This document shows positions 1 to 64,000 of a stretch of 64,000 nt of DNA, piece by piece. Under the pieces are notes generated by a model. The model searched no databases. It was not told where the DNA came from and worked only from the letters and a program-made list of their open reading frames with translations. Every line of letters begins with the position of its first letter. Positions within the stretch are counted from its first letter, which is position 1. Position numbers and translations under genes: made by a program. This stretch comes from Geovibrio thiophilus (GTDB taxonomy: Bacteria > Chrysiogenota > Deferribacteres > Deferribacterales > Geovibrionaceae). The stretch is taken from NCBI RefSeq assembly GCF_004087915.1, contig NZ_CP035108.1, forward strand, positions 2,170,001-2,234,000, given 5' to 3'.

Positions 1-2597
1 GAGAGAGCAGCATCGGTCATGCCGGGGTTCTTTCCCCCTGCCTGAGCCATATCCGGTCTGCCGCCGCCGCTTCCGCCCGCTATTGCGGCAACCTCTTTTA
101 TTATGCTGCCTGCTTTTATTTTATCCGTGAGGTCTTTGGTCACCCCGCAGAGGAACATCACCTTTTCGCTGTCCGCCGAAGCCGCTACAACGACACCTGA
201 GCCCATTTTATCCCTTGCCGTGTCCGCAAAATTGCGCAGGGAGTCAACATCCGCTCCGTCCATGCGGGAAACAAGGAGCTTAACGCCCTTCACTTCCACA
301 ACCTCTTTCATCATATCGCCCGCTTTGGCGGAGTTCAGTTTGTCAGAGAGCTTGCGGATCTCTTTTTCCTGCTCTTTTATGGTGGCGTAAAGCTCGTTTA
401 TTTTATCCTCTATCCCTTCCACACCGGCTTTGAGGGTGAGGGAGACGTTTTTAAGCACTCTCTCGCTGCGGCTTACATGCTCAACCGCGCCCGCGCCCGT
501 GAGCGCCTCAATCCTGCGCACACCGGAGGCTACGGAGGTTTCCGTGACTATTTTGAACAGACCTATGTCCCCTGTTCTGTCAACGTGGCAGCCGCCGCAA
601 AGTTCCACAGAGAATCCGGGAACCTCTATAACACGGACAGTGTCGCCGTATTTCTCCCCGAAGAGAGCCATAGCACCCTTTTTCATAGCGGCTTCCTTAG
701 TCTCCAGAGCTGCGCTGACATCTCTGTTTTCCATGATGCGTCTGTTGACAATCTCTTCTATTTTCTCAATTTCATCAGCGGTCACCTGAGTGTAATGACT
801 GAAATCAAAACGGAGCCTATCGGGAGAAACCATTGAGCCCGCCTGACGGACATGATCCCCGAGCACCATCTGAAGCGCCTTGTGAAGAAGGTGCGTCGCT
901 GTGTGGTTGCGCTCTGTCGCCTGTCTGGCTTCATCATCAACCGCCGCAAAAACCCTGTCGCCCGCTTTTACGGAACCGACTTCCATTACGCCCTGATGAA
1001 CAATAAGTCCGTCGCCGAACTTTTTAGTGTCCGTAACACGAAAGAGGGATGTGGCTGTTCTGATAACGCCTTTATCGCCGGTCTGACCGCCGCCTTCGGG
1101 ATAAAAGGGCGTCTGCTCAAGGACAATCTCCGCCTCTTCGCCCTCTTTTATAATGTCGCTTGTATCGCCGTTTTTGATGATAAAGCTCACCGTTTCTTCC
1201 GCCTCAAGGCTTTCGTAGCCCACAAATTCGGAGGAAATCTTTGATTTCAGCTTTCTGTATATGGTGGAGACGCTTTCTACCCCGCTGCCTGCCCATGATT
1301 TTTTCGCTCTTTCCTGCTGGGCTGCCATTTCAGCGTTAAAGCCTGTTACATCAAGCTCAAAGCCGGCATCCTCGGCTATATCGGTAAGCAGATCCGTGGG
1401 GAAGCCGTACGTATCGTAAAGCCTGAAAATTTCTGTTCCGGGAATGAGTTTCTGAGCCTGATACTTAACAAAAAGCTCATCAATAAGCTTCATTCCAATG
1501 GCAAGGGTTCTTCCGAACTGCTCTTCCTCTGTGGAAACAACCTTCTGAACATAGCTTTTCTTGTCGGCAAGCTCAATGTAATGCCCTTTCATAAAGTCAG
1601 CTACGAAGCCGCAGACCTTATTGAAGAACGTGCCCTCGAAGCCGAGCATTTTTCCGTGGCGCATCGCTCTCCTCATTATTCTGCGGAGAACATAGCCCCT
1701 TCCTTCGTTTGAGGGGAGGACACCGTCAGAAATGAGAAAAGTTGTGGAACGCGCGTGATCCGCAATGACCCTGAGGGAAACATCGCTGTCGGCTCCCGCG
1801 CCGTATTTAACTCCGGCGAGTTCCGCTGTGAACTGTATAATAGGCTGAAAAATATCAGTGTCGTAGTTGCTGGTAACGCCCTGAACAACAGAGGCGATGC
1901 GCTCAAGCCCCATGCCTGTGTCTATGCTGGGTTTGGGGAGCGGCGTCATAGTGCCGGAGGCATCACGGTTGAACTGCATGAAAACAAGGTTCCACAACTC
2001 AAGGTGACGGTCACAGTCGCAGTTGCGGTCGCACTCGGGGCGTCCGCAGCCTGTGCCCTCGCCCTGATCAATATGAATCTCGGAGCAGGGACCGCAGGGA
2101 CCCGTGTCGCCCATAGACCAGAAGTTGTCCTTCTCGCCTCTGCGCTCTATATTCTCTTCCTTTACGCCGATAACGTCACGCCAGATTCTGAACGCTTCCT
2201 CATCGTCAAGGTATATTGATACAAACATTTTGTCAGCGGGCAGCCCCATTCTGTTGACAAGGAAGTCCCAGCCGAATTTTATGGCGTCCTCTTTGAAATA
2301 ATCGCCGAAGGAAAAGTTGCCGAGCATCTCAAAAAAAGTATGGTGACGTGATGTTCTGCCCACATTTTCAAGGTCGTTGTGCTTTCCGCCCGCGCGGACA
2401 ACCTTCTGACATGTCGCCGCTCTGGTGTAGCTGCGTTCGTCCAGCCCGAGGAAGGTATCCTTAAACTGGTTCATCCCTGCGTTGGCGAAAAGAAGCGTGG
2501 GGTCATTATGGGGAACGAGAGAGGACGAAGACACAACCTCATGCCCTTTCTCCTTAAAATATTCAAGAAACTTAGCTCTGATCTCGCTGCCTGTCAT
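1..2597 (-). CDS. alaS: Alanyl-tRNA synthetase (3' end outside window)
   Basis: Charges tRNA-Ala in the cytoplasm. The frame is open from the ATG at 2597 to the window edge, giving about 865 codons against a usual 870-880, so only the last few residues are missing. The N-terminus (MTGSEIRAKFLEYF) and the conserved NDPTLLFANAGM segment of the class II core are clear. At the edge the frame reads GGSGGGRPDMAQAGG, the glycine-rich C-terminal signature of AlaS. The start is preceded by a GGAGAAC ribosome binding site and overlaps the end of the upstream HNH gene by 26 nt, so the two are probably co-transcribed and translationally coupled. Confidence 0.97.
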   Translation of the reverse strand, partial: MTGSEIRAKFLEYFKEKGHEVVSSSSLVPHNDPTLLFANAGMNQFKDTFLGLDERSYTRAATCQKVVRAGGKHNDLENVGRTSRHHTFFEMLGNFSFGDYFKEDAIKFGWDFLVNRMGLPADKMFVSIYLDDEEAFRIWRDVIGVKEENIERRGEKDNFWSMGDTGPCGPCSEIHIDQGEGTGCGRPECDRNCDCDRHLELWNLVFMQFNRDASGTMTPLPKPSIDTGMGLERIASVVQGVTSNYDTDIFQPIIQFTAELAGVKYGAGADSDVSLRVIADHARSTTFLISDGVLPSNEGRGYVLRRIMRRAMRHGKMLGFEGTFFNKVCGFVADFMKGHYIELADKKSYVQKVVSTEEEQFGRTLAIGMKLIDELFVKYQAQKLIPGTEIFRLYDTYGFPTDLLTDIAEDAGFELDVTGFNAEMAAQQERAKKSWAGSGVESVSTIYRKLKSKISSEFVGYESLEAEETVSFIIKNGDTSDIIKEGEEAEIVLEQTPFYPEGGGQTGDKGVIRTATSLFRVTDTKKFGDGLIVHQGVMEVGSVKAGDRVFAAVDDEARQATERNHTATHLLHKALQMVLGDHVRQAGSMVSPDRLRFDFSHYTQVTADEIEKIEEIVNRRIMENRDVSAALETKEAAMKKGAMALFGEKYGDTVRVIEVPGFSVELCGGCHVDRTGDIGLFKIVTETSVASGVRRIEALTGAGAVEHVSRSERVLKNVSLTLKAGVEGIEDKINELYATIKEQEKEIRKLSDKLNSAKAGDMMKEVVEVKGVKLLVSRMDGADVDSLRNFADTARDKMGSGVVVAASADSEKVMFLCGVTKDLTDKIKAGSIIKEVAAIAGGSGGGRPDMAQAGGKNPGMTDAAL

Positions 2598-2904
2598 CTA
2601 TGTTCTCCTTATCTTTGAATCCGTTAAGGTACTCCTCCCATTCTAACGGGAGCAGATACTTCTTCCTGTTGTTGCACTCCTTGCAGGCGGGGACAACGTT
2701 CCCTTTGGTGCTTGTTCCGCCTCTGGCTATGGGTACTATGTGATCCATAGTGATCTCTTCCGGCGGAAACTTGTTGCCGCAGTAGTGACATATGCCCTGA
2801 TCGACTTTCTGCCGCCACCACTGCTTGCGCCGCAGCTCACGGGCTTTTTCCTTTTCACGGCGGATGTGCCCTTCATCAGCCGTATCAAAAAAGTGTATAT
2901 CCAT
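2572..2904 (-). CDS. HNH endonuclease family protein
   Basis: A 110-residue protein with an HNH nuclease fold. It has a first zinc pair (CHYCG, about residues 39-42), then the HNH core MDHIVPIARGG (about 53-63), an asparagine in KGNVVPAC and a second pair CKEC (about 73-76), followed by NNRK. The length and the two CxxC pairs match small stand-alone bacterial HNH proteins. The lysine/arginine-rich N-terminus (about residues 12-30) could bind DNA. Substrate and role are unknown. It is the first gene of a two-gene transcript with alaS and has a good promoter at 2967-2995. The start codon has only a weak GGATAT ribosome binding site. Confidence 0.85.
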   Translation of the reverse strand: MDIHFFDTADEGHIRREKEKARELRRKQWWRQKVDQGICHYCGNKFPPEEITMDHIVPIARGGTSTKGNVVPACKECNNRKKYLLPLEWEEYLNGFKDKENIDDRQRDQS

Positions 2905-2966
2905 TGTATATCCGAAAACTCAGCAAAAGCACATAGGTACGCATGCGCCTGTTTATGTAATCGATG

Positions 2967-2995
2967 AGTATATAATAGAGGATTAACATTATCAA
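2967..2995 (-). promoter_or_regulatory. Sigma70-type promoter for HNH-alaS
   Basis: On the minus strand TTGATA (2990-2995) and TATACT (2967-2972) are separated by exactly 17 nt. Transcription would start near 2960, about 55 nt upstream of the HNH gene. This is one of the best promoter matches in the window. Confidence 0.7.
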
Positions 2996-3174
2996 CATCT
3001 TAATTACACCGTATATTGAGCTTCAAAACCTAAGAATGTCAGATATTTAACAAAAGGGTATAAAAAAATGCCAGAAAAATGCAAAATCATTACGATTTCC
3101 TATAGATCAGAAACAAGTAATCCGCTAGAATCCGTTTGCCTTTTTCAGACTACAAAATAACCTTGGAGGGGTTT

Positions 3175-4764
3175 ATGAAGACCGAACATACCGGACTTGA
3201 GGAGTACGGTTTCAGGAACCTGGCTCGGATAAACTGGAATCTGCCCACGCCCGCCCTGTATGAGCAGATCATTATGAGAAAGGAAGCTATCCTCTCTCAT
3301 CTCGGTCCAGTTGTAGCCAGAACCGGACACCATACCGGACGCTCGCCCAACGACAAGTTCGTGGTGGATGAGCCTACAACGACTGGTGACGTATACTGGT
3401 CAAAAGATAACAAAAAGTTCACAGAAGCGCAGTTTGACAAGCTCTTCAGCAAAATGGCGTCATACCTTCAGACAAAAGAGGTTTTCGTTCAGGAATGCTA
3501 TGCCGGAGCAGACGCGAACACCCGACTGAAAGTCCGTGTCATCACCGAAACAGCATGGCACAGCCTTTTTGCGAGAAATATGTTCATCACTGAAAGGGAT
3601 CAGGAAGTCCTTAAAGATTTTACGCCCGACTTCACAGTGGTAAACTGCCCCCGCTTCCACGCAATTCCCGAAGAGGACGGAACTAACTCCGAAACCTTCA
3701 TCATAGTAAACTTTAAAAGAAAAATCGTCATCATCGGCGGTACAAGCTATGCGGGAGAGATCAAAAAATCGATCTTCACCGTTATGAACTACCTGCTCCC
3801 CAAACATGGTGTAATGAGCATGCACTGCTCCGCCAACATAGGCGAAGAAGGGGATACGGCTGTATTCTTCGGTCTTTCAGGAACGGGCAAAACCACCCTT
3901 TCCACTGATCCCGAAAGATACCTCATCGGCGACGATGAGCACGGCTGGAACAATGACGGCGTTTTCAACATAGAAGGCGGCTGCTACGCCAAGGTTATCA
4001 ACCTTTCCAAAGAAGCAGAGCCCGATATTTACGAATGCACACGGAAATTCGGCACTATCCTTGAGAACGTCGCTGTTGACATGACATCAAGAGCAATTGA
4101 CCTCGATGATAACAGCCTCACGGAAAATACAAGGGCGTCCTACCCGCTGAGCCAGCTTCCCAAAATAGTTGAATCAGGCAAGGGCAGCCATCCCGACAAC
4201 GTTATTTTCCTCACTTACGATGCGTTCGGAGTGCTTCCCCCTGTTTCAAAACTCAGCATACCTCAGGCTATGTACCACTTCATCTCCGGCTACACAGCAA
4301 GAGTTGCGGGCACGGAAAAAGGAGTTACAGAGCCCAAAGCGGTTTTCTCCACGTGCTTCGGCGCGCCTTTCATGGTGTGGCACCCCTCCGTTTACGCAAA
4401 GCTCCTCGGCGACAAAGTCAAAGAGAAAAACGTTCAGTGCTGGCTTGTTAACACAGGTCTGACCGGCGGACCCTACGGAGTGGGCAAACGCTTCTCCATT
4501 AAGTACACAAGGGCGATAATTAAAGCTATCCTCACTGGAGAGCTTAACAAGACTGAGTTCAAGACCGACCCCGTTTTCGGCTTCGGTATTCCTCAGTTTA
4601 TCCCCGGCGTGCCCGCTGAGGTTCTTGACCCCTCCTTCGGTTGGTCAAGCAGACAGGCTTATGATGATATGCTTAAAAACCTTGCGTCTAAGTTTGCCGA
4701 AAACTTCAAAAAGTTTGAGGAAGGAATGGATCCCGAAATCACAAAAGGCGGACCAAACCTTTAA
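3175..4764 (+). CDS. pckA: Phosphoenolpyruvate carboxykinase (ATP)
   Basis: Interconverts oxaloacetate + ATP and phosphoenolpyruvate + CO2 + ADP in the cytoplasm, at the entry to gluconeogenesis or in anaplerosis. The 529-residue length matches the ATP-dependent family (about 530-540). Visible motifs are GRSPNDKFVV (substrate-binding Arg), the kinase-1 P-loop GLSGTGKTTLS and the kinase-2 motif LIGDDEHGW. An upstream in-frame TTG at 3136 would add 13 residues. The ATG at 3175 is preferred because TTGGAGGGG (3163-3171) lies just before it and the protein then starts at the usual family position. It is one of only two protein genes on the plus strand here and stands alone. Confidence 0.97.
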   Translation: MKTEHTGLEEYGFRNLARINWNLPTPALYEQIIMRKEAILSHLGPVVARTGHHTGRSPNDKFVVDEPTTTGDVYWSKDNKKFTEAQFDKLFSKMASYLQTKEVFVQECYAGADANTRLKVRVITETAWHSLFARNMFITERDQEVLKDFTPDFTVVNCPRFHAIPEEDGTNSETFIIVNFKRKIVIIGGTSYAGEIKKSIFTVMNYLLPKHGVMSMHCSANIGEEGDTAVFFGLSGTGKTTLSTDPERYLIGDDEHGWNNDGVFNIEGGCYAKVINLSKEAEPDIYECTRKFGTILENVAVDMTSRAIDLDDNSLTENTRASYPLSQLPKIVESGKGSHPDNVIFLTYDAFGVLPPVSKLSIPQAMYHFISGYTARVAGTEKGVTEPKAVFSTCFGAPFMVWHPSVYAKLLGDKVKEKNVQCWLVNTGLTGGPYGVGKRFSIKYTRAIIKAILTGELNKTEFKTDPVFGFGIPQFIPGVPAEVLDPSFGWSSRQAYDDMLKNLASKFAENFKKFEEGMDPEITKGGPNL

Positions 4765-4779
4765 GATAATAACAGAGCG

Positions 4780-4802
4780 AAAAAGGCGGTGGAAACACCG
4801 CC
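4780..4802 (-). terminator. Rho-independent terminator of the E1-like gene
   Basis: A perfect 7-bp stem GGCGGTG/CACCGCC (4785-4791 and 4796-4802) with a GAAA/TTTC tetraloop. On the minus strand it is followed by TTTTT, so it mainly terminates the gene ending at 4833. On the plus strand, after pckA, the stem is followed only by a weak T-containing stretch. Confidence 0.75.
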
Positions 4803-4832
4803 TCATAGCTTATTGAGAACGACACAAAAAAA

Positions 4833-5597
4833 TTAGACTGTAGCAGAACCTACGGTCATCGCTAATTCTCCCCCGCAGGTTCTGCATGCGGGATTGCGTT
4901 TAAGCTCTACGTGTCTGGTTCTGAAGTCTGCCAAGTCCATATAAAACATTTTGTTGCCCAGCGGTTCCCCGAAACCGGTTATGATCTTCACCGCTTCCGC
5001 TGCTGCCAGACATCCTATTGTTCCCGATACTGCGCCGAGAACACCGAAACCGAACTCCTCCCAGTCGTTTACGTCTTTTTCAACCATGCAGTCGAGGCAG
5101 GCGGTTTTGAACGGATTGACTGTGAAAAGATAACCGGTCATCCCGTCCATAGCCGCTTCTATCATAGGTACTCTTTCCTGTACGCAGGCACGGTTAAGGT
5201 TCTTGCGTTCGTAGAATGTCGGTCTGGCGGATACTGCGACCTGACAGCCTTTTATCAGCGCAGGCGTATTTTCAGGAAGAAGCCGCACATTGTGCATTTC
5301 TATCTCCATGTCAGGATTAAGCTTTCTGAATGTATCCGCGGCAATATCCACTCTGGGCTCGCCTATTCGGGCACAGTCCATTAGAATCTGACGGTTCATA
5401 TTGGTTTCAGTGAGATTGCCGGAGTGAGCGATAACAAGCTTTCCTATGCCCGCCATGGCGAGATACGCTGCGGCTGTTCCGCCCAAGCCGCCGATTCCGC
5501 CTATGAACGCAGCTGAATTCTTAAGCCTGAGTTGTGCTTCCTTTCCGAAATTTTCCATTATCATCTGTCTTTTATATCTTCTGAAATAACTTTCCAT
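4833..5597 (-). CDS. ThiF/MoeB/HesA-family E1-like protein, catalytic acids replaced
   Basis: A 254-residue homologue of the adenylating enzymes that activate ubiquitin-like sulfur carriers. The Rossmann motif GGIGGLGG (residues about 33-40), the arginine finger segment NMNRQIL, IGEPRVDIAA, and two zinc-binding pairs (CLDC about 167-170, CRTC about 240-243) are all in family order. The two acidic residues that bind ATP-Mg in MoeB are not visible: where MoeB has DFDTVSLSN this protein has HSGNLTETN, and the usual DCTDN is SARPT. It may therefore bind a carrier protein without adenylating it, or use another chemistry. The start has a strong AGGAGG site. No MoaD/ThiS-like partner is adjacent. 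Confidence 0.8.
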   Translation of the reverse strand: MESYFRRYKRQMIMENFGKEAQLRLKNSAAFIGGIGGLGGTAAAYLAMAGIGKLVIAHSGNLTETNMNRQILMDCARIGEPRVDIAADTFRKLNPDMEIEMHNVRLLPENTPALIKGCQVAVSARPTFYERKNLNRACVQERVPMIEAAMDGMTGYLFTVNPFKTACLDCMVEKDVNDWEEFGFGVLGAVSGTIGCLAAAEAVKIITGFGEPLGNKMFYMDLADFRTRHVELKRNPACRTCGGELAMTVGSATV

Positions 5598-5728
5598 GAT
5601 TCCTCCTGAACTGAAATTCTATTACAATAAAACCCCAAGGGCAACCCCGCCGAAGCAGCGTAAAAATGTCCGTATTTAAGTTCAGTATTTCCAATGTGGG
5701 TGTAAGGTTTGTTTCAATACCTAACTTA

Positions 5729-5756
5729 TTGATAATAGTGATTAACTAAATAGAAT
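5729..5756 (+). promoter_or_regulatory. Candidate sigma70 promoter in the ThiF-cysS gap
   Basis: TTGATA (5729-5734), 16-nt spacer, TAGAAT (5751-5756) on the plus strand, inside an AT-rich stretch. No protein gene follows on this strand before the terminator at 5895-5918, so it would drive a short non-coding transcript starting near 5763. Confidence 0.4.
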
Positions 5757-5762
5757 GTAAAA

Positions 5763-5918
5763 AAATAAGCTGAAAAATGAAAAAAAAATTAAAATTCTGA
5801 TTGAACTATTATAGAAGTGATCTATCTTTACTTTATAAACAGACATTTCCGCGGATAAAACCGCATATTTCCCCTGTAGGTTATATTATGGAATAGCAGG
5901 CCGCAAGGCCTGCTTTTT
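5763..5918 (+). ncRNA. Candidate small RNA between convergent signals
   Basis: The 337-nt gap between the E1-like gene start (5597) and the cysS stop (5935) holds no protein gene. On the plus strand a sigma70-like promoter (5729-5756) and a strong intrinsic terminator (5895-5918) bracket about 155 nt. The interval contains a second small inverted repeat (GCGG/CCGC near 5851-5864) and only a 7-codon ORF. This arrangement is what an independent small RNA gene looks like, but conservation could not be checked. The remainder of the gap (5598-5728) shows nothing else clear. Confidence 0.35.
5895..5918 (+). terminator. Intrinsic terminator
   Basis: An 8-bp perfect stem AGCAGGCC/GGCCTGCT with a GCAA tetraloop, followed by TTTT on the plus strand. 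In the minus direction (after cysS) the stem is followed by ATTCCATAAT, so any termination of cysS would be weaker. Confidence 0.7.
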
Positions 5919-5934
5919 CATTATATTCTGTTTG

Positions 5935-7371
5935 TCAGTCTCTTATCTTCTTCGCTCTGAATTTTGTTCCGGCAGGAGTATCAAGAAGCTCAACTCCTTT
6001 TGCCGAGAGTGCTTTACGTATTTCATCCGCACGTTCAAAGTTCTTTTCTTTTCTTGCGTTCTGCCTTTCCTCTATAAGTTTTTCAAGCTCGTCCACAGGT
6101 ATCTCAAGGTTTGCCTTGAACCATTCCTCAGGCGTTTTCGCTATCACCCCGAGTACTTCGTGAACAGCGCCGAATATTTTTTCCGCTGATTTCCGGAGAG
6201 CCTCAAGAGAGTCCTTATCGGGCTTGTCTGCGAGTATTTTATTTATTTTGCGTACAGACTCGAACAGAGCGGCGAGAGCGACCGGAGTATTGAAGTCGTC
6301 GTCCATGGCTCTCCCGAACTCCGCAATGAATTCAGAAGCAATGATTTCAGCCTCGCCGACAGCGTTCATGCCCTTTTTACCCGCAGAGAATCCGTTCAGC
6401 TCATCAAGCATCGTATATATTCTGTCCAGAGAGCTTTCAGCGTCCTTCAGCTTTTCATCGCTGAAATCCAGAGCGCTTCTGTAATGTGTGGTAAGCAGGA
6501 AGAAGCGGACTATTTCCGGATCAAACTTATCCGTCACATCTCTGATGGTGAAAAAGTTGCCGAGAGATTTTGACATCTTTTCCTCATTTATGTTCACGAA
6601 CCCGTTGTGCATCCAGTAGCGGGCGAACTCACATCCGCACGCAGCCTCTGACTGGGCTATCTCATTTTCATGGTGAGGGAAAACAAGGTCTTTCCCGCCG
6701 CCGTGTATGTCAAAAGGAAGGCTGAGGATTTTTTCGCTCATCACGCTGCACTCTATGTGCCAGCCCGGTCTGCCCGGTCCCCACGGACTTTCCCACGAGG
6801 GCTCGTTCGGTTTGGAGCTTTTCCAGAGAACGAAGTCGTAGGGGTTTTCCTTGCGTTCGTTCACTTCAACTCTTGCGCCCGCCATCATCTCATCAAGGTG
6901 GCGGTGAGAGAGCTTGCCGTATTCCGAGAAGCTTTCCACTCTGTAGTAGACATCGCCGTCTGAAACGTAGGCATGTCCTTTTTCGATGAGGTTTTCGCAC
7001 ATGGTGATCATTTCATGAATATAATCCGTTGCTTTGGGTGCTTGATCGGGTCTTTTAACATTAAGAGAATCCATATCGGCGTCATGGGCTTCCATGTATT
7101 TTTTGGTGAGCTCGCGCCAGTCTGTGCCGGATTCGTTGCTTCTCCTGATTATTTTATCGTCAATATCGGTGAAGTTTTTCACAAAGGTGACGCTGTAGCC
7201 TCTGTAGCCGAGATAACGGCGGATAACATCGAATACCACGGCGCTTCTGGCGTGCCCTATATGGCAGAGATCATAGACTGTGACCCCGCAGACATACATG
7301 CCGACTTTTTTATCGCTGATGGGTCGAAAATCTTCCTTCTCTTTTTTTAATGTATTGAAAACCCTGAGCAT
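5935..7371 (-). CDS. cysS: Cysteinyl-tRNA synthetase
   Basis: A class I synthetase charging tRNA-Cys, 478 residues (usual 460-480). The N-terminal MLRVFNTL, CGVTVYD, the signature HIGHARS (about residues 38-44) and the KMSKS loop (about 268-272) are present, together with the catalytic zinc region WHIECSVM and HHENEIAQSE. The canonical CGPTVYD is CGVTVYD here. The ATG at 7371 follows a GTGAGG site. It lies 17 nt after the ABC ATPase gene and is probably read from the same transcript. Confidence 0.97.
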   Translation of the reverse strand: MLRVFNTLKKEKEDFRPISDKKVGMYVCGVTVYDLCHIGHARSAVVFDVIRRYLGYRGYSVTFVKNFTDIDDKIIRRSNESGTDWRELTKKYMEAHDADMDSLNVKRPDQAPKATDYIHEMITMCENLIEKGHAYVSDGDVYYRVESFSEYGKLSHRHLDEMMAGARVEVNERKENPYDFVLWKSSKPNEPSWESPWGPGRPGWHIECSVMSEKILSLPFDIHGGGKDLVFPHHENEIAQSEAACGCEFARYWMHNGFVNINEEKMSKSLGNFFTIRDVTDKFDPEIVRFFLLTTHYRSALDFSDEKLKDAESSLDRIYTMLDELNGFSAGKKGMNAVGEAEIIASEFIAEFGRAMDDDFNTPVALAALFESVRKINKILADKPDKDSLEALRKSAEKIFGAVHEVLGVIAKTPEEWFKANLEIPVDELEKLIEERQNARKEKNFERADEIRKALSAKGVELLDTPAGTKFRAKKIRD

Positions 7372-7388
7372 TTTTTACCTCACATTAA

Positions 7389-8168
7389 TCAGCGGTAGAC
7401 GCAGGCTTCAAGAAGCTTTTTAGTATATTCTTCCTTCGGGCTGCGGATCACTTCGTCCGCTGTTCCTCTTTCCACAATTTTTCCCTTATTCATCACAATG
7501 ACTTCATCACAAAGGAATGATACCACTGCAAGATCGTGGGAAATCAGGACAAGAGTTATATTATTTTCTTTTGACAGCTTTTTCAACAGATTCAGTATCT
7601 GCGCCTGAACAGAAACATCAAGGGAGCTCACAGGCTCATCCGCAACTATAATTTCCGGTTCGAGGCTCAGTGCGCGGGCTATGGAGACCCTTTGCCGCTG
7701 CCCGCCGGAAAACTCATGGGGAAACCTGTCCAGATGCTCCTTTTCAAGCCCCACCATCTCCATGAGAGTTTCGCATTTCGCCCTTATCTCCGCCTTTGAC
7801 ATGGCTGAATGTGCGGCTATTCCGTCATACATGGAGGAGAAAACCGTCAGTTTCGGGTTCAGGCTGGTGTAGGGATCCTGAAAGATCATCTGCACGTTTT
7901 TGCGGTAGCCTGCGTATTTTTTGCCCAAGGTTCGGATGTTTTCACCCTTGTAAAGCACTTCTCCCGCATCGGGGCGGATTATGTCGCAGATTATTTTTGC
8001 GGCAGTGGTTTTGCCGCTGCCTGATTCTCCCACGATTCCGAGAGCCTTCCCCTGCTCAAGGATAAGACTGATCCCGTCAGTTGCCCTGAAGCTTGTGCCC
8101 GAACCGGCGAAAAGTCCTTCAAATGCTGTATAAATTTTGGTTGCGTCTTTGAGTTCCAACAGTTTCAT
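7389..8168 (-). CDS. Oligopeptide-type ABC transporter ATP-binding protein (OppF/DppF-like), orphan
   Basis: A 259-residue ABC ATPase of the peptide/nickel importer family. It shows Walker A GESGSGKTT (about 50-58), the Q-loop region QMIFQDPYTSLNP typical of OppF/DppF, the ABC signature FSGGQRQR, Walker B IIVADEP and the switch SHD. OppF-type ATPases usually pair with OppD and two permeases, but none is adjacent; the YejABEF system at 32-38 kb already has a fused ATPase. It may serve permeases elsewhere or pair as a homodimer. No Shine-Dalgarno sequence precedes the ATG. TAATAT lies 6 nt upstream, so the message may be leaderless. Confidence 0.88.
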   Translation of the reverse strand: MKLLELKDATKIYTAFEGLFAGSGTSFRATDGISLILEQGKALGIVGESGSGKTTAAKIICDIIRPDAGEVLYKGENIRTLGKKYAGYRKNVQMIFQDPYTSLNPKLTVFSSMYDGIAAHSAMSKAEIRAKCETLMEMVGLEKEHLDRFPHEFSGGQRQRVSIARALSLEPEIIVADEPVSSLDVSVQAQILNLLKKLSKENNITLVLISHDLAVVSFLCDEVIVMNKGKIVERGTADEVIRSPKEEYTKKLLEACVYR

Positions 8169-8215
8169 TAAAATATATTACACGAACAAACGCACGTGGA
8201 AAAGGCATTTTCCCC

Positions 8216-8244
8216 TTTGCTAAAAATGAGTATTCATTTATCAT
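8216..8244 (+). promoter_or_regulatory. Promoter of the small membrane protein gene
   Basis: TTTGCT (8216-8221), 17-nt spacer, TATCAT (8239-8244). The predicted start near 8251 lies downstream of the first possible ATG (8243), which supports translation from the ATG at 8270. Confidence 0.45.
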
Positions 8245-8269
8245 GCACCGGAGCGGAGGTAATGAACGG

Positions 8270-8761
8270 ATGGAAAAAATAAATATAGTCGCAGGACTTG
8301 AAGACTTATGCAAAGCATCGGACACTGTGAGCAGAGGAAGCTCGTTCAGACCGTTCAAATATTATAAAAACGTGCAGGGCAGAAACATTCCCGTTTTCTT
8401 TGTCGGCGTTCCCGGGCTGACTGTCGCCGTTGTGATGTCGTTTCTCTTAATTATCACTGTTTATCTCATCACATTGCCATTCAATATATTCATATGGGTC
8501 GCCTATCTCTTTCTTTCCGCCGTCATAATCCGTTTTGCCATGAAGGTGGACAAGGCGAAGCAGATCCGCTATATGGTCTCCTGCCTTTGCAGCCAGTCGC
8601 TCAGGATGCTTGAAAAAGCCAACGAAGAGCATCACCAGCGAGAGAAACTCGCAGGACAGGCAAAGTACCTCCTTGAGCGTGCGCACAAATGGGTGGATGA
8701 ACCCGCCATACATCAGCAGATAGAGGAGCTTAAGAGCTACAAAAGCGTGGTGTTTGAGTAA
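8270..8761 (+). CDS. Small two-helix membrane protein of unknown function
   Basis: A 163-residue protein not recognised as a known family. Two hydrophobic segments close together (about residues 44-64 and 69-88, GLTVAVVMSFLLIITVYLIT then FIWVAYLFLSAVIIRF) form a membrane hairpin. The C-terminal 70 residues are charged and helical (KANEEHHQREKLAGQ) and probably cytoplasmic. The start was chosen because GGAGGT (8255-8260) lies 9 nt before the ATG at 8270 and the ATG at 8243 would precede the predicted transcription start. It is transcribed divergently from the ABC ATPase gene and converges on the chemosensory operon. No clear terminator was found in 8762-8816. Confidence 0.75.
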   Translation: MEKINIVAGLEDLCKASDTVSRGSSFRPFKYYKNVQGRNIPVFFVGVPGLTVAVVMSFLLIITVYLITLPFNIFIWVAYLFLSAVIIRFAMKVDKAKQIRYMVSCLCSQSLRMLEKANEEHHQREKLAGQAKYLLERAHKWVDEPAIHQQIEELKSYKSVVFE

Positions 8762-8816
8762 GATAAGATAGCGTCATTCCGCGCGCCGACGATGGATTTT
8801 AAGCAGGCATGAGACA

Positions 8817-10289
8817 CTAAAAAAAGTCGATTGATGAGTGATCATCCTCATGCGCCATGACATCGATGATCGAAGCGGAAGCCCGTCCTGCCTCGAAATC
8901 CGGATCGGAATACATATGCTGAGGAATTTTGCGTTTAAAGGTCTCGAAGCTGTTCTGAAAAATCCTGTCAATCTCGGCAAAGGAGCGGTTTATCTTCATA
9001 AGCCCTCCGCTCAGATGCTCCATGAATTCATCTCCGGAGAATTTGCCTCTGAAATGGGCAAGCTCTCCGTCAAGTTCCCCTGATTTTTTTAGGAGGTTGT
9101 CTATATGACTGTCCGAGTGAAGCTCACGCAGACGGTTAATGTTTATATTCGCGTCTCTCAGGACGATGCTGAAACCGTTTTTGAGTTCCCCCCAGAGCTT
9201 CAGGCTGACGGACAGCTTATCCACCAGACTCATAAGAATCCGCTCCGTCTCGCTCATGGAGACCACAACGCTCTCAAGACTTGTGTCCCCTATTCTGGCG
9301 ACCTCTACAGCGGTTATTACCACAAGGTTGCGGAAGGATTTGCCGAACTTCCTCAGAGTAAGGATTCCGTTCTCGGCGTTTTTAAGCTCCTTTTCGGTGA
9401 GCTTAATCATGCTTATCAGCCCGCCGACAATGGTTTCTATGGAATCACTGTATTCCTTTGCCTTTTCAAACTCCATCTTAACAAGGTTTGCACGACCTAC
9501 TATGTTTTGTATATCGGTGTTGATGTGGTAGAGAAACTCTTTTATAACCTCTTTTATTTCTTCAAATATTTCAGTGGTTTTAGTCTGCACTTCGTCCATT
9601 TTGACTATGGCGAGCTCATGCACACCGTAGCTTTTGCCGAGACAGAAAGCGTCATCATCCGTGCATTCGATCAGGGCGCTGCTTATTGCGTCAATCTCCT
9701 GAATGATTATGTCGTGAAACTGGCTGCACTCTATAAGCCTTGAAATATCCGAGCTTACCTCAAGAGGCGCTTCTTTGTCTTCTGCTCCGCCTATCATAAG
9801 CTCAACCTTGGAGCTGTTTTCGCTGAAAGTGGCGTTTATTTCTTTGAAATCATCATAAATACTTGTAAATGTTTGTGATATATTTTCGAGAAGATTTTTC
9901 GCAACAGTGGCGTTTTTCTTAATCTCTTTGCTGATATGGGCTATGGTTGCGCCTTTCGCACCGAGAGAGATGGTGGTGCATATGGTGTTATATGAGAGGA
10001 GCTCAAGATCATCGGTTATCTTAAGAAAGGTTTCCGAAGCTTCGGTTATTTCATCCTTCATGCTTTTTATATCAATACTGACGATTTTTTTATTAAGATC
10101 TTCTGATATTTTTGCGATCAGGACTGCGGTATCGTCCGTAAAGCTTTTTGCTGATTTCTCAAGATACGAATTAATCTCAAGCATACTCTCAAAACTGCTT
10201 CCTCGCAGTTCCATAAGCTTGTTGATAATATCAACAATTTCTACAAAGTATTCTGTAAGCTCATTCTTAAGCTCATGAAGATGAATCAT
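8817..10289 (-). CDS. Degenerate double-tip MCP-like protein with CheZ-like DxxxQ motif
   Basis: A 490-residue, almost fully helical soluble protein ending the chemosensory operon. Two stretches align without gaps to the chemoreceptor hairpin tip: residues about 98-123 (YNTICTTISLGAKG) and about 322-347 (ITAVEVARIGDTS, which keeps the E-x-A-R-x-G core). Between them lies QFHDIIIQEI (190-199), with Asp193 and Gln197 in the DxxxQ spacing of the CheZ phosphatase site (FQDLTGQVI). It has no transmembrane segment and no sensor domain. It overlaps the preceding response regulator gene by 4 nt (ATGA). Likely an array component or CheY-P phosphatase; the resemblance is seen in sequence, the activity is inferred. 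Confidence 0.6.
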   Translation of the reverse strand: MIHLHELKNELTEYFVEIVDIINKLMELRGSSFESMLEINSYLEKSAKSFTDDTAVLIAKISEDLNKKIVSIDIKSMKDEITEASETFLKITDDLELLSYNTICTTISLGAKGATIAHISKEIKKNATVAKNLLENISQTFTSIYDDFKEINATFSENSSKVELMIGGAEDKEAPLEVSSDISRLIECSQFHDIIIQEIDAISSALIECTDDDAFCLGKSYGVHELAIVKMDEVQTKTTEIFEEIKEVIKEFLYHINTDIQNIVGRANLVKMEFEKAKEYSDSIETIVGGLISMIKLTEKELKNAENGILTLRKFGKSFRNLVVITAVEVARIGDTSLESVVVSMSETERILMSLVDKLSVSLKLWGELKNGFSIVLRDANININRLRELHSDSHIDNLLKKSGELDGELAHFRGKFSGDEFMEHLSGGLMKINRSFAEIDRIFQNSFETFKRKIPQHMYSDPDFEAGRASASIIDVMAHEDDHSSIDFF

Positions 10290-10648
10290 CTGGAATATTT
10301 TCCCGCAACTTCCTTCAGCATATTTTCAGTTACGGGTTTAAGAATAACACTGTCAAACCCGCTCGCCCTGAGCTGGGATGCTTCCGAGACATCCGCAGTA
10401 AAGGCGATGCACTTTGCCGATTTCCATTTGTATTTGTTTTTAACTCTTTCCAATACATCCAGACCGGTCTCAGATGGTCCCAGCCTGTAGTCTATGAACA
10501 ATATATCAGGAATTATAGCATTTTGCAGAGTAAAATCGTCCAGTTTTTTCACTGAATCGAAGATATATACTTCATGCTCAAGCTTTGTAAGTATAAAATT
10601 GCACATTTTCAGGTGCAGACCATTGTCGTCAATAATAAAAATCCTCAT
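10286..10648 (-). CDS. Single-domain response regulator
   Basis: A 120-residue receiver domain with no output domain. It shows the acidic pair IIDDN (residues 6-8), the phospho-acceptor Asp53 in FIDYRLG, Thr in AFTAD and Lys in ILKPV. It is more divergent from CheY than the other two receivers in the operon; the loop after Asp53 reads YRLGPSETG rather than the usual xNMPxMDG. It lies 15 nt after cheA and overlaps the MCP-like gene by 4 nt, suggesting that it and the DxxxQ protein work as a pair. The start has a GGAGAG site. Confidence 0.88.
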   Translation of the reverse strand: MRIFIIDDNGLHLKMCNFILTKLEHEVYIFDSVKKLDDFTLQNAIIPDILFIDYRLGPSETGLDVLERVKNKYKWKSAKCIAFTADVSEASQLRASGFDSVILKPVTENMLKEVAGKYSR

Positions 10649-10663
10649 CAGGCTCTCCGTTAT

Positions 10664-13588
10664 CTATATGAGTTTGTTCGTGTTGAGAACCAAAACCGCC
10701 TGACCGTCTCCCAGAATAGTAATTCCGCCGACATAAGAAAGGTGTGCGAAGTATTCAGGAACAGGTTTAATGGCTATATCGATGCGGTTTATAAGTTCGT
10801 CCACCATAAGACCGACCTTACCCATGTCGGTATTGGTGATTACTATGCAGACCTCTTCGGGCAGCTCTCCGGGGTCTTCTTCCAGAAGCCCCTTCATGCT
10901 GTAAAGAGGAAGCACCATCCCCCTGTAATGAACGGCAAGACCGTAATGCAGATCCTTGACTTTGTCCTTGGGCAGCTTGATTGTCTCCGCCACATTCTCA
11001 ATGGGTATGGCATAAATTACAGAACCGAGCTTAACAAGCAGAGCCGTTGAAACACCTATGGTAACAGGTATCTTCAGCACAAATCTGGAGCCTTCCCCCA
11101 TTGTTGACTGTATATCTACAAAACCGCCGAGATTTACAACGCAGGTTTTCACCACATCCATTCCGACACCGCGTCCGGATATGTCAGTAACTTTTTCCGC
11201 AGTTGAAAAGCCGGGTTCAAGGATGAGCTGCATTATCTCTTTATCGCTGAGTTCCGAATCGGAACCGATCAGCCTGTTTGAGATCGCTTTTTCCCTGACT
11301 CTGGCGGTGTTTATTCCTTTTCCGTCGTCAATTACCTCTATATAGACAAAACTTCCTTCCTGATAGGCTTTAAGGATTATGGTTCCCAAGGGTGTTTTGC
11401 CCGCCTTCTGCCTCTCCTCAGGAGTTTCGATTCCGTGATCGCAGGAGTTGCGGAGGAGGTGAACCAGAGGATCGCTCAGGAGATCCGCAACTTTTTTGTC
11501 TATCTCAGTGTCCTCGCCGATTATGCGCAGGTCTATCTGTTTGTTCTGTTTTCTTGATATATCCCTTACCACTCTGGGGAATTTCTGAAAGACCTGCCGG
11601 ATCGGGATCATCCTGAGGGAAAGTATATCCCTTTGCAGATCCTGAGAAATCCTCGCAATCAGGTTGGCGTTGTCCTTAAGATCCTTAATCAGAGAAGAAG
11701 GCAGGGCATATTCACGGGCTATCTTCTGAATCAGATATTCATTGGCGTTCTTTGCCACCACAAGCTCACCTATAGTATTGGTGAATTTGTCTATCTTTTC
11801 CTGATCCACCTTCATGGTCTGGCTTCCGACGTCCTGCTGAGGAAGACCGGCGGACTGCTGTTTGGCGGACGTGGGAGCACCTTCCCTCGCAGTGTCGGCA
11901 ACCGCCTTCATCACTTCCTGCTTTTTCAGAGCTTTATCCAGCTCTTCCTTGCCGAGTTTACCCTCCTCAACGAGAATATCGCCGAGTTTTTTCTGTTTGC
12001 TCAGGGCTTCCTGAATATCATCCTCTGTGATTTTTCCGTCACGCACCAGAAGCTCGCCCAGCATCCTCGGGGGTGATTTGAGTTCATCAAGATATTTGAG
12101 AATCCTTTCCATATGGGTATCAAAAGGCTTGGATTCCTTTATACATTTTTCAAGGTCTCCGGCTATGCTGTGAAGTTCATCAAACCCCACGAACTTAGCT
12201 GCGTTTTTCAACCCGCCGACACCCCTGAGCACCTGCCGGACATCAAGCTCCCCGTCTTCGGAGGCTATGCTGATTATCTCTATAAACTGTTCAAGTTGTT
12301 TGATGAATATCTTCACTTCCTCATTTACAAGAGTCATTGAGCTTTTCATAGTCTCAAGGCTTGAGGTGAGGGCTTTAAGAGTGCGGTATGAGGAAGGCAC
12401 AGGAGTGATCCCCTCCTTGGTGAGACCGGAGAGCATTTCCCTTATATCCGTGACAACAGCAAGAATAATGTCCGCAGCTTTCTTGTCGAACATGATCCTG
12501 CCGCTTCTTATGTCATCCAGCACACCTTCAACAAGGTGGGCGAACTCCTCCAGAAAACGGAAACCCACATAGCCGCAGTCCCCTTTTATTGTGTGGAAAA
12601 CACGGAACAGGTCGTCAATACCGGGACCTGAGCCTTTTCCGTCCTTTTCCAGCTTCAGGGTGACGGACTCTATGGACTCAAAATAATCCTCTATGCTCGC
12701 GGCAAGCTCGCCTAAGAGTTCGGCGTCTATGCCTTCCATAGTTATATATTCCGCCGGAACGGACTGAGCTGCGGGAGCCTGCTTTTCCGCTTCATCCCGC
12801 ACACGGACAGGTTCATCAAGGGAAGCCTCCGCCACGGTGACCACCCCGGGTTCAAAGCCGAAGTCCGCCAGATCCGCAGCGTCAAGCTCGCTTATTATAT
12901 AAATTTCCGGCTGGAGGTATACATCAAAAGGATTGAGCCTGTCCAGCGGCGGAACGGAAGATGTGTCAGCCTTGCAGAAATATTCGGCGGAGCTCATCTT
13001 AAGGTTTGACATAACAGGAAGCGGATCGTAGCCGTTTTCCAGCATCTCCGATGTGAAATGGAAATCAGCCCTGTAAGCCCTGCCCCCTTTTCTGCCTGAG
13101 GAGCGGAGCTTTTCCCTTATATCCGCGCAGGATACATAAGCGGGAGGAGCCTCGGCTCCGGAGGAGGATGCGGTCTTGTTTTCCGGTGACGCTTCGCTTC
13201 CCCCGAACTGCATATAGCTTTCAAGTTCTCTTATTATTCCGTCCTCATCCACGGAGTATTCCCTGCCTTCCTTCGCAGCCGTGACCATTTCGTAAATGCC
13301 GTCAGCGGCTTTCAGAATGCTGTCCACCAGCTCGCCGGATACCTCAAGCTCTTTGTTGCGGAGCTTGTCCAGCAGGGTCTCAAGATGGTGTGTAAATGCT
13401 GTTATATGATCAAAGCCGAACCCCGCGGCGCTGCCTTTTATAGTATGAATAGAGCGGAAGACGGAGTTGATAAGCTCCGGATCGTCATCCGCCTCAATTT
13501 TCAAAACATCCTCATTCGCCTGCTCAAGAAGCTCCGCTGCCTCATCAAGGAACGACCTGCGGAACTTTTCCATATCAATTTCGACCAT
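10664..13588 (-). CDS. cheA: CheA histidine kinase with two HPt domains
   Basis: A 974-residue chemotaxis kinase, longer than the usual 650-700. Order: HPt1 (about 8-105, His48 in SIHTIKGSAAG); a linker domain (about 165-250); HPt2 (about 285-390, His332 in VFHTIKGDCG); a third HPt-like stretch (about 420-490, VGGLKNAAKFVGF) without the histidine; two short tandem repeats (LGELLVRDGKITEDD and LGDILVEEGKLGKEE, about 510-557); dimerisation domain (about 592-660); HATPase (N box HLLRNSCDHGIE about 710, G boxes DDGKGIN and GRGVGMD); and a C-terminal CheW domain (about 845-970). It would phosphorylate the three receivers and CheB of this operon. Confidence 0.96.
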   Translation of the reverse strand: MVEIDMEKFRRSFLDEAAELLEQANEDVLKIEADDDPELINSVFRSIHTIKGSAAGFGFDHITAFTHHLETLLDKLRNKELEVSGELVDSILKAADGIYEMVTAAKEGREYSVDEDGIIRELESYMQFGGSEASPENKTASSSGAEAPPAYVSCADIREKLRSSGRKGGRAYRADFHFTSEMLENGYDPLPVMSNLKMSSAEYFCKADTSSVPPLDRLNPFDVYLQPEIYIISELDAADLADFGFEPGVVTVAEASLDEPVRVRDEAEKQAPAAQSVPAEYITMEGIDAELLGELAASIEDYFESIESVTLKLEKDGKGSGPGIDDLFRVFHTIKGDCGYVGFRFLEEFAHLVEGVLDDIRSGRIMFDKKAADIILAVVTDIREMLSGLTKEGITPVPSSYRTLKALTSSLETMKSSMTLVNEEVKIFIKQLEQFIEIISIASEDGELDVRQVLRGVGGLKNAAKFVGFDELHSIAGDLEKCIKESKPFDTHMERILKYLDELKSPPRMLGELLVRDGKITEDDIQEALSKQKKLGDILVEEGKLGKEELDKALKKQEVMKAVADTAREGAPTSAKQQSAGLPQQDVGSQTMKVDQEKIDKFTNTIGELVVAKNANEYLIQKIAREYALPSSLIKDLKDNANLIARISQDLQRDILSLRMIPIRQVFQKFPRVVRDISRKQNKQIDLRIIGEDTEIDKKVADLLSDPLVHLLRNSCDHGIETPEERQKAGKTPLGTIILKAYQEGSFVYIEVIDDGKGINTARVREKAISNRLIGSDSELSDKEIMQLILEPGFSTAEKVTDISGRGVGMDVVKTCVVNLGGFVDIQSTMGEGSRFVLKIPVTIGVSTALLVKLGSVIYAIPIENVAETIKLPKDKVKDLHYGLAVHYRGMVLPLYSMKGLLEEDPGELPEEVCIVITNTDMGKVGLMVDELINRIDIAIKPVPEYFAHLSYVGGITILGDGQAVLVLNTNKLI

Positions 13589-13599
13589 ACCCCACCCCG

Positions 13600-13965
13600 T
13601 CAGGAAATACCGAGAAGCATTTTTATGTTTATTATCAGTTCCTCAGGTTTCACAGGCTTGGTTATGTACAGGTTCGCGCCGGACATATAGCCTTTTCTGC
13701 GGTTTTCCGCCTCTTCCTGAGTGGTAATTATAATGACAGGGGTTTCTTTCCCTGTTTTTCTGAGTTCCTTTATGAATGTTATTCCGTCCATTCTAGGCAT
13801 GTTAAGATCGCAGAGGATCATGGAAAATGAGCTTTTCACCGCTTTTTCAAGGGCGTCCATGCCGTCTATCGCCTGTTCGGTGTCAAAACCGGCGGACTTG
13901 AGAATATTGGCGTGGAAGTGCCTCACCATGTCCGAATCATCAACTATCAGAACCTTAAACGCCAT
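13600..13965 (-). CDS. cheY: CheY-like response regulator
   Basis: A 121-residue receiver domain. Acidic pair VDDSD, phospho-acceptor Asp53 in LCDLNMPRMDG, switch Thr in IITT and Lys in ITKPVKPEE are all present, so it should be phosphorylated by CheA. The ATG at 13965 (MAFKVLIVDD) with a GTGAGG site is chosen over upstream starts that would extend into cheR. It lies between cheR (4-nt gap) and cheA (11-nt gap). The output is unknown because no flagellar or pilus genes are nearby. Confidence 0.92.
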   Translation of the reverse strand: MAFKVLIVDDSDMVRHFHANILKSAGFDTEQAIDGMDALEKAVKSSFSMILCDLNMPRMDGITFIKELRKTGKETPVIIITTQEEAENRRKGYMSGANLYITKPVKPEELIINIKMLLGIS

Positions 13966-13969
13966 AGCC

Positions 13970-14803
13970 TCACCCCTTGTAATAAACGACATTTCTGCCG
14001 AACCGCTTGATGGAAAAAGCTGTTGTGATACGTCCCACAGACTCGCTATGACCAAGGAAGATATAACCGCCTCTGTTCAGGGCGATGTAATAGTGATCCA
14101 CAACCTGCTTTCTGGAAATTTCATCAAAGTATATCAGCACGTTGCGGCAGAAAATGAAGTCAAATCCCCTCTGCCGCCTCATCTGCATTTTGTCATTCAG
14201 ATTTATATGCTCGAAGCGCACCATGTCCCGCACCTCTTGCACCGGAACGTGGCAGCCGTCGACAAAGCTGAAGTATTTGGCATAGTATTCCTCAGGAACA
14301 TCCTTCACGCTTCTGTCATCGTAGCGGGCGCTTTTTGCCTTTTCCAGCGCCATGAGGTCAATGTCGGAGGCGACTATTTCCACGTTCCATTTCTCGTGCC
14401 TGTCCAGAAGCTCACGCACTATAATAGCAAGCGTGTACGGCTCTTCCCCCGTGGAGCACCCGGCAGACCAGATACGGATAGTGTTGTCCTTCTCCCTCTC
14501 TTTTTTCTCGGCTATTTCCTGAAGGCAGAACTCCGCGAAAACTTCCAGAGTGGCGAATTCACGGAAGAAATAGGTCTCATTCACGGTGAGGAGGTTCATC
14601 AGTTCCTGAAACTCGTCCCCCTCCCTGTCCTTGAACTTGAGAAAGCGTATGTAGTCCCTCGCTGATTCTATACCGAGAGTGGAAAGCCGTTTTTCAAGCC
14701 TTTTATTGATGAAGTAGCGTTTCTTGTCCTCAAAGTTAATGCCGGACTTTTTATAAATAAACGCGGTAAGATCCTTGTAGTCCTCAAGGGTAACAACAAA
14801 CAT
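13970..14803 (-). CDS. cheR: Chemoreceptor glutamate methyltransferase CheR
   Basis: A 277-residue SAM-dependent methyltransferase that methylates receptor glutamates for adaptation. The N-terminal helical domain ends in NETYFFRE, the SAM-binding motif is AGCSTGEEPYTLA, and later motifs include FDFIFCRNVLIYFD and LGHSES. The length matches simple CheR (about 275-290) with no TPR extension. Its ATG directly follows the stop of the HEAT gene with no gap, and GGAGCAG serves as the binding site. Confidence 0.95.
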   Translation of the reverse strand: MFVVTLEDYKDLTAFIYKKSGINFEDKKRYFINKRLEKRLSTLGIESARDYIRFLKFKDREGDEFQELMNLLTVNETYFFREFATLEVFAEFCLQEIAEKKEREKDNTIRIWSAGCSTGEEPYTLAIIVRELLDRHEKWNVEIVASDIDLMALEKAKSARYDDRSVKDVPEEYYAKYFSFVDGCHVPVQEVRDMVRFEHINLNDKMQMRRQRGFDFIFCRNVLIYFDEISRKQVVDHYYIALNRGGYIFLGHSESVGRITTAFSIKRFGRNVVYYKG

Positions 14804-15868
14804 TTACTGCTCCGCTATCAGCGCCTTGAGGCTGAGAAGCTCTTCTTTGAGATCCCCTTCAGCAACCTTAAGCCTGCGTTCGATTATTTTAAGCGCTCTT
14901 TCTCTGTTGATTCCCGCAAGCTTGTCCAAAGCGGCGAGCATCACATTCATGTCATTCTCTCCGGCGAACTCCTCGAAGATCTCTTCCTTGCTCTTTATAC
15001 ACAGCCTGTAGGCTATGCCCATAAAAGTTATGCGGTTGTCGGAATCAAGGTTCTGATCCTTCACTCCGTTGATAACGTATTTTTCGTACTCATAAGGGAG
15101 AACATCTATATTATCCCTGATCATAATCTTCAGGATAGAGCCTGATATTTCGTTGAAAAACAGTGTATTTTTATTATTAAGAAACCTGAGCAGAAAAGGC
15201 AGATGATCCTTTGTGCCGCATTCCGCCACCATGCGGAAAACGGACGGCTTGTAGAAGCTGTCCATAGTTACTCCGCCCAGTATGTCAAGCACAGTATCCA
15301 CTACCTCACGTCTTGCAAGGTGAGTGAATGTCTCAATACATGATATTCTAAGCATAGGCTCGTTTGACGCTTCAAAAATTTCCAGTATATCGCTTAAGGA
15401 TTCCTCGTCATTTATTTTCCCCAGATACTCAACAGCGGTTATCTGCACATTCGGCGCCTTATCCCTGAGAGCGGCACGCAGAGCCGGAATACAGTATTTT
15501 GAGCCTGTTGCCACAAGGCTGTCCAGAATGAGCTTGCGGACCTCTTTATCTGAGTGATCCATCACGGAGGTGAGAAAAGGAACAGCGTCTTCTCCCTTGG
15601 AGCCGAAAATCTCAATGGCACAGTTTCTTATGAACGCGTCGGACGATTCAAAAAATTTTGCCACAGAAGAAAACTGCGGCGAGACATCCAGAAGCTTCAA
15701 TCCCTCTACCATAAGCTCCTTCACCATGCGGCTCTCCTCTTTCTTAAGAGCTGCGATAAGATCGGGGATAAGCTCATCCGCATGCAGGGTTATAATATCC
15801 TCCACGGCATACAGCCTTTCGGTTTCATCATCGTTTAGGAGGGAGGCTCTGATACTTTGAATATCCAT
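14804..15868 (-). CDS. HEAT-repeat protein of the chemosensory operon
   Basis: A 354-residue all-helical protein with about 6-8 HEAT-like repeats across its length. Repeats of the form aIEIFGSKGEDAVPFLTSV, DSLVATGSKYCIPALRAAL and EYLGKINDEESLSDILEIF recur about every 30-35 residues. Such proteins are scaffolds for protein partners; here the position immediately before cheR (no gap) suggests it organises the methylation or kinase machinery. It has no signal peptide and is likely cytoplasmic. GGAGAAA precedes the ATG. The specific partner is unknown. Confidence 0.8.
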   Translation of the reverse strand: MDIQSIRASLLNDDETERLYAVEDIITLHADELIPDLIAALKKEESRMVKELMVEGLKLLDVSPQFSSVAKFFESSDAFIRNCAIEIFGSKGEDAVPFLTSVMDHSDKEVRKLILDSLVATGSKYCIPALRAALRDKAPNVQITAVEYLGKINDEESLSDILEIFEASNEPMLRISCIETFTHLARREVVDTVLDILGGVTMDSFYKPSVFRMVAECGTKDHLPFLLRFLNNKNTLFFNEISGSILKIMIRDNIDVLPYEYEKYVINGVKDQNLDSDNRITFMGIAYRLCIKSKEEIFEEFAGENDMNVMLAALDKLAGINRERALKIIERRLKVAEGDLKEELLSLKALIAEQ

Positions 15869-15897
15869 TACGCATTTCTCCGTGCGCCAGCACTTTG

Positions 15898-16260
15898 TCA
15901 GGGCACTATTTTTTTAACAACAGCAAGCAGATCCGCCGGTTTGAAAGGCTTCACTATCCATGCCTTGGCACCGGCCCTTCTCCCTTCTTCCTTTTTTTCC
16001 GCCTGAGACTCGGTAGTGAGCATTATGATCGGCGTAAACTTGTGCTTCGCCATGTTTTTAACTTCTTTAATGAGCGTTATGCCGTCCATGTTGGGCATAT
16101 TAAGATCGGAGATGATCAGGTTAAACCTGTCATTCTCAAGCTTGGTAATCGCGTCCTTGCCGTCACGGGCGTCCACAACTTCATAGCCCGCTGATTTCAG
16201 CGTGGCGGCGACAAGCTGCCTCATGGTTATGGCATCATCGACTATCAGTATTCTCTTCAC
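15898..16260 (-). CDS. cheY: CheY-like response regulator (GTG start)
   Basis: A 120-residue receiver with VDDA, phospho-acceptor Asp52 in ISDLNMPNMDG, Thr in MLTTES and Lys in IVKPFKPADL: the closest to canonical CheY in the operon. The GTG at 16260 is chosen because AGGGGGA precedes it by 5 nt and the protein then starts at the usual MKRILIVDD. A longer frame from 16317 would run into the STAS gene. Gaps to its neighbours are 13 nt and 29 nt. Confidence 0.92.
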   Translation of the reverse strand: MKRILIVDDAITMRQLVAATLKSAGYEVVDARDGKDAITKLENDRFNLIISDLNMPNMDGITLIKEVKNMAKHKFTPIIMLTTESQAEKKEEGRRAGAKAWIVKPFKPADLLAVVKKIVP

Positions 16261-16273
16261 GCTGTTCCCCCTG

Positions 16274-16555
16274 TCAGATACCCAGTCCGTAAAGCCCCGT
16301 GACCCTTGAGGCTTCACTGCTCTTTCCTGTTATTTCATATTTTATTCCCTTCTCCTTTAATGTGTTCAGGAGAGAGATCAGTATATTCACAAAAGTCGTG
16401 TCCATGGTGCGCACAGCGGAAAGATCTATCTCCGCCGCGGTTTTTGAGGTCAGGTCAGTATTTTGAAGCGCTGCCAGTGCTTCTTCCGCCATAAAATTTT
16501 CGCACTCCCCGGGGAAAATGATTCTAAGCTTTGATTTAAGAGGTTTTATATCCAT
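16274..16555 (-). CDS. STAS-domain protein
   Basis: A 93-residue single STAS domain of the anti-anti-sigma/MlaB type. The central strand-turn-helix IDLSAVRTMDTTFVNIL corresponds to the conserved segment that carries the phosphorylated Ser in SpoIIAA; here the site has Thr residues instead. In chemosensory operons such small STAS proteins are of uncertain role and may link the pathway to a non-motility output. It starts 1 nt after the cheB stop. Confidence 0.82.
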   Translation of the reverse strand: MDIKPLKSKLRIIFPGECENFMAEEALAALQNTDLTSKTAAEIDLSAVRTMDTTFVNILISLLNTLKEKGIKYEITGKSSEASRVTGLYGLGI

Positions 16556-16556
16556 A

Positions 16557-17618
16557 TCACCATCCCTTCTTAACGACTCTGTTCAGTTCCCAAGCTATCC
16601 TGCCGCTGGGCAGCACAACATCCGCCCCGCCCCTGTCTATTGCTTCCTTGGGCATGCCGAAAACTATGCAGCTTTCCTCGGATTCGGCTATGGTGTAGCC
16701 TCCGTCCTGCCGTATTTTCACCATGCTGTTCGCGCCGTCATCGCCCATTCCAGTCATCAGCACGCCGACAGTCTTCGCCCCGAAGCAGTTTCTCACCGAA
16801 TCCATCATCACATCCACGCTGGGGATAAAATGATGCTCCGGCTTTTTAGTAAGCCTTATAATAATCTTTCCGCCGGGCTTTCTGTATAATGTCATGTGGA
16901 AGCCGCCCTTGCCGAGATAGCACACCCCGGGGCGGATCTCCTCTCCGGCTTCAGCCTCTTTAACATGTATTTTGCAGTATTCGTTAAGCCTTCTGGCGTA
17001 TGTCGCCGTGAATGTGGGCGGCATATGCTGAACCATGAACAACGCAGCGGGGAAGTTTTTCTCAAGCTCGGGAAGAACATCAAAAATTGTCTTCGGTCCG
17101 CCGGTGGAAATGCCTATGCACACAGCCGGATAATCGTCCAGCTCAAGAGGCGGTTCCTCGTCCTGTTCAACAGTGAGCTTCACCTTCTGAGGCTTAAGGG
17201 CTCTCCGCCTGAGTTTTTTTACTTCCGTGCCCGATGCCGCCTTCACTTTTTGCAGCAGATCGTCTCTTACTTCGTCTATGTTGACGGAGACTGTTCCGCC
17301 GGGCTTTGCCACATAGTCAAACGCGCCGAGCTCCATTGCCTCAAAGGTTGTGACAGCTCCCTCCTGAGTAAGCGAACTCAGCATGATTACGGGGCAGATC
17401 CTTTCCTCAAGCACTATGCAGAGAGCAGTCATTCCGTCCATGACGGGCATGTTTATATCCATCGTAATGACATCCGGTTTAAGGGCGCGCGCCTTCGTAA
17501 CGCCGTCCTGTCCGTCTCTGGCTGTTCCTACAACTTCAATATCCGGATCGGACTCCAGCATCTCCCTGACTTTTTTCCGCATCAGGGCAGAGTCATCCAC
17601 AACAAGAACTTTTATCAT
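16557..17618 (-). CDS. cheB: Chemoreceptor methylesterase CheB
   Basis: A 353-residue protein with an N-terminal receiver (Asp54 in ITMDINMPVMDG) and a C-terminal methylesterase/deamidase. The catalytic Ser lies in GISTGGP, the His in QHMPP and the Asp in GMGDDGA. It removes methyl groups from receptor glutamates when phosphorylated by CheA. The linker (about 125-165) is lysine-rich. The ribosome binding site is weak. It follows the triple CheW gene after 44 nt, the widest gap in the operon. Confidence 0.96.
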   Translation of the reverse strand: MIKVLVVDDSALMRKKVREMLESDPDIEVVGTARDGQDGVTKARALKPDVITMDINMPVMDGMTALCIVLEERICPVIMLSSLTQEGAVTTFEAMELGAFDYVAKPGGTVSVNIDEVRDDLLQKVKAASGTEVKKLRRRALKPQKVKLTVEQDEEPPLELDDYPAVCIGISTGGPKTIFDVLPELEKNFPAALFMVQHMPPTFTATYARRLNEYCKIHVKEAEAGEEIRPGVCYLGKGGFHMTLYRKPGGKIIIRLTKKPEHHFIPSVDVMMDSVRNCFGAKTVGVLMTGMGDDGANSMVKIRQDGGYTIAESEESCIVFGMPKEAIDRGGADVVLPSGRIAWELNRVVKKGW

Positions 17619-17662
17619 CAGGCAACCCGCAGCAGTTTGTTAAAAATCTTTGAAAGAAGCCT

Positions 17663-19189
17663 TTATGAACCTATTTTCTCAAGCTTCTTCTTTTCCGCCT
17701 TACTGAACAGCTCATCGACATTAAGCAGAAGGATCATCCTCTGCTTGCCGGTAAGGTTTACGACACCGTCAAGGAACTGGCTGTCCACCCCTGCGCTGAG
17801 CACAGCGGGAACTGAATCTATGCAGTCTGAGGGAACACGCAGAACCTCGTCCACGAAATCCACCACAAACCCCACACGTATGCTCGCAAGGTTCACGATT
17901 ATCACCCTTGTAAACTCATCCGCTGTCCTTGCGGTAAGCTCAAAGCGTTTTCTCAGATCTATGAGAGGTATTACCTCGCCTCTGAGATTTATTATCCCCT
18001 CCACGAAGGCGGGGGTTTTGGGTACTCTGGTCACGTTTGAATATCTGTTTATTTCCTGAACCTTCTCAATGAAGATTCCGTATTCCTCATCCTCAATTGT
18101 AAAAGTGACTATCTGCTTTTCTTCCGCCGCAGAGGCTGATGCGTCCGTCATAGAGAAATTTCCTCCTTCCTGCCCGGCAAGCTTTTTGAGAGCTTCGATT
18201 TCCTTTGCCTGAAGCAGGTTAGCGCTTTCCAGAATCATTACGAGTCTTTCACCCTGTTCCGCCTTGATAATAGCGGAAATCTCCGAGCCGTTTTCGGAAA
18301 AAACCTTAGGAGGCTCCTCAATGGAGGATTCGGGCACGCTGAGCACCTCGCTCACTTTATCCGCAATGAACCCGACAAGCGTGTTCTCGATCTCGATTAT
18401 AACCACCCTTGAATCTTCCGTTTCAGGCTTGTCCTTTTTGCCGAACTTTCTGTGGAGCGACATAAGGGGAATGACCTTTTCCCTGAGGGAGAAAATCCCC
18501 ATCACGTAGCTTTCCAGCCCGGGAACGGAAACACATTCAGGCAGGCGGATTATCTCGTTTATTTTATGAATCTCTATGGCGTATCCGCTTCCGTCTATCT
18601 CAAAGCTGATGAAGCGCCTGTAGTCGGACACTTCCTTATCGGCAACATCCGCTTTCACCGCAAATCCCCGCTGGGAGGATGACTCATCAAACTTCCGCTG
18701 GATTTCAGCTATATTCACAAGCTCTTTGGAATCCAGAACCTGAACAAGCCTTATGCCGTCCTTGGTGCGCATTTTAAGAACGCCTGAGATAAACTTCCTG
18801 TCCGCCCCGCTGCTCAGCATCTCCGGCAGCTCTTCGTATGAACCGGACTCGGTGGATTTCACCTCACTGACCGACTCAACCACGAAGCCTATCTCAAGTC
18901 CGCTTTTTTCGGTTACAATTACTCTGGTGTCCTCACCGTTAACGCAGGGGTTCTGATACCCCAGCCTGAGAGAAAGATCCAGAACAGGGAGCACACTTCC
19001 CCGCAGATTACTGATGCCCAGAACAAATACGGGCATTTTGGGCACACGGGTAACCTTGGGCAAACGTATAATCTGCCTTACTTCATCTATGGGGATTCCG
19101 AAATATTCCGAACCGACGGTAAACGAAACATACTTTTTATCAGAATGCTCCGCCCCGTTCATTGCCGCTGCGGGGCTCATTTCAGCCAT
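17663..19189 (-). CDS. Triple CheW-domain adaptor
   Basis: A 508-residue protein made of three full CheW domains in tandem: about residues 20-160 (VSFTVGSEYFGIPIDEV), 190-330 (ISFEIDGSGYAIEIHKI) and 360-500 (VTFTIEDEEYGIFIEKV). Each keeps the VPxxPxFVxGIxNLRG-like strand. Normal CheW has one domain and links CheA to receptor tips. A triple adaptor could bridge several receptors or kinases at once and so set the lattice spacing. There is no single-domain CheW in the operon. AGGAGCG precedes the start. Confidence 0.94.
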   Translation of the reverse strand: MAEMSPAAAMNGAEHSDKKYVSFTVGSEYFGIPIDEVRQIIRLPKVTRVPKMPVFVLGISNLRGSVLPVLDLSLRLGYQNPCVNGEDTRVIVTEKSGLEIGFVVESVSEVKSTESGSYEELPEMLSSGADRKFISGVLKMRTKDGIRLVQVLDSKELVNIAEIQRKFDESSSQRGFAVKADVADKEVSDYRRFISFEIDGSGYAIEIHKINEIIRLPECVSVPGLESYVMGIFSLREKVIPLMSLHRKFGKKDKPETEDSRVVIIEIENTLVGFIADKVSEVLSVPESSIEEPPKVFSENGSEISAIIKAEQGERLVMILESANLLQAKEIEALKKLAGQEGGNFSMTDASASAAEEKQIVTFTIEDEEYGIFIEKVQEINRYSNVTRVPKTPAFVEGIINLRGEVIPLIDLRKRFELTARTADEFTRVIIVNLASIRVGFVVDFVDEVLRVPSDCIDSVPAVLSAGVDSQFLDGVVNLTGKQRMILLLNVDELFSKAEKKKLEKIGS

Positions 19190-19208
19190 TACGCGCTCCT
19201 ATAAAAAA

Positions 19209-21449
19209 TCAGTACGCCTGCATCTCGTCTGCGAGAGAAGCAACCTCTTCCGCTGCTGCGGCTATTTCGTTGAGTCCCTTAACCTGCTCGTCTGCCGCGA
19301 GTTTGGCTTCATCGGTAAGCTTTCTGAGTTTTTCAGCAACCCCGAGGCTTTCATCGCAGGCAGTGTTGACTCTTGCGACCATCTGACCGCCCTCTTCAAA
19401 AAACGCCTGAGAGACCCTGCGGGTTTCGGCTGCGGCGGCTCTGAGCCTCACAGTCTCCACAAGGTTCACCACAGCCACTTCGGACTTCTCTATCTGAACA
19501 CGGATGAGCTGACTTATCTCCTGAAGCTCGCTCTGGAAGTTGTCTGTCTGCTCGTACATTTCCTCAAGAATGTCCTTCATTTTGTCCGCGTTGTCGGCGG
19601 ATTCGCTGGCGAGTGAGCGGATGTCGGACGCCACAACTGAGAAGCCTCTTCCGAATTCGCCTGAGCGTGCCGCTTCTATACTGCCGTTAACGGCGAGCAT
19701 ATTTGTCTGTATGGCTACGTTGTTAATTGTATCTACAATTTTTCGTATATTACTGAATGATTTATAAAGCTGTTTAACCTCAGTGCTGATCTCTCTGATG
19801 CTCTCGACACTTTTCACAAAACCGAGGGCAACAAGCTCTATACCGTGGTAAAAGCCTCTGTATTCCTTTTTAAAGCCGTCAACCCCGGGAAGAACCTTGT
19901 GCTTGAAAACCTCTCTCGCTTCACCAAGCTTTCCTTCCTCCATAAGACGGACTATCTCTCCAGCGCCAAGGTGCACATGGTTGTGCGGTTCGCGTATGGA
20001 GTGGTAGCATTTTTCCTCATCGTGGTCATGGGGTTTATAGGTCATATACCATGCGCCGAATGCGCATTTTGTGGGGTCAAGCTGTCCTTCAAAGAGGGTA
20101 TTGTTGTTGAGCGCTTCCTGAAGCTGGTTGATGAAGACAATATGGTCTAAGGCTTTAATTTCCTCAAGTTCCACAAGAATTTTCTCTCCCTCAACCATCA
20201 TAACTGCCCAGCAGCCGTTTCCTTCATCAAGGAGCTTCTGCATGGTGTTGAATTCGTGCTTTATTCCGTCAAGCTCATCACCCATTTCCTGAGTGCCCGT
20301 ATCTATCTGGTCTATGGCTTTGAGTATCTCGTCCGCTGAGGCGTTGAGTTCCTCAATTGTGGCTGAAAGTTCTTCCGCCGCAGCCGCCACCTCTTCGGAG
20401 GATTTTGACATATCGGTGGAGTTTTTCAGATCCTCAGACATTTCGGCTATCTCATTTGCCGCCGCGGTGAGCTCGGCGAAAGCCTTCGCCTGCTCCTCGG
20501 TAAACTTGCTTACCTCTTCGGAGGCTGTTGCGTTCTGCTCTGTGGCTGCCGCGAGACGGTTTACTATATCAAGGGATTTGCCGGATTCTATGCAGATGCT
20601 CTCGGAATCCTTCTTGATTTTGCCCACCTGCTCACGCATTATTTTTGCCGCGTCATTTATGGAAATGCACTTATTGCTTATGAAATCAGCCTTGAAAAGA
20701 TTGGTTTTGGAACCCTTTGTGAAGGTTGTAACCTTCTCCACCACACGGCTGACCTGCTCAAGGGAAGAATCGATAACAAATTTTATGTCCTTCGCCGCGC
20801 CTTCGGAGACTTCGGCGAGGGTACGCACCTCATCCGCCACGACGGCGAATCCTTTTCCGTGCTCACCGGCTCTTGCCGCTTCGATTGCGGCGTTCAGCGC
20901 CAGAAGGTTGGTCTGGTCTGCGATTTTCTTAACAACCTGAACTATCTGCTCTATTGAGCCTGCCTTTTCCTTAAGCTGCTCCACAAGGGAGGTGGATTCC
21001 ACAACCTTGTTGGTTGTGTTGTCCACGCTTTCCCGCAGCTCTTTAACAGCACCCACAGTATTTTCCACACGGTCGTTCATCCTGCTGATCGCCGTGTCGT
21101 ACTTGATTGAGTTGTCAAAGACCTTGCGGCTCACCTGTTCAAGCTGGATTGTTTCGTTCTTGATATTGTCGGAGGTTCTGCTGACCTGAGCGGAAGCCAC
21201 GGTGACCTGAACCATTGCGTCCCCGAGCTGTCCGGCTGCGCTGCTTGACTGCTCAATAGCGGACGCCATCTCTTCCGAAGCGGCGGCGAGCCTTTCCGCA
21301 TTTGCCTGCTGCTTGGCAAGGGTTCTGGTGCGCGCTTTTTCGGCGGCGTTTCGTTTCGCTTCATCTCTCTTTTTCTGAAGCTCTTCTCCCTCTTTTTTCA
21401 CAAGCCCGGTTCTGCCTTCAAGGCTTGACGGCTTAGCCAGTTTTTTCAT
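19209..21449 (-). CDS. Soluble chemoreceptor with two signalling tips and a CZB domain
   Basis: A 746-residue methyl-accepting protein without transmembrane segments. The first signalling bundle (about 50-380) has its tip at 182-212 ([17 protein letters not shown]). A zinc-binding CZB domain follows (about 430-535), with His436, Cys462 in KCAFGAWY, and a His-rich PHNHVH at 488-493. A second bundle (about 545-746) has its own tip at 584-614 ([16 protein letters not shown]). Two tips in one chain is the layout of Vibrio cholerae DosM, which holds together two-layered cytoplasmic arrays. CZB domains sense zinc or hypochlorous acid in other receptors. AGGAAAG precedes the ATG. Confidence 0.92.
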
Positions 21450-21468
21450 AGCTTTCCTCCGAATAATC

Positions 21469-22968
21469 TCAGAATATTTCCAGTGTATTCAAAATCTCGT
21501 TTTCAATTTTAAGCCTGAGTGTGAAGTCAGTATCTTTGTCAGTGCGGATGTCCTTCGCTTTAACGCTGATGATTCCGCTTTCGTCTATCATGAATGAAAT
21601 ATCAATTAACGGCTCGCCGCCGTCCGCCCCGTCCAGTTCAACGGAAAACCTGCCCAGACTGACGAAATGCCAGGGGTTCTCTGCGACGGAATCCCCTGTG
21701 TTCAGAGAAGATTTTGCCATATCCTGCAAGACATGAACAGTAATTTTTTTCCTGTCCATTTCAGGAGTGGTGAACACCATGCTGAACTCCACAGGGTAAA
21801 TCTCATTTTTCCTTAATATCACTTCAAAATTTCCGTTGTCGTCCTCCACACCCAAGTTGTGGGAGGTGACATCATAAAAAACCTTGTCGCTGATGAGCCC
21901 TGAGAGCATAGCGGCGTTAACGGCGGCTCCGCTGACCACAGCCTCTTCAGGGTTCATGTCTTTTCTGACCCTGTCTCCGAAAATGTCGGAGATAAGCCTG
22001 CGCACGCTGTGTATGCGGGACGCTCCGCCCACGGGAAGAACCTTCGCTATGTCTTCAATATTCAGCCCGCCTGACTCAAGCAGACTGTCGATTATGTTTT
22101 TTATTCCCTTCGTGAGGGGCGCTGTAATTTTGTCAAATGTTTCTCTGGTAATTGTTTCCTTGAAATGCAGAGCCCCTTTTTTGGTGACAGTGATATAAGG
22201 CACAACCAGATTAACCTCATTCAGCGAGGAAAGCTCCATCTTCGCCTTTTCCGCCTGAAACAGAAGCTGCTGATAGGCTATGGGGTCGCTTTTAAGGTCT
22301 ATGCCGTGCTGACGGCGGAAGTTTTCTATGAAATATTCCGCCACCGCCACGTCAAAATCCACTCCGCCTATCTCGGTGGAGCCGCCTGTGAACAGCACTT
22401 TGCAGCAGTCCGCCTTCATCTCTATCAGGCTTATGTCCAGCGTGCCGCCGCCGAGGTCGAACACCATGCACACATCGCCGGTGTTTTTACCTATGTTATT
22501 GTAGAAGAGAGCCGCCGATGTGGGCTCGTTCAGGAGACGCAGAACCCTGAATCCCGCATTCTCCGCGGCAGACCGGACAGCCTCACGCTGGTAATGGTCA
22601 AAATAAGCGGGGACTGTGACTACCGCGTCCGCCTCTTTCTCACCGGAATAATCCTCAAAACTTTTTTTAAGCTTGCGGAAAATCAGCGAAGCAAGCTCCT
22701 CCGCCCTGTATTCCCTGCCGTACAGCGGAAACAGAATGTCTGTTCCCATATATCTCTTGATATTGGCAATCGTGTGTTCTGATTCCAGAAGCTGCATGCT
22801 CTTTGCGTTATCGCCTATCACAGCCTCATTTCCGTTCTTAAAGTATATCACGGACGGCAGGTATCTCTTGCCGCTTTCGGAGCTTATTATGTCTATGGTT
22901 CCGCCGTCTCTGTAAACGGCTATCATGGAATTGCTGGTTCCGAAATCTATTCCCACGCAGCGCTTCAT
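21469..22968 (-). CDS. Short Hsp70/DnaK-like chaperone of the chemosensory operon
   Basis: A 499-residue Hsp70 (DnaK is about 640). The nucleotide-binding domain (about 1-365) has GIDFGTSNS, the second phosphate motif [11 protein letters not shown] and the adenosine motif VGGASRI, so ATP binding should be intact. The linker that is normally VLLLDVTPLSLG reads [12 protein letters not shown] beta-type substrate domain follows (about 385-499, with [17 protein letters not shown]), then the protein stops, lacking the helical lid. It overlaps parA by 4 nt. No DnaJ or GrpE is adjacent, so it is not the housekeeping DnaK; it may remodel the receptor array or assist ParA. Confidence 0.88.
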
Positions 22969-23753
22969 TTCTTCACTCCCGCCTCTTCCTCAACTTTGCT
23001 GAGGATGTAATCGGTCAGAATGCTGAAATCCATAGCTCCTCTGCTGGTCGGGGCGTAAAGATTTATGGGAAGCCTAGCCTCCGGCGCCTCGGCTATTTTG
23101 ACATCGCTTCTGATTCTCGGGGTCACCATGTCCTCTCCGAAGTTTTCATAAAGCTCCTTCATAACCTTCTTCGCGTGGTTGCTTCTTATGTCGTGCTGAT
23201 TGGGGATGATGCCCGCAATCCGCAGGTCAGGATTGTGCGCCATGTTTATGCGGTAAATATTCTGGGCAAGCTGCGCCAGCCCCTCAATAGCGAGAAAGTT
23301 TAAAAGAACGGGGATAAGCACGAATCTGGAAGCCACAAGAGCGTTCAGCGTCAGCACTGCCACAGTGGGCGGAGTGTCTATGAGTATGTAGTCGTATTTG
23401 TCTCTGATATTGAAAAGGCATTTGGTCAGCTTCGCCTCAACATTCGATCCGTCAAGGAGTTTGCGCAAATCGTGGTGTGAGAAGCCGGTGGAGGCAGGGA
23501 TAATGTCATACAGCCCGTGAGCGGGCTTAAACAGCGCCTCGGAAACGGGATAATCACCCAGCACCGCACCGTAGATATTCGGGTAGGTATCGTAGGTGTT
23601 CACGCCGGACCAGTAGGACAGATGCGCCTGAGGGTCAAGATCTATCAGGAGAATCCTCTTCCCCCTGCTTCCTGCCGCCGCGCCTATATTGAGAACGGCG
23701 GATGTTTTGCCGCTCCCGCCTTTTTTATTCGCGAAAGTGATTATTTCTCCCAT
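22965..23753 (-). CDS. ParA-family partitioning ATPase
   Basis: A 262-residue ParA/Soj ATPase. The deviant Walker A NKKGGSGKTS (residues about 9-18, with signature lysine), Walker A' LIDLDPQAHLS and Walker B YILIDTPPT are intact. ParA homologues in chemosensory operons (PpfA in Rhodobacter, ParC in Vibrio) position arrays at the pole or segregate cytoplasmic clusters. No parB gene is present; a partner could be the receptor or the Hsp70. The ATG at 23753 gives the standard N-terminus MGEIITFANKKGG; an upstream TTG at 23792 is less likely. No Shine-Dalgarno is visible, and TATTAT lies only 9 nt upstream. Confidence 0.9.
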   Translation of the reverse strand: MGEIITFANKKGGSGKTSAVLNIGAAAGSRGKRILLIDLDPQAHLSYWSGVNTYDTYPNIYGAVLGDYPVSEALFKPAHGLYDIIPASTGFSHHDLRKLLDGSNVEAKLTKCLFNIRDKYDYILIDTPPTVAVLTLNALVASRFVLIPVLLNFLAIEGLAQLAQNIYRINMAHNPDLRIAGIIPNQHDIRSNHAKKVMKELYENFGEDMVTPRIRSDVKIAEAPEARLPINLYAPTSRGAMDFSILTDYILSKVEEEAGVKK

Positions 23754-23825
23754 AATGTCTGAATAATAGCATGCCGATGGTGTTGTACGCAAGATAAGTA
23801 TACCCTAAGCCTCTGAAAAAGAAGA

Positions 23826-23873
23826 CATAGTTTATGATGTGAGTTTAGCCTCACTTTATCACCATAAGCTATG
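23826..23873 (-). promoter_or_regulatory. Imperfect hairpin upstream of parA
   Basis: The arms CATAGTTTATG and CATAAGCTATG pair over 11 bp (one G-U), enclosing an asymmetric 2x8 internal loop and an inner 5-bp GTGAG/CTCAC stem with a 6-nt loop. No T-tract follows on either strand, so it is not an ordinary terminator. It lies 73-120 nt upstream of parA and could be an operator or a structured leader. The rest of 23754-23958 shows TTGCGT-18-TATTAT just before parA and nothing else clear on this strand. Confidence 0.35.
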
Positions 23874-23919
23874 GTTTCCTTAATAAAACTGCAAAAAAGC
23901 ACCGATACATGATTATTTC

Positions 23920-23946
23920 TTGACAATGATTTTGCCATGTTATAAG
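23920..23946 (+). promoter_or_regulatory. Promoter of tRNA-Arg
   Basis: Perfect -35 TTGACA (23920-23925) and TATAAG (23941-23946), 15 nt apart, ending 12 nt before the tRNA. Confidence 0.65.
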
Positions 23947-23958
23947 AAGTTCCTTCAC

Positions 23959-24032
23959 GCCCTCGTAGCTCAGGAGGATAGAGCGATTGATTCCTAATCA
24001 ATAGGCCACATGTTCGAGTCATGTCGAGGGCA
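23959..24032 (+). tRNA. tRNA-Arg (anticodon CCT)
   Basis: A 74-nt cloverleaf. Acceptor stem GCCCTCG/CGAGGGC, D-arm GCTC...GAGC, anticodon stem ATTGA/TCAAT enclosing loop TTCCTAA (anticodon CCT, reading AGG), T-arm ACATG-TTCGAGT-CATGT, discriminator A. The CCA end is not encoded. It stands alone between divergent minus-strand operons and has its own promoter and terminator. Confidence 0.95.
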
Positions 24033-24037
24033 TTTAA

Positions 24038-24067
24038 AAAGCGGACGGCTTATGCCGCCCGCTTTTT
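24038..24067 (+). terminator. Terminator after tRNA-Arg, probably bidirectional
   Basis: Stem GCGGACGGC/GCCGCCCGC (24041-24049 and 24054-24062, one A-C mismatch) with a TTAT loop and TTTTTT on the plus strand. On the minus strand the left flank gives TTTTT, so it can also end the nar operon transcript just after the PAS gene (stop at 24070). Confidence 0.8.
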
Positions 24068-24069
24068 TC

Positions 24070-24432
24070 TTATCTTAATGTCACATCTCTTATAATTGCC
24101 GTAAAGCCAGCGTTTTTCCCGTCCTGTTCGATCAGCTGCATGCTGAACTCTATGATAAGCTTCGCTCCGTCCTTCCGTATGGCAGGCACCTTGAGCATCC
24201 TGCCGGAATAAGCCGTCCGTCCGGTTTCAAGCACCTTATTGAAACCTTCCCAGTGCCTGTTCCTGTGCTTTTCGGGAATTATCAGGTCAAGGTTGGCTCC
24301 CGCCGCCTCAGCCGCCGTGAAACCGAAAATCCTTTCGCAGCCATTGTTCCAGTAAGCTATTCTTCCGTCCGCCGTTACATACATTATTCCGTCATCCGTC
24401 TTTTCCGCCATCTGAAAAATGATGTCCTTCAT
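24070..24432 (-). CDS. Stand-alone PAS domain protein
   Basis: A 120-residue single PAS domain (PAS/PAC signature AYWNNGCERIFGFTAAEA, RKDGAKLIIEFSM, GFTAIIRDVT). It has no kinase, GGDEF or DNA-binding output. Its start overlaps the narK stop by 1 nt, so it is the last gene of the nitrate operon. It may bind a cofactor or ligand and signal through a partner, but no histidine for haem or cysteine for flavin adduct stands out. The physiological role is unknown. Confidence 0.8.
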   Translation of the reverse strand: MKDIIFQMAEKTDDGIMYVTADGRIAYWNNGCERIFGFTAAEAAGANLDLIIPEKHRNRHWEGFNKVLETGRTAYSGRMLKVPAIRKDGAKLIIEFSMQLIEQDGKNAGFTAIIRDVTLR

Positions 24433-25733
24433 CAGCCGCCTCTCTTCTCTGTTTTTTTAAGATACAGTATCAGCAGCACGGCAAGAGCAGCCATCAGCGC
24501 ATAAACAATGAAACCCTGCCTGTAGCCAGCGTCTCCGTTTTTACCCACATACGAAGCCAGAACAGGGGGCAGCACAAATCCGCCGAACGCCCCCAGTCCC
24601 CCTACCCAGCCCGCCGCTCCGCCTATGGCTTCGGGGATGTATTTGGGAACAAGCTTGAATACAGCCGCGTTGTTCACTCCCATGCCCGCCGCCATGAGCA
24701 TTATACCGAAAACGGTCAGCGCAAAATTCCCCGTGAACACGATAATAAGCGAACCTGCGCCAAGAACAGCCACAGAAATGAGCGATGCCGCCGCTCCCCC
24801 TATTTTATCCGCAAAGCTGCCGCCCGGCACACGGAAAAGCGAGGTGAGCACGGCATAAAACGCAGTGAGAAAACCCGCGGCGGTCACTGAAAAACCGTAA
24901 AGCGACTGCCAGAATGTGGGAAACCACGCAGTGAGGGCGATAAACCCGCCGAAGGTAACAAAATAAAGCAGAACGAGAATCCATGTATAAGGATTGGACG
25001 CCGACTTAACGAGAGTATAAACAACTCCGCCGGAAGGGAAAAGTTCCTGCTTCCGCGAGGCTTCCGAATAGAGGTCGGCGGCGGATTTCTTCGCCTCATC
25101 CTTGGAGGCTCCCTGAGAAAGCGCCTGAAAATACGGTGCGTTGAACGCCGTAAACCAGTAGACGCATACACCCGTGAGCAGAATAACGCTCCACACCACA
25201 TAAGCCGCAGGCAGCGACATAACCGACAGAGCAAGGGGCAGAAGGAATGAAAACACGCCCGGGGCAAGGTTCCCCAGCCCGCCGAAGGTTCCCAGCGCCC
25301 AGCCCTGCTTTTTCTGAGGGAACCAGTACGCTACCTGACTTATGCCCACCGAAAAAGTTGCGATGCCGCAGCCGCTGAGAAAACCGAAGAAAAGGATAAG
25401 CGGATAAAGCTCCGCCGTCATATTATCAGGGTATCTGGTGAGAAAAAGCGCTGAAAGCCCCGTCATCCCCGCCAGTGCCAGCAGAAGGAGGATAAGAAAA
25501 GGCTTCCGCCCGCCGTCCTTGTCTACCCATGCGGAAAAGGGTATGCGAAGAAGCGAGCCTGAAAGCGCCGGTATCGCCACCAGCAGACCCACCTGCGCAG
25601 GGCTTATACCCATTATTACCTGAAGCTTTTTCGCAGTGGGACCGAAGAGGGCAACCGCCGCGAACCCGAAGAAAAAGCCCAGAGTGGCTCCGGTGAGCCC
25701 TTTGAGGGGCGAGCCTTTGGCAGTGAAATTCAT
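24432..25733 (-). CDS. narK: Nitrate/nitrite MFS transporter NarK
   Basis: A 433-residue inner membrane protein with about 12 transmembrane segments, moving nitrate in or nitrite out. Family features seen are FFGFAAVALFGPTAKKL in helix 1, the loop DKDGGRKP, and the glycine-rich nitrate signature segments around GFLSGCGIATFSVG and GMGVNNAAVF. The ATG at 25733 with AAGGAGG is chosen over the longer frame; it overlaps the narI stop by 4 nt (ATGA). Confidence 0.9.
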   Translation of the reverse strand: MNFTAKGSPLKGLTGATLGFFFGFAAVALFGPTAKKLQVIMGISPAQVGLLVAIPALSGSLLRIPFSAWVDKDGGRKPFLILLLLALAGMTGLSALFLTRYPDNMTAELYPLILFFGFLSGCGIATFSVGISQVAYWFPQKKQGWALGTFGGLGNLAPGVFSFLLPLALSVMSLPAAYVVWSVILLTGVCVYWFTAFNAPYFQALSQGASKDEAKKSAADLYSEASRKQELFPSGGVVYTLVKSASNPYTWILVLLYFVTFGGFIALTAWFPTFWQSLYGFSVTAAGFLTAFYAVLTSLFRVPGGSFADKIGGAAASLISVAVLGAGSLIIVFTGNFALTVFGIMLMAAGMGVNNAAVFKLVPKYIPEAIGGAAGWVGGLGAFGGFVLPPVLASYVGKNGDAGYRQGFIVYALMAALAVLLILYLKKTEKRGG

Positions 25734-26401
25734 AAATCCTCCTTGGTGTTCCATCTGAAAATAATGTGCGGGCGGAAAGGATATTTAAGCGGCACGGCAA
25801 AAACATGGATCAGCCTTGTGAACGGCAGAGCCGCAATAATCAGGAACATATTAAGAACATGAAGCCTCACGGCAATGGGGAGAGCGGTTATAACATCCCC
25901 CTGCGGACTGAGTTTCAGCACCGACAGCACATAGACCGAGGCATTCGAGGCGTACCAGTTGATGCCCCACTTATGAAAAGCAGAGATATAAAGCCCCGTA
26001 AGCACCTGAAAAACAAGGAGGATAAGCACCAGCCAGTCTCCTGTCCGTGTCTGTGAGAGGGCATATCTGTCCGAAAGCTTCCTCACAGCAAGCGCCCCAA
26101 GCCCGAACAGGCAGAGAAGCCCCCCCGAGAAAGCGAGGGTTTCAAGAGCGGCGAGCACCGTAAGATTACCTGTGAGCGACAACACAAAAGACGGCGCTAC
26201 GACGCCGATCACATGCCCCGCGAGGACGGTTATTATTCCGTAATGCCACGGCACGGAGCCCCACAGCTTTCTGTTTTCCAGAAACCCGCCGGAGCGGGCG
26301 CTTATTCCGTAACGGCGGCTGCGGTAGACAGAAACCGTTCCGAAAACGGCAACAGCCAGCACAGCGTACGGAAATATATTAAAAAGAGTGTTCCAGTTCA
26401 T
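25730..26401 (-). CDS. narI: Respiratory nitrate reductase gamma subunit (cytochrome b)
   Basis: A 223-residue membrane subunit (E. coli NarI is 225) that takes electrons from quinol and passes them through two b haems to NarH. About five transmembrane segments are visible. Candidate haem-ligand histidines lie in VPWHYGI, LAGHVIG, AVRLHVLN and TRLIHVFAVP. The start (MNWNTLFNIFPY) has AAAGGAGG and lies inside the end of narJ, a 23-nt overlap. Confidence 0.92.
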   Translation of the reverse strand: MNWNTLFNIFPYAVLAVAVFGTVSVYRSRRYGISARSGGFLENRKLWGSVPWHYGIITVLAGHVIGVVAPSFVLSLTGNLTVLAALETLAFSGGLLCLFGLGALAVRKLSDRYALSQTRTGDWLVLILLVFQVLTGLYISAFHKWGINWYASNASVYVLSVLKLSPQGDVITALPIAVRLHVLNMFLIIAALPFTRLIHVFAVPLKYPFRPHIIFRWNTKEDL

Positions 26402-26906
26402 CTGTTCCTCCTTTAAGGCATTCATCTGCAAAGATTTTTAATGAACTGTAAATCAGTCCGTAGCCGCTGTGTCCGAGTGACGGCGCAGCAGCGATCCGCC
26501 CTGCTGCCTGAGAAAGTGCTTCCGTCAGTCCGGCGCACTCCCCGGCACCTTTGATGCTTATGAAATCCAGAACGAAAGGGATATAGTCCGGCAGTTCACC
26601 CGCTTTACGGCTGAACCCCGACGCGGCATATTGTCCCGCCAGCTCCGCCATGAAGGAGGCTCTTGTCCGCTCATCCTTAAACATATGGAATGCGGCATAC
26701 GGCGCTGTGTCCTTCCCGAAATCGAAAAGCCTTGTGTATTCCTCCTGAAACGCGCCCGTGTCGGACGGCAGGAGAGCAAAACAACCCTCCGCCAGCCCTG
26801 CGTATTCCAGCCTGCGGCAATGCTCTTTCACGGCGGACAGGTCGGACGGATAGTCCGTCAGCACTGCGAAGGACTTAAATATCTTTTCAGCGTTTATTTT
26901 TTCCAT
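26379..26906 (-). CDS. narJ: Nitrate reductase assembly chaperone NarJ
   Basis: A 175-residue cytoplasmic chaperone (TorD/NarJ fold) that holds NarG until molybdenum cofactor and Fe-S clusters are inserted. It is all helical and shorter than E. coli NarJ (236). The family segment EEYTRLFDFGKDTAPYAAFHM is clear, as is LPDYIPFVLDFI. The ATG at 26906 (MEKINAEKIFK) is chosen; it overlaps the narH end by 20 nt. Longer upstream starts would lie deep in narH. Confidence 0.88.
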   Translation of the reverse strand: MEKINAEKIFKSFAVLTDYPSDLSAVKEHCRRLEYAGLAEGCFALLPSDTGAFQEEYTRLFDFGKDTAPYAAFHMFKDERTRASFMAELAGQYAASGFSRKAGELPDYIPFVLDFISIKGAGECAGLTEALSQAAGRIAAAPSLGHSGYGLIYSSLKIFADECLKGGTDELEHSF

Positions 26907-28311
26907 GATCCAAAAACCCCTCAGCGCCCTGCATTTCGTATGAACTGCCGTTCTCTCTGCGTGTTTTGGGTATAACGAACCTTCCAGTGAAGTTGGTAAG
27001 GGACGTGAGTCTGTAAGCCTTCTCAAGCTCACGCCCGTTCCAGCCGGAAAGAGATATGCCCTTTTCCATAAGCTCTTTGTCAGCAAGCTCCTTACCGCGC
27101 ATATAGCTCCTTATACCCAGAAGCTTTTTCAGCGTATCCTCCACCGCTGCTTCGTTGCCTGCGGTGAACACCGAAGCCAGATACTTAACCGGAATACGGA
27201 AATTTTCCATTGTCATATCCGTTTCCGCCTTGCGCAGAACAGGGGAAAGCGAAGGAACGTAGAACACCATTGGGAATGTTCTGAACTCCGGATGGAGCGG
27301 CAGAGCAAGCCCGAACTCCTTCACGAAGGCATACACGGGCGAATTTTCAGCCGCCTGAATCCAGTCCGGCTCTATGCCCGCCTTCTTCGCATGCCTTTTC
27401 ACTTCCGGATCGGAAGGATCGAGGATGCAGCTTTTCAAAGCCTCAACAAGGGTTTCCTCCGGCGCCTCCAGAACCTGAATGAGCCTGTCGTAATCGTAAA
27501 GCAGAACCCCGGTGTAGCGGATGCGCCCGACACAGGAATGAGCGCAGGCGGAGGGTTCGCCGTTTTCACTTTTCGGATAGCAGAAGATGCACTTCTCCGA
27601 CTTGCCCCTGTCCCAGTTGTAATAGATTTTCTTGTAGGGGCACGCACTGACGCAGTAGCGCCACGCGCGGCATTTTTCCTGATCGTTCAGCACTATGCCG
27701 TCCTCTCCTCTTTTGTAGATGGAGCCTGATGGACATGCCGCCGCACACGCCGGATTGAGGCAGTGGTTGCACAGACGGGGAAGGTACATCATAAAGATCT
27801 TCTCAAACTCACCGAAGAGCACCCTGTCCTCCTCTGTGAGATTCGGATCCTTGGCGGCATATTCCCTTGAGCCGCCGAGGTCATCATCCCAGTTGGGACC
27901 TGCCTCAATATTCATGCTTTCGCCAGTTATGCGGGATTTGGCTCTGGCTATGGGCTGGTTTGCGCTTTCGGGAGCGTCCGTGAGGTTGGCATAGTCGTAT
28001 GTGAAGGGTTCGTAGTAATCCTTCATCACCGGCTGATCGGGATTATGAAAAATACGTGAGAGTATCCCCCATTTCGAGCCGCTTTTCAGTGACAGAGAGC
28101 CGTTTTTTATCTCCCAGCCGCCCCTGAATTTTCCCTGATCCTCCCAGTTTTTCGGATACCCCGTGCCCGGACGGGTCTCCACATTGTTCCACCACATGTA
28201 TTCCGTGCCTTTTCTGTTTGTCCACAGGTTCTTGCAGGTGACGGAACAGGTGTGGCAGCCTATACATTTATCAAGATGAAGAACCATCGAAAGTTGCGCC
28301 CTGACATCCAT
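26887..28311 (-). CDS. narH: Respiratory nitrate reductase beta subunit
   Basis: A 474-residue Fe-S protein carrying electrons from NarI to NarG at the cytoplasmic face. Cluster ligands lie in CIGCHTCSVTCK, CNHCLNPACAAACP, CRAWRYCVSACP and CIFCYPKSENGEPSACAHSC. The Trp in CRAWRYC replaces one cysteine, the known NarH signature of a [3Fe-4S] cluster. It starts 2 nt after narG. Confidence 0.96.
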   Translation of the reverse strand: MDVRAQLSMVLHLDKCIGCHTCSVTCKNLWTNRKGTEYMWWNNVETRPGTGYPKNWEDQGKFRGGWEIKNGSLSLKSGSKWGILSRIFHNPDQPVMKDYYEPFTYDYANLTDAPESANQPIARAKSRITGESMNIEAGPNWDDDLGGSREYAAKDPNLTEEDRVLFGEFEKIFMMYLPRLCNHCLNPACAAACPSGSIYKRGEDGIVLNDQEKCRAWRYCVSACPYKKIYYNWDRGKSEKCIFCYPKSENGEPSACAHSCVGRIRYTGVLLYDYDRLIQVLEAPEETLVEALKSCILDPSDPEVKRHAKKAGIEPDWIQAAENSPVYAFVKEFGLALPLHPEFRTFPMVFYVPSLSPVLRKAETDMTMENFRIPVKYLASVFTAGNEAAVEDTLKKLLGIRSYMRGKELADKELMEKGISLSGWNGRELEKAYRLTSLTNFTGRFVIPKTRRENGSSYEMQGAEGFLDHGKNKR

Positions 28312-28313
28312 AA

Positions 28314-31300
28314 TCAGTACCTCACTTCATTAAGCTTTCTGATTTTCACAAAGGTCTCCCTGTTTACGCCGATAGGACCCCAGTAGTTGAAATAGTAGGT
28401 GAACTGCCCGTAGCCGCCCGCCATGAGAGTGGGCTTAAGCCGCACACGGGAGAGGCTGTTGTGAACGCCGCCTCTTTTGCCCGTTGACGGACTCAAGGGA
28501 ACGTCTATGGTGCGCTCCGGCGCATGATACATCAGGCACATCCCCTCGGGTATGCGCACGCTGACCACAGCCCTGCACACTACATTGCCGTTTTTGTTGC
28601 TCATTTCCAGCCAGTCGTTATCGGTTATACCCGCCTTTTCAGCGTCCTTCTCACTGAGCCATACGCACTGACCGCCCCTTGAGAGGGTAAGCATCCTTTC
28701 GTTATCAAAGTATGTGCTGTGTATGTTCCATTTCCCGTGAGGAGTGAGGAGGTTGAGCACAAGCCCGTCTCCGCCTTCCGTTTCGCCCAGCATTTCCATA
28801 TCCAGCTCAGGTTTGTAAACCGGAAGGTTTTCTCCCGCCTGAATATACATTTCATGATCCAGATAAAACTGCTGCCTGCCCGTGAGGGTTCGCCACGGTA
28901 CAAGGTCTTCCACATTCAGCGTGAAAGGGGCGTAGGCTCTGCCCTTGCCAACCTTGCCGCTCCAGCAGGGGGAGTTGATTATTCTGCGGGGCTGGCGGGT
29001 TATTTCATCAAACGATACGGAATACTCTTCATACCCTTCCACAAGATGCGCAAGCGGTCTGCCTGTTTTCGCTTCCAGATCCCTGAACGCCTTGAGGGAC
29101 ACCTGCCCGTTCCCCTCCGGCGCAAGACGCAGAATAGCCGAGGAGGCTTTCAGAGCCGTTGAGACATCAGCCATCTCCTCACCTTCCATGTATCTTGAAC
29201 CGTTGATCTTTTTCAGGTCATCATATTCCTCTCCGCTGTTCCAGCTAACGCCGTGGGCGCCTATGCCGTTTTCCCTTATGCTTTTGCCGAGGGTTATGTA
29301 TTTTTCGTGTATCTTCCCGTAGTCACGCTCCACAAAGGTCAGCTTCGGCATTGTTTTGCCGGGTACGGGGTCTTCGTGTCCGTATTTCCAGTCGGTTACA
29401 TTTTCCTGAGCTATCTCGTCCGGCGAATCGTGGGCAAGGGGAGTCGCCACAAGGTCGTAAACGGGCTTCGGGAAATGCGCCGATGCCGTTTCGGAAAACT
29501 TTTCGGCTATGCGGCGGAAGATCTCCCAGTCCCCCGCGGATTCCCAGAGGGGTGGAACAGCCTCCGTCAGCGGGTGCACGAACGTGTGCATATCGCTGGT
29601 GTTGAGGTCATTCTTCTCATACCAAGTGGCGGCGGGGAGAATTATATCCGAATAAACGGCAGAGGTATCCATGCGGAAATTGAGATCCACTACGAGATCC
29701 ACCTTGCCCTCGGCGCCTTTTGCGTCTTTTATATTTTCAAACCCGAAACCTGTTTCCTCCGCATGGACGGAGTGATCCGTGCCGAGAATATGTTTAAGGA
29801 AGTACTCATGCCCTTTTGCGCTGGAGGATATGGCGTTTCCCCGCCATATGTACCACACACGGGGGAAGTTTTTCGGGTTGTCCGGATCTTCCGCGGCGAA
29901 CTTCATCTCCCCTTTTTTCAGCTTGGAGGCGGTTATCTTCATAGCCTTAGCCTTGTCTCCGTCAGCCTCTGTGAGCACCTCTTCCGCGGCGTCTATGGAG
30001 CTTCCGCAGAACTGCGGATAAAAAGGCAGCCAGCCCAGCCGGACAGCCTTGGCGTTGAAGTCCGCAGAATGCTGCTCTTTGAATTTCTCTTTATCGGGCA
30101 CTGCGAAGTAGTCGAATACCGAGCCCTCATACCTGAACTGATCCGAATGAATATACCAAAAGGAGGGAGCGTTCTGGAGCCTCGGAGGCTTGCACCAGTC
30201 CCCCGCCATGGCGAGAGCAGACCATGAGGAGAGCATCGCCACCTTCTCCTGACCGACATAGTGAGCCAGCCCGCCGCCGTTTACACCGACAGAGCCTGTG
30301 AGCATGAGCGCCATTATCGCCGCCCTGTACGAAAGGTCTGAGTGATACCATTGGTTTACGCCCGCGCCTATAATGATCATGGAGCGTCCGCCCGTCTTCT
30401 CGGCATTTTCGGCGAACTCACGGGCGACTTTTATTACCGTCTCCGGCTCTATGCCCGTAAACTGCTGCTGCCATGCGGGTGTATAAGGTGAGTTTTCGTA
30501 ATAGTCCGCCCCTGCGCCGAGGTTAGCCTTGAGTATGTCAAAAACAGTGGCTACATACACATCACCCTGAACGGTTTTTATCCTCTTCGCTCCGGCTTTC
30601 CTTTTGACCGGAGCGTATCCGCCGCCGGCGTCGTAACCGTCCGTGCTGAGGATCACTTCTTCATCACTCAAAGAGAGCATCGGTATCCGTTCCAAGCCCT
30701 CTATGCCGTCTGTGTCTTCAAGATTCCACTTCCCCTTCTCCTTTGCCCATCTGTAGCCTATGGTTCCTTTAGGGGAATAGAGCGAGCCTGTGGTCTCGTC
30801 CATGAGGAGCATCTTCCATGCGGCGTTTTCCTCTCCGGCGAGTGCGTCAATATCCGACGCGCGGAGATACCTGCCCGCCCTGAAGCCGTCCTTTGAAGCT
30901 TCAAGCTTCACAAGGAAGGGGAGATCCGTATATTTCTTTACGTATTCCCTGAAATACGGAGTATCTTTTTTATTGTAAAACTCGTTTATTATTACATTGT
31001 TGACCGCAAGCCAGAAGGCGGCGTCCTGCCCTTTTTTCAGAGGAACCCACAGATCCGCGTGCTTCACCGCCTGACTGTAGTCCGGCGAAAGCACCACAAC
31101 CTTTGTTCCCTTGTATCTTGATTCCGCAAGGAAATGAGCATCGGGTGTTCTCGTCATGCTGACATTGGAACCCATGAGCACAGTGTACATGGAGTTGTAC
31201 CAGTCGGCGCTTTCGCACACATCCGTCTGCTCGCCCCAGATCTGCGGAGAGGCGGCGGGAAGGTCGCAGTACCAGTCGTAAAAGCTCAGACATGAGCCGC

Positions 31301-31895
31301 CTATGAGCTGGAGAAACCTTGCTCCCGCAGCGTAGCTCACCTGAGACATGGCGGGTATGGGGGAGAAGCCTGTTATTCTGTCCGGTCCGTATTTCTTTAC
31401 GGTGTAAACACTTGACGCGGCAATAATATCAAGCGCAGTGTCCCAGTCCGTACGCCTCAGTCCGCCCTTTCCTCTTGCCTGCTGGAAGGATTTTCTTGCC
31501 GACTCATCCGTCATTATGGATTCCCACGCAGCAACGGGGTCTGCGAAGCGCTTTTTCGCTTCAGTCCACAGGTCAAGGAGCCTGCCCCGCACATAGGGAT
31601 ACTTCACCCTCAGGGGGCTGTAGAGATACCAAGAAAAAGAAGCGCCTCTTGCACAGCCTCGGGGCTCATAGTTGGGTATGTCATGATCTATCTGCGGGTA
31701 GTCCACTGCCTGAAGCTCATTGGTGACAATGCCGTTTTTAACGTATATGTTCCAGCTGCAGCTTCCCGTGCAGTTCACGCCGTGGGTGCTTCGCACTACC
31801 TTGTCATAGGAGTTGCGCACACGGTAAAAATCCTCACCGACACGTTCGGCGGGTTTATGTATATCCTTCATATGGTCTGATTTTTTCACTGTCAT
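28314..31895 (-). CDS. narG: Respiratory nitrate reductase alpha subunit
   Basis: The 1193-residue molybdopterin catalytic subunit reducing nitrate to nitrite. The N-terminal [4Fe-4S] ligands have the NarG pattern with His first (HGVNCTGSC), the fourth in RGCARGASF. The molybdenum-ligand Asp is expected in WYCDLP. It lacks a full Tat signal, as in membrane-bound cytoplasmic-facing Nar. The start has GGAGGCAGGGA and overlaps the cytochrome gene by 4 nt. Confidence 0.97.
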   Translation of the reverse strand: MTVKKSDHMKDIHKPAERVGEDFYRVRNSYDKVVRSTHGVNCTGSCSWNIYVKNGIVTNELQAVDYPQIDHDIPNYEPRGCARGASFSWYLYSPLRVKYPYVRGRLLDLWTEAKKRFADPVAAWESIMTDESARKSFQQARGKGGLRRTDWDTALDIIAASSVYTVKKYGPDRITGFSPIPAMSQVSYAAGARFLQLIGGSCLSFYDWYCDLPAASPQIWGEQTDVCESADWYNSMYTVLMGSNVSMTRTPDAHFLAESRYKGTKVVVLSPDYSQAVKHADLWVPLKKGQDAAFWLAVNNVIINEFYNKKDTPYFREYVKKYTDLPFLVKLEASKDGFRAGRYLRASDIDALAGEENAAWKMLLMDETTGSLYSPKGTIGYRWAKEKGKWNLEDTDGIEGLERIPMLSLSDEEVILSTDGYDAGGGYAPVKRKAGAKRIKTVQGDVYVATVFDILKANLGAGADYYENSPYTPAWQQQFTGIEPETVIKVAREFAENAEKTGGRSMIIIGAGVNQWYHSDLSYRAAIMALMLTGSVGVNGGGLAHYVGQEKVAMLSSWSALAMAGDWCKPPRLQNAPSFWYIHSDQFRYEGSVFDYFAVPDKEKFKEQHSADFNAKAVRLGWLPFYPQFCGSSIDAAEEVLTEADGDKAKAMKITASKLKKGEMKFAAEDPDNPKNFPRVWYIWRGNAISSSAKGHEYFLKHILGTDHSVHAEETGFGFENIKDAKGAEGKVDLVVDLNFRMDTSAVYSDIILPAATWYEKNDLNTSDMHTFVHPLTEAVPPLWESAGDWEIFRRIAEKFSETASAHFPKPVYDLVATPLAHDSPDEIAQENVTDWKYGHEDPVPGKTMPKLTFVERDYGKIHEKYITLGKSIRENGIGAHGVSWNSGEEYDDLKKINGSRYMEGEEMADVSTALKASSAILRLAPEGNGQVSLKAFRDLEAKTGRPLAHLVEGYEEYSVSFDEITRQPRRIINSPCWSGKVGKGRAYAPFTLNVEDLVPWRTLTGRQQFYLDHEMYIQAGENLPVYKPELDMEMLGETEGGDGLVLNLLTPHGKWNIHSTYFDNERMLTLSRGGQCVWLSEKDAEKAGITDNDWLEMSNKNGNVVCRAVVSVRIPEGMCLMYHAPERTIDVPLSPSTGKRGGVHNSLSRVRLKPTLMAGGYGQFTYYFNYWGPIGVNRETFVKIRKLNEVRY

Positions 31896-32314
31896 TCCCT
31901 GCCTCCTCTCCGGCGGAACACAAGCCGCAAAAGCAGCGCAAGCAAAACAGCCAGAACTGCTCCCGCTGCAATATGATTAATCTGAAATGCCTTTCCGCTT
32001 CCGAAATCATCGATCAATCCTTCAATATCCGTATCTGTGAGAGGGTCTGCCGCATATGCCGCCGCCATCACCTCAATAGGGATATTTTTCAGGAAATCAG
32101 CCGCTCCTTCAGCTCCGAAATCATCAATGAATCCGCTTATGTCCGATGCGAGATAACCTCCCTCAAGTCCCATAACGGAGACAGAATGACAGGAGATACA
32201 TGCAGGAGACCTGCCTGATGATTCCGTGAGAATTCCTGCCAGCGCAGGAGAAGGGGAAAACGCCGTAAAAACCGCAGCGAGTGCGGCAAAGAGAAAAATA
32301 ATCGCGTTTTTCAT
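31892..32314 (-). CDS. Membrane-anchored monohaem cytochrome c of the nar operon
   Basis: A 140-residue protein with a signal peptide (about 1-26, ending SPALA), one CISCH haem c site (39-43), a helical periplasmic part and a C-terminal transmembrane helix (about 110-131) ending in RRRGGRE. It is the first gene of the nar operon (4-nt overlap with narG). It resembles in position the NarC cytochromes of Thermus that accompany NarGHI, but is shorter. It could pass electrons to or from NarI in the periplasm. The haem site and anchor are seen; the role is inferred. Confidence 0.85.
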   Translation of the reverse strand: MKNAIIFLFAALAAVFTAFSPSPALAGILTESSGRSPACISCHSVSVMGLEGGYLASDISGFIDDFGAEGAADFLKNIPIEVMAAAYAADPLTDTDIEGLIDDFGSGKAFQINHIAAGAVLAVLLALLLRLVFRRRGGRE

Positions 32315-32325
32315 ACAATCACACC

Positions 32326-32344
32326 TTTAGAATTACGTTCTAAA
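32326..32344. promoter_or_regulatory. 19-bp inverted repeat at the nar transcription start
   Basis: TTTAGAATTACGTTCTAAA: 7-bp arms (TTTAGAA/TTCTAAA) around a 5-nt centre, spanning about -4 to +15 of the predicted nar start and ending next to the AAAGGTG ribosome binding site. Its first 11 bases recur at 54348 upstream of the lipoprotein-receptor operon. A likely operator; a hairpin in the mRNA leader is the alternative. Confidence 0.45.
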
Positions 32345-32347
32345 GAA

Positions 32348-32388
32348 ATAATATATGAGATCAGTAGGAATAAATTGATTAAGATCAA
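32348..32388 (-). promoter_or_regulatory. FNR-type class II promoter of the nar operon
   Basis: A perfect FNR/Anr box TTGATCTTAATCAA (32375-32388) and a -10 element TATTAT (32348-32353) 21 nt further on the minus strand. The box centre falls at about -41 from a start near 32341, the position FNR uses to contact RNA polymerase in class II activation. This predicts induction of cytochrome, NarGHJI, NarK and the PAS protein without oxygen. The 179-nt gap 32315-32493 otherwise holds only an AT-rich near-palindrome. Confidence 0.75.
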
Positions 32389-32493
32389 TTTTCAGAAAGG
32401 GACGGATTTTTATCCTTTAAAATCAATATATTCATGGTGTGTAAAGCTTGTAAAGAAAATAAAACATTGTTATTAATAAAAATTGTCGTCTGT

Positions 32494-34077
32494 TTATATG
32501 AAGGCGGCTCCAATCAGCGACTTTGTGTAACCGCTCTCAGGGGATGACAGTACAGTCTCGGTGGTGCCTTCCTCCACCTTTTCGCCGTCCTTCATCACAA
32601 TCACTTCGTGACAAAGCGAACGGACAAGATGCAGATCATGGCTGATGAAAATGTATGACATATTATAGGTTTTCTGCAAACCTGCGAGAAGCTCCGTAAC
32701 CTGAAACTGAACACTCCGATCTAGGGATGATGTGGGTTCATCGAATATCACAAGCTTCGGGCGGAGGATGATGGCTCTTGCTATTGCTATCCTCTGGCGC
32801 TGACCACCGGAAAATTCGTGGGGGTAGCGGTTCATCACGTCAAAAGGAAGTCCCACATCCTCAAGGGCTTTTCGGGCGGCAAGCTCAATTTTGCCCTTGT
32901 CCTTCTCTCCGTGAGCAGCCAGCCCTTCGGCAACTATCATCTCCACGGTCATTCTAGGATTGAGACTGCCGAACGGATCCTGAAACACAGCCTGAATATG
33001 CCGTCTTCTGCTCCTCAGCTTTTCCGGCATGAGGGATGAAAACTCCTCATCCATGAACATCACACTGCCTTCAGAGGGTATGAGACGGAGGATCGCCTTC
33101 ATCACCGAAGTCTTGCCGGAACCGGATTCACCGACTATTCCGAGACTGTGCCCTTCTCTCACCTCAAAGGAGACGGACTTAACCGCTTTAATATCATTTT
33201 TTTTGCCGAATTTCGCCCGTCCGTTGTAAGTTACAGACAGATCCGAAGCGCTCAGAACAACATCCCCGCCCTCAGGCGGTTCCTGAATCCTGACATGCCC
33301 TCTGCCCACCAGCTCCGCCGTGTACAAGTGCTCGGGACTGCTGAAAATCTTCTCAGTGTGCCCCTCTTCCATCACAAGCCCGTCCTTCACCACGACGACT
33401 CTGTCGGCGTATGCTCTCACCACACCAAGATCATGGGTAATCAGAAGAACAGACATATTGAGCTTAGCCTTAAGCTCAGCCAGAAGATCCAGAATCTGTT
33501 TCTGCACAGTGACATCAAGCGCCGTAGTGGGTTCGTCCGCTATCAGCAGCTTCGGGCTGGAGGCAAGGGCAGCGGCTATCATTATCCTCTGGCGTTCCCC
33601 GCCGGAGAAGCAGTGGGGGAAATCACCCAGACGCTTTTCCGGATTTTTGATACCTACCAGACGCAGAAGTTCCAGAGCACGGGCGGAGGCATTCGTTCCG
33701 CTCATTCTCTCCACTGCCGTGAGGCGTTCTGTTATCTGTTTTTCTATATTGTGCAGCGGGTTGAGGGAAGCCATCGGCTCCTGAAAAATATAGCCGATCT
33801 CCCCGCCCCTGATCCTGCGCAGGGTGTTTTCATCAGCAGAAGTCAGCTCAAGTCCGCAGAAGCTTATGCTTCCGCCCTCAACTACAGCTCCGGCATGCCT
33901 CATCAGTCCCGTTATGCTGTGAGCGCAGACCGATTTCCCTGAGCCTGATTCACCCACCACCGCCAGAGTCTCGCCCTGACGGACGTCAAAAGAGAAATCT
34001 CTCACTGCCTCAACTCTGCCTGCCTCCGTATCGAAGGTTATTTTAAGGTTCTTTATTTCAAGGAGCTTTTCCGTCAT
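32494..34077 (-). CDS. yejF: Oligopeptide ABC importer, fused double ATPase YejF
   Basis: A 527-residue protein with two ABC ATPase domains in one chain (E. coli YejF is 529). Domain 1 has Walker A GESGSGKSV, signature FSGGERQR and ADEPTTALD. Domain 2 has GESGSGKTSV, signature FSGGQRQR and FDEPTSSLD. It powers import of peptides through YejB/YejE. It is the last gene of the long operon and overlaps yejE by 4 nt. Confidence 0.93.
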   Translation of the reverse strand: MTEKLLEIKNLKITFDTEAGRVEAVRDFSFDVRQGETLAVVGESGSGKSVCAHSITGLMRHAGAVVEGGSISFCGLELTSADENTLRRIRGGEIGYIFQEPMASLNPLHNIEKQITERLTAVERMSGTNASARALELLRLVGIKNPEKRLGDFPHCFSGGERQRIMIAAALASSPKLLIADEPTTALDVTVQKQILDLLAELKAKLNMSVLLITHDLGVVRAYADRVVVVKDGLVMEEGHTEKIFSSPEHLYTAELVGRGHVRIQEPPEGGDVVLSASDLSVTYNGRAKFGKKNDIKAVKSVSFEVREGHSLGIVGESGSGKTSVMKAILRLIPSEGSVMFMDEEFSSLMPEKLRSRRRHIQAVFQDPFGSLNPRMTVEMIVAEGLAAHGEKDKGKIELAARKALEDVGLPFDVMNRYPHEFSGGQRQRIAIARAIILRPKLVIFDEPTSSLDRSVQFQVTELLAGLQKTYNMSYIFISHDLHLVRSLCHEVIVMKDGEKVEEGTTETVLSSPESGYTKSLIGAAFI

Positions 34078-35105
34078 TTTCTGTTACCTGTATATCGGGG
34101 ATCGAGTGCGTCTCTCATCCCTTCGCCTATAAAAACCAGCAGACTGAGCATAAGTGAAACCGTTACAAACGCCGAAACACCCAGCCACGGCGCATGAAGA
34201 TTTGACTTGCCCGCCGCCAGAAGCTCGCCGATTGAGGGGGAACCGGGGGGCATGCCGAAACCGAGAAAGTCCAGCGAGGTAAGAACGCCTATCGAACCGC
34301 TGAGTATAAACGGCAGAAATGTCATAGCCGCAACCAGTGCGTTGGGCAGTATGTGGCGGAACATTATCACAGAATCACTCACACCGAGAACACGTGCCGC
34401 CTGAACATACTCAAGCCCCCGCCCCTTGAGAAACTCCGCCCGCACAACACCCACCAGCCCCATCCAGCCGAATACCGCCATAATAAGCAGAAGCCACCAG
34501 AAACCCGGACGGATCATGCTGCTTGCTATAATCAGCAGATACAGCATAGGGATACCCGACCATATCTCCATGAACCTCTGCCCCCATAAGTCAGCCCTGC
34601 CTCCGTAATAGCCCTGCAACGCGCCGACTGAAACGCCTATCACCGATGTGACAAGGGTGAGCATGAAGCCGAACAGCACAGAAAGCCTGAACCCGTAAAG
34701 CAGCCTCGCGAAAACATCCCTGCCCTGATCATCAAGTCCGAGCGGATTGGCAAGGGACGGCGGCGTGGGCGGCGGCGTGTCCGTTTCATAGTTTATGGTG
34801 TCGTAGCTGTAGCGTACCGGAGTCCAGACAGCCCAGCCCTTCTCCTCTATGGAGTCCAGCATGAACGGATCCTTGTAGTCCGCCTCGGTATCGAAAAATC
34901 CGCCGAACTCGCTCTCAGTATATGTGAACAGAACGGGGAAATACAGTCTGCCGTCATAGGACATGACAAGGGGCTTGTCATTGGCGATTATCTCAGCGCA
35001 TAAGCTCAGCGCAAACAGCGCCGTGAATATAAGAAGGGAATACCAAGCCCGCCTGTTCTCACGGAAGCGTTTCAGCCTTCTTCGGGTCAGTGGTGAAATT
35101 TTCAT
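34074..35105 (-). CDS. yejE: Oligopeptide ABC importer permease YejE
   Basis: A 343-residue inner membrane permease (E. coli 341) of the DppC/OppC type. One N-terminal transmembrane helix precedes a large periplasmic loop, typical of YejE, followed by LGLDDQGRDVFARLLYG and about five further helices. The cytoplasmic coupling segment with RGLEYVQAARVLGVSD is present. The start follows AGGGTAGGG, 2 nt after yejB. Confidence 0.92.
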   Translation of the reverse strand: MKISPLTRRRLKRFRENRRAWYSLLIFTALFALSLCAEIIANDKPLVMSYDGRLYFPVLFTYTESEFGGFFDTEADYKDPFMLDSIEEKGWAVWTPVRYSYDTINYETDTPPPTPPSLANPLGLDDQGRDVFARLLYGFRLSVLFGFMLTLVTSVIGVSVGALQGYYGGRADLWGQRFMEIWSGIPMLYLLIIASSMIRPGFWWLLLIMAVFGWMGLVGVVRAEFLKGRGLEYVQAARVLGVSDSVIMFRHILPNALVAAMTFLPFILSGSIGVLTSLDFLGFGMPPGSPSIGELLAAGKSNLHAPWLGVSAFVTVSLMLSLLVFIGEGMRDALDPRYTGNRK

Positions 35106-35107
35106 CC

Positions 35108-36214
35108 CTACCCTCTTTCCGCAGCTTTGAAGGAGATGCGCGGGTCAACCAGAGTGTAAGTTATGTCGCTGATTATACCGAGAACAAGCCCCATGAGAGT
35201 GAATATGTAAAGCGTTGAAAACATCACCGGATAGTCCCTGCTCATCGCCGCCTCAAACCCCATCAGCCCTAGTCCGTCCAGTGAGAAGATAACCTCAATG
35301 AGCAGAGAGCCTGTAAAGAGCATTGATATGAAAGCTGCGGGAAAGCCGGATATGACTATAAGCATTGAGTTGCGGAACACATGCCCGTAAAGTATGCGCT
35401 TTTCCGTTATACCCTTTGCTCTGGCAGTTGTGACGTACTGCTTATTTATCTCATCCAGAAACGAGTTTTTTGTCAGCATGGTAAGGGATGCAAACCCGCC
35501 TATCAGCATGGAAACAACGGGAAGACACATATGCCACAGATAATCAAGAACCTTTTCCCACAGGCTCATGCCCGCGAACCCGTCGGACACAAGCCCTCTC
35601 AGCGGGAACCACGCAAAGTAGTTGCCCCCTGCAAAGAAGATGATCAGCAGCACCGCAAACAGAAAAACAGGGATCGCACTCCCCATTATAACGAAAAACG
35701 AGCTCCACACATCAAACCTGCTGCCGTGGCGGACAGCCTTTCCGATGCCCAAGGGTATGCTTATGAGATATACGAGGATCGTTGTCCAGACCCCCAAGGA
35801 GATGGAAACGGGGAGCTTTTCCTTAATCAGCTCAATGACGCTTTTGTCACGGAAGAAGCTGTCACCGAAATCTAGCATTGCGAAGTTTTTCAGCATCAGC
35901 AGATAGCGCTCATGTATGGGCTTGTCGAAGCCGTAGAGCTTTTTAAGCTCCTCAATGAGCTCCGGCGATATGCCGCCGCCCCTGAACATCTCCGCAGGGG
36001 AAGCATCCTCACTGAGTCCGCCTCCGCCGGAACCGCCGTCATCCTCCTGCCGCAGAGCGCGCTGCTCCGCAGTGACCTCTTCTCCGGTCATGCGGGCTAT
36101 CATGGTCTCCATCGGTCCGCCCGGAGCCATCTGCACAAGGAAAAAATTTATGGTGACGATCCCCAGCAGAGTGGGGATCACGAGAACCAGTCTCTTCAGA
36201 ATATACGGAAGCAT
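35108..36214 (-). CDS. yejB: Oligopeptide ABC importer permease YejB
   Basis: A 368-residue inner membrane permease of the DppB/OppB type (E. coli YejB 364). The N-terminal [19 protein letters not shown] and the coupling motif [16 protein letters not shown] are clear. An internal insert (about 45-90) is rich in Gly, Ser and Glu, as in YejB relatives. A GTG at 36217 is also possible, but the ATG at 36214 has better spacing from AAAAGG. Confidence 0.92.
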
Positions 36215-36217
36215 CAC

Positions 36218-38032
36218 TTACCTTTTGATCAGGCTGTCGATCTTTTTCTCTTTCCCGGGCTCTATCCACCATGAACCGAAACCGAAGCTGTATTCGGGCA
36301 TTTTCGCCGGCTTGCCGAACTTATCCCAGTAGGCTATGCGGTATCTGTCCGAGTAGCCCGCCGGAATAAAATACCATCCGTTCAGGAGCACCCTGTCCAG
36401 CGCTTTGGAGTATGTCACAAGGCTTTTTCTGTCGGGAGCGTTTATTATCATGTTCACAAGCCTGTCCACAGCGGGATCCTTTATGCGGGCATAATTCCTG
36501 CTGCCTGCCTCGTCCGCCGCCTCGGAGTGCCACATATTCCTCTGTTCGTTCCCCGGCGATTCAGACTGCCTGACCGTGGTGTAGATCATCATATAGTCCT
36601 TGGAGCGCACCTTGTCCACAAACTGGGTGGAGTCCAGATACCTTATGTAAAAGTCTATCCCGATGCGTTCAAGGGCTTTTTTAAAGGTCATAAGCTCTTT
36701 CTCAATGGTTTTGGAAGATGTGGATATTTCAAGATAAAGCGACCTGCCGTCTTTACCGGTCATCTTTCCGTTTACTATGCGGTAGCCCGCCTGCTCAAAG
36801 AGCTGCACTGCGGTTTTCAGGTTTTCTCTGTTGTTTCCGCTGCCGTCCGTGGAGGGGAGCTTAAACGGCGTTTTCATAAGCCCGTCTCCGGCATCCGGCT
36901 TAACCTGTTTTATTAAAGCGGCAACCGCAGCCGGAGGCACAGATCCGCAGGCAAGCTCGGAGTTTGAGAAGTAGCTGTCGTGTCTTTTGTCCTGATCAAA
37001 GTATATGTTTTTATTTATCCAGTCGTAATCGTAAGCATAATTCAGCGCCTTGCGCACAAGAACACTGTCGAGAGGCTTAACAGCTGTGTTAAACACTATC
37101 CCTTTCATCCCTTGGGGATTTTTGTGAGGAATCTCTTCCTTTCTGATCAGCCCCATATCAAAGTATTTCCCTGTGTAGCCCCTGTACCAACGCCTGCCGG
37201 AGCTTTCGGCTGTGAAGTCGAAGTGCCCTGCCTTGAAGGCCTCAAATGCAACAGTCTGATCCCTGAAATACTCAAAAACTATTGCGTCAAAGTTGTTCTG
37301 TCCTGCATTGACAGGAAGTTTTTCGCCCCAGTAGTCCTTTATCCGCTCAAAGGTAACCCGTTTGCCGATCTCGTATGAGGCTATCCTGTAAGCTCCGCTG
37401 ACAGGTGGAATATCAAGGGATGATTTGGAAAGGTCTCTCGTCTGCCAGAAATGCTTGGGGATTATGGAAAGCTGACCGGCTATGAGCGGCAGCTCACGGC
37501 TTGTCTCACCCTTTTTGAAATGGAACTTCACACTGTGCCTGCCTACGGCTTCAGCCTTTGTAATCAGGTTGTAGTAGTTGCTGTAAAATGGGCTGGCTTC
37601 CGTTATCTTCTCAAAGCTGAAAACCACATCCTCGGCAGTGAGCGGCGTTCCGTCACTCCATCTCGCCTCGGGGCGGAGATTGAACACCACCCACGAGTAA
37701 TCATCAGGATACTCCATAGTCTCGGCTATGAGCCCGTAATAGCTCACCGCCTCATCAGAAGATGAGGTCAGCAGGCTGTCATAGAGATAGCCTGTCGCCT
37801 TAATGGCAAGCCCCTTCGGAGCAAAGGGGTTAAAGCTGTCGAAGGTGCCGTACATCGCCCTGCGCAGGGTGCCCCCCTTCGGTGCGTTCGGGTTCACATA
37901 GTCAAAATGCCTGAAATCAGCGCCGTATTTCAGCTCACCCGTGAGGGAAAAACCGTGATTCTTCGTAATCCCCGCCTCCGCCTGTGAAAAAAACAGGCAG
38001 AGGGCGCATATCAGAAGCAGAAGTTTATTCAA
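36218..38032 (-). CDS. yejA: Periplasmic peptide-binding protein YejA
   Basis: A 604-residue SBP family 5 protein, the same length as E. coli YejA, that captures oligopeptides (microcin C in E. coli) for YejBEF. A signal peptide follows the start (LLLLICALCLFFSQAEA); the family motif YVNPNAPKGGTLRRA and YDSLLTSSSDEAVSYYGL are clear. The start is a TTG at 38032 with GGAGG 6 nt upstream; a TTG at 38062 has no such site. It overlaps the M16 peptidase end by 8 nt, so peptidase and binding protein are translationally linked. Confidence 0.92.
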   Translation of the reverse strand: MNKLLLLICALCLFFSQAEAGITKNHGFSLTGELKYGADFRHFDYVNPNAPKGGTLRRAMYGTFDSFNPFAPKGLAIKATGYLYDSLLTSSSDEAVSYYGLIAETMEYPDDYSWVVFNLRPEARWSDGTPLTAEDVVFSFEKITEASPFYSNYYNLITKAEAVGRHSVKFHFKKGETSRELPLIAGQLSIIPKHFWQTRDLSKSSLDIPPVSGAYRIASYEIGKRVTFERIKDYWGEKLPVNAGQNNFDAIVFEYFRDQTVAFEAFKAGHFDFTAESSGRRWYRGYTGKYFDMGLIRKEEIPHKNPQGMKGIVFNTAVKPLDSVLVRKALNYAYDYDWINKNIYFDQDKRHDSYFSNSELACGSVPPAAVAALIKQVKPDAGDGLMKTPFKLPSTDGSGNNRENLKTAVQLFEQAGYRIVNGKMTGKDGRSLYLEISTSSKTIEKELMTFKKALERIGIDFYIRYLDSTQFVDKVRSKDYMMIYTTVRQSESPGNEQRNMWHSEAADEAGSRNYARIKDPAVDRLVNMIINAPDRKSLVTYSKALDRVLLNGWYFIPAGYSDRYRIAYWDKFGKPAKMPEYSFGFGSWWIEPGKEKKIDSLIKR

Positions 38033-40856
38033 CTTTCGCCTCCGGATTGTACGAAGCGACAAAGATTCTCATATCATTCATGTATTCGACTGCAAAGCTA
38101 TTGATGTCCTTAAGGTTCAGCCCGTTTATAATCTCTTTGGTTTCCGCAACGGAGAGAACCGGCTCGCCCCTGATGAAATCGAATACTATATTGTTCACCC
38201 AGAAGCGGTTCTCTTCACCTGCGGAGTCATACTGAACGCTCTGCTGGCTTTTTGCCGTTTCCAGCTCCTTCTCTGTTATGCCGTTTTCTGCTATATCTTT
38301 AATAGTTTTGATAACTTCCTTGATTATATCGTCTCTGCGGGCAGGGTCGCACGTGAACGATACTCTGCCGGAGAAGACAGTCTCGGGATAATCCGAATAG
38401 CTTATCGAGGCGCTGACGGAGTATACTCCGCCCATGTCCTCACGGATGTTCTCACGCATTCTCTGGTTCAGCACACGTCTTATTACCGATACATAGTGCT
38501 TTCCGTTTGCGGTGTATTCCACATCCTTGTCAAAGCGGATCATCACCGTGGATCTGTTCTCCACATCGCCGAAGCCTTCCGCCGATGCGAAGCTTTCCTT
38601 CAGCCTCAGTCCTCTGTCCACAGCCTCAGCCTTTTCCTTCACGGCGGGCAGTCCGCCAAGGTATTTACGCCCTAACTCAGCCGTTTTCTCCCTGTCCACA
38701 TCGCCGGAGATAACGAATATGAAGTTGTTTATTCCGCTGAAGTAATCGTTATAAAGCTTCATAAGCTTATCAGGGGTGATATTCGGCAGATCCGCTTCCA
38801 GCAGATAGCCGCGTCGGTATTTGTCGTTGAACATCTTTTCCGCCACATCACGGAAGAAGACCGTTTTCTTATCCTTCTCGGCGCTCTCCAGAGCATTGGT
38901 GGTGGATTTCATCAGCGCCTCAAAGGTGTTTTTATCAATGTCGGGAGCGGTTATGTATTTGTATATAAGCTGGAACATGGTCTCCATGTCCTCGCTGTCG
39001 CCGCCGCCGCCGAAGTCAAACGAATTGCCTGTAACCCCGGGTGATGCCATAACCCTTTTCCCCGCAAGAAAAGTCTGGAGCTCACGCCTGCTGATCCCCT
39101 GAAAGCCGCTTGATATGAGTGCTCTCTGCATGAAATCGGCGTAAAGAATTTCCTCGTCACCCATCACGGAGAACCCGCCGGGCTTCTTCGCTGTGAGCAT
39201 GAAGCGGTTTTTGTCCACCGGATTGTATTTAATGAAAAGACGCACGCCGTTGCCGTAGGTAATCAGCTCCCCGTCAACGTTCGCATAGCTTTCCTTGGAT
39301 TTTACAACCCCGCCTTCCGGCTCCTTATCGATTATTCTATCCAGTATGCCGCCCGCAGCCTGAGCGCTCACTTCCGAGCCTTCCGCCTCGGACTGAATTT
39401 TCAGGAACTTTTCATCGGTGAGGGATATTTTATCAGCGTCTCTTTCGGGCATGGTTATGATCACCATGCGGCTGCCGCTCTCAAGAAGCCTGTTGAAAGC
39501 CCTGTTGTAGCTTGTGATATTTGTTTCATCGAATATGCGGTTCAGCAGAACCTTGTCCTGTGTAAATTCTGTGAGATGCCCGCCGAATGTGTCATACTCC
39601 GCTATCATTCCGGCGTATTTGTCGGACGGAAACTTATAGTCGGGGCTGGCGGCACGCTCAACATATGTTTTCTGCGATGTGATAAACTCTTTCAGCTCAT
39701 CCATATTAAAGCCGTAGCGCTTAACACGCTCAATCTCGGTGAGCATTTCCTTTATGTCCGCCTCAATGCTTTCAGGTCTTGTGGTGATGGAAAACCTTGT
39801 GAGGGCAAGACTGTCCGTCATAGTCGACTTGCCGCCGCGGAATGCGAGCAGGTCACTTTTCTTTTCAAGTATCTTAGAAGCTACACGCTTGTTCAGCATG
39901 CTCATGGCGCCGCTTTCAAGCACGTTCTGCTTAAGGTGCTCATAGGTTTCCACCCTGCCTTCTTCGCTGAAAAGATTATATGAGAGTGAAACTGAGGTTG
40001 CCTCGGGATCGGTGATAGTCCGCATTCTCAGCCCGTCCTGAAACGGAACGGATGTGTCCGCCTTTTGCGGTGTTTTTCTGCCTTCAATTGATGAAAAGTT
40101 TATTTTTATGAGTTCTTCCGCCTTCACGGGGTCTATATTGCCCACAACAATAACGGACATGTTCTCAGGGGTGTACCATTTATCGTAATAGCCTTTGAGA
40201 AGAGCCTTATCAGCGGATGCCACAACCTCCATGAGCCCTATGGGGTCACGCAGAGGGTAAAGCGAGCCTTCCAGAAGATATTCCCTCGCCATGTTGCGTA
40301 TGCGGCTGCGCACATCGTTGCGCATGCGCCACTCTTCGGTGATTACACCCTTTTCACTCTCTATCTCCTTTTCATCAAAGGTAATGCCGTCTGCCCAGTC
40401 CCGCATTATGAGAAAAGAGTCCTTGATAAGCTCTTCCTTATCCGCGGGAACGCTGAGCTGATAGTGGGTGTTTTCGGATGAAGTGTAGGCGTTTGAGTGC
40501 TGACCGAAGGTGAGTCCCAGCTCCTCCATGAATTTTATCAGGTCGTTCCCCTGATAGTTCCTTGTGCCGTTGAACGCCATATGCTCCACAAAGTGGGCTA
40601 TGCCCCGCTCAGCCTCGGTTTCGTTGAGAGAACCCGTTCTCACGTTCAGACGCAGTTCCACTTTGTCCTGCGGAAGATCGTTTTGCCTTATATAATACTG
40701 AAGACCGTTTTCAAGCTTTCCGTAAATAATCCTGTCGCTGAACGGAAGCTTTTCAGGCGAATTAGCCTCAGCCGCCGTGTTCAGCGAACAGCCGCCCGCT
40801 ATCGCAATAATTAAAGCCGTTATAAGTAAGCGGGCATTTTTAACTGTTTTTATCAT
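38025..40856 (-). CDS. M16 zinc peptidase, lipoprotein (PqqL/FusC-like)
   Basis: A 943-residue pitrilysin-family metallopeptidase. A signal peptide with lipobox AGGC (Cys23) predicts a periplasm-facing lipoprotein. The inverted zinc motif HFVEH (His88, Glu91, His92) and the downstream Glu in EIESEKGVITEEW are intact; the segment HMAFNGT matches PqqL/FusC. The C-terminal half repeats the fold without HxxEH, as usual. FusC degrades imported ferredoxin in the periplasm of Pectobacterium, so here it probably cuts a TonB-imported protein for YejA. The ATG at 40856 (6 nt after GGAGG) is chosen; 40859 and 40877 are alternatives. Confidence 0.9.
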   Translation of the reverse strand: MIKTVKNARLLITALIIAIAGGCSLNTAAEANSPEKLPFSDRIIYGKLENGLQYYIRQNDLPQDKVELRLNVRTGSLNETEAERGIAHFVEHMAFNGTRNYQGNDLIKFMEELGLTFGQHSNAYTSSENTHYQLSVPADKEELIKDSFLIMRDWADGITFDEKEIESEKGVITEEWRMRNDVRSRIRNMAREYLLEGSLYPLRDPIGLMEVVASADKALLKGYYDKWYTPENMSVIVVGNIDPVKAEELIKINFSSIEGRKTPQKADTSVPFQDGLRMRTITDPEATSVSLSYNLFSEEGRVETYEHLKQNVLESGAMSMLNKRVASKILEKKSDLLAFRGGKSTMTDSLALTRFSITTRPESIEADIKEMLTEIERVKRYGFNMDELKEFITSQKTYVERAASPDYKFPSDKYAGMIAEYDTFGGHLTEFTQDKVLLNRIFDETNITSYNRAFNRLLESGSRMVIITMPERDADKISLTDEKFLKIQSEAEGSEVSAQAAGGILDRIIDKEPEGGVVKSKESYANVDGELITYGNGVRLFIKYNPVDKNRFMLTAKKPGGFSVMGDEEILYADFMQRALISSGFQGISRRELQTFLAGKRVMASPGVTGNSFDFGGGGDSEDMETMFQLIYKYITAPDIDKNTFEALMKSTTNALESAEKDKKTVFFRDVAEKMFNDKYRRGYLLEADLPNITPDKLMKLYNDYFSGINNFIFVISGDVDREKTAELGRKYLGGLPAVKEKAEAVDRGLRLKESFASAEGFGDVENRSTVMIRFDKDVEYTANGKHYVSVIRRVLNQRMRENIREDMGGVYSVSASISYSDYPETVFSGRVSFTCDPARRDDIIKEVIKTIKDIAENGITEKELETAKSQQSVQYDSAGEENRFWVNNIVFDFIRGEPVLSVAETKEIINGLNLKDINSFAVEYMNDMRIFVASYNPEAKVE

Positions 40857-41997
40857 CATTTTCCTCCAGATATTCAAGAAGCTTCATGGCACGCCTGCCG
40901 TATTCGCTGTTTTTTCCTGTCATTTTCAGAAAACGGCGGGCATTTGCCTTGTCCCCCGCTTTATAGTAAGAGAGACCTGCCATATAAGAGCCGTAAGACC
41001 TGTTTCCCTCTTTCTCGGTTGATTTGACAAAGGTCTCGGCAGCTCTTCCGTAATCCTTTTTCATGAAGTAAGTCACAGCTTTTGAACTGAGCGCTTTATC
41101 AGTGCAGCCTGCGGCAACAGCCTTGTCGAAGATGCTTATGGAGTTTTCAAATTTACCGGCTTTCCTCGCCACATTTCCGGCAAAGACCATATCACGGCAG
41201 TCAAGACGCACCTCGTTCATAGCGGCTGTGAAAAACTCCGCCGCTTCATCATAGACCTTAGCCCGGGCAAGAAGTTTTGCGGCGGTGATTTTATCAGCCC
41301 CGCCGATATTGCCGGTTCTGGCATATGTTCTCATGGCGGAGACGCCTTCCTTGATTTTTCCGTCCTCAAGGGCGAACGCGGCGTAGTATTTCCACCAGTC
41401 GGGATTCTGCGAAACGTCGATCCTGCCTTTGAGCATGGAGTAGAAGGAGTCCTTTCTGTCTGCGCGGAATGTCGCCGCGAGAACCGCCTTGGCATCCGAA
41501 TCATCCAAACTTTTGAACTCAGCGGGAGTAATGACGGAAGCTGCCCTGCCCCACTGCTGTTCATCGAAATAAACTGAGAAAAGTATCTTTTTCTCCTGCA
41601 TATTCAGCCCGCCAAGGGAGGAAAGCTTGTTCAGAAGCTGCTCCGCCTTTCGGTAATCTTTGTTTTCATAGGCGAGCAGAGCTGCGTTTTCCCACATCTG
41701 CCTGTTGTCTCCGTAAAATACGGCGCTGTCCTCAAACTCTCTCATAGCGCACTTTTTATCCTGCTTTTTCAGGCATATGTTGCCCATGAGCATGCTGTGC
41801 AGACCGTGGGACGCTTCGGGAAACTGTTTCCTGTATTCCCTGATAGCATCCTCTGCCTTGACTGTCTCACCCTTTTCATAAAATGAGTGAGCCTTGGTAT
41901 AAGCCGTGCGGGCCTCTGTCGTGAGTCCCTTTTCGGCATCCGCGGCAAAAGCGCTGACGGACGCCGCAGTCATGAGGAGTATAAAAAGCTTTTTCAT
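40840..41997 (-). CDS. Periplasmic TPR protein of the TonB2-type cluster
   Basis: A 385-residue protein with signal peptide (MKKLFILLMTAASVSAFA) followed by TPR-like helical repeats along its length (for example AEDAIREYRKQFPEASHG and AVTYFMKKDYGRAAETFVK). In Vibrio, the TonB2 operon ends with a TPR gene in the same position after tonB2. It may stabilise TonB or link it to the receptor. It starts on the last base of the tonB stop and overlaps the peptidase gene by 17 nt. Confidence 0.85.
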   Translation of the reverse strand: MKKLFILLMTAASVSAFAADAEKGLTTEARTAYTKAHSFYEKGETVKAEDAIREYRKQFPEASHGLHSMLMGNICLKKQDKKCAMREFEDSAVFYGDNRQMWENAALLAYENKDYRKAEQLLNKLSSLGGLNMQEKKILFSVYFDEQQWGRAASVITPAEFKSLDDSDAKAVLAATFRADRKDSFYSMLKGRIDVSQNPDWWKYYAAFALEDGKIKEGVSAMRTYARTGNIGGADKITAAKLLARAKVYDEAAEFFTAAMNEVRLDCRDMVFAGNVARKAGKFENSISIFDKAVAAGCTDKALSSKAVTYFMKKDYGRAAETFVKSTEKEGNRSYGSYMAGLSYYKAGDKANARRFLKMTGKNSEYGRRAMKLLEYLEENDDKNS

Positions 41998-42674
41998 CAG
42001 TATTTTTCCAGCGTAAATTTTACAATTACTATCATGCGCACATTAACCGTTTCGCCCCCTTTGACAGCGGGGGTAAACTTCCATTTCCTTACGGCGGCAA
42101 GCGCCGAACTCTCAAAGACATTAGGCGGATCAGACTTAACAGCCTGCGGATTGACCACATTTCCGTTTCTGTCCAGAGTGAAGCTGACTGTTACGCTGCC
42201 TTCTATGCGGTTGTTAACAGCGTATCTGGGGTAATCGGGTTTGACGTTGACTGTCTGCCTCGGTCTGTTGTCCAGATCACTGAGACTATAAACCGCATCC
42301 GACGGAGCCGACACAGGCTGCGCCGGAGCGCTTATGCTCGGCAGAGCCGCAGGCTGAACCTTCACCTCGGACACCTGTATGCTTATGCCTGTGTCCCCCG
42401 CATCAACATCAGCCTCTATGGGCATATCCTGCATAAGCGGCTGTTGAGTGGGAACACGCTCGGTTTCCGGTTCCTTCGGCAGCTCATGCTTCTCCTGCTG
42501 TATATTTTCTGCGGCTTTCTCACTCATCATCACACGGAACGCATCGCCTCTGTCTGATGTGTCGAAGCTGTGCTCACGGTTCATTGTGATGAACACCGAA
42601 AATACCAGCAGCGTCATCACAAACGCCAGAGCCCACTTAAGAGCGTTTATTCCGAAGGAGGAAAGCCTGCTCAC
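41997..42674 (-). CDS. tonB: TonB energy-transducing protein
   Basis: A 225-residue TonB. A single N-terminal transmembrane helix (about 9-29) is followed by a periplasmic spacer with only moderate proline content, then a C-terminal TonB domain (about 140-225: YPRYAVNNRIEGSVTVSF, AVRKWKFTPA) that grips the receptor TonB box. The start is the GTG at 42674 overlapping the exbD stop (GTGA). Confidence 0.93.
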   Translation of the reverse strand: MSRLSSFGINALKWALAFVMTLLVFSVFITMNREHSFDTSDRGDAFRVMMSEKAAENIQQEKHELPKEPETERVPTQQPLMQDMPIEADVDAGDTGISIQVSEVKVQPAALPSISAPAQPVSAPSDAVYSLSDLDNRPRQTVNVKPDYPRYAVNNRIEGSVTVSFTLDRNGNVVNPQAVKSDPPNVFESSALAAVRKWKFTPAVKGGETVNVRMIVIVKFTLEKY

Positions 42675-43078
42675 TGTCCGCCCTTCGCCGCCAGACTCAC
42701 GTGATTCACACCCGCAAGGCGGCATTGATCCATGATTTCCACAACCGTTTCAACCCGGGCGTTCTTATCGGCTATCACAACCGCAGCCGCCTTCGGGTTG
42801 TCTGAAAGCATAACGGACACCCTGCCCCTTACGCTTCTTATATCGACTTCCTGATTATCCATGAAAATGCGCCCGTCACCGGTTACGGCTATGAGCACGG
42901 AGGAATCCTCCTTCTTCTGCGCCGTGGCTGCGACCGGTTTTTCCACCTCTATACCTGTTTCCTTCACAAAGCTTGTGGTAACAATGAAGAAGATCAGAAG
43001 CAGAAAGATCAGGTCGATCATAGGCGTCATATCAATTGAAGATGAATTGCCTGAGGAACGTCTGGCTATACGCTGCAT
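42671..43078 (-). CDS. exbD: ExbD proton-channel subunit
   Basis: A 135-residue ExbD/TolR protein. The single transmembrane helix begins with the proton-carrying Asp in MTPMIDLIFLLLIFF (about residues 17-31), followed by a periplasmic domain. With ExbB it forms the proton-driven motor for TonB. The start at 43078 (MQRIARRSSG) has GGAGGG and overlaps exbB by 13 nt. Confidence 0.93.
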   Translation of the reverse strand: MQRIARRSSGNSSSIDMTPMIDLIFLLLIFFIVTTSFVKETGIEVEKPVAATAQKKEDSSVLIAVTGDGRIFMDNQEVDIRSVRGRVSVMLSDNPKAAAVVIADKNARVETVVEIMDQCRLAGVNHVSLAAKGGQ

Positions 43079-43611
43079 GACTGCCCTCCGATGTATGTTA
43101 TTTTTTCTGCATTGATTTTGTTGATCAGCCTTATCTTCATCCGCTGGAGAAAAGGCATGGCAACAAGCCCGGGTATAGCCGCCACAAGCCCCCACATAGT
43201 GGTTGAGAGTGCGCTTGATATGCCGTTTGCTATCATGCCGGGTTCGCCTGTCCCGCTCTCAGCCATTACGCTGAAAGCTATGAGCATACCCCACACAGTT
43301 CCCAGAAGCCCAAGCATCGGCGCAGCCGCAGTGCCTATCCTGATTCCCGACAGCCTGTGCTCCAGAAGCCTGATGTACTTGCCAAGATAAGGGGCAAGCT
43401 GTTTTTCATTCTCATAAACAATGTGCAGCGCACTGAGCTCAGAGCGCACCTTCTCCGTGATGCGGGAAACGCTGCTACCCTTAGCGGGCAGCAGCAGCCA
43501 GCCGTAAAAGAACAGCCTGTCGATAATGCAGAACCATATGTATATGTTCAAAAAGAAGATTATCATCTGAACAGTATTATCGGTAACTACCTTATATATT
43601 TCGCCTATCAT
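43066..43611 (-). CDS. exbB: ExbB proton-channel subunit
   Basis: A 181-residue MotA/TolQ/ExbB protein with three transmembrane segments; the second and third lie around APMLGLLGTVWGMLIAF and TTMWGLVAAIPGLVAMP. It is the short ExbB2-type partner of TtpC. The ATG at 43611 overlaps the ttpC stop (ATGA). Confidence 0.92.
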   Translation of the reverse strand: MIGEIYKVVTDNTVQMIIFFLNIYIWFCIIDRLFFYGWLLLPAKGSSVSRITEKVRSELSALHIVYENEKQLAPYLGKYIRLLEHRLSGIRIGTAAAPMLGLLGTVWGMLIAFSVMAESGTGEPGMIANGISSALSTTMWGLVAAIPGLVAMPFLQRMKIRLINKINAEKITYIGGQSCSV

Positions 43612-44966
43612 TTTTCGGTTCCCGCTGAGTTGAACACCTTCATCCCTGCCTCCTGAAGCCTGTCCAGAAGAATCTCCGCACGTCTTGCGAAAAAGGTGTG
43701 AACAAGCATGACGGGAATAGTCACAATAAGACCGAACATAGTCGTTATCAGCGCTTCGGATATACCGCCCGCCATCAGCCTCGGGTCGCCGGAGCCGTAA
43801 AGGGTGATCACGTGGAATGTGCTTATCATCCCCGTAACTGTACCGAGAAGACCAAGCATCGGCGCAACAGCAGCGCATGTGGAAAGATGTGAGAGGTTTC
43901 TCTCAATAACCGGCACTTCCTTAAGAAGAGCCTCGTTGAGTATGTTTTCCCTCGCCTGCAAAGTGCATGAGCGGTAAGGTATTATCGCCATGCAAACCCT
44001 GCCCATCGGGGAGGTCTTTATGCTTTCGGCGTTTTTGAGAGCCTCATCCGTCTTGCCGGCTTCAAGCTTTGAGGCTATCCCGTCAACAGCGTCCAAACCG
44101 CCCAAACCTTTGAAATAGAGGCTGTACGCTCTCTCCAGAGCAAGGAGGAACGCAAACACCGCAACAAGAATAATGGGGATTATCAGAAGCCCGCCTTTTT
44201 TAAGCTGGGAAAGGAGCGTGATTTTGTTCTCCCACTGCTTGAAAACGGCGCCGCCCGAGAAGTCCAGAGACATATCGTCAGATTCCCCTTTGAAATATTT
44301 TTCCACCAGCCCGCGCTCCTTTGAGGGTACGCCGGCAACTTTCTGCAAGCCGCCTTCAAGGCTTCTGGCAAGGTAGCCGTGCTCGTTTCCGTCTTTATAA
44401 ACATCAGCGAAGGTGCCGATAGAGAGCACCTGAACATTTTTCTGAGTTCCGTCAGTATCTGTCACAGACATATCACGCAGACTCACCCTTGAGGCATAAC
44501 CGATGAAGTCCAGATAGCTCCCAGCGAGAAAGCTGAGCTTGGCGAGAGGCTCCTCTCCTTTTTTAAAGAAGTCGCCGCCGCCGGGAATAGCATAAGACGG
44601 GTATTCCTGAGCCATCACAAAGAAATCCTGCATGGCGGCTTCCACCGCCGCCTCAATCTGTGTGAAGCTGCTGTTTTCCCTGCTGAGGGCTTCCCTGTTC
44701 TCATTTATAGCCTTTATGTAGCCTTCGCTCTCCCTGCGGAGCGAATCAGCCTCGGCATCAAGTGCGGCGAGCTGTCTTTCCAGCGCCGTCACTTCACTTT
44801 TCATTTTACTGCGGTCGTTCCTTAAAGCCTGAAGTTCCTTCTCTATTGTTTTTGAAACAGTTTCGGATTCCTGCACAAGGTCTTTGTAAATCACTCTCAA
44901 ATCTTTTGCGAATACGGCTGCGGGGATAATCAGCACAGCCGCCATTATAACTGCGAGTCTTTTCAT
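43608..44966 (-). CDS. ttpC: TtpC-type ExbB homologue with periplasmic coiled-coil extension
   Basis: A 452-residue protein. A signal-like N-terminus (about 1-20) precedes a coiled coil (about 25-105, KELQALRNDRSKMKSEV) and a periplasmic region to about 250, then an ExbB domain with three membrane segments (GLLIIPIILVAVFAFLLAL, APMLGLLGTVTGMISTF, ITTMFGLIVTIPVML). Length and layout match Vibrio TtpC (about 450), which is essential for TonB2-driven uptake. It overlaps DUF3450 by 4 nt. Confidence 0.88.
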   Translation of the reverse strand: MKRLAVIMAAVLIIPAAVFAKDLRVIYKDLVQESETVSKTIEKELQALRNDRSKMKSEVTALERQLAALDAEADSLRRESEGYIKAINENREALSRENSSFTQIEAAVEAAMQDFFVMAQEYPSYAIPGGGDFFKKGEEPLAKLSFLAGSYLDFIGYASRVSLRDMSVTDTDGTQKNVQVLSIGTFADVYKDGNEHGYLARSLEGGLQKVAGVPSKERGLVEKYFKGESDDMSLDFSGGAVFKQWENKITLLSQLKKGGLLIIPIILVAVFAFLLALERAYSLYFKGLGGLDAVDGIASKLEAGKTDEALKNAESIKTSPMGRVCMAIIPYRSCTLQARENILNEALLKEVPVIERNLSHLSTCAAVAPMLGLLGTVTGMISTFHVITLYGSGDPRLMAGGISEALITTMFGLIVTIPVMLVHTFFARRAEILLDRLQEAGMKVFNSAGTEK

Positions 44967-45712
44967 TGTACTTCTATCCTCCCCACGGGAAGAGTCACCA
45001 GAGCGGGCATCCTTTTTCTGTTAACCAGCTCACCGGCTATGATAACCTCTTCCGAATACTTTGAATCTAGCTTTTCAAACTGCTTTGAGGACGGATTGAA
45101 GAATGCGGCAGTGGTTCCGTCCGGCGTGGTGAAGAAGCCGGCGAGCCCTCCTGCCCTCAGCACATAGCCGTTAAGCTGCTCACCGTTTACAGTCACGCTC
45201 ATGCTGCGTATTTCAGCGTATCTTGACATGTCAGCCTCAACCTTGTAAGCCTCCATGACCCTGCGCACCTTCTCCGCGGGGAGAACATCAGGTGCGGCGA
45301 CAAAAGCGACAAGGCTTTCTATGCGTTCGCTCCTTTCCTGAACCGCCGCCTCATCACCGGAAGATATTTCGGAGCCGAGCTTTTCAAGCAGGTATGAAAG
45401 GGCTGTTTCCAGACCTGTTTTCAGCTTCTGCCCTTCGGCTATTCTGCTTCTGCTCCTGTCCGCCTCGGTTTTAAGCTCCGCAGCGGATGATTTGAGACTT
45501 TTCAGATAAGCCTCCTTCTCCGCCACGGCTCTTTTCAGATGTATATACTGCTGCTCCAGATTAATTTTTTCTTCCTGCCATTTCTCGTTTTCCGAGTAAA
45601 AGCCGCTTTTCTTGTCATGGATATTCTTCTGCAAATCCAGAATCTTATCCGCTTCCGCAGCATAAGCGCTTCCGGCAAGCATCACACACAATGCGACAAG
45701 AATTTTGTTCAT
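44963..45712 (-). CDS. DUF3450-like periplasmic coiled-coil protein
   Basis: A 249-residue protein with signal peptide (MNKILVALCVMLAGSAYA), a long coiled coil (about 22-105, KINLEQQYIHLKRAVAEKE) and a C-terminal beta-rich domain (GFFTTPDGTTAAFFNP). This layout and the position just before ttpC match the DUF3450 gene of TonB2-type clusters. It probably interacts with the TtpC coiled coil in the periplasm. It overlaps both neighbours by 4 nt. Confidence 0.78.
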   Translation of the reverse strand: MNKILVALCVMLAGSAYAAEADKILDLQKNIHDKKSGFYSENEKWQEEKINLEQQYIHLKRAVAEKEAYLKSLKSSAAELKTEADRSRSRIAEGQKLKTGLETALSYLLEKLGSEISSGDEAAVQERSERIESLVAFVAAPDVLPAEKVRRVMEAYKVEADMSRYAEIRSMSVTVNGEQLNGYVLRAGGLAGFFTTPDGTTAAFFNPSSKQFEKLDSKYSEEVIIAGELVNRKRMPALVTLPVGRIEVQ

Positions 45713-46965
45713 ATTTTATTCCTCCCGAATCCGTCCAAGAGTACCAGAGCGAAAACAGCGTATATTCCGCCGGCGAGCACAAGCGCCGTGTCATAGGGCA
45801 GTGTGCGGTTTCTTCTTCCGCTGAAAATCATCAGAGCAGCGTAAAAAACAGCGAGCACAGCCGAAAAAATGAACGCCGCAGGCAGTTTTTCGCTGAACTC
45901 GATATTAAGGCTGCTGCCGTACCTGTCAGGATTTTTTGTATTTATCTCAAAGGGGAAAACTGAGTCATAAACCGCTCTGAACACTCCCCTGAGCCTTCTT
46001 TCATACGGATAAAACGCCTTCTTTTCCAAATTGTAGTTTTTATCCGCTACATAGACATTTTCCCCGAACTCGTCAGAGATTTTAACCATCATATTGAGCG
46101 GGTCTTTTATATATCTGAAGGTCTGCTCAAGGGGTCTGTAGTTTTCCACGGGAAGCTTTTTCAGTTCGTAGCCTTCCTTCATGATGTGGTATACGCCGCC
46201 CCCAGTGGTTAACAGAAAACCGTAGTAAGGCAGAACCATATCTTCTTTGACTGCGATATACAGGATTCCGTCTTCGGGCTTTATTCCCGTTTTTTTCACG
46301 GAAGGCTGCCCTTTTACCTGCATCAGGTGGAACATTTCGCCTGCTCCGTCCTGAACGAAGTAGCCGAAATCGTAAGGCTTTTTCGTAGTCGGATTTCCGG
46401 CTATCATCTTAGGCGGAAAAACAAATCCCTCTTTTCTTAAAGCTTCTGTGAAGAGAACGCTTTTTTCCTCGTCCACGGCGTTTTTCACCCCGTTTATGAA
46501 TTCCATGCGGGAATTTATGCGGAAAAGCTCCGAAGGCATCTCGACCTTTGTGAAATCGCTGTCGGATTCAAACAGCGGATAAAGTTTTATCCTTACCTTC
46601 TCGCCATCTATCCAATAGGAGTGAATATTCACGAAATCCCTGTTGCTTGCAGCCTGCTCGACTGAAACATACTCGCCGCCCACTATGTCGGGATACATGC
46701 CCCATTTCTGAAGATCCCTGTACTGTATGAAGGGAATAAGCCTTGTGTATTCCTTCGCGCTGTACTCGTTGCCTGCGCCGTCATAATATTTTCTGGAGCC
46801 GGATCTGTCCTCAAGGCTGTAGACAATATCCTCAATGACTTTGCTGTAGAAGATCGCCGGTCTTTCCGCCCTTTTGCCGAAAACAGTGGAATACAGATAA
46901 GGGATCAGGCTGCTGAAGGAAATAACCGCCGCTATGAGCAGCAGGTATCTGGAAATATATTTCAT
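45709..46965 (-). CDS. Membrane-anchored periplasmic protein, DUF4857-like
   Basis: A 418-residue protein with an N-terminal transmembrane helix (about 6-28), a large soluble domain (about 35-340) with recurring short beta segments, and two C-terminal membrane helices (about 362-382 and 393-413). It resembles DUF4857 proteins that sit beside ABC-2 transporters, but this assignment is from memory and tentative. Starting 1 nt after the permease gene, it is probably a third part of that ABC complex. Function unknown. Confidence 0.55.
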   Translation of the reverse strand: MKYISRYLLLIAAVISFSSLIPYLYSTVFGKRAERPAIFYSKVIEDIVYSLEDRSGSRKYYDGAGNEYSAKEYTRLIPFIQYRDLQKWGMYPDIVGGEYVSVEQAASNRDFVNIHSYWIDGEKVRIKLYPLFESDSDFTKVEMPSELFRINSRMEFINGVKNAVDEEKSVLFTEALRKEGFVFPPKMIAGNPTTKKPYDFGYFVQDGAGEMFHLMQVKGQPSVKKTGIKPEDGILYIAVKEDMVLPYYGFLLTTGGGVYHIMKEGYELKKLPVENYRPLEQTFRYIKDPLNMMVKISDEFGENVYVADKNYNLEKKAFYPYERRLRGVFRAVYDSVFPFEINTKNPDRYGSSLNIEFSEKLPAAFIFSAVLAVFYAALMIFSGRRNRTLPYDTALVLAGGIYAVFALVLLDGFGRNKI

Positions 46966-46966
46966 A

Positions 46967-47629
46967 TCACGCCCCTTTCCTGAATCTGAGCGCCGGATAA
47001 AACAGCACGGGAATAAACATCACCGCAAGCATGCAGGAGAGCATAAGGATTGTTCTGTCGGAGTTGTAGACTGAGACGGCGAAAAAACCGCTGAACGCGC
47101 CGAGCATTATGCCGAGCTTGAACTTCTGTTTCCAGACTGGTTCCAATGTGAAAGAAGACACAAAAATATAAATGACAACCGCTGTGAGATACCAGTAGAA
47201 CATAACCACAGGAGCTTCCGAATAGATTTCATAAGGGAAATATACTCTGGCTGATAGGTAAACCACAGCCGCGTCAAAGATCCAAAGCAGTGTAATAACA
47301 CTTATGCCGAAGAACACCATGCTTCCTGTCATGGCATATTCGTTCACCGGAAGGTGGCAGGATATGCGGAAACGCTTCTTCTCTGTTTCGGGATAAAACT
47401 GCATCACACCAAGCGCGATTGCTGAAACCTGAAGCAAGATCTCGAATCTGCCGAAGAAAAATGAATGCTTATCAATTATATCCGTCCATATCATAACAGG
47501 ATTCATCATGGAGAAGCCGCTTCTGAGCTTGAGCCAGAAGTAAACCGCATATCCGGCGCTCGCCAGAAATACGGCAAAAATAACTTTATTCAATTTAATG
47601 AACTCTTTGATCCAGATCTGCCTAATCAT
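46967..47629 (-). CDS. ABC-2 type transporter permease
   Basis: A 220-residue membrane protein with about six hydrophobic helices (for example FAVFLASAGYAVYFWL, VISVITLLWIFDAAVVYL, ILMLSCMLAVMFIPVLFY). It was recognised mainly from its place between an ABC ATPase (9-nt gap) and the DUF4857-like gene (1-nt gap). The small size is usual for ABC-2 permeases. The substrate and direction are unknown; this type often exports or acts mechanically. Confidence 0.75.
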   Translation of the reverse strand: MIRQIWIKEFIKLNKVIFAVFLASAGYAVYFWLKLRSGFSMMNPVMIWTDIIDKHSFFFGRFEILLQVSAIALGVMQFYPETEKKRFRISCHLPVNEYAMTGSMVFFGISVITLLWIFDAAVVYLSARVYFPYEIYSEAPVVMFYWYLTAVVIYIFVSSFTLEPVWKQKFKLGIMLGAFSGFFAVSVYNSDRTILMLSCMLAVMFIPVLFYPALRFRKGA

Positions 47630-47638
47630 TAAATCTAC

Positions 47639-48532
47639 CTAATATTTTCCGGTAAGCGCGATAAACGCGTCTTCCAGTGTTATGTCATAATTTTCAGGTG
47701 TTACTTCAACTCCGGTCTTTGAAAAGAAATAGACCGCAGCGTCCTGAGGCGGAATCTCCGCTATGATTTCGTATCCGCCGCTGGTGTGGGAAACATCGCG
47801 GATTTCCGCTTCCGCTTCCAGCGGGGTAAGATCCTGAGCGCTTTTTATCCTGTAACCGTAGAGACCGTTTTTCAGTTCCGCCAACGGAGCGGAACGGAGA
47901 ACCTTTCCCTTGTCGATTATCAGAGCATCGTCCACAAATCTTTCCAGATCCTGAACAATGTGGGATGTTATGAGGACAGTCTTCTTCCGCTCCTTCACGT
48001 AAAAGTTCAAGTGATCCAGAAACAGCCTGCGGTAGCCCGCGTCAAGCCCCATGGAGAAATCATCCAGAATCAGCACATCGGCGTTCTGCGCCATCAAAAT
48101 GGCAAGCGCCACCTGAGAGCGCTGACCGCAGGACATATGCTTAATTTTATGCTTTCGGTTGAGCCCGAGCTTTTTCATCAGATAGTCGAATATTTCCATA
48201 TCCCATTGAGGATAAAAGCTTTTATAAAACTTCTCAGTTTGGTCTATGCTCATGAACTCATAGCACAGATGCCCCTCGTGCAGAAGACCGATCCGCTTTT
48301 TCCCATCAGGGGAAAGACTGTGCGCCGCCTCACCCAGAACAAGGCACTTACCCTTGTCCGGTGCGAGAAAACCCATCATTATGTTGATGGTGGTTGTCTT
48401 CCCTGCTCCGTTTTTACCGAGAAGACCGAAGGTTTTCCCCTTTTCCACCGTAAAGTTTATTCCGTGGAGCACTTTGTTGTTCCCGTAGGAGTGCTCAAGG
48501 TTTTCGATGCAGATAACCTTATCAGAATTCAT
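47639..48532 (-). CDS. ABC transporter ATP-binding protein
   Basis: A 297-residue ABC ATPase of the CcmA/ABC-2 type. Walker A GKNGAGKTTT (about 38-47), signature MSCGQRSQ (SGGQ variant with Cys), Walker B LILDDFSMGLD with a second Asp replacing the usual catalytic Glu (canonical DEP reads DDF), and switch SHI are visible. The Asp-for-Glu change and the missing His in the switch suggest slow or altered hydrolysis. A C-terminal regulatory domain spans about 220-297. The ATG at 48532 (MNSDKVICIENLEHSYG) overlaps the receptor gene end by 11 nt. Confidence 0.88.
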   Translation of the reverse strand: MNSDKVICIENLEHSYGNNKVLHGINFTVEKGKTFGLLGKNGAGKTTTINIMMGFLAPDKGKCLVLGEAAHSLSPDGKKRIGLLHEGHLCYEFMSIDQTEKFYKSFYPQWDMEIFDYLMKKLGLNRKHKIKHMSCGQRSQVALAILMAQNADVLILDDFSMGLDAGYRRLFLDHLNFYVKERKKTVLITSHIVQDLERFVDDALIIDKGKVLRSAPLAELKNGLYGYRIKSAQDLTPLEAEAEIRDVSHTSGGYEIIAEIPPQDAAVYFFSKTGVEVTPENYDITLEDAFIALTGKY

Positions 48533-51071
48533 AAGCCACCCCCGCCCAAAACTGGCGCCCGATTTCGTATTCGTTTTTGTATTCCGTTGTGTCGGTACGG
48601 TCGTCACTCTTGCCTATTTCATTCTTGCTGTTAAAGACATTGTAAACTTCTACTGTAAAAGTAAGCTTCTGTTTCCTTTTAAGAGGCTGAACCCATGAAA
48701 CAGCGCAGTCCAACGTGTAGGAGACATCAAATTTTTCTTCTTCGTATTTTTCAACGTATTTGTAAACAGGATCTCCTGTAATAGGATCGTCCTCACCAGT
48801 CGTACCGGCAGGATAAGCATCATCCGTGAGAACAACCTGCCTGTATGCTCCCCTGAAATTAAAAACAGGAGAAATAACAAGTCTGTCAAAAAACTTTCCG
48901 GTGTAAGCTATATTGGCGACAATGGGACGATTGTAATTATCTTTAGGCTTGTCATATCTTTTGATGAGTTTACCCTTGTACAGTATCTCATCATCCATAT
49001 CTTCAAGATCATCAGAATCATAGGTTTTGTTGGATGTTTCTGATTCATGCCACATCGCATTTGCCATGAAGCTGTGATTTTTCCAGAATTTATTCCATTT
49101 AACCTGAACGGATCTGTATTTGCTGCGTCCGTTGTTTGTCAGAAAGTAGTGTTTGTAGCCGTCAGCCTGAGTCTCTGTTTTCATTCTGGCAAAAGCATCT
49201 TTGGTCTCCCTCTGGATATACTGGAGGCTGAGAACACCGCCGAAAAGGCTCTGATCAACTGCCGTCGCATATTCATCAGTATAAGGGGTTTCCAAATTGG
49301 CAAAGTTATGCTTAATATCACCCCCGTCAGTTGTCTCTCCCCATTCAAGAAGCTGGTTTTGGTAAGTGCTCCTCCTCTCTTCATATGAAGGAGCTATGCC
49401 TTCCCGCAGCTTGTTGTACAGAAGGTTTCCGCTGTAGTACCTGTTGTAGCCCACTGAAAATACAGTATTGTCGTTATTGAAGAGATCGTACTGAAGCCTT
49501 GTTCTGGGTGCGATATTCGCATTTTCCATATAGTCGTCATATGAAAGCCTCAGCCCGATTCTCAGGTTGAACTTACCTGCTGTCCAGTCATCCTGCACAT
49601 AAAAACTGTATTCATTTATATCAGCGTCAACATCTGTTGCCGGAGTGATGCTTCTCTTATAAAAATACTGTTCGCCGTCGACACATGTGCCGGTGTCACC
49701 ATTGCATACAACATCAGCGCTGAGTCTTGCTCCGGAATAGCTGTACGCATCTTCCGGCCTGTAGTAACGACCTGAAATGAAAGAATACACCGCTCCATAA
49801 GACAGAAGATGCTCTCCGCCGAACCTGTAGCTGCCAATGGCATGATCAAGTTTCAGGTTCAGTGCCTTTTCTTCCTGTTCTACAGTGCCATACCCGCCTT
49901 CTCTGCTGACGCCTGATGTTATGTTGTCCGGATTACCGTCATTTCCTATTTCAGTTTCAACCAAATACCCCCAAGGCTTGCTGCCGCTCGCAATCCATGC
50001 TTTCAATTCGTTAGGAGCAGTTTTTGAGGATTCAGTTGACGCAGCGTCCACACTCACTGACAGCTTATTTTCCCCTTCCTCACGCACGTATTTGGCAACT
50101 CCGGCAAACCCGCCGGACTCAATAGTGAACTCACTGTTCAGAGTATTAGGCGTGAAATAAATCCCCTCATAGGGCATATAAGATAAGGAAAATTCCAGAT
50201 AACGCCCCCCGTCTATGTTATGTACTCCTTTAAAAAAAACATTTTCAGATACTCTGGACTGTTCTTTCCAGCCGTCAAAAAATTTCAGCGGAATAGTGGA
50301 TTCGTTCCTGCTGTAAAAAATAAGGAAGCCGGTATTTTCGGTAACTGGAACATCAACGTAAAAATTTACAAAGTGTTTTTCAAATCTGGGCTGTTTGAAA
50401 GAGTTTTCCGAGTTTTCAAACTTATATTTGTCCTCAAGAGTTCCATCCACTATAATTTCCGCCCATTCAGAACGGGTTGTACGGTATGAAACACCACCGC
50501 TGAACTCTTTCTCCGGCATTCTGGTTTTTATATCGACAACACCGCCCATAAATCCGCTGAAAGACGCAGGGACATTGCTGTCATACACTGTCATCTTTTC
50601 AACAATGGATGAATCCAGAAAGATCTTTTGCGAATACCCGCCTATGGAGTCAGTGTCATACGGACTAAAGTCAGCAGGATTCAGAATGCTGGTGTTGTTC
50701 ATTCCATCCACAAGAAAGAGGTTTTCATAGGGCTTTCCTCCTGATATGGAAAGCTCTTCCGGTGCTATTTCGCCGCCCGTCAGGGAACTTCTGTAGGATT
50801 CGTTAAACTGCACGGAAGGAGCCATCCTGAGGAGATCAGTTATATTAGCGTTGCCCTTTGGAAGATTCTCTATATATTCACGGGGAATCTCTGTTCTTCC
50901 GGACTTATTAAGCTCTTTGTATGATTCAACGACATCAACTTCATCAAGCACTAAAATATCGGCTTCGCTTATATTGTCCGAAATGTCCGCAGCGTATGCA
51001 GCATAACAGACGAATTGAAAGGCGAGAGCCGCATAAGCGGCTCTCTTTATAGTATTTATAATTTTACTCAT
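48522..51071 (-). CDS. TonB-dependent outer membrane receptor
   Basis: An 849-residue outer membrane gated barrel. A signal peptide (about 1-27, ending AAYA) is followed by a likely TonB box in LDEVDVVES (about 41-49), the plug (about 60-195: LPKGNANITDLLRMAPSV, LFLVDGMNN, GGVVDIKTR) and a barrel ending in Phe (FWAGVAYEF). The C-terminus matches outer membrane beta-barrel endings. It starts 6 nt after the lipoprotein gene. The plug is of the kind seen in receptors for larger substrates, but the ligand cannot be told from sequence. Confidence 0.93.
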   Translation of the reverse strand: MSKIINTIKRAAYAALAFQFVCYAAYAADISDNISEADILVLDEVDVVESYKELNKSGRTEIPREYIENLPKGNANITDLLRMAPSVQFNESYRSSLTGGEIAPEELSISGGKPYENLFLVDGMNNTSILNPADFSPYDTDSIGGYSQKIFLDSSIVEKMTVYDSNVPASFSGFMGGVVDIKTRMPEKEFSGGVSYRTTRSEWAEIIVDGTLEDKYKFENSENSFKQPRFEKHFVNFYVDVPVTENTGFLIFYSRNESTIPLKFFDGWKEQSRVSENVFFKGVHNIDGGRYLEFSLSYMPYEGIYFTPNTLNSEFTIESGGFAGVAKYVREEGENKLSVSVDAASTESSKTAPNELKAWIASGSKPWGYLVETEIGNDGNPDNITSGVSREGGYGTVEQEEKALNLKLDHAIGSYRFGGEHLLSYGAVYSFISGRYYRPEDAYSYSGARLSADVVCNGDTGTCVDGEQYFYKRSITPATDVDADINEYSFYVQDDWTAGKFNLRIGLRLSYDDYMENANIAPRTRLQYDLFNNDNTVFSVGYNRYYSGNLLYNKLREGIAPSYEERRSTYQNQLLEWGETTDGGDIKHNFANLETPYTDEYATAVDQSLFGGVLSLQYIQRETKDAFARMKTETQADGYKHYFLTNNGRSKYRSVQVKWNKFWKNHSFMANAMWHESETSNKTYDSDDLEDMDDEILYKGKLIKRYDKPKDNYNRPIVANIAYTGKFFDRLVISPVFNFRGAYRQVVLTDDAYPAGTTGEDDPITGDPVYKYVEKYEEEKFDVSYTLDCAVSWVQPLKRKQKLTFTVEVYNVFNSKNEIGKSDDRTDTTEYKNEYEIGRQFWAGVAYEF

Positions 51072-51077
51072 CGCTGC

Positions 51078-54000
51078 TTAATCCGCGTAAAATGGCGTGG
51101 TGTCTGTGGTATCCGGCTTACCGTCACCGTCAGAATCATCGTCAAGCTCAAGACCGGAAGCGGCTATCTCTGCCGATGTAGCGGAGGGCAGGAAGAAATC
51201 CGGCTTACCGTCTTTATCCGTATCCACAAACGCAATGGATACACCGGAGAAATCAGAGGATGAAGTGACTGTCCCTGCAATATCCAGTATTGAATCATAG
51301 CGGTCCGCAGTGGTTGAAAGAAGTTCACCAGTTTTCTCATAAGCAAGATCCACAAGACCAAGAGCGGCATATACAAGGATAATGCTTTTTCTTTCAGAAG
51401 TCTTTTTTGAAGCACTTGCAATATCTGCAGAAACAGTTTCAGCCGCAAGCAGCATATTTCTGGCTTTTTCCATATCAGGCACAGTATAATACCTGCTGGA
51501 CAAATACCTGAAATACCCTGATTCCGCTATGGCATTGGTGTCATCCGTTGTACCTGCGGTGTGAACATCTCCCGCATAGTCCGCCGCAGTGTCAAGACTA
51601 AACTCCATGTTTGTTTTATCTCCGAGCAGATTATAATCATCCGCCGTGTTCAGATAGAAGGCATAAAAAACCGCTGGAGTAAAATTATCAGTAGCTATCG
51701 TTCTCGCTTTGGCAAGCAGGGATTCAACCTTGGAGACATTGTTCAGCCCATCATAGGAAACCCCAATTCTTGAATACGCATAAGCTTTATACAGGGAATC
51801 CGTGCTGGCGTCAGTGTAGTCCTCCGCCTTCTGGAGCAGTTCAGCCGCCTTAACATCATCACTCATAGACATATAAACTTCCGCCAGCTTTACATAACCG
51901 GCTTCAGCCTCTCTGCTGCCTGCAACAACCAACGTAAGCCATGTGTTGTAGCTTATGCTGTTGTTGTCGATGTATGCTTTCAGCGAATCCAGCTTATTTT
52001 CCATGTATGTAAGCGCTTGAAGAGCAAGGGTTTCGTTGTCCATTTCCACTGCTGCCAGCGCTACCCCGGTGCTGGACTTGTTTACTCCCAGATAAACCCA
52101 CGAATCCATGTAATCGCCTATTGCGGAGAAAGTATCGCCCATAGGTATTTTTCTTTCAAAAAACTCTACAGCCGTATCAAAGCCTTCTTCAAAAACCATT
52201 GTTATAGTAATTGCCTTGGTAGTGTTTTTGATGGCAGACGCTGTTGTAAGAGTGTCAAGAACGGCAACCGCCTCTTCTGTTTCGCCGCTCCAGTAAAGGT
52301 CGCTGAGAATGCTGTCGTAGTAGAGCTGCCACTGAACACCCTCTTCCGCCTGATCCAGAAGCCTGAGAGGGTCTATATTGTCCGTAAAAAGATTTTTCAC
52401 CTTTTCCTTAAGACCGAGAGATCTATACATCTCTGAAGCGTAAGCGTAATAAACAAGGTGGATGGAGTATCTTTTGCCGGGGGTGGTATTAGGATATTGC
52501 CCTTCGATCAGCTCGACAAAATAATCAACTGCATCTTCAGCTCTGGAATCATTTGAATAAACGAGTGTTTCCGCGGCGTGCCACTGTGCGGTAAGCAGAC
52601 GACCGTGAGCTGTTTTTCTTGTAGTTTCATTTGCGATATTGGCAATCTCTTCAGCAAGCCACTCCTTAAGCCTCAGAGACTCATCCTGTCTGTCTATGTA
52701 CGCATACTCTGTTGATAAAAGAATCAGTTCGCTTGCTTCATCAGAGGTGATCACTCCATCGCCTCTGGCAGAATAAATAGATACTATAATATCCTCTGCG
52801 GATTTGAGCAGATTGTATGTCTCATCTGCACTGCCGTATACTCTTGTAAACTTTCCGATATATCTGTACGCAGTCGCCTTGCTGAAAGACATAACAAGAA
52901 AAGCGTCCGAAATTCTTTTTGCCTTCTCAAGCATTCCGTAAGATGCGTAGGAGTAAATAACTTCCAGATAGATGGCATCATTTATTTCATCATCATATAC
53001 CTTGCTGATGAGTTTTCTTGCCAGATAATTTCTGTCAATATTTGAGTTGAAATAATAATCGGCTCTTGCCGTGTTGTTGTCTCCGGGCAGGTTCGCCGCA
53101 GCAAGGGGAATATTGACAAACTGTACACTGGCTTCATTCATGATTGTGCCCAGTGCTGTCGCGAAGCCGTCAGCCGCAAGCATTGACGCAAGAGCCGTAT
53201 CAAAATCGGCTGAAAGATAGCTATTGTAATCCCCGAAAAAATCATCACTGAAGAGAGCAAACCTCACAGCCTGATAGATCGGGAAGCTTTCAAGAGCAAA
53301 CTCTGCATCTGCTGTTTCCTCAAGTCCCTCAAGGAGTTTGTCAACATTCTCAATGTATGTGTCTGAAACAGTAGCGGGAAGATTCTCAACAAGGCTTGAA
53401 ACCGCTCTTCTGAAAAGCGCGCTTTTCTCAGCAGCTACAAGCTCTTCAACGATATTGCCCTCTCCGCTGAGATTTGCGAGAAGAGTCAGTGTTTCCTCAA
53501 GCTCCTGCTTCACATCCGCATATGACGCGGCAGAAGTAAATTCCGCAAAAACCTGATCAAGCGCTCCCGCCGCGAACTCTCCGCTTTCAGTGACAAACTC
53601 CCCGTTTTCAACCGCTCTCACTATTGCGGCAAACGGATCTTCCTCACCTCCGCCGTATGTACTGTTAAGATCGCGGTACTGTGAGGCGATCCTGACAAGC
53701 AGATATGAAGCATGGAGAAGCTCAGGCTCAAGGGAAGGATTGGAAAGAATATCCGTATCCGCAGAAAAGCCGAAGGCATTTCTTATTGCACTGACAGCAG
53801 CCTCGATTTCGCTCTGGCTCATGCGTGAGGTTACAGAAGCCAAGTCGGAGACGATAAGAGAAGTAAGAGGCGACACCACTATGCCGTCTGTATCTCCGCT
53901 GAAAGCGTTAAGGGGGGCAGTCAGGCTTATTGATTCAAAACTGATTCCTGTTTCAGTGTCAACCCCGCCGTGCGTCTGCATGTAGTAGAGTGAAAAGTCG

Positions 54001-54281
54001 AAAGAAGAGGGAACAATAAATGAAAATCCACCTTCGTCATTGCTGAATGTGCGGCAGAGAAGGTTGCCCGCAACGCCGCAGGTATTCACGAGAGTATCGT
54101 CAGAGATATTTCTTATCTCAACCTGTGCCCCTGTTATCGCAGGGTCGGTTACGATGCCGGATATGGTCTGAGTTGTGCTTCCGCCGTCATCGGGGTCGCT
54201 GCTTCCGCCGCCGGAACTTCCGCCGCAGCCCGCTGCGAGAAGCAGAGTGAGGGCAGATAAAAGTATGAATAATTTTCTCAT
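51078..54281 (-). CDS. Large lipoprotein with helical repeats, receptor partner
   Basis: A 1067-residue protein. Lipobox LAAGC (Cys19) followed by a Gly/Ser/Asp-rich tether; then a carboxypeptidase-regulatory-like beta domain (about 40-110: ISGIVTDPAITGAQVEI), and long TPR-like helical repeats (about 400-1000). The C-terminus carries calcium-binding type motifs DTDKDGKPDF and DDDSDGDGKPD. As first gene before the TonB receptor, it is probably a surface or periplasm-facing capture lipoprotein for the same substrate. No known family was recognised. GGAGG precedes the ATG. Confidence 0.8.
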   Translation of the reverse strand: MRKLFILLSALTLLLAAGCGGSSGGGSSDPDDGGSTTQTISGIVTDPAITGAQVEIRNISDDTLVNTCGVAGNLLCRTFSNDEGGFSFIVPSSFDFSLYYMQTHGGVDTETGISFESISLTAPLNAFSGDTDGIVVSPLTSLIVSDLASVTSRMSQSEIEAAVSAIRNAFGFSADTDILSNPSLEPELLHASYLLVRIASQYRDLNSTYGGGEEDPFAAIVRAVENGEFVTESGEFAAGALDQVFAEFTSAASYADVKQELEETLTLLANLSGEGNIVEELVAAEKSALFRRAVSSLVENLPATVSDTYIENVDKLLEGLEETADAEFALESFPIYQAVRFALFSDDFFGDYNSYLSADFDTALASMLAADGFATALGTIMNEASVQFVNIPLAAANLPGDNNTARADYYFNSNIDRNYLARKLISKVYDDEINDAIYLEVIYSYASYGMLEKAKRISDAFLVMSFSKATAYRYIGKFTRVYGSADETYNLLKSAEDIIVSIYSARGDGVITSDEASELILLSTEYAYIDRQDESLRLKEWLAEEIANIANETTRKTAHGRLLTAQWHAAETLVYSNDSRAEDAVDYFVELIEGQYPNTTPGKRYSIHLVYYAYASEMYRSLGLKEKVKNLFTDNIDPLRLLDQAEEGVQWQLYYDSILSDLYWSGETEEAVAVLDTLTTASAIKNTTKAITITMVFEEGFDTAVEFFERKIPMGDTFSAIGDYMDSWVYLGVNKSSTGVALAAVEMDNETLALQALTYMENKLDSLKAYIDNNSISYNTWLTLVVAGSREAEAGYVKLAEVYMSMSDDVKAAELLQKAEDYTDASTDSLYKAYAYSRIGVSYDGLNNVSKVESLLAKARTIATDNFTPAVFYAFYLNTADDYNLLGDKTNMEFSLDTAADYAGDVHTAGTTDDTNAIAESGYFRYLSSRYYTVPDMEKARNMLLAAETVSADIASASKKTSERKSIILVYAALGLVDLAYEKTGELLSTTADRYDSILDIAGTVTSSSDFSGVSIAFVDTDKDGKPDFFLPSATSAEIAASGLELDDDSDGDGKPDTTDTTPFYAD

Positions 54282-54347
54282 TCAGAAAACCTCCAAAAAA
54301 TAATGAGAAGCCTAAGCTATGCGGGATTCGGAGATCCTCGGAACAAT

Positions 54348-54367
54348 TTTAGAATTACCTAACTAAA
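54348..54367. promoter_or_regulatory. Candidate operator of the lipoprotein-receptor operon
   Basis: TTTAGAATTACCTAACTAAA, an imperfect inverted repeat (TTTAG/CTAAA) at about +6 to +25 of the predicted start. Its first 11 bases equal those of the inverted repeat in the nar leader at 32326. The minus-strand reading (TTAGTTAGGTAATTCTAA) also loosely resembles DtxR/IdeR iron boxes. The rest of 54282-54576 holds the promoter (54380-54406) and a terminator (54488-54517). Confidence 0.45.
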
Positions 54368-54379
54368 TAATAGACTTCT

Positions 54380-54406
54380 AGTATAATAAGTAGCATCTGT
54401 TGTCAA
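54380..54406 (-). promoter_or_regulatory. Promoter of the 22-kb uptake operon
   Basis: On the minus strand TTGACA (54401-54406) and TATACT (54380-54385), spacer 15 nt; TACTAG 17 nt away is an alternative -10. The predicted start is near 54373, leaving a leader of about 90 nt before the lipoprotein gene. Confidence 0.6.
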
Positions 54407-54487
54407 GTCATTTCTGAGTTAAAATGCCTTTGAAATCCTTATTTGACCGTGAGTTTACCAAATGAAAAGTTGTTTCCGGAGCTTAAT

Positions 54488-54517
54488 AAAAAAAGGCGGA
54501 CACAGGGAATGTCCGCC
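54488..54517 (-). terminator. Terminator of the flavodoxin-DUF2023 unit
   Basis: An 8-bp perfect stem GGCGGACA/TGTCCGCC (54495-54502 and 54510-54517) with a 7-nt loop, followed on the minus strand by TTTTTTT. It separates the flavodoxin transcript from the uptake operon, which therefore has its own promoter. Confidence 0.85.
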
Positions 54518-54576
54518 ACAGGGGTTTGAATAATACTATCAATACAAGTGCGGGGCAGAAGCCGCACCTTATAACG

Positions 54577-54918
54577 CTACACTGCTATTCTGCCGCATTT
54601 TTTCGCGGCGGTTTTTCGGGAAAGATAACGCTTGCACTGGAGTATTCTGTCGTAGCCGAGCATAACTCCGAGAATGAAGTCCTGCTCATCCGTCAGCTTA
54701 TCAAGCGAAACCCCGAACTGTCTGACGACATTCACGCAGATTTCATCTCCGAAAAAGATGTTGAGCCTCGTGTCGTCAATATCCTGTATGAAATAGGAAA
54801 TTTCGTTTCTCGCCAGCTTCTTTTCAAAAAGAGGCTTAAGCTCTGCCTTTGCCGTGTGAAGTATCAGGCTGCGCAGACCCTTTTTATATTCATACAGATG
54901 ATGGCTGAAAACCTGCAT
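54577..54918 (-). CDS. DUF2023-like protein, flavodoxin partner
   Basis: A 113-residue protein starting MQVFSHHLYEYKKG, with conserved-looking segments LRSLILHT and LDKLTDEQDFILGVMLGYD. It resembles DUF2023 proteins, which are commonly encoded right after flavodoxin; the assignment is from memory. The C-terminus is basic (CKRYLSRKTAAKKCGR). The start lies 1 nt after the flavodoxin stop, so the two are translated together. It may regulate or modify the flavodoxin; function unknown. Confidence 0.65.
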   Translation of the reverse strand: MQVFSHHLYEYKKGLRSLILHTAKAELKPLFEKKLARNEISYFIQDIDDTRLNIFFGDEICVNVVRQFGVSLDKLTDEQDFILGVMLGYDRILQCKRYLSRKTAAKKCGRIAV

Positions 54919-54919
54919 A

Positions 54920-55435
54920 TCAGCCTGCGAATGATTCGCAGATAGACGCAACCCATGCCTTTATACGCTCATCGGTCATATCCGCCTGATTGTCTTCGTC
55001 AATGGGAAGCCCCACAAACTCACCGTCCCTTTCCGCAAGAGATGCGTCATAGCTGTAACCGTCTGTGGATACGGAGCCCACGACATTCGCCCCGGCGGAG
55101 GCGACTGCATCGTAAAGAATGCCTATGCCGTCAACAAAAGTGTCCGGATAGCCGTCCTGATCTCCCGAACCGAAGAGAGCGACTGTTTTTCCATTGAGGT
55201 CTGAATTAGCCAGAGGCTTTTTGAGCCCTTCCCAGTCGTCCTGAAGGTCGCCCATTCCCCATGTGGAGGTGCCGAGAATAATTCCGCTGTACGAAGTTAT
55301 AGCGGAAATATCCGTATCGCCCGCACTGTGAATCTCTGCTTCTATATTGTTTTTTTTAAGTTCTTTAGCGATTAATTCCGCCGCGCTTTTGGTAACGCCT
55401 GTGCTGCTTCCGTAAAAAATGCCTACTTTGCTCAT
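54920..55435 (-). CDS. fldA: Flavodoxin
   Basis: A 171-residue FMN electron carrier of the long-chain type. The phosphate-binding loop GSSTGVTKS (about 8-16), the FMN-stacking segment TSTWGMGDLQDDW (about 55-67) and GSGDQDGYPDTFVDG (about 87-101) are present. Flavodoxin replaces ferredoxin when iron is short in many bacteria. The start (MSKVGIFYG) follows GGAGGAGCCG. It has its own promoter with a 12-bp palindrome close to the start point. Confidence 0.94.
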   Translation of the reverse strand: MSKVGIFYGSSTGVTKSAAELIAKELKKNNIEAEIHSAGDTDISAITSYSGIILGTSTWGMGDLQDDWEGLKKPLANSDLNGKTVALFGSGDQDGYPDTFVDGIGILYDAVASAGANVVGSVSTDGYSYDASLAERDGEFVGLPIDEDNQADMTDERIKAWVASICESFAG

Positions 55436-55467
55436 CGGCTCCTCCATAATTTCAGGTGACCTATATT

Positions 55468-55479
55468 TTTAGATCTAAA
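55468..55479. promoter_or_regulatory. Palindrome in the flavodoxin leader
   Basis: TTTAGATCTAAA, a perfect 12-bp palindrome at about +9 to +20 of the predicted flavodoxin start; a possible repressor site. It shares the TTTAGA/TCTAAA ends of the other two candidate operators but not their spacing. Confidence 0.35.
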
Positions 55480-55494
55480 TATATTTGTTCAATT

Positions 55495-55523
55495 TATCTA
55501 ACTTTTGAATCATGGAAAGTCAA
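55495..55523 (-). promoter_or_regulatory. Promoter of flavodoxin
   Basis: On the minus strand TTGACT (55518-55523), 17-nt spacer, TAGATA (55495-55500); start near 55488. Confidence 0.6.
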
Positions 55524-55548
55524 GGAGTTTTTTACGGATAAGTCAGGA

Positions 55549-56859
55549 TTAATCCTTCAGCATGTCGTCGGCTTCAGGCATGCGGGCTGCTGCAAACACA
55601 GCGATAAGCGACATTGCTCCGATCACGGCGATTATTCCTGCCGCGCCTGTTTTCTCCGCCAGAAGTCCCAGAAGCCCCGCAAAAAGGGAAAGAATACCCA
55701 CAGCGCTGTTGCTGAACGCCGTGAAGGTTGATTTGTTTTCTGCTGGCGTGGCGTCAACAAGGTATGTTTTACGCCCGAGCCTCACTCCGGCTTCGGCAAG
55801 TCCGATGAGCACAAACGCTGTCAGAAGCCCCGCATATACCGCGAGATGATCCGTGAGAAAATAACAGACGACAGCCAGAACAGCCGCCGCCACGGAAATT
55901 AGCGCGCTCTGGATCATCACCTTGCGGCTGGTTTCATCCGCCGCCCTGCCCCAGAACGGACTGCTGATCACCTGAGAGACTCCTATGGCGGTCATGAAAA
56001 GTCCGAGTCCTGCCTTGGATGTGCCTAAAAGCTCAGAAGCGTAAAACGCATAGAAAGGAACAGCTATCTCAATGATGTTAAGTGCTATTCTGCCGTACAG
56101 ATACTGTCGGAAGCCTTTGTATTGTCTGAAAAGGGCAAATCCCGCCGCTGTTTCCCTGAATGCGTTCCTGCCGCCTTTTACAGCGCCCGGATACTCTTTT
56201 ATGCTCTGGAAAAAAAGAGAAGAGATAATCCACAGTACAGCACCGAAAACAACAAGCATGTAAAGTGTTATCAGCGAGCCGCCTTTCAGCCTGCCGATGA
56301 CGAGCCCCGCGGCGATGGTGAGTATGCCGCCCGCAAAGGCTCTGGAGGAGAGGAGCCTGCCTCTCTGCCCCTTGTCTATGGTTTTACCGAGCACATCCTG
56401 AAAAGCCACGGACGCCGTGCCGCTTGCCGTGCTGAAAACAATGAGCAGCAGAAGAACGGAAATGCCTGCCTGTACAGGTGTAAGGTAAATAGCAGAGGGG
56501 ATCATCAGGAGAAGACAGAGTGCCTGAATGAAGCCTGAAACAGTCCATACTGTTTTGCGTATGCCAAGTGTCCTGATATATCCGGCGGTTACCATCTGAG
56601 GCAGGAGTGAGAAGGTCTGCTTGAGCGGCATGACGAACCCCAGAATCCACACAGGGGTTCCGATTGCCTGAAGCAGCCACGGAATAACAAGGTTAGGTCC
56701 CGCTGCCTGCTCAGCCAGTTTGGATGCCGCTCCGTTCATGAGATTTGCCCTGTAGTTGCGGGCGGAGTGCCTGCATGCCTCTTCCGGTATGCTTTTGCAT
56801 GCCCTGTCCAGCGAATCGTCATCCGCAAGAACTGATTTAAAAACAGCGGTTTTTCTCAT
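55549..56859 (-). CDS. MFS transporter of unknown substrate
   Basis: A 436-residue inner membrane protein with about 12 helices in two halves joined near residue 215. Motif A-like loops are visible (GKTIDKGQRGRLLSSRAFAGG and GRAADETSRK). An N-terminal cytoplasmic part of about 50 residues (DDDSLDRACKSIPEEACRH) is longer than usual. It follows the polyferredoxin gene after a 70-nt gap and may belong to the same respiratory cluster. The start is the ATG at 56859 with GTGGAGG. Confidence 0.85.
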   Translation of the reverse strand: MRKTAVFKSVLADDDSLDRACKSIPEEACRHSARNYRANLMNGAASKLAEQAAGPNLVIPWLLQAIGTPVWILGFVMPLKQTFSLLPQMVTAGYIRTLGIRKTVWTVSGFIQALCLLLMIPSAIYLTPVQAGISVLLLLIVFSTASGTASVAFQDVLGKTIDKGQRGRLLSSRAFAGGILTIAAGLVIGRLKGGSLITLYMLVVFGAVLWIISSLFFQSIKEYPGAVKGGRNAFRETAAGFALFRQYKGFRQYLYGRIALNIIEIAVPFYAFYASELLGTSKAGLGLFMTAIGVSQVISSPFWGRAADETSRKVMIQSALISVAAAVLAVVCYFLTDHLAVYAGLLTAFVLIGLAEAGVRLGRKTYLVDATPAENKSTFTAFSNSAVGILSLFAGLLGLLAEKTGAAGIIAVIGAMSLIAVFAAARMPEADDMLKD

Positions 56860-56929
56860 GGCGTCCTCCACTTGAAAAACCTAGCACAAAACATGATTTC
56901 TTTAAAGTTAAGAGATGTTTCTAAGAAAG

Positions 56930-57955
56930 TCAGCGGACGCTTACAGCGCCGTACGGACAGGAGATGGTACAAAGATTGCAGCCTGTGCAGCCGACTGATT
57001 TAACATTGATGAACTGCGTAACCTCACGCCCTTTAATGATTTCCGTAACAGGCTCAAAAATCTGAAACGGGCACATCCGTGCGCATATCCCGCACTTGGC
57101 GCATTTTTCAGGGTTGATCTCCGCGCGTTTAAGAAGTCCTTCCTTCTGCATATTGCGGATGAGAATGTCACCGCCGAGTATTTCCACAGAGTTCAGGAAC
57201 TCCCTGTGCGGAGCGGTGGTTTCTTTCACTTCCAGTATTGTTTTCCGGCGGTTGGAATCGTTTTCACCCAGATACTGTAGTGTTTTGCCCACAGATTTTT
57301 CCGCCCCGGTTTTGAGAAAACCGAAAAACTCCCTGCGGCTGAGTCTCACATCCTGTTTTCCGCCGAGGCGTTCGGACAGCCTGCTTTTCTTTTTCGGCAG
57401 CGAGACTTCGTCCGGCTTCCTTATGAGAAACGCCGATTCTTTTCCGCATAGCTCAAGTATTCTGGACGACGCCTCAATCTCCCTGCCCAGCATATCCAGA
57501 CAGCCGCCGGACGGGCACACAGAGCAGTCGCCATGGATAAACTCCTGCCTCTTTGCCCCTGCGGACGCGGCTTTGATTATCTGCTTTCTGGTAATATAGG
57601 CAAGAGCGGAGACCTTCGCAGTAGTCTCCGCGGATTTTGAGCGGGCGCAGGAATATTTCACGCTGCCGTCAGCCTTGATCTGCTCTGCGGCGGAGGTGTT
57701 TATACGCGCATCGTCCGCTCTGCGGAGCGTAAATACGCTATTAACGCATACGCTTACGCATTTTCCGCAGTCAGTGCAGACTGACCAGTCCACAAGCACC
57801 TTTCCGCCGGCACGGGTTATTTTCACAGCCTCAGCCGGACAGACATCAGTGCAGTCCGTGCAGGCGGCGTTTTTGTGGCGCACCCGCACGCACAGCGCAC
57901 TGTTTATAACGAAATATTCGGAAAGTTTTTCAAATACGCCTTCCACCACGCCCAT
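56930..57955 (-). CDS. Polyferredoxin, 4Fe-4S binding protein
   Basis: A 341-residue soluble Fe-S protein. Cysteine clusters lie near the N-terminus (CTDCTDVCP about 32-40, and CTDCGKCVSVC about 60-70) and C-terminus (CAKCGICARMCP about 290 and CTGCNLCTISCP about 323). A CSVCPSGGC motif sits in the middle (about 144-152). The first cluster shows three cysteines in the usual spacing. It starts 5 nt after the chaperone gene and probably passes electrons to the molybdoenzyme or serves its assembly. No exact family was recognised. The ATG has GGAGGAT. Confidence 0.85.
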   Translation of the reverse strand: MGVVEGVFEKLSEYFVINSALCVRVRHKNAACTDCTDVCPAEAVKITRAGGKVLVDWSVCTDCGKCVSVCVNSVFTLRRADDARINTSAAEQIKADGSVKYSCARSKSAETTAKVSALAYITRKQIIKAASAGAKRQEFIHGDCSVCPSGGCLDMLGREIEASSRILELCGKESAFLIRKPDEVSLPKKKSRLSERLGGKQDVRLSRREFFGFLKTGAEKSVGKTLQYLGENDSNRRKTILEVKETTAPHREFLNSVEILGGDILIRNMQKEGLLKRAEINPEKCAKCGICARMCPFQIFEPVTEIIKGREVTQFINVKSVGCTGCNLCTISCPYGAVSVR

Positions 57956-57960
57956 AGAAT

Positions 57961-58656
57961 CTATCCTCCGAGCAGGTCTTCCAGAAACAGCATATCTTCT
58001 GTAAGAAAACCTTTCAGCAGATAAGCGTAGGCAACGTAAAACTGAGTATGAAGCCTTTCGCTTTTGCTGATCACTTTATCGCAGAAATCGGGAACCCATT
58101 TGATTATGTGGTTGTTATAAAAGTCTTTCTGAGCTTTAAGCTTAATTTCAGCTCCGTCAAAATCCTCGTTTTGCAGTAGTTCTGCCGCCTTTTTGCTCAG
58201 CAGACCCATAAACTGGAGCTCAAGGGATACATGGTCTTCTATTGTTTTATTGCTGTCCGCTTTTTTGAAGCCGTTGAGAGCATAGGCGGCTTTAACCTCC
58301 GACCACGGCTCCTGCTTTATGAGTCTTTCAGGGGAGCGGTAGACAGATTCGTAAGAGGACACAGAGCCCTGACCGAGAACAAAAAGAAAGGTGAAGTCCT
58401 TCGCCCTGTCCAGTCTGTTTTCGGCAAACCAGCTCTCCAGATTTGATTTATCAGCGGGCAGAAGCGTGTTGAGAATCTGCGCGCCTTTTTTAAGATCGCC
58501 GTTTTCGGACGCTTCCGCAACCGACACAAGGTAAGCGCAGGTATCGGCAGCGAGTTTGTCGGAAAAATCATCCGGCACATCGTTGAACACTCTCGAAAAA
58601 ATGTTGAATGTTACGTCTCTTCCTTTGTGTGTTTCACATACTTCATTAACGTTCAT
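57961..58656 (-). CDS. TorD/DmsD-family molybdoenzyme chaperone
   Basis: A 231-residue all-helical cytoplasmic chaperone. Family marks are YLVSVAEAS near the start, LPADKSNLESWFAENRLDRA, SVYRSPERLIKQEPWSEVKAAYAL (split into family motif SVYxSPERLxxQ), and HIIKWVPDFCDKVI. It would bind the Tat signal of the DmsA-like subunit until cofactor is inserted. It starts 9 nt after the radical SAM gene with AGGTGA. Confidence 0.85.
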   Translation of the reverse strand: MNVNEVCETHKGRDVTFNIFSRVFNDVPDDFSDKLAADTCAYLVSVAEASENGDLKKGAQILNTLLPADKSNLESWFAENRLDRAKDFTFLFVLGQGSVSSYESVYRSPERLIKQEPWSEVKAAYALNGFKKADSNKTIEDHVSLELQFMGLLSKKAAELLQNEDFDGAEIKLKAQKDFYNNHIIKWVPDFCDKVISKSERLHTQFYVAYAYLLKGFLTEDMLFLEDLLGG

Positions 58657-58665
58657 AACGTCACC

Positions 58666-59973
58666 TCATATATCTTCATCGTAATCGAATAAAGACGGAT
58701 TAACCAAGTCTATCTTAAGCTCACGCATATGGGAGGATTTGCCCTCACTCTCTACAATATTGTACGTAAGCGCAACCTCGTCCACCCCTCTCAGCTCCGA
58801 GATATATTTAGGGTGAAACTCAAGAGCGTCCGAGCCTGCTATGCGCTGAAAAGGCACTCCCTTTTTACTGAGGAATTTCTGCACTTTTCCGGCGTTACTG
58901 CCGTAAACACGGGCAATTTTTATGAAGAAGTCCTTTTCAGACATAACTTCAAAGGGCATGAGCTTTGTGGTGTAATTCTGGAAGTAAACCTGTGATGTCA
59001 GCTTATTTTCCAGCGAACAGTAATGCACGCCGAGCTTCAGCTCCTTTTCAAGAACAAACTCAAGAAGCCTGAGGCATTCTTCCTCGCTTCCTGCCACGGG
59101 AAGCCCGCCGGAGTAGCTGTATGAATACAGCACCTGATACGGGCGCTGCTTTATTTTGAATCCGAGCTTTTTATACTCCTCGGAATCTGTCCAAGGGTAA
59201 AGAAATTCAAGCAGGTTGATCCCGTCGCACCCTATTTCCTCCATTTTAAGGAGAAGATCCTTCATGTGCTCAAAAGTTCCGGGGATTACAGGCATCTCCA
59301 CCATAACGGCAGGTATAAACTTTCTGGCGATTCTCAGCTTATCCAGTGTCTCAGACGGGTAGCCGTCCTTGTCCATTTTAACGCTTATGCGTATCTCATT
59401 AAGTCCCGCTGCGGCAAGCTGCTCAGCCAGCTCATCGGTAAGCAGGTCTCCGTTGGTGTAAAGACGCCTGTGCGCCTCGGGATATTTTTCGGAAACGTGT
59501 CTGTAAAACCCAAGAGCACGCTCGGGAAGAAGAAGGGGTTCGCCCCCTGTGAGAGCAACGGATGAAACCTTTCTGCCTGCCATGGAGGAATCAAGCTCCT
59601 CCTCGGCGTTGTTGATGTTTTTAGTATAGAACTCGTACTCTTCCTGATTCATGTTCGCGCAGAAATAACAGTCGCGGTTGCATGTCAGTGTATGAAAAAC
59701 TGTTTTTGAGTTTTCTCCGGTTCGGCAATCAATGCAGGCGGGGGAGAGATAACCGTATGAAAGACTTTTCGCGTTATAGCCCTTAATCCGACTGTTTTTT
59801 AAGAGCCTCTCAGCGGCTATGCTGTTAGAGGAGACCCCCTCGACTGCACCGATTCCCGAATCTTCAGCGAATTTCATAAAATCGGCGTACTGCGCCACAT
59901 ACCTTTCAGCGTCCTCCCTGAAAGCTTTGCTTTTAATCAAGTCTAAGGTCTTCGCATTTATGTCTGTTATCAT
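58666..59973 (-). CDS. Radical SAM protein of the molybdoenzyme cluster
   Basis: A 435-residue radical SAM enzyme. The cluster motif is CNRDCYFC (CxxxCxxC, about residues 94-101), followed by TGGEPLLLP (SAM binding) and a TIM-barrel with VEMPVIPGTFEHM. A CIDCRTG segment lies about 15 residues before the motif. The C-terminal about 100 residues (FLSKKGVPFQRIAGSD) lack a SPASM cysteine set. It lies between the Fe-S subunit and the TorD chaperone, so it may mature the enzyme or its cofactor; the reaction is unknown. AAAAGGAAA precedes the ATG. Confidence 0.85.
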   Translation of the reverse strand: MITDINAKTLDLIKSKAFREDAERYVAQYADFMKFAEDSGIGAVEGVSSNSIAAERLLKNSRIKGYNAKSLSYGYLSPACIDCRTGENSKTVFHTLTCNRDCYFCANMNQEEYEFYTKNINNAEEELDSSMAGRKVSSVALTGGEPLLLPERALGFYRHVSEKYPEAHRRLYTNGDLLTDELAEQLAAAGLNEIRISVKMDKDGYPSETLDKLRIARKFIPAVMVEMPVIPGTFEHMKDLLLKMEEIGCDGINLLEFLYPWTDSEEYKKLGFKIKQRPYQVLYSYSYSGGLPVAGSEEECLRLLEFVLEKELKLGVHYCSLENKLTSQVYFQNYTTKLMPFEVMSEKDFFIKIARVYGSNAGKVQKFLSKKGVPFQRIAGSDALEFHPKYISELRGVDEVALTYNIVESEGKSSHMRELKIDLVNPSLFDYDEDI

Positions 59974-60043
59974 GGAATTTCCTTTTAAGTTTTTACTCAG
60001 CAGACAAAATATAACTTACTGCCATGTTTCACAAGGCTTTAAA

Positions 60044-60081
60044 AAAAGAAATACCGCCCCCATGTGAGGGCGGTATTTTTT
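60044..60081. terminator. Bidirectional intrinsic terminator after the Fe-S subunit gene
   Basis: A 10-bp perfect stem AATACCGCCC/GGGCGGTATT (60050-60059 and 60068-60077) with an 8-nt loop. T-tracts flank it in both directions, so it can end transcription after the gene stopping at 60096 on the minus strand. It lies between the Fe-S subunit and the radical SAM gene and may cause partial termination within the cluster. Confidence 0.8.
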
Positions 60082-60095
60082 GGTTGTTACGGCTC

Positions 60096-60713
60096 CTAGT
60101 TCTTCGGTTTAAAGAAAATGGAGGGTACTGTATCTCCGGAGGTAAGGGTATTACCGTTGGAGTCCTTTGTTGAATCGGGCATACCTACAGCGGTTCTCTG
60201 TGCTGTGGGGTATTTCGCGCTGATCTCTTCAACTGTGCCGAAGTCAAGCGCTCTCTGCGGGCAGGCTGCCACGCACGAAGGAGCAAGACCGTCGTCAAGC
60301 CTGTCCCAGCAGAAGGTACATTTCTGCACGGGGTGGGCGACTGCCCAGCTTGCTTTCTTAACAGGTTCGGACTTGTCGTCTCCGAACTGAGGAGCGCCGT
60401 AAGGGCACGCAACAGCGCAGGAACGGATGTTCTGGCACTTGTCACGGTCTACTATGACTATGCCGTCCTCTTTTCTTTTATAGATCGCTCCCACGGGGCA
60501 GGCCGCAGTACATGCGGGGTTTGCGCAATGGTTGCAGGAAAGCACAAGGTTGAAAACCTTTACATCAGGGAAAGCGCCGCTTTCCGTAACACTGAGCTTT
60601 CTCCAGCTTGCCTTGCCGGGTTTAACGTCGTTCCAGTCTTTGCAGGCAACAACGCAGGCGTGGCAGCCCATACATCTATTCTGGTCAAAGTAAAATGCCA
60701 TCTGTTTAGCCAT
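60096..60713 (-). CDS. DmsB-like electron-transfer subunit with altered third cluster
   Basis: A 205-residue four-cluster ferredoxin of the DMSO reductase family. Ligand groups are CMGCHACVVACK, CNHCANPACTAACP, CQNIRSCAVACP and CTFCWDRLDDGLAPSCVAACP. In the third group the usual second cysteine is Ile (CxxIxxC), which parallels the Trp in NarH that makes a [3Fe-4S] cluster. It passes electrons to the catalytic subunit encoded 13 nt upstream. No DmsC-like membrane anchor is visible, so electrons may come from the multihaem cytochrome upstream. GGAGG precedes the ATG. Confidence 0.93.
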   Translation of the reverse strand: MAKQMAFYFDQNRCMGCHACVVACKDWNDVKPGKASWRKLSVTESGAFPDVKVFNLVLSCNHCANPACTAACPVGAIYKRKEDGIVIVDRDKCQNIRSCAVACPYGAPQFGDDKSEPVKKASWAVAHPVQKCTFCWDRLDDGLAPSCVAACPQRALDFGTVEEISAKYPTAQRTAVGMPDSTKDSNGNTLTSGDTVPSIFFKPKN

Positions 60714-60726
60714 GATTCAATCCTCC

Positions 60727-63642
60727 CTACGCCTTCTCGATTTTGACTCTTGAATCCGTGGCAGAAGTCATGCCTTTGCAGATCCTAGAAGGTCTTGCGG
60801 TAACAACAGTGTTGGCGCAGCCGCCCACATCAACGCCCTGAGCGTTTTTCTGGAACCAGCCGCCCTGCCCGATGCAGACAGTGTATTTAGGAACAGTCTG
60901 CGAGAAGCGGGCAGAAGCGTACATTTTGCCTCTGTCATTGCTTATGAGCACTCTGTCGCCAGCCTGAAGACCAAGTTCGGCAGCGTGCGCGGGGTTGATA
61001 ACAACTGTTTCATACACGTTGTCGTCCCATACGCCCTCTGTCCAGTCTCTTTCAGGATCAAGGAAGGCAGCGTTGCCGTCAGCGTCCTGTTTGTACTGCT
61101 CATTGAGGTAAGCAATGTTGTTCAGGGTAGAATGTGATCTGTACATAAGGTGCCAAGTGTGCAGGGTAAAAGGGTACTGATCCCTGATTCCCAGCGGGTT
61201 GTCATGCACAGGGTTGTCGTATGTAATAGTATTGGGCATCGCAGTTGTCGCGTCGATAGCGTGTCTTCCCTCTATTGTGGGTATGTACATACCTATGGGG
61301 TAAACGAATCTTCTGGCAGTGGAAAGTCCGTGCTGCCTGCTGTAGATCGCTCCGCCGTTGGGAAGAACTTCGGGTCCTGCGCCTGCATCGCCTGTCACAA
61401 GGTCAGCGTTGTCGTGGAAGCGTGCTTCATAATCTTCCATAAGGTTCATGCTGTAAGCTTCGATTTTGCCCGTGGGGGTAAGAAGCGCGTTGGCAAGAAC
61501 AGGGTTTTCTATGAACGCCTTGTGTTTGATGAAGTAGTCATTCTCAGTGTATGTAGGGTGAAGAGAGGCAACGCCTTTTTCACACCATTCGTCATATGTC
61601 ATGCCGTATGTTGTTTCAAGTGCGCTTGTCCATCCTTCTCTGATACGGGCTTCCATGCCTTCCTGACCTGAGGGGTATCCGTCAAGGTATTCAGCCTGAA
61701 GTCCGAGAGCTTTCGAGATGCCTTCAAAGATTTCGTATTCGCTGAGAACCTCACCGGGAGCATCAGTAACTTTATTGATCTTGATGGCAACTTCGCCGGT
61801 ACCCCAAGCGTTTGCAGTGCCGGGTTTTTCACCGACCATCGCAGAGGGAAGTATATAGTCTGCGATTGCTGCTGTAGCTGTGAGGAAATGGTCGCAGTTA
61901 ACTATGAGCTCTGCTTTGTCTTTGTTTTTCCAGATCTCCATGTTGTAGTTAACGTCGCCTGACTGGTTAACCATGATGTTGCCGCCCGCAGTGAAGACAG
62001 CCTTGAACGGAGTGGTAAGAGCATTTACCTGACCGTCGTTCCATTTTGACTTCAGACCTGCATAACCGCCGTTTTCAACCGCATCGGGAATCACGAAAAC
62101 AGGAAGGTTTGTTCTCTGAACAGCGTGAACATAAGTCAGAGGAGAAGTAACTCTTGACGAATCATAAAGGTAAGTCTGGCTTACAGCGTTGGTAGCGTTT
62201 CTGGACATCTGTACGTTAGGCAGAGAAGCGGATTTGTTGTTGGCGTTTCTTCCTGAGCTGCGTCCTCTCGCGCCGATGTTTTTAGTCATTACTGAAAGCA
62301 CACGGTTAAGCCATATAGCCTGCTCGCCTTCAGTATGTCTCTGATAACCGCCGCCGATCCATGTTGTAACCTTGTTGTCAAGGTACATGTCGGCGAGGTC
62401 ACGGATAGTCTGAGCGGGAACGCCGCATATTTTTTCAGCCCATTCGGGAGTTTTTGCTTTCTGTCCCCAAATGTGGACAGTTTTGCCGTAAAGATCGTCT
62501 TCAGGGTTAACTTCATAACCGATTGTATCGGGGTAGATTGAAGGTGCGCTGTTAAGGGTCGCAGTAACAAGGCTTGTTTCATCACCGAGTATGAACGCTG
62601 AAAGCGAACCGCCGGCAGGAATTGCATATCTGGCTACATCAACATCCGAGCGGAGCAGAGACTGACCTGTGTCGAAAAGACCGTACAGACGGGCGTTGAT
62701 CCAAGCAACATCGAGATCAGCAAGGCGCGCGGTGAGCAGGTGGTAGATCATACCGGAAAGGAGCGCTGCATCCGTTCCGGGCAGAAGGTTTATGTATTTG
62801 TCCGCGGAAGTAGCCGTGGCTTTTGAGTATCTTGAGTCAACAGAAAGAACCTCTACACCGAGTTCCTTAATCTGCTGAAGATACCAGCCTGTGTTTGTTC
62901 CGAAAACTGTTTCGTTGGGGTTGAAGCTCCAGAGAACGAGTTTGTCGGCAAATTTCGCATCCTGACGTCCGTTGCTGAGAGGAGTGCCTTCGTTGGCTCC
63001 TTCCATGAACTTAGCCATGTGCTCAAGTGAGGGGAAGCTGTAGTTGGTGTAGTACGCCGTATAGCCGCCGTGAAGCATGAGCATTCTGTTAAGTGAGTTT
63101 CTCGCCCAGCCTGTAGCATCACCCGATGAATAAATTGAGTGGAAAGCATGGTTGCCGTGCTGAGCCTTGATCTGCTGCATTTTAGCCGCAATTTCGGTGA
63201 ACGCCTGATCCCATGAGATTCTCACGAAGCCGTTGACATCGCCTCTTTCACCTGTTTGTTTAAGAGGGTAAAGGATACGGTCGTTGCGGTAGAACCACTG
63301 TTTTCTTGAACGGCAGCGTACGCATGAGCGGTATTCGGGGTCGTCACCGTTGCTGATGCCTTTGTCGCCTCTTTCGTCAGTGGTAATTCTTTTTACCACG
63401 CCGTCTTTAACGTAGTATTTGCTCACGCAGCGTCCGCCGCAGTTGTGGGGGGTTGCACCCATTATAACCGTTTCCGTGATCGAAGGGGGCGTGAGACGGT
63501 TTTCCTCGTCCTCTTCCATGTATGTTTTGCCGCCGTCGCCGGAACCGCCGCAGCCGTATACAGCAGCGGTGGCGCCCACTGCGCTCACTCCCTTAAGGAA
63601 GTCTCGGCGGGTTACCTGATTAAGTTTATCTTTAAGACTCAT
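60727..63642 (-). CDS. Tat-exported DMSO reductase-family molybdopterin oxidoreductase
   Basis: A 971-residue catalytic subunit. A twin-arginine signal (TRRDFLKGVSAVGATAAVYGC) is followed by Cys, so a Tat lipoprotein is possible. The expected [4Fe-4S] motif of DmsA relatives (CxxNCGGRC) reads TPHNCGGRC, with Thr at the first cysteine; a later CVRCRS supplies others. Molybdopterin-binding segments include WIGGGYQRHTEGEQ and the C-terminal domain NDRGKMYASARFSQ. The electron acceptor (DMSO, sulfur compound, arsenate, other) cannot be told. AGGAGG precedes the start. Confidence 0.93.
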   Translation of the reverse strand: MSLKDKLNQVTRRDFLKGVSAVGATAAVYGCGGSGDGGKTYMEEDEENRLTPPSITETVIMGATPHNCGGRCVSKYYVKDGVVKRITTDERGDKGISNGDDPEYRSCVRCRSRKQWFYRNDRILYPLKQTGERGDVNGFVRISWDQAFTEIAAKMQQIKAQHGNHAFHSIYSSGDATGWARNSLNRMLMLHGGYTAYYTNYSFPSLEHMAKFMEGANEGTPLSNGRQDAKFADKLVLWSFNPNETVFGTNTGWYLQQIKELGVEVLSVDSRYSKATATSADKYINLLPGTDAALLSGMIYHLLTARLADLDVAWINARLYGLFDTGQSLLRSDVDVARYAIPAGGSLSAFILGDETSLVTATLNSAPSIYPDTIGYEVNPEDDLYGKTVHIWGQKAKTPEWAEKICGVPAQTIRDLADMYLDNKVTTWIGGGYQRHTEGEQAIWLNRVLSVMTKNIGARGRSSGRNANNKSASLPNVQMSRNATNAVSQTYLYDSSRVTSPLTYVHAVQRTNLPVFVIPDAVENGGYAGLKSKWNDGQVNALTTPFKAVFTAGGNIMVNQSGDVNYNMEIWKNKDKAELIVNCDHFLTATAAIADYILPSAMVGEKPGTANAWGTGEVAIKINKVTDAPGEVLSEYEIFEGISKALGLQAEYLDGYPSGQEGMEARIREGWTSALETTYGMTYDEWCEKGVASLHPTYTENDYFIKHKAFIENPVLANALLTPTGKIEAYSMNLMEDYEARFHDNADLVTGDAGAGPEVLPNGGAIYSRQHGLSTARRFVYPIGMYIPTIEGRHAIDATTAMPNTITYDNPVHDNPLGIRDQYPFTLHTWHLMYRSHSTLNNIAYLNEQYKQDADGNAAFLDPERDWTEGVWDDNVYETVVINPAHAAELGLQAGDRVLISNDRGKMYASARFSQTVPKYTVCIGQGGWFQKNAQGVDVGGCANTVVTARPSRICKGMTSATDSRVKIEKA

Positions 63643-63661
63643 AATATCCTCCTAATTACCG

Positions 63662-63692
63662 ACTCAAAAACTGCTTCCATGCGTTTTTGAGT
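63662..63692. repeat. Inverted repeat in the leader of the molybdoenzyme gene
   Basis: Perfect 10-bp arms ACTCAAAAAC/GTTTTTGAGT with an 11-nt loop, 20 nt before the start codon. Next to it is the 10-bp palindrome GTAACGTTAC (63691-63700). Both could be operators. A 13-codon frame starting inside the loop (MEAVFESVIRRIL) ends in a TGA that overlaps the gene ATG. The rest of the gap 63643-63789 shows no clear promoter. Confidence 0.4.
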
Positions 63693-63770
63693 AACGTTAC
63701 GCCCGGGATAAACCCGTGCTATACTCCACTTCACTTCCGTTATACTGGTCTGCGTAACATTAGCTCCGTG

Positions 63771-63788
63771 AGGCACATCCATGTGCCT
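63771..63788. repeat. Hairpin directly after the cytochrome gene
   Basis: AGGCACAT-CC-ATGTGCCT, 8-bp perfect arms, starting 2 nt after the cytochrome stop on the minus strand. No T-tract follows, so it is more likely an mRNA 3'-end stabiliser or processing site than an intrinsic terminator. Confidence 0.45.
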
Positions 63789-63789
63789 T

Positions 63790-64000
63790 TCAGTACGCAT
63801 TAGGCGCGTGCGCCGTTTTGTGGCATACAAAGCATGAATTGTCCTGCACAGGGTAATGGCAGTTGTTGCAGTGTCTGTTCAGGCTCGCTCCGGAGCCGCC
63901 CCAGCCCGGTCTGTGGCTGGAAGGGGGAGTTACGCTGTGACACTCTATGCAGCTGTCTTCCTTATGGCAGGTCGTACAGGAGCTTCTGTCCCATCTCGCC
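63790..64000 (-). CDS. Multihaem cytochrome c (5' end outside window)
   Basis: About 69 C-terminal residues are visible before the stop at 63790-63792. Four haem c sites lie close together (CTTCH, CIECH, CNNCH, CFVCH), with PPSSHRPGWGG between the second and third. The dense spacing matches cytochrome c3/c7-type or larger multihaem proteins. It is probably periplasmic and, 147 nt upstream of the molybdoenzyme gene, likely delivers electrons to it. Its total length cannot be seen. Confidence 0.88.
   Translation of the reverse strand, partial: ARWDRSSCTTCHKEDSCIECHSVTPPSSHRPGWGGSGASLNRHCNNCHYPVQDNSCFVCHKTAHAPNAY

Follow-up and report, generated by a model that had tools for sequence, protein, structure and literature searches.

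A receptor-like protein at the end of an F9 chemosensory operon in the Deferribacterales: a candidate array-docked CheY-P phosphatase

What is the role of a protein that is built like a chemoreceptor and carries, between its two tips, a helix resembling the active site of CheZ? The question is raised by P0001, the product of the final gene of a chemosensory operon in Geovibrio thiophilus, a member of the Deferribacterales with a 3.0 Mb genome. The operon lies in the window, the whole stretch of 64,000 nucleotides of DNA that was analysed. P0001 joins two receptor-type tips, a CheZ-like DxxxQ helix, and a C-terminal tail in one receptor-like chain, and its features are as follows.

8817..10289, minus strand: P0001, an intact open reading frame with its translation (490 aa); 12 further orthologues
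9924..10001, minus strand: tip 1 (residues 97-122), placed by the family scan above shuffles
9675..9722, minus strand: CheZ-like helix, residues 190-205, QFHDIIIQEIDAISSA, from conservation, models, and helical wheel
9711-9713, minus strand: codon of D193
9699-9701, minus strand: codon of Q197
9252..9329, minus strand: tip 2 (residues 321-346), placed by the family scan, with a turn in both models
8820..8840, minus strand: C-terminal tail (residues 484-490; family pattern [ST][IV][DE]FF), retained by 12 of the 13 orthologues

Ahead of P0001, and listed in the order of transcription, the operon encodes the following genes.

21469..22968, minus strand: DnaK-like protein at the operon head (sequence; conserved in the operon-bearing contexts compared)
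19209..21449, minus strand: DosM-like double-tip receptor, an F9 marker (Pfam MCPsignal 2e-61, CZB 9e-11; alignment)
17663..19189, minus strand: CheW3, a triple CheW and an F9 marker (Pfam CheW in three stretches, 4.6e-102)
16557..17618, minus strand: CheB (sequence; synteny)
16274..16555, minus strand: STAS-domain protein (Pfam)
15898..16257, minus strand: CheY-like receiver c (Pfam, 2.1e-29)
14804..15868, minus strand: HEAT-repeat-like protein (its position matches annotated HEAT genes in other F9 loci)
13970..14803, minus strand: CheR (sequence; syntenic homologues)
13600..13965, minus strand: CheY-like receiver b (Pfam, 1.9e-30)
10664..13588, minus strand: CheA, with three Hpt domain matches (Pfam)
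10286..10648, minus strand: REC120, a single receiver domain (Pfam Response_reg, 1.2e-10)

The operon belongs to the F9 class: both published markers of that class, the double-tip receptor DosM and the triple CheW CheW3, are present (PMC9321776). In V. cholerae, the F9 system forms double-layered cytoplasmic arrays, and F9 function is poorly understood (PMC7534058, PMC9321776). In the DosM-like receptor (19209-21449), the tips are separated by a chemoreceptor zinc-binding (CZB) domain, which is absent from the corresponding protein of genome G022; in a published survey, 98% of DosM proteins had no sensory domain (PMC9321776). F9 loci in Deferribacterales, and those of two Alphaproteobacteria, also come with a gene for a ParA-like ATPase, at these positions.

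L061:10722-11507, L062:1951-2739, and L078:114-893: ParA-like ATPase adjoining the DnaK-like gene
L118:21451-22302 and L121:19520-20281: ParA-like ATPase at further F9 loci

This association suggests that the cytoplasmic array is actively positioned.

The receptor-like part of P0001 rests on its tips. A sequence-only reading of the window had described two ungapped tip matches (98-123 and 322-347). In a position-specific scan of the family alignment against the 26-residue canonical receptor-tip core, the two best-scoring places were residues 97 and 321; both matches are in register and beat shuffles. Column shuffles that preserved the heptads (200 per core length) never equaled the tip 2 score when 26-residue cores were used and did so once with a 20-residue core, and their second-best places were nowhere near the observed score; with the core lengthened to 43 or 53 residues, the scan is decisive for tip 1 but not for tip 2. 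Invariant Glu329 and Arg332 occupy the canonical Glu and Arg positions in tip 2; tip 1 has neither. Both AlphaFold models of P0001 (n = 2; pLDDT 82 and 81, pTM 0.55) break the helix at 334-335, the aligned turn of tip 2, and the first of them alone breaks it at 110, in tip 1. By the 26-residue cores and the modeled tip 2 turn, P0001 has two receptor tips, as does a DosM-type MCP. The earlier description of the protein as decayed is wrong, because the tips are its best-conserved segments and dN/dS, for which the pairs L007-L008 and L011-L014 were used, is about 0.025 between two close orthologues, a sign of strong purifying selection.

Between the tips, QFHDIIIQ (190-197) lies on a separate short helix (191/192-207) in both AlphaFold models, and the stretch QFHDIIIQEI with Asp193 and Gln197, to which the sequence-only reading had drawn attention, is indeed encoded there. 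The bare DxxxQ pattern was dropped as evidence: 0.48 copies are expected per shuffled sequence, which is not significant, and P0001 has a second, unconserved copy (DRIFQ, D441). The fuller pattern Q[FY][QH]D[IV]xxQ appeared in 0 of 20,000 shuffles. As a genome-wide marker, FxDIxxQ is only partly useful, since PAS kinases (FHDITEQ) and others match it. The proposal of a CheZ-like site depended on conservation, which holds, and on exposure, which is predicted. Twelve of the 13 orthologues, with identities as low as 33%, retain D193 and Q197. On a helical wheel, the angle from the hydrophobic face is about 157-177 degrees for D193 and about 117-137 degrees for Q197; the genome's own CheZ, analysed alike, gives about 170 degrees for Asp and 150 for Gln. 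By helical wheel, the pair is thus predicted to sit on the polar, solvent-exposed face at CheZ-like angles; P0001 has a conserved DxxxQ, and its place on an exposed helix face, the mark of CheZ, is likewise a prediction.

How are these parts inherited? Orthologues of P0001 occur in 13 of the 51 genomes of the phylum, and those with an intact motif co-occur with CheW3 in an identical set of 12 of the 51. A tblastn search of plasmids returned no relative of P0001, and a single scan of genome contigs had a genus member as its sole match. In the orthologue of genome G002 (locus L017, on G002:C10), D is replaced by E and Q by S, and a ghost tail, GQLELF, lies beyond a TAA stop; no REC120, DosM-like receptor, or CheW3 was found in this 99% complete genome. 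Measured as identity to locus L012, tip 1 is kept at 52/62 in G002 and 55/62 in the F9-bearing L016, and tip 2 at 41/51 in both, whereas the motif region is at 12/26 in G002 versus 22/26 in L016; the N-terminal 70 residues have diverged too (27/71 versus 51/71). Because G002 keeps the tips and has lost motif, tail, receiver, and operon, the tips seem to have a use that persists after the F9 operon is gone, and the DxxxQ site and tail, to judge from this comparison, go with the receiver and the operon. A single event in a single lineage, the loss is insufficient alone to make the case. Directly after the G002 gene lies another receiver gene, and a downstream receiver is likewise found in L016 and in G001.

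The receiver in question is REC120. Its end overlaps the start codon of P0001 by 4 nt, and it shows the residues typical of receivers, namely an acidic pair, the phosphorylatable Asp, a Thr, and a Lys. REC120 adjoins P0001 in all 12 genomes that keep DxxxQ; in G022, which belongs to another family, the two are still paired, on the strand opposite the operon. This translational coupling and persistent pairing would make REC120 the likeliest substrate of P0001. Three positions before the conserved Lys, at the switch position, REC120 has no aromatic residue; receiver b has Tyr and receiver c has Trp.

The tail follows the same distribution, being present in exactly the 12 orthologues that keep DxxxQ, and its sequence differs from the tails of CheZ. 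It was also considered as a CheR tether, for which the motif is -x-[HFYW]-x(2)-[HFYW] (PMC7184735), and rejected: the family tail has no aromatic residue at position 2. Tail, REC120 coupling, and F9 class had all been missed by the sequence-only reading.

Other F9 loci show what may stand in the place of P0001. Among nine plasmid-borne F9 loci sampled, 4 (Methylosinus, Eleftheria, Sphaerotilus, and Methylobacterium) encode a single-tip protein that is labeled a methyl-accepting chemotaxis protein, has a helix of the form [FY]QD[IV]x[RK]Q, and ends in IELF. The remaining 5 have CheX/CheC beside a receiver gene, verified by Pfam, and CheX/CheC and a DxxxQ receptor occur together in 0 of the 9. 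In the Deferribacterales, P0001 apparently occupies the slot held elsewhere by CheX/CheC or by a DxxxQ receptor.

In CheZ, Gln147 orients the attacking water, and Asp143 engages the active-site metal and lysine of the receiver; the phosphoryl group on which the two residues act belongs to the receiver, and they themselves stay unphosphorylated. We consider it reasonably probable that P0001 is a cytoplasmic protein of the F9 array and a candidate CheZ-like, array-docked CheY-P phosphatase with REC120 as its likeliest substrate. We favor this reading because Asp and Gln are conserved, lie on the polar face, are lost only with the receiver and operon, and stand in a CheX/CheC-type slot. The strict co-occurrence with F9, and the linkage of DxxxQ and tail across tip-bearing proteins described below, also count in its favor. 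The receptor-type tips would dock P0001 among the components of the array, and the short amphipathic helix between them would present Asp193 and Gln197 to a receiver. As in CheZ, Gln197 would place the attacking water and Asp193 would contact the receiver's metal and Lys. The flexible C-terminal peptide, SS[IV][DE]FF, may tether the receiver by analogy with the CheZ tail, and the translationally coupled REC120 would be the likeliest receiver. The earlier suggestion that a receptor-derived helical protein has become the CheY-P phosphatase is in this way favored indirectly, by Asp/Gln conservation, joint loss, and shared slot.

Rather unlikely, in our judgment, is a structural role, in which P0001 would space or clamp receptor assemblies within the array and its conserved DxxxQ helix would be a noncatalytic packing or docking surface. 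Such a role would suit the strong conservation of the tips and their retention in G002 without an F9 system. However, the motif tracks the receiver and the operon and the tips do not, the true phosphatases CheX and CheC take a comparable slot in other F9 loci, and the helical wheel turns D and Q toward solvent.

Still less probable is a docking platform or reader that binds phosphorylated REC120 through DxxxQ and tail and relays the signal without hydrolysis. The tight pairing with REC120 would fit, as would the receiver's missing aromatic switch residue, because of which its output may be unusual. Because a Vibrio CheD also ends in VELF, the tail may serve docking in general instead of tethering CheY, and its partner may not be the receiver; this counts against the favored reading as well. 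Against a reader, the residues that P0001 retains are the catalytic pair of CheZ at CheZ spacing, and the comparable slot in other F9 loci is filled by CheX/CheC.

Profile comparisons count against the favored reading, and structure searches told little. There was no Pfam match in P0001 to CheZ (PF04344) or to CheX/CheC (PF04509/PF13690) at E <= 1 and no NCBIfam match to CheZ at E <= 0.1; the Pfam listing for 12 family members, with 25 families, does not include CheZ. MCPsignal (PF00015) scored 10.8 bits against a cut-off of 34.6. With no CheZ or MCP profile above threshold, it would be a mistake to place P0001 under CheZ or among the canonical receptors. Aligned by hhalign with DosM, it shows no significant profile similarity (probability 0.5%), and a profile comparison with PDB sequences gave nothing relevant. 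In structure searches, chemoreceptors ranked below generic helical bundles, toxins, and axoneme proteins; the receptor chains 8c5v and 2ch7 align to residues 211-463 with Z of about 10, which is helical-bundle background, and CheZ was not among the matches listed, which is uninformative either way. A divergent signal-input receptor, or a methylation-sensitive sensor of the F9 array, would accord with two tip-like hairpins in a chemosensory operon; it is very unlikely, as P0001 has no sensor domain, an MCPsignal score below cut-off, and a tip 1 that lacks the canonical Glu and Arg, and as motif and tail would be left unexplained. The idea of a phosphate sink for the array, the other half of the sequence-only proposal, is rejected as extremely improbable: to act as a sink, P0001 would have to contain a receiver or histidine domain that can be phosphorylated, Pfam shows neither, and the Asp and Gln of CheZ are not phosphorylated.

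That proposal had also noted that no CheZ, CheC, or CheX is visible in an operon with three receivers and CheB. This is true of the operon and false of the cell: elsewhere, the genome encodes a CheZ (212 aa, L059:2760-3398), a CheW-CheZ fusion, and three CheX matches, and any of these could act on the receiver of P0001. The fusion, at L057:1043-2887, joins CheW to a C-terminal CheZ-like domain (HALEFQDITEQ ... LLAEFGLN) and has a counterpart in L066 (G001), where an open frame of 374 aa matches it and encodes the CheZ-like part.

The combination of a DxxxQ helix and a hydrophobic tail extends beyond P0001. In strict form, the motif Q[FY][QH]D[IV]xxQ and the tail [IV][DE][LF]F occur in the same 17 of 2263 ORFs, neither ever alone; 12 of them are P0001-family members and 5 are single-tip proteins. 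With broader patterns, a post-tip [FYW]xDxxxQ and a C-terminal [IV]x[LF]F, 8 of 44 non-redundant tip proteins have both, 36 have neither, and 0 have only one (Fisher 5.6e-9, a value to be read with the facts that relatives are non-independent and that the patterns were widened after the F7 cases). The 8 include McpA-like receptors of F7 operons. Three of these receptors stand in F7-like operons: LQFQDRVSQ...DVTFF in Aeromonas (L132), LQFQDRVSQ...DITFF in Pseudomonas sp. HR96 (L133), and LQFTDIIVQ...EVELF in Vibrio (L134). Another is likely in the genome under study.

L131:7494-8735 (G000:C1, about 683.5-684.7 kb): likely McpA-like receptor, with an N-terminal hydrophobic hairpin, a canonical tip, QYQDINRQ, and a C-terminal NVELF

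It is one of the five single-tip proteins and heads a che operon of its own, which continues with STAS, CheY, CheA, receptor, CheW, receptor, CheR, CheD, and CheB in an F7-like layout. The VELF-ending CheD mentioned above belongs to the F7-like operon of Vibrio sp. THAF191d (L134:18691-19335); it ends in DDVELF, and the DxxxQ receptor lies two genes downstream.

McpA-like receptors sit by F7 clusters, are dispensable for the F7 array, and have no assigned role; their C-terminus is strikingly conserved, with Val at position 2, is unlike the CheR tether, and has an unclear role, and the receptors do not interact with CheR (PMC7184735). F7 clusters of the early stages 1-2 have cheY and no cheZ (PMC7184735). 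The published Val at position 2 agrees with an [IV]x[LF]F tail. A shared DxxxQ helix and tail would give one answer both to the role of McpA-like receptors and to the missing cheZ of early F7 systems. We regard it as a nearly even call, falling slightly short, that the McpA-like receptors of F7, the single-tip proteins of F9, and the P0001 family form a class of candidate array-docked CheY-P phosphatases, in which the tip would serve docking, the DxxxQ helix catalysis, and the [IV]x[LF]F tail the receiver. The literature, as far as our incomplete search reached, holds no proposal of McpA-like receptors as phosphatases. If true, such a class would be the off-switch of systems that have CheY and lack their own CheZ, CheC, or CheX; counts of chemoreceptors would include enzymes, and signal termination could be integral to the array. 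Comparison with relatives suggests that a whole group of "receptors" without an assigned role may be off-switches. As for P0001 itself, its family has the Q[FY]xDxxxQ after a tip and the [IV]x[LF]F tail of the group; two further features of the group, a PF00015 score above cut-off and a spacing of 115-121 residues from tip Asn to Asp (as in all 8), are absent, the spacing being 92 in P0001 (N101 to D193). Aligned by hhalign, the P0001 family and the single-tip proteins share one in-register stretch, tip 1 plus the DxxxQ helix (E 0.005, probability 7%), and homology of P0001 to the group is at most suggestive.

Among known systems, CheZ is the model for the proposed chemistry of P0001. In both, Asp-xxx-Gln is placed toward the polar side of an amphipathic helix, F stands at -2 and I/L at +1, the C-terminus forms a hydrophobic tail, and a CheY-type receiver is found alongside; unlike CheZ, P0001 is much longer, bears receptor-type tips, differs in tail sequence, and matches no profile. 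CheX and CheC hold the same receiver-plus-phosphatase slot in other F9 loci, with an ExxN-type active site and a fold unrelated to that of P0001. DosM (V. cholerae VC1403; 19209-21449 in the window) shares with P0001 the operon and two signaling tips per chain, but its tips are canonical and it has neither DxxxQ nor tail. The McpA-like receptors (P. aeruginosa McpA/CttP type; L131-L134) resemble P0001 in their order of parts, with a Q[FY]xDxxxQ-type helix following a tip and an [IV]x[LF]F tail at the C-terminus, and in lying near a CheY-type gene. They have one canonical tip where P0001 has two divergent ones, all four examined carry hydrophobic N-terminal stretches like a membrane hairpin, unlike P0001, and the distance from tip to Asp is 115 in these four receptors, against the shorter span in P0001.

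Follow-up and report, generated by a model that had tools for sequence, protein, structure and literature searches.

Known systems and the gene run

Uptake of whole proteins for iron through TonB-dependent receptors is established in few bacteria, and the Fus papers, in the excerpts used here, concern Proteobacteria, where Fus clusters have been reported (PMC6793856). Fus of Pectobacterium (FusA-D) and yddA-yddB-pqqL of E. coli are described in these excerpts as 'protease-associated import systems' (PMC6793856, PMC5095587). For the TonB2/TonB3 systems of Vibrio, the excerpted source gives the gene order TtpB-TtpC-ExbB-ExbD-TonB-TtpD, with the DUF3450 gene first, and has the TonB3 operon begin with a receptor gene (PMC6957404). 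CcmABCD, according to the part of the source consulted, uses ATP for heme transfer between partners (PMC9616876). A locus of B. thetaiotaomicron (BT3625-3633), listed in the consulted part of its source as DUF4857, a hypothetical protein, an ABC ATPase, PepSY-TM, DUF4876 and a TonB receptor, is up 37-128-fold in iron starvation (PMC10434189).

In the window, a 64,000-nucleotide stretch of the Geovibrio thiophilus genome, we identified a run of about 21.8 kb with 16 listed minus-strand genes (32494-54281; Table 1). A lipoprotein gene is first, a gene for a YejF-type ATPase is last, and the gaps between genes are at most 9 bases. The preliminary description of this DNA had placed a cassette of ATPase, permease and DUF4857-like protein between the receptor and the TonB motor genes, and this arrangement is confirmed: a Plug-domain receptor lies on one side and DUF3450, ExbB, ExbB, ExbD and TonB on the other.

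Table 1. Features of the run and its flank, with window coordinates.
Feature	Coordinates	Strand	Evidence or remark
Flavodoxin-DUF2023 pair, adjoins run	54577..55447	-	flavodoxin 54920-55447, DUF2023 54577-54951
Promoter-like site upstream of run	54383..54411	-	behind terminator-like stem 54495-54517
1067-aa lipoprotein	51078..54281	-	lipobox LLAAGC; opens run
FusA/YddB-family TonB-dependent receptor	48522..51071	-	Plug domain; PDB sequence search
ABC ATPase	47639..48532	-	ATG start; Asp at catalytic Glu, switch His present
Type V-like ABC permease, 220 aa	46967..47629	-	predicted model; structure matches
DUF4857 protein	45709..46965	-	PF16149 E=1.7e-76
TtpB-like DUF3450 protein, TonB2-type motor	44963..45712	-	PF11932 E=1.5e-49
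TtpC-like ExbB, N-terminal extension	43608..44966	-	PF01618 E=5.2e-29
ExbB	43066..43878	-	PF01618 E=3.6e-21; real start probably deeper within ORF
ExbD	42671..43195	-	PF02472 E=2e-31; ORF start as listed probably too early
TonB	41997..42725	-	PF03544 E=1.8e-22
TPR protein at TtpD position	40840..41997	-	TPR families
PqqL/FusC-type M16 protease	38025..40877	-	HFVEH (HxxEH type) at residue 95; lipobox-like N-terminus
YejA-type peptide-binding protein	36218..38062	-	PF00496; 7z8e 1.6e-138, YejA entries ~1e-124
YejB-position permease	35108..36217	-	PF00528 E=6.5e-37
YejE-position permease	34074..35105	-	PF00528 E=4.7e-27
YejF-type fused double ATPase	32494..34077	-	PF00005 E=7e-61, two stretches

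The receptor matched only two entries in a PDB sequence search at E<=1, the 'ferredoxin receptor' FusA (4zgv, E=4.4e-96) and 6ofr (E=1.1e-59), which we take to be YddB. It also aligns with annotated E. coli YddB (E=3e-38; 38% identity over 206 columns and 25% over 393 columns). The protease matched 9ldy (1.7e-108), PqqL (6ofs, 1.3e-92) and an entry titled putative zinc protease, presumably FusC (6b03, 9.5e-45), and shares 27% identity over 920 columns with annotated E. coli PqqL (E=3e-98). Judged from these relatives, the run is a gene cluster of the Fus protein-import type, situated in Deferribacterota. As in Fus, a TonB-type energiser and an ABC importer are encoded within the same gene cluster as the receptor and M16 protease. 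Unlike Fus, the run occurs in Deferribacterota, has a six-gene TonB2-type motor and a Yej-type importer where YddA is SbmA-like, and adds the lipoprotein and the ATPase-permease-DUF4857 cassette. No match to PF06472/PF05992, the SbmA-like FusD/YddA families, was found for the seven ABC-type proteins or subunits encoded here. FusD was considered as a homologue of the cassette and rejected: YddA, a PF06472/PF05992 protein of the SbmA/BacA-like kind, aligns with the ATPase only near the P-loop. Compared by gene order with the excerpted Vibrio TonB2/TonB3 operons, the motor has the same gene kinds in the same order (TtpD by position only), and the run differs in having an ABC cassette between receptor and motor.

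The operon appears to bring the full set of capture, motor, protease and peptide importer to another, little-studied phylum; it ties the uncharacterised family DUF4857 to protein import, and the function of that family becomes testable. No Pfam family matched the lipoprotein; its relatives stand ahead of FusA-like receptors elsewhere in the phylum. Relatives of the operon also occur in the gut genus Mucispirillum.

The preliminary description had not recognised the Fus protein-import kind of the receptor and protease. Literature searches joining Fus with Deferribacter or Mucispirillum returned nothing on topic among the matches listed, and none on topic was found for TonB with M16, YejA and Geovibrio. 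For DUF4857, DUF4876, DUF6850 and BT36xx one paper on the B. thetaiotaomicron locus was found (PMC10434189), and two further papers matched through DUF4876 alone.

The ATPase, permease and DUF4857 cassette

The cassette ATPase keeps Walker A, the Walker B Asp, the signature Ser-x-Gly and the switch His; in the window protein the Q-loop position is Glu and the signature is MSCGQ. The replacement of the catalytic Glu by Asp, proposed earlier for this protein, is confirmed. In the window protein the residue after the Walker B Asp is again Asp (LILDDF), and 33 of 33 aligned cassette ATPases have Asp there (the window and 32 loci, with 32 distinct sequences from three phyla). In the alignment, seven of seven other ABC ATPases of the same genome have Glu. 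With 20 more own-genome ATPases (27 controls), a motif search gave Glu for 25; it missed the motif in the other two, one of which has Glu in the alignment. Four further cassette ATPase genes beyond the alignment (G030, G031, G036 and G001 contig 11) have DD and the His too. The switch His, previously described as absent, is present: 'TSHI' aligns with the ordinary H-loop, where His occurs in 33/33 family members and 7/7 controls. Alignment was where a normal Glu and His might have appeared at shifted positions; the His proved normal, in its ordinary loop, and the Asp stands. The invariant Asp offers a natural example of altered ABC catalysis retained across phyla.

Cassette ATPases form one clade relative to the 27 controls (support 100/100, with long branches flagged by the tool). 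The nearest solved structures are ABCA3, ABCA7, ABCA4 and ABCA1, with NosF lower (E=5.4e-23), and the ATPase is nearest to the type V ABC group (CcmAB, NosFY, ABCG, ABCA). Most type V ABCs export substrates or act as periplasmic machines. The best NCBIfam scores of the ATPase are to exporter models, PmtA and DrrA among them, though far under the cut-offs; the GldA model gave E=1.3e-34 and 120 bits, where the cut-off is 402.6.

No Pfam or NCBIfam family matched the permease. Its predicted model (220 aa, pLDDT 76.5) is all-helical, and its best VIA-align matches are chains that we take to be CcmB (7f02 chain B; Z 14.3) and NosY (Z 14.0), a best Z of 14 being, per the tool, what helical models usually reach when Foldseek finds no clear match. 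The first 30 rows are permeases of the type V kind (Z 10.2-14.3, about 200 of 220 residues covered), and the first unrelated match has Z 10.1. ABCG and PmtCD exporters are also among the structure matches. Foldseek returned no match at E<=0.001 for this model, with LptF top-ranked.

The DUF4857-like protein, so named in the preliminary description, is a genuine member of its family (257.5 bits against a cut-off of 25, positions 2-269 of 270), and PF16149 is its only Pfam match. In its model (pLDDT 82.2) a helix at 2-29 precedes a large domain at about 30-358 and two C-terminal helical stretches. It is without a solved relative, the best profile match having E=0.054. Foldseek gave PorZ and methylamine dehydrogenase at E of about 5e-4 with low TM-scores. 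The VIA-align matches are mostly WD40-type propellers (residues 122-321, best Z 8.1); these may reflect only a common arrangement, and the fold is not claimed. Across 42 DUF4857 genes, one row of which (L068) is a fragment, no Cys is conserved in more than half and the best His is found in 35; an iron or heme site is therefore not obvious. Fusions of permease and DUF4857 were seen at 4 of 35 loci.

Going by these models, the cassette may form a type V ABC complex with DUF4857 as its periplasmic part. It had been likened to MacB or Lol as a mechanical or signalling device. Its 'mechanical' side is favoured, the best permease matches being CcmB and NosY, of systems for ATP-driven periplasmic cofactor handling. 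Likeness to MacB or Lol is not supported: permeases of that kind have a large periplasmic domain between the first two membrane helices, and the 220-aa permease model is without such an insert and without a Pfam match. The absence of MacB-like rows for the DUF4857 model is not evidence in this respect.

CcmABCD (PDB 7f02) resembles the cassette in its permease, the best match, in a separate ATPase, in further periplasm-facing subunits and, presumably, in an iron cofactor; the cassette differs in having DUF4857 instead of CcmC/D and a catalytic Asp, and a conserved heme ligand was not seen in it. NosDFY likewise comprises three genes for ATPase, permease and periplasmic protein. NosD has a fold other than that of DUF4857, which unlike it is membrane-anchored in the model, and NosF has Glu (the title of a solved structure names the mutant E154Q) where the cassette ATPase has Asp. 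GldA-GldF-GldG, an ATPase, a permease and a membrane-anchored periplasmic protein, has the same three-part make-up as the cassette and accounts for the sub-threshold GldA score given above; a difference is the assignment of the DUF4857 protein to PF16149 alone.

Distribution and links to iron

FusA-type receptors (E<1e-100) are present in 14 of 50 genomes and DUF4857 in exactly these 14, which supports the earlier link of cassette to receptor. PqqL-type proteases (E<=1e-60) were found in 13 of them but not in any of the 36 others; in the fourteenth genome, G001, which retains both halves of a split operon, none was found at this threshold. Of 395 genomes from the phylum of G050, 15 have DUF4857 and at least three a FusA-type receptor (E<=1e-20), all three among the 15 with the cassette adjacent; at most two candidates per genome among the matches listed were scored, and FusA-type receptors may be missed. 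Among the matches listed, every sampled genome in which a FusA-type receptor was found also has the cassette.

A TonB receptor is present in 29 of 35 cassette loci. Cassettes in the phyla of G050 and G051 are mostly paired with other TonB receptors, and the sole M16 protease tested there belongs to another subfamily; the task of the cassette is therefore not specific to protein import. Its neighbours elsewhere include FeoB, PepSY-TM and 4Fe-4S membrane proteins, and lipoproteins often adjoin it (the 1067-aa one in the window, DUF4876 ones in other phyla). The gene list of BT3625-3633, in the consulted part of its source, resembles locus L076, a likeness by gene list alone; as listed it is without M16 protease or motor genes, unlike the window run (PMC10434189). 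Among 14 control genomes DUF4857 was found only in Bacteroides ihuae, and the plasmid collection gave no match. Scanning genome contigs with the DUF4857 alignment A2 yielded 12 loci; with a single DUF4857 protein, 27 pattern stretches and no relative were obtained.

Fur-like sites were scored as the best match to a 19-base box in the 300 bases upstream, against 300 shuffles keeping base composition only. The window operon has a 13/19 match, not above shuffles (45/300 as good). Matches elsewhere were 16/19 at L070 (0 of 300 shuffles as good), 15/19 at L074 (3) and L035 (5), 14/19 at L071 (8), 13/19 at L031 (81) and L034 (165), and 12/19 at L029 (242).

Possible role of the cassette and flanks of the run

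On the basis of the genes and families observed, the conserved Asp and His, the co-occurrence and the predicted folds, our preferred though tentative reading is a Fus-type import system in which a type V ABC complex with periplasmic DUF4857 drives a hand-over step for iron or a cofactor. The lipoprotein and FusA-like receptor would capture an extracellular polypeptide, most likely iron-bearing; the TonB2-type motor would energise its entry, the M16 protease would cleave it in the periplasm, and the YejABEF-type importer would then take up the peptides. The cassette would act on the iron side and, instead of simply transporting a substrate, would work in the periplasm: by binding ATP and hydrolysing it slowly, with Asp for Glu, it may move the DUF4857 domain and in this way free the cofactor or its carrier there, or pass it on (compare CcmABCD or NosDFY). 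The link to iron is drawn from the B. thetaiotaomicron locus, from the FeoB, PepSY-TM and 4Fe-4S neighbours elsewhere and from the flavodoxin-DUF2023 pair upstream of the run. Counting against such a role are the pairing with other receptors in the phyla of G050 and G051, the lack of an obvious metal site in DUF4857 and a Fur-like site in the window that does not exceed shuffles; the cassette could also simply share the cluster-moving job of FusD. Plain transport by the cassette is nearly as likely.

One form of plain transport, import of freed iron, an iron-sulphur cluster, heme or a chelate across the inner membrane, with the cassette doing the proposed iron job of FusD and the Yej-type importer taking the peptides, is a somewhat unlikely option. 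Type V ABCs are mostly of other kinds, the FusD relative YddA is not of the cassette fold, DUF4857 has neither a conserved Cys nor a His kept in every gene, and one cassette (L072) adjoins FeoB, already an Fe2+ mover. In favour of import, Fus models, in the parts of the sources consulted, route the freed iron-sulphur cluster via FusD (PMC13253070, PMC5095587, PMC6793856), and the cassette recurs beside iron genes elsewhere, including the iron-responsive B. thetaiotaomicron locus. Export of an iron-chelating molecule or of toxic products of protein digestion is improbable: the PmtA and DrrA scores, well under cut-off, and the ABCG and PmtCD structure matches point towards it, whereas the strict co-occurrence with FusA-type receptors argues against it, and no biosynthetic cluster was seen among the minority of neighbours in the 35 loci that were run against family libraries.

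The Lol-like idea, in which the complex matures or releases the receptor or its lipoprotein partner, would fit the frequency of lipoproteins beside the cassette, but we consider it very unlikely, since lipoproteins are inconstant (nothing at L072 or L087-L089 matches the window lipoprotein, and the neighbours analysed for L072, L087 and L088 include no DUF4876) and the permease model is type V-like rather than of the MacB/Lol kind. Equally poor is the chance that an ordinary ABC transporter lies in the operon by accident with a neutral Asp; its intact motifs (Walker A, Walker B Asp, Ser-x-Gly, switch His) would suit this, whereas the constancy of Asp over three phyla, the separate ATPase clade (long branches flagged) and the frequency of TonB receptors at the loci speak against it.

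The preferred hand-over reading has a bolder form, which we regard as doubtful: DUF4857 cassettes may be a new class of ATP-driven periplasmic machine that serves iron acquisition through TonB. They would be type V ABCs with conserved Asp catalysis and slow, gated unloading, whose large anchored DUF4857 domain pulls, unfolds or strips the incoming protein or carrier on its way out of the receptor. If so, outer-membrane protein import would be powered both by the proton gradient (TonB) and by ATP (the cassette).

For the ATPase, the previously given start at 48532 holds as the better one (ATG), the longer GTG start at 48607 falling within the receptor gene. Rfam search of the window gave nothing but one tRNA. 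Promoter-like sites are no commoner in the window than in shuffles, and the site upstream of the run is therefore placed by position alone. The flavodoxin-DUF2023 pair adjoining the run is an iron-starvation pair in Bacteroidota.

A Fus-type operon and its distribution

Sixteen genes, from 54281 to 32494, overlap their neighbours or sit at most 9 bases apart. As the preliminary description held, a cassette of ABC ATPase, permease and DUF4857-like protein lies between a receptor gene, which precedes it, and TonB motor genes, which follow on the minus strand; the Pfam match bears out the DUF4857 assignment. The motor genes encode, by Pfam, DUF3450, two MotA/ExbB proteins, ExbD, TonB and a TPR protein, the kinds reported in passages of PMC6957404 for Vibrio TtpB-TtpC-ExbB-ExbD-TonB-TtpD. 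Downstream of the M16 protease are genes for a YejA-type binding protein, a pair of BPD-type permeases and a double ATPase in one fused chain.

Features of the operon and its upstream neighbour
Feature	Positions	Strand	Remarks
Flavodoxin-DUF2023 pair	54577-55447		
Receptor gene	48522-51071	minus	precedes cassette genes
ATPase	47639-48532	minus	cassette gene
Permease	46967-47629	minus	cassette gene
DUF4857 protein	45709-46965	minus	Pfam DUF4857, E=1.7e-76
M16 protease	38025-40877		HFVEH motif

At E<=1 the receptor matched only two PDB entries, 4zgv (FusA, E=4.4e-96) and 6ofr (which we take to be YddB, E=1.1e-59), and it also aligns with the annotated YddB of E. coli MG1655. The best matches of the M16 protease are 9ldy, PqqL and FusC (the structure match is presumably FusC), and annotated PqqL aligned to it over 920 columns. 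Its N-terminus is lipobox-like (IIAIAGGC), and the protein may therefore be membrane-anchored. The Fus-related gene set in MG1655 is yddA-yddB-pqqL, in which YddA is SbmA/BacA-like, whereas the operon studied here has a Yej-type importer. Because of that likeness, on the peptide side it is the Yej-type importer, and not the DUF4857 cassette, that looks like the counterpart of YddA. In literature searches limited largely to open-access journal papers, none of the matches listed concerned Fus systems in Deferribacterota or a function of DUF4857.

We call this phylum Deferribacterota after matching contigs from Deferribacteraceae and Mucispirillum. DUF4857 occurs in 14 of its 50 genomes examined and a FusA-type receptor (E<1e-100) in exactly the same 14; a fifteenth genome has only a receptor match of E=2.4e-6. 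The chance of such an exact match is ~1e-12 if genomes are independent and ~2e-5 by genus (7/19), both figures being too small given relatedness. A PqqL-type protease (E<=1e-60) was found in 13 of the 14 (the exception is the genome G001) and in 0 of the 36 others. Presence is patchy within genera (3/10 genomes of g14, 2/3 of g1, 1/3 of g2), thus the DUF4857, receptor and protease set seems to be gained or lost as a unit. Four genomes (G033, G034, G035 and G036) have an additional PqqL-type M16 protease on a contig different from that of the operon.

The cassette proteins

The ATPase alignment included 33 sequences (32 distinct), from the window and 32 of 35 context loci in relatives; three loci have no adjacent ATPase and hence fall outside it. 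Directly behind the Walker B Asp stands a second Asp in 33/33, versus Glu in 7/7 other ABC ATPases of the same genome (in a wider control set of 27, Glu in 25 and the motif not located in two). This replacement of the catalytic Glu had been read from the sequence beforehand and holds on alignment; the supposed loss of the switch His does not, as the His is kept in all 33. The Q-loop position is Glu in 33/33, and Gln in five and Glu in one of the seven controls. Thirty of the sequences carry the signature MSCGQRSQ, the other three MSNGQRSQ. In a tree with 27 own-genome ABC ATPases, the 33 form a single clade (support 100/100) on a long stem, to which long-branch caution applies. The nearest solved relatives are ABCA proteins; NosF ranks lower. 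In light of general ABC biochemistry, the constant Asp suggests that ATP hydrolysis may be slow and switch-like.

The permease matched no Pfam or NCBIfam family, and Foldseek on its model (mean pLDDT 76.5) returned nothing at E<=0.001. VIA-align placed CcmB at the top (Z 14.3, rmsd 4.1, 201 aligned) and NosY second (Z 14.0, rmsd 4.2, 201 aligned), with permeases of the CcmB/NosY kind throughout rows 1-30, though a best Z of 14 is typical for helical models. The DUF4857 model (mean pLDDT 82.2) has a ~330-residue domain flanked by helical stretches, one at the N-terminus and two at the C-terminus. Its VIA-align matches are mainly WD40-like propellers (residues 122-321, best Z 8.1), possibly a mere common arrangement. 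Across 42 DUF4857 genes, 30 positions have one residue in at least 90%, and none of these is Cys or His.

Iron and the possible role of the cassette

The Fus receptor and protease serve iron piracy, as published (PMC6793856). In B. thetaiotaomicron, BT3625-3633 (DUF4857, ATPase, PepSY-TM, DUF4876 and receptor) is reported to rise 37-128-fold in expression under iron starvation (passages of PMC10434189). The flavodoxin-DUF2023 pair of that species is reported up 326- and 598-fold; the pair here adjoins the operon directly upstream, with a terminator-like stem between. The operon's own upstream region has no strong Fur-like site, and such sites are strong upstream in some relatives (16/19 at locus L070; 0/300 shuffles as good).

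Alongside the observed parts, families, conservation and co-occurrence of the run, we infer that it would import a polypeptide, that iron would be the gain, and that the cassette would provide a periplasmic step driven by ATP. Our leading reading is Fus-type protein import with the cassette as an ATP-driven periplasmic hand-over of iron or a cofactor. The complexes of the two best permease matches, CcmABCD and NosDFY, both spend ATP on cofactor hand-over. For CcmABCD this is described in the abstract of PMC9616876. Given the limited weight of the permease fold match, the leading reading is tentative, at somewhat short of an even chance. The cassette could instead import the freed iron or cluster; this is nearly as good an explanation, because Fus models send the freed cluster via FusD (PMC5095587, PMC13253070, PMC6793856).

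Cassettes in other gene contexts

Similarity searches located a TonB receptor at 29 of the 35 context loci, 0 to 11 kb away, on the opposite strand only at L072 and L075; receptor query sequences from L072 and L038 were confirmed as receptors. Six loci have none (L073, L086, L091, L092, L094, L095), and at L086, L092, L094 and L095 the contig ends within ~3 kb upstream of the ATPase. With nine Plug-domain receptors in the 3.0 Mb of the Geovibrio genome, adjacency by chance is therefore unlikely.

Two further phyla carry the cassette, that of genome G050, which includes an Ignavibacteriales MAG (L038; we take this order to belong to Bacteroidota in GTDB), and that of G051, which includes a Calditrichia MAG (L036). 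Among 395 genomes of the former, 15 have DUF4857 and three a FusA-type receptor (E<=1e-20), every one among the 15; at L087-L089 about 1 kb separates the DUF4857 gene from the receptor upstream. Where neighbouring genes were analysed in these two phyla, the cassette is accompanied by a CarboxypepD_reg receptor, a DUF4876 lipoprotein and a DUF6850 protein; PepSY-TM, a 4Fe-4S membrane protein or an M16 protease completes the group (L076, L080, L090). M16 genes occur at 6/16 loci of the G050 phylum; the sole protease tested, at L080, has its best matches in other M16 subfamilies.

Locus L072 of G001 encodes FeoB, a DUF4198 protein, the cassette ATPase and a fused permease-DUF4857 in series, and a second set is split over two contigs (lipoprotein-FusA-ATPase, L097; permease-DUF4857-motor, L073). 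Two Deferribacteraceae MAGs, G031 (L027, L030) and G030 (L032, L037), have two permease-DUF4857 copies each, one in G030 being partial at a contig end. A single cassette ATPase (E<=1e-30) was found in each of these incomplete genomes, hinting at mixed complexes with a common ATPase. The permease-DUF4857 fusion is present at 4/35 loci (L072, L087-L089). At L087 and L088 the FusA-like receptor and fused cassette are flanked by CbiX-domain proteins, PepSY-TM and more TonB receptors, an arrangement suggestive of extracytoplasmic tetrapyrrole or metal chelation.
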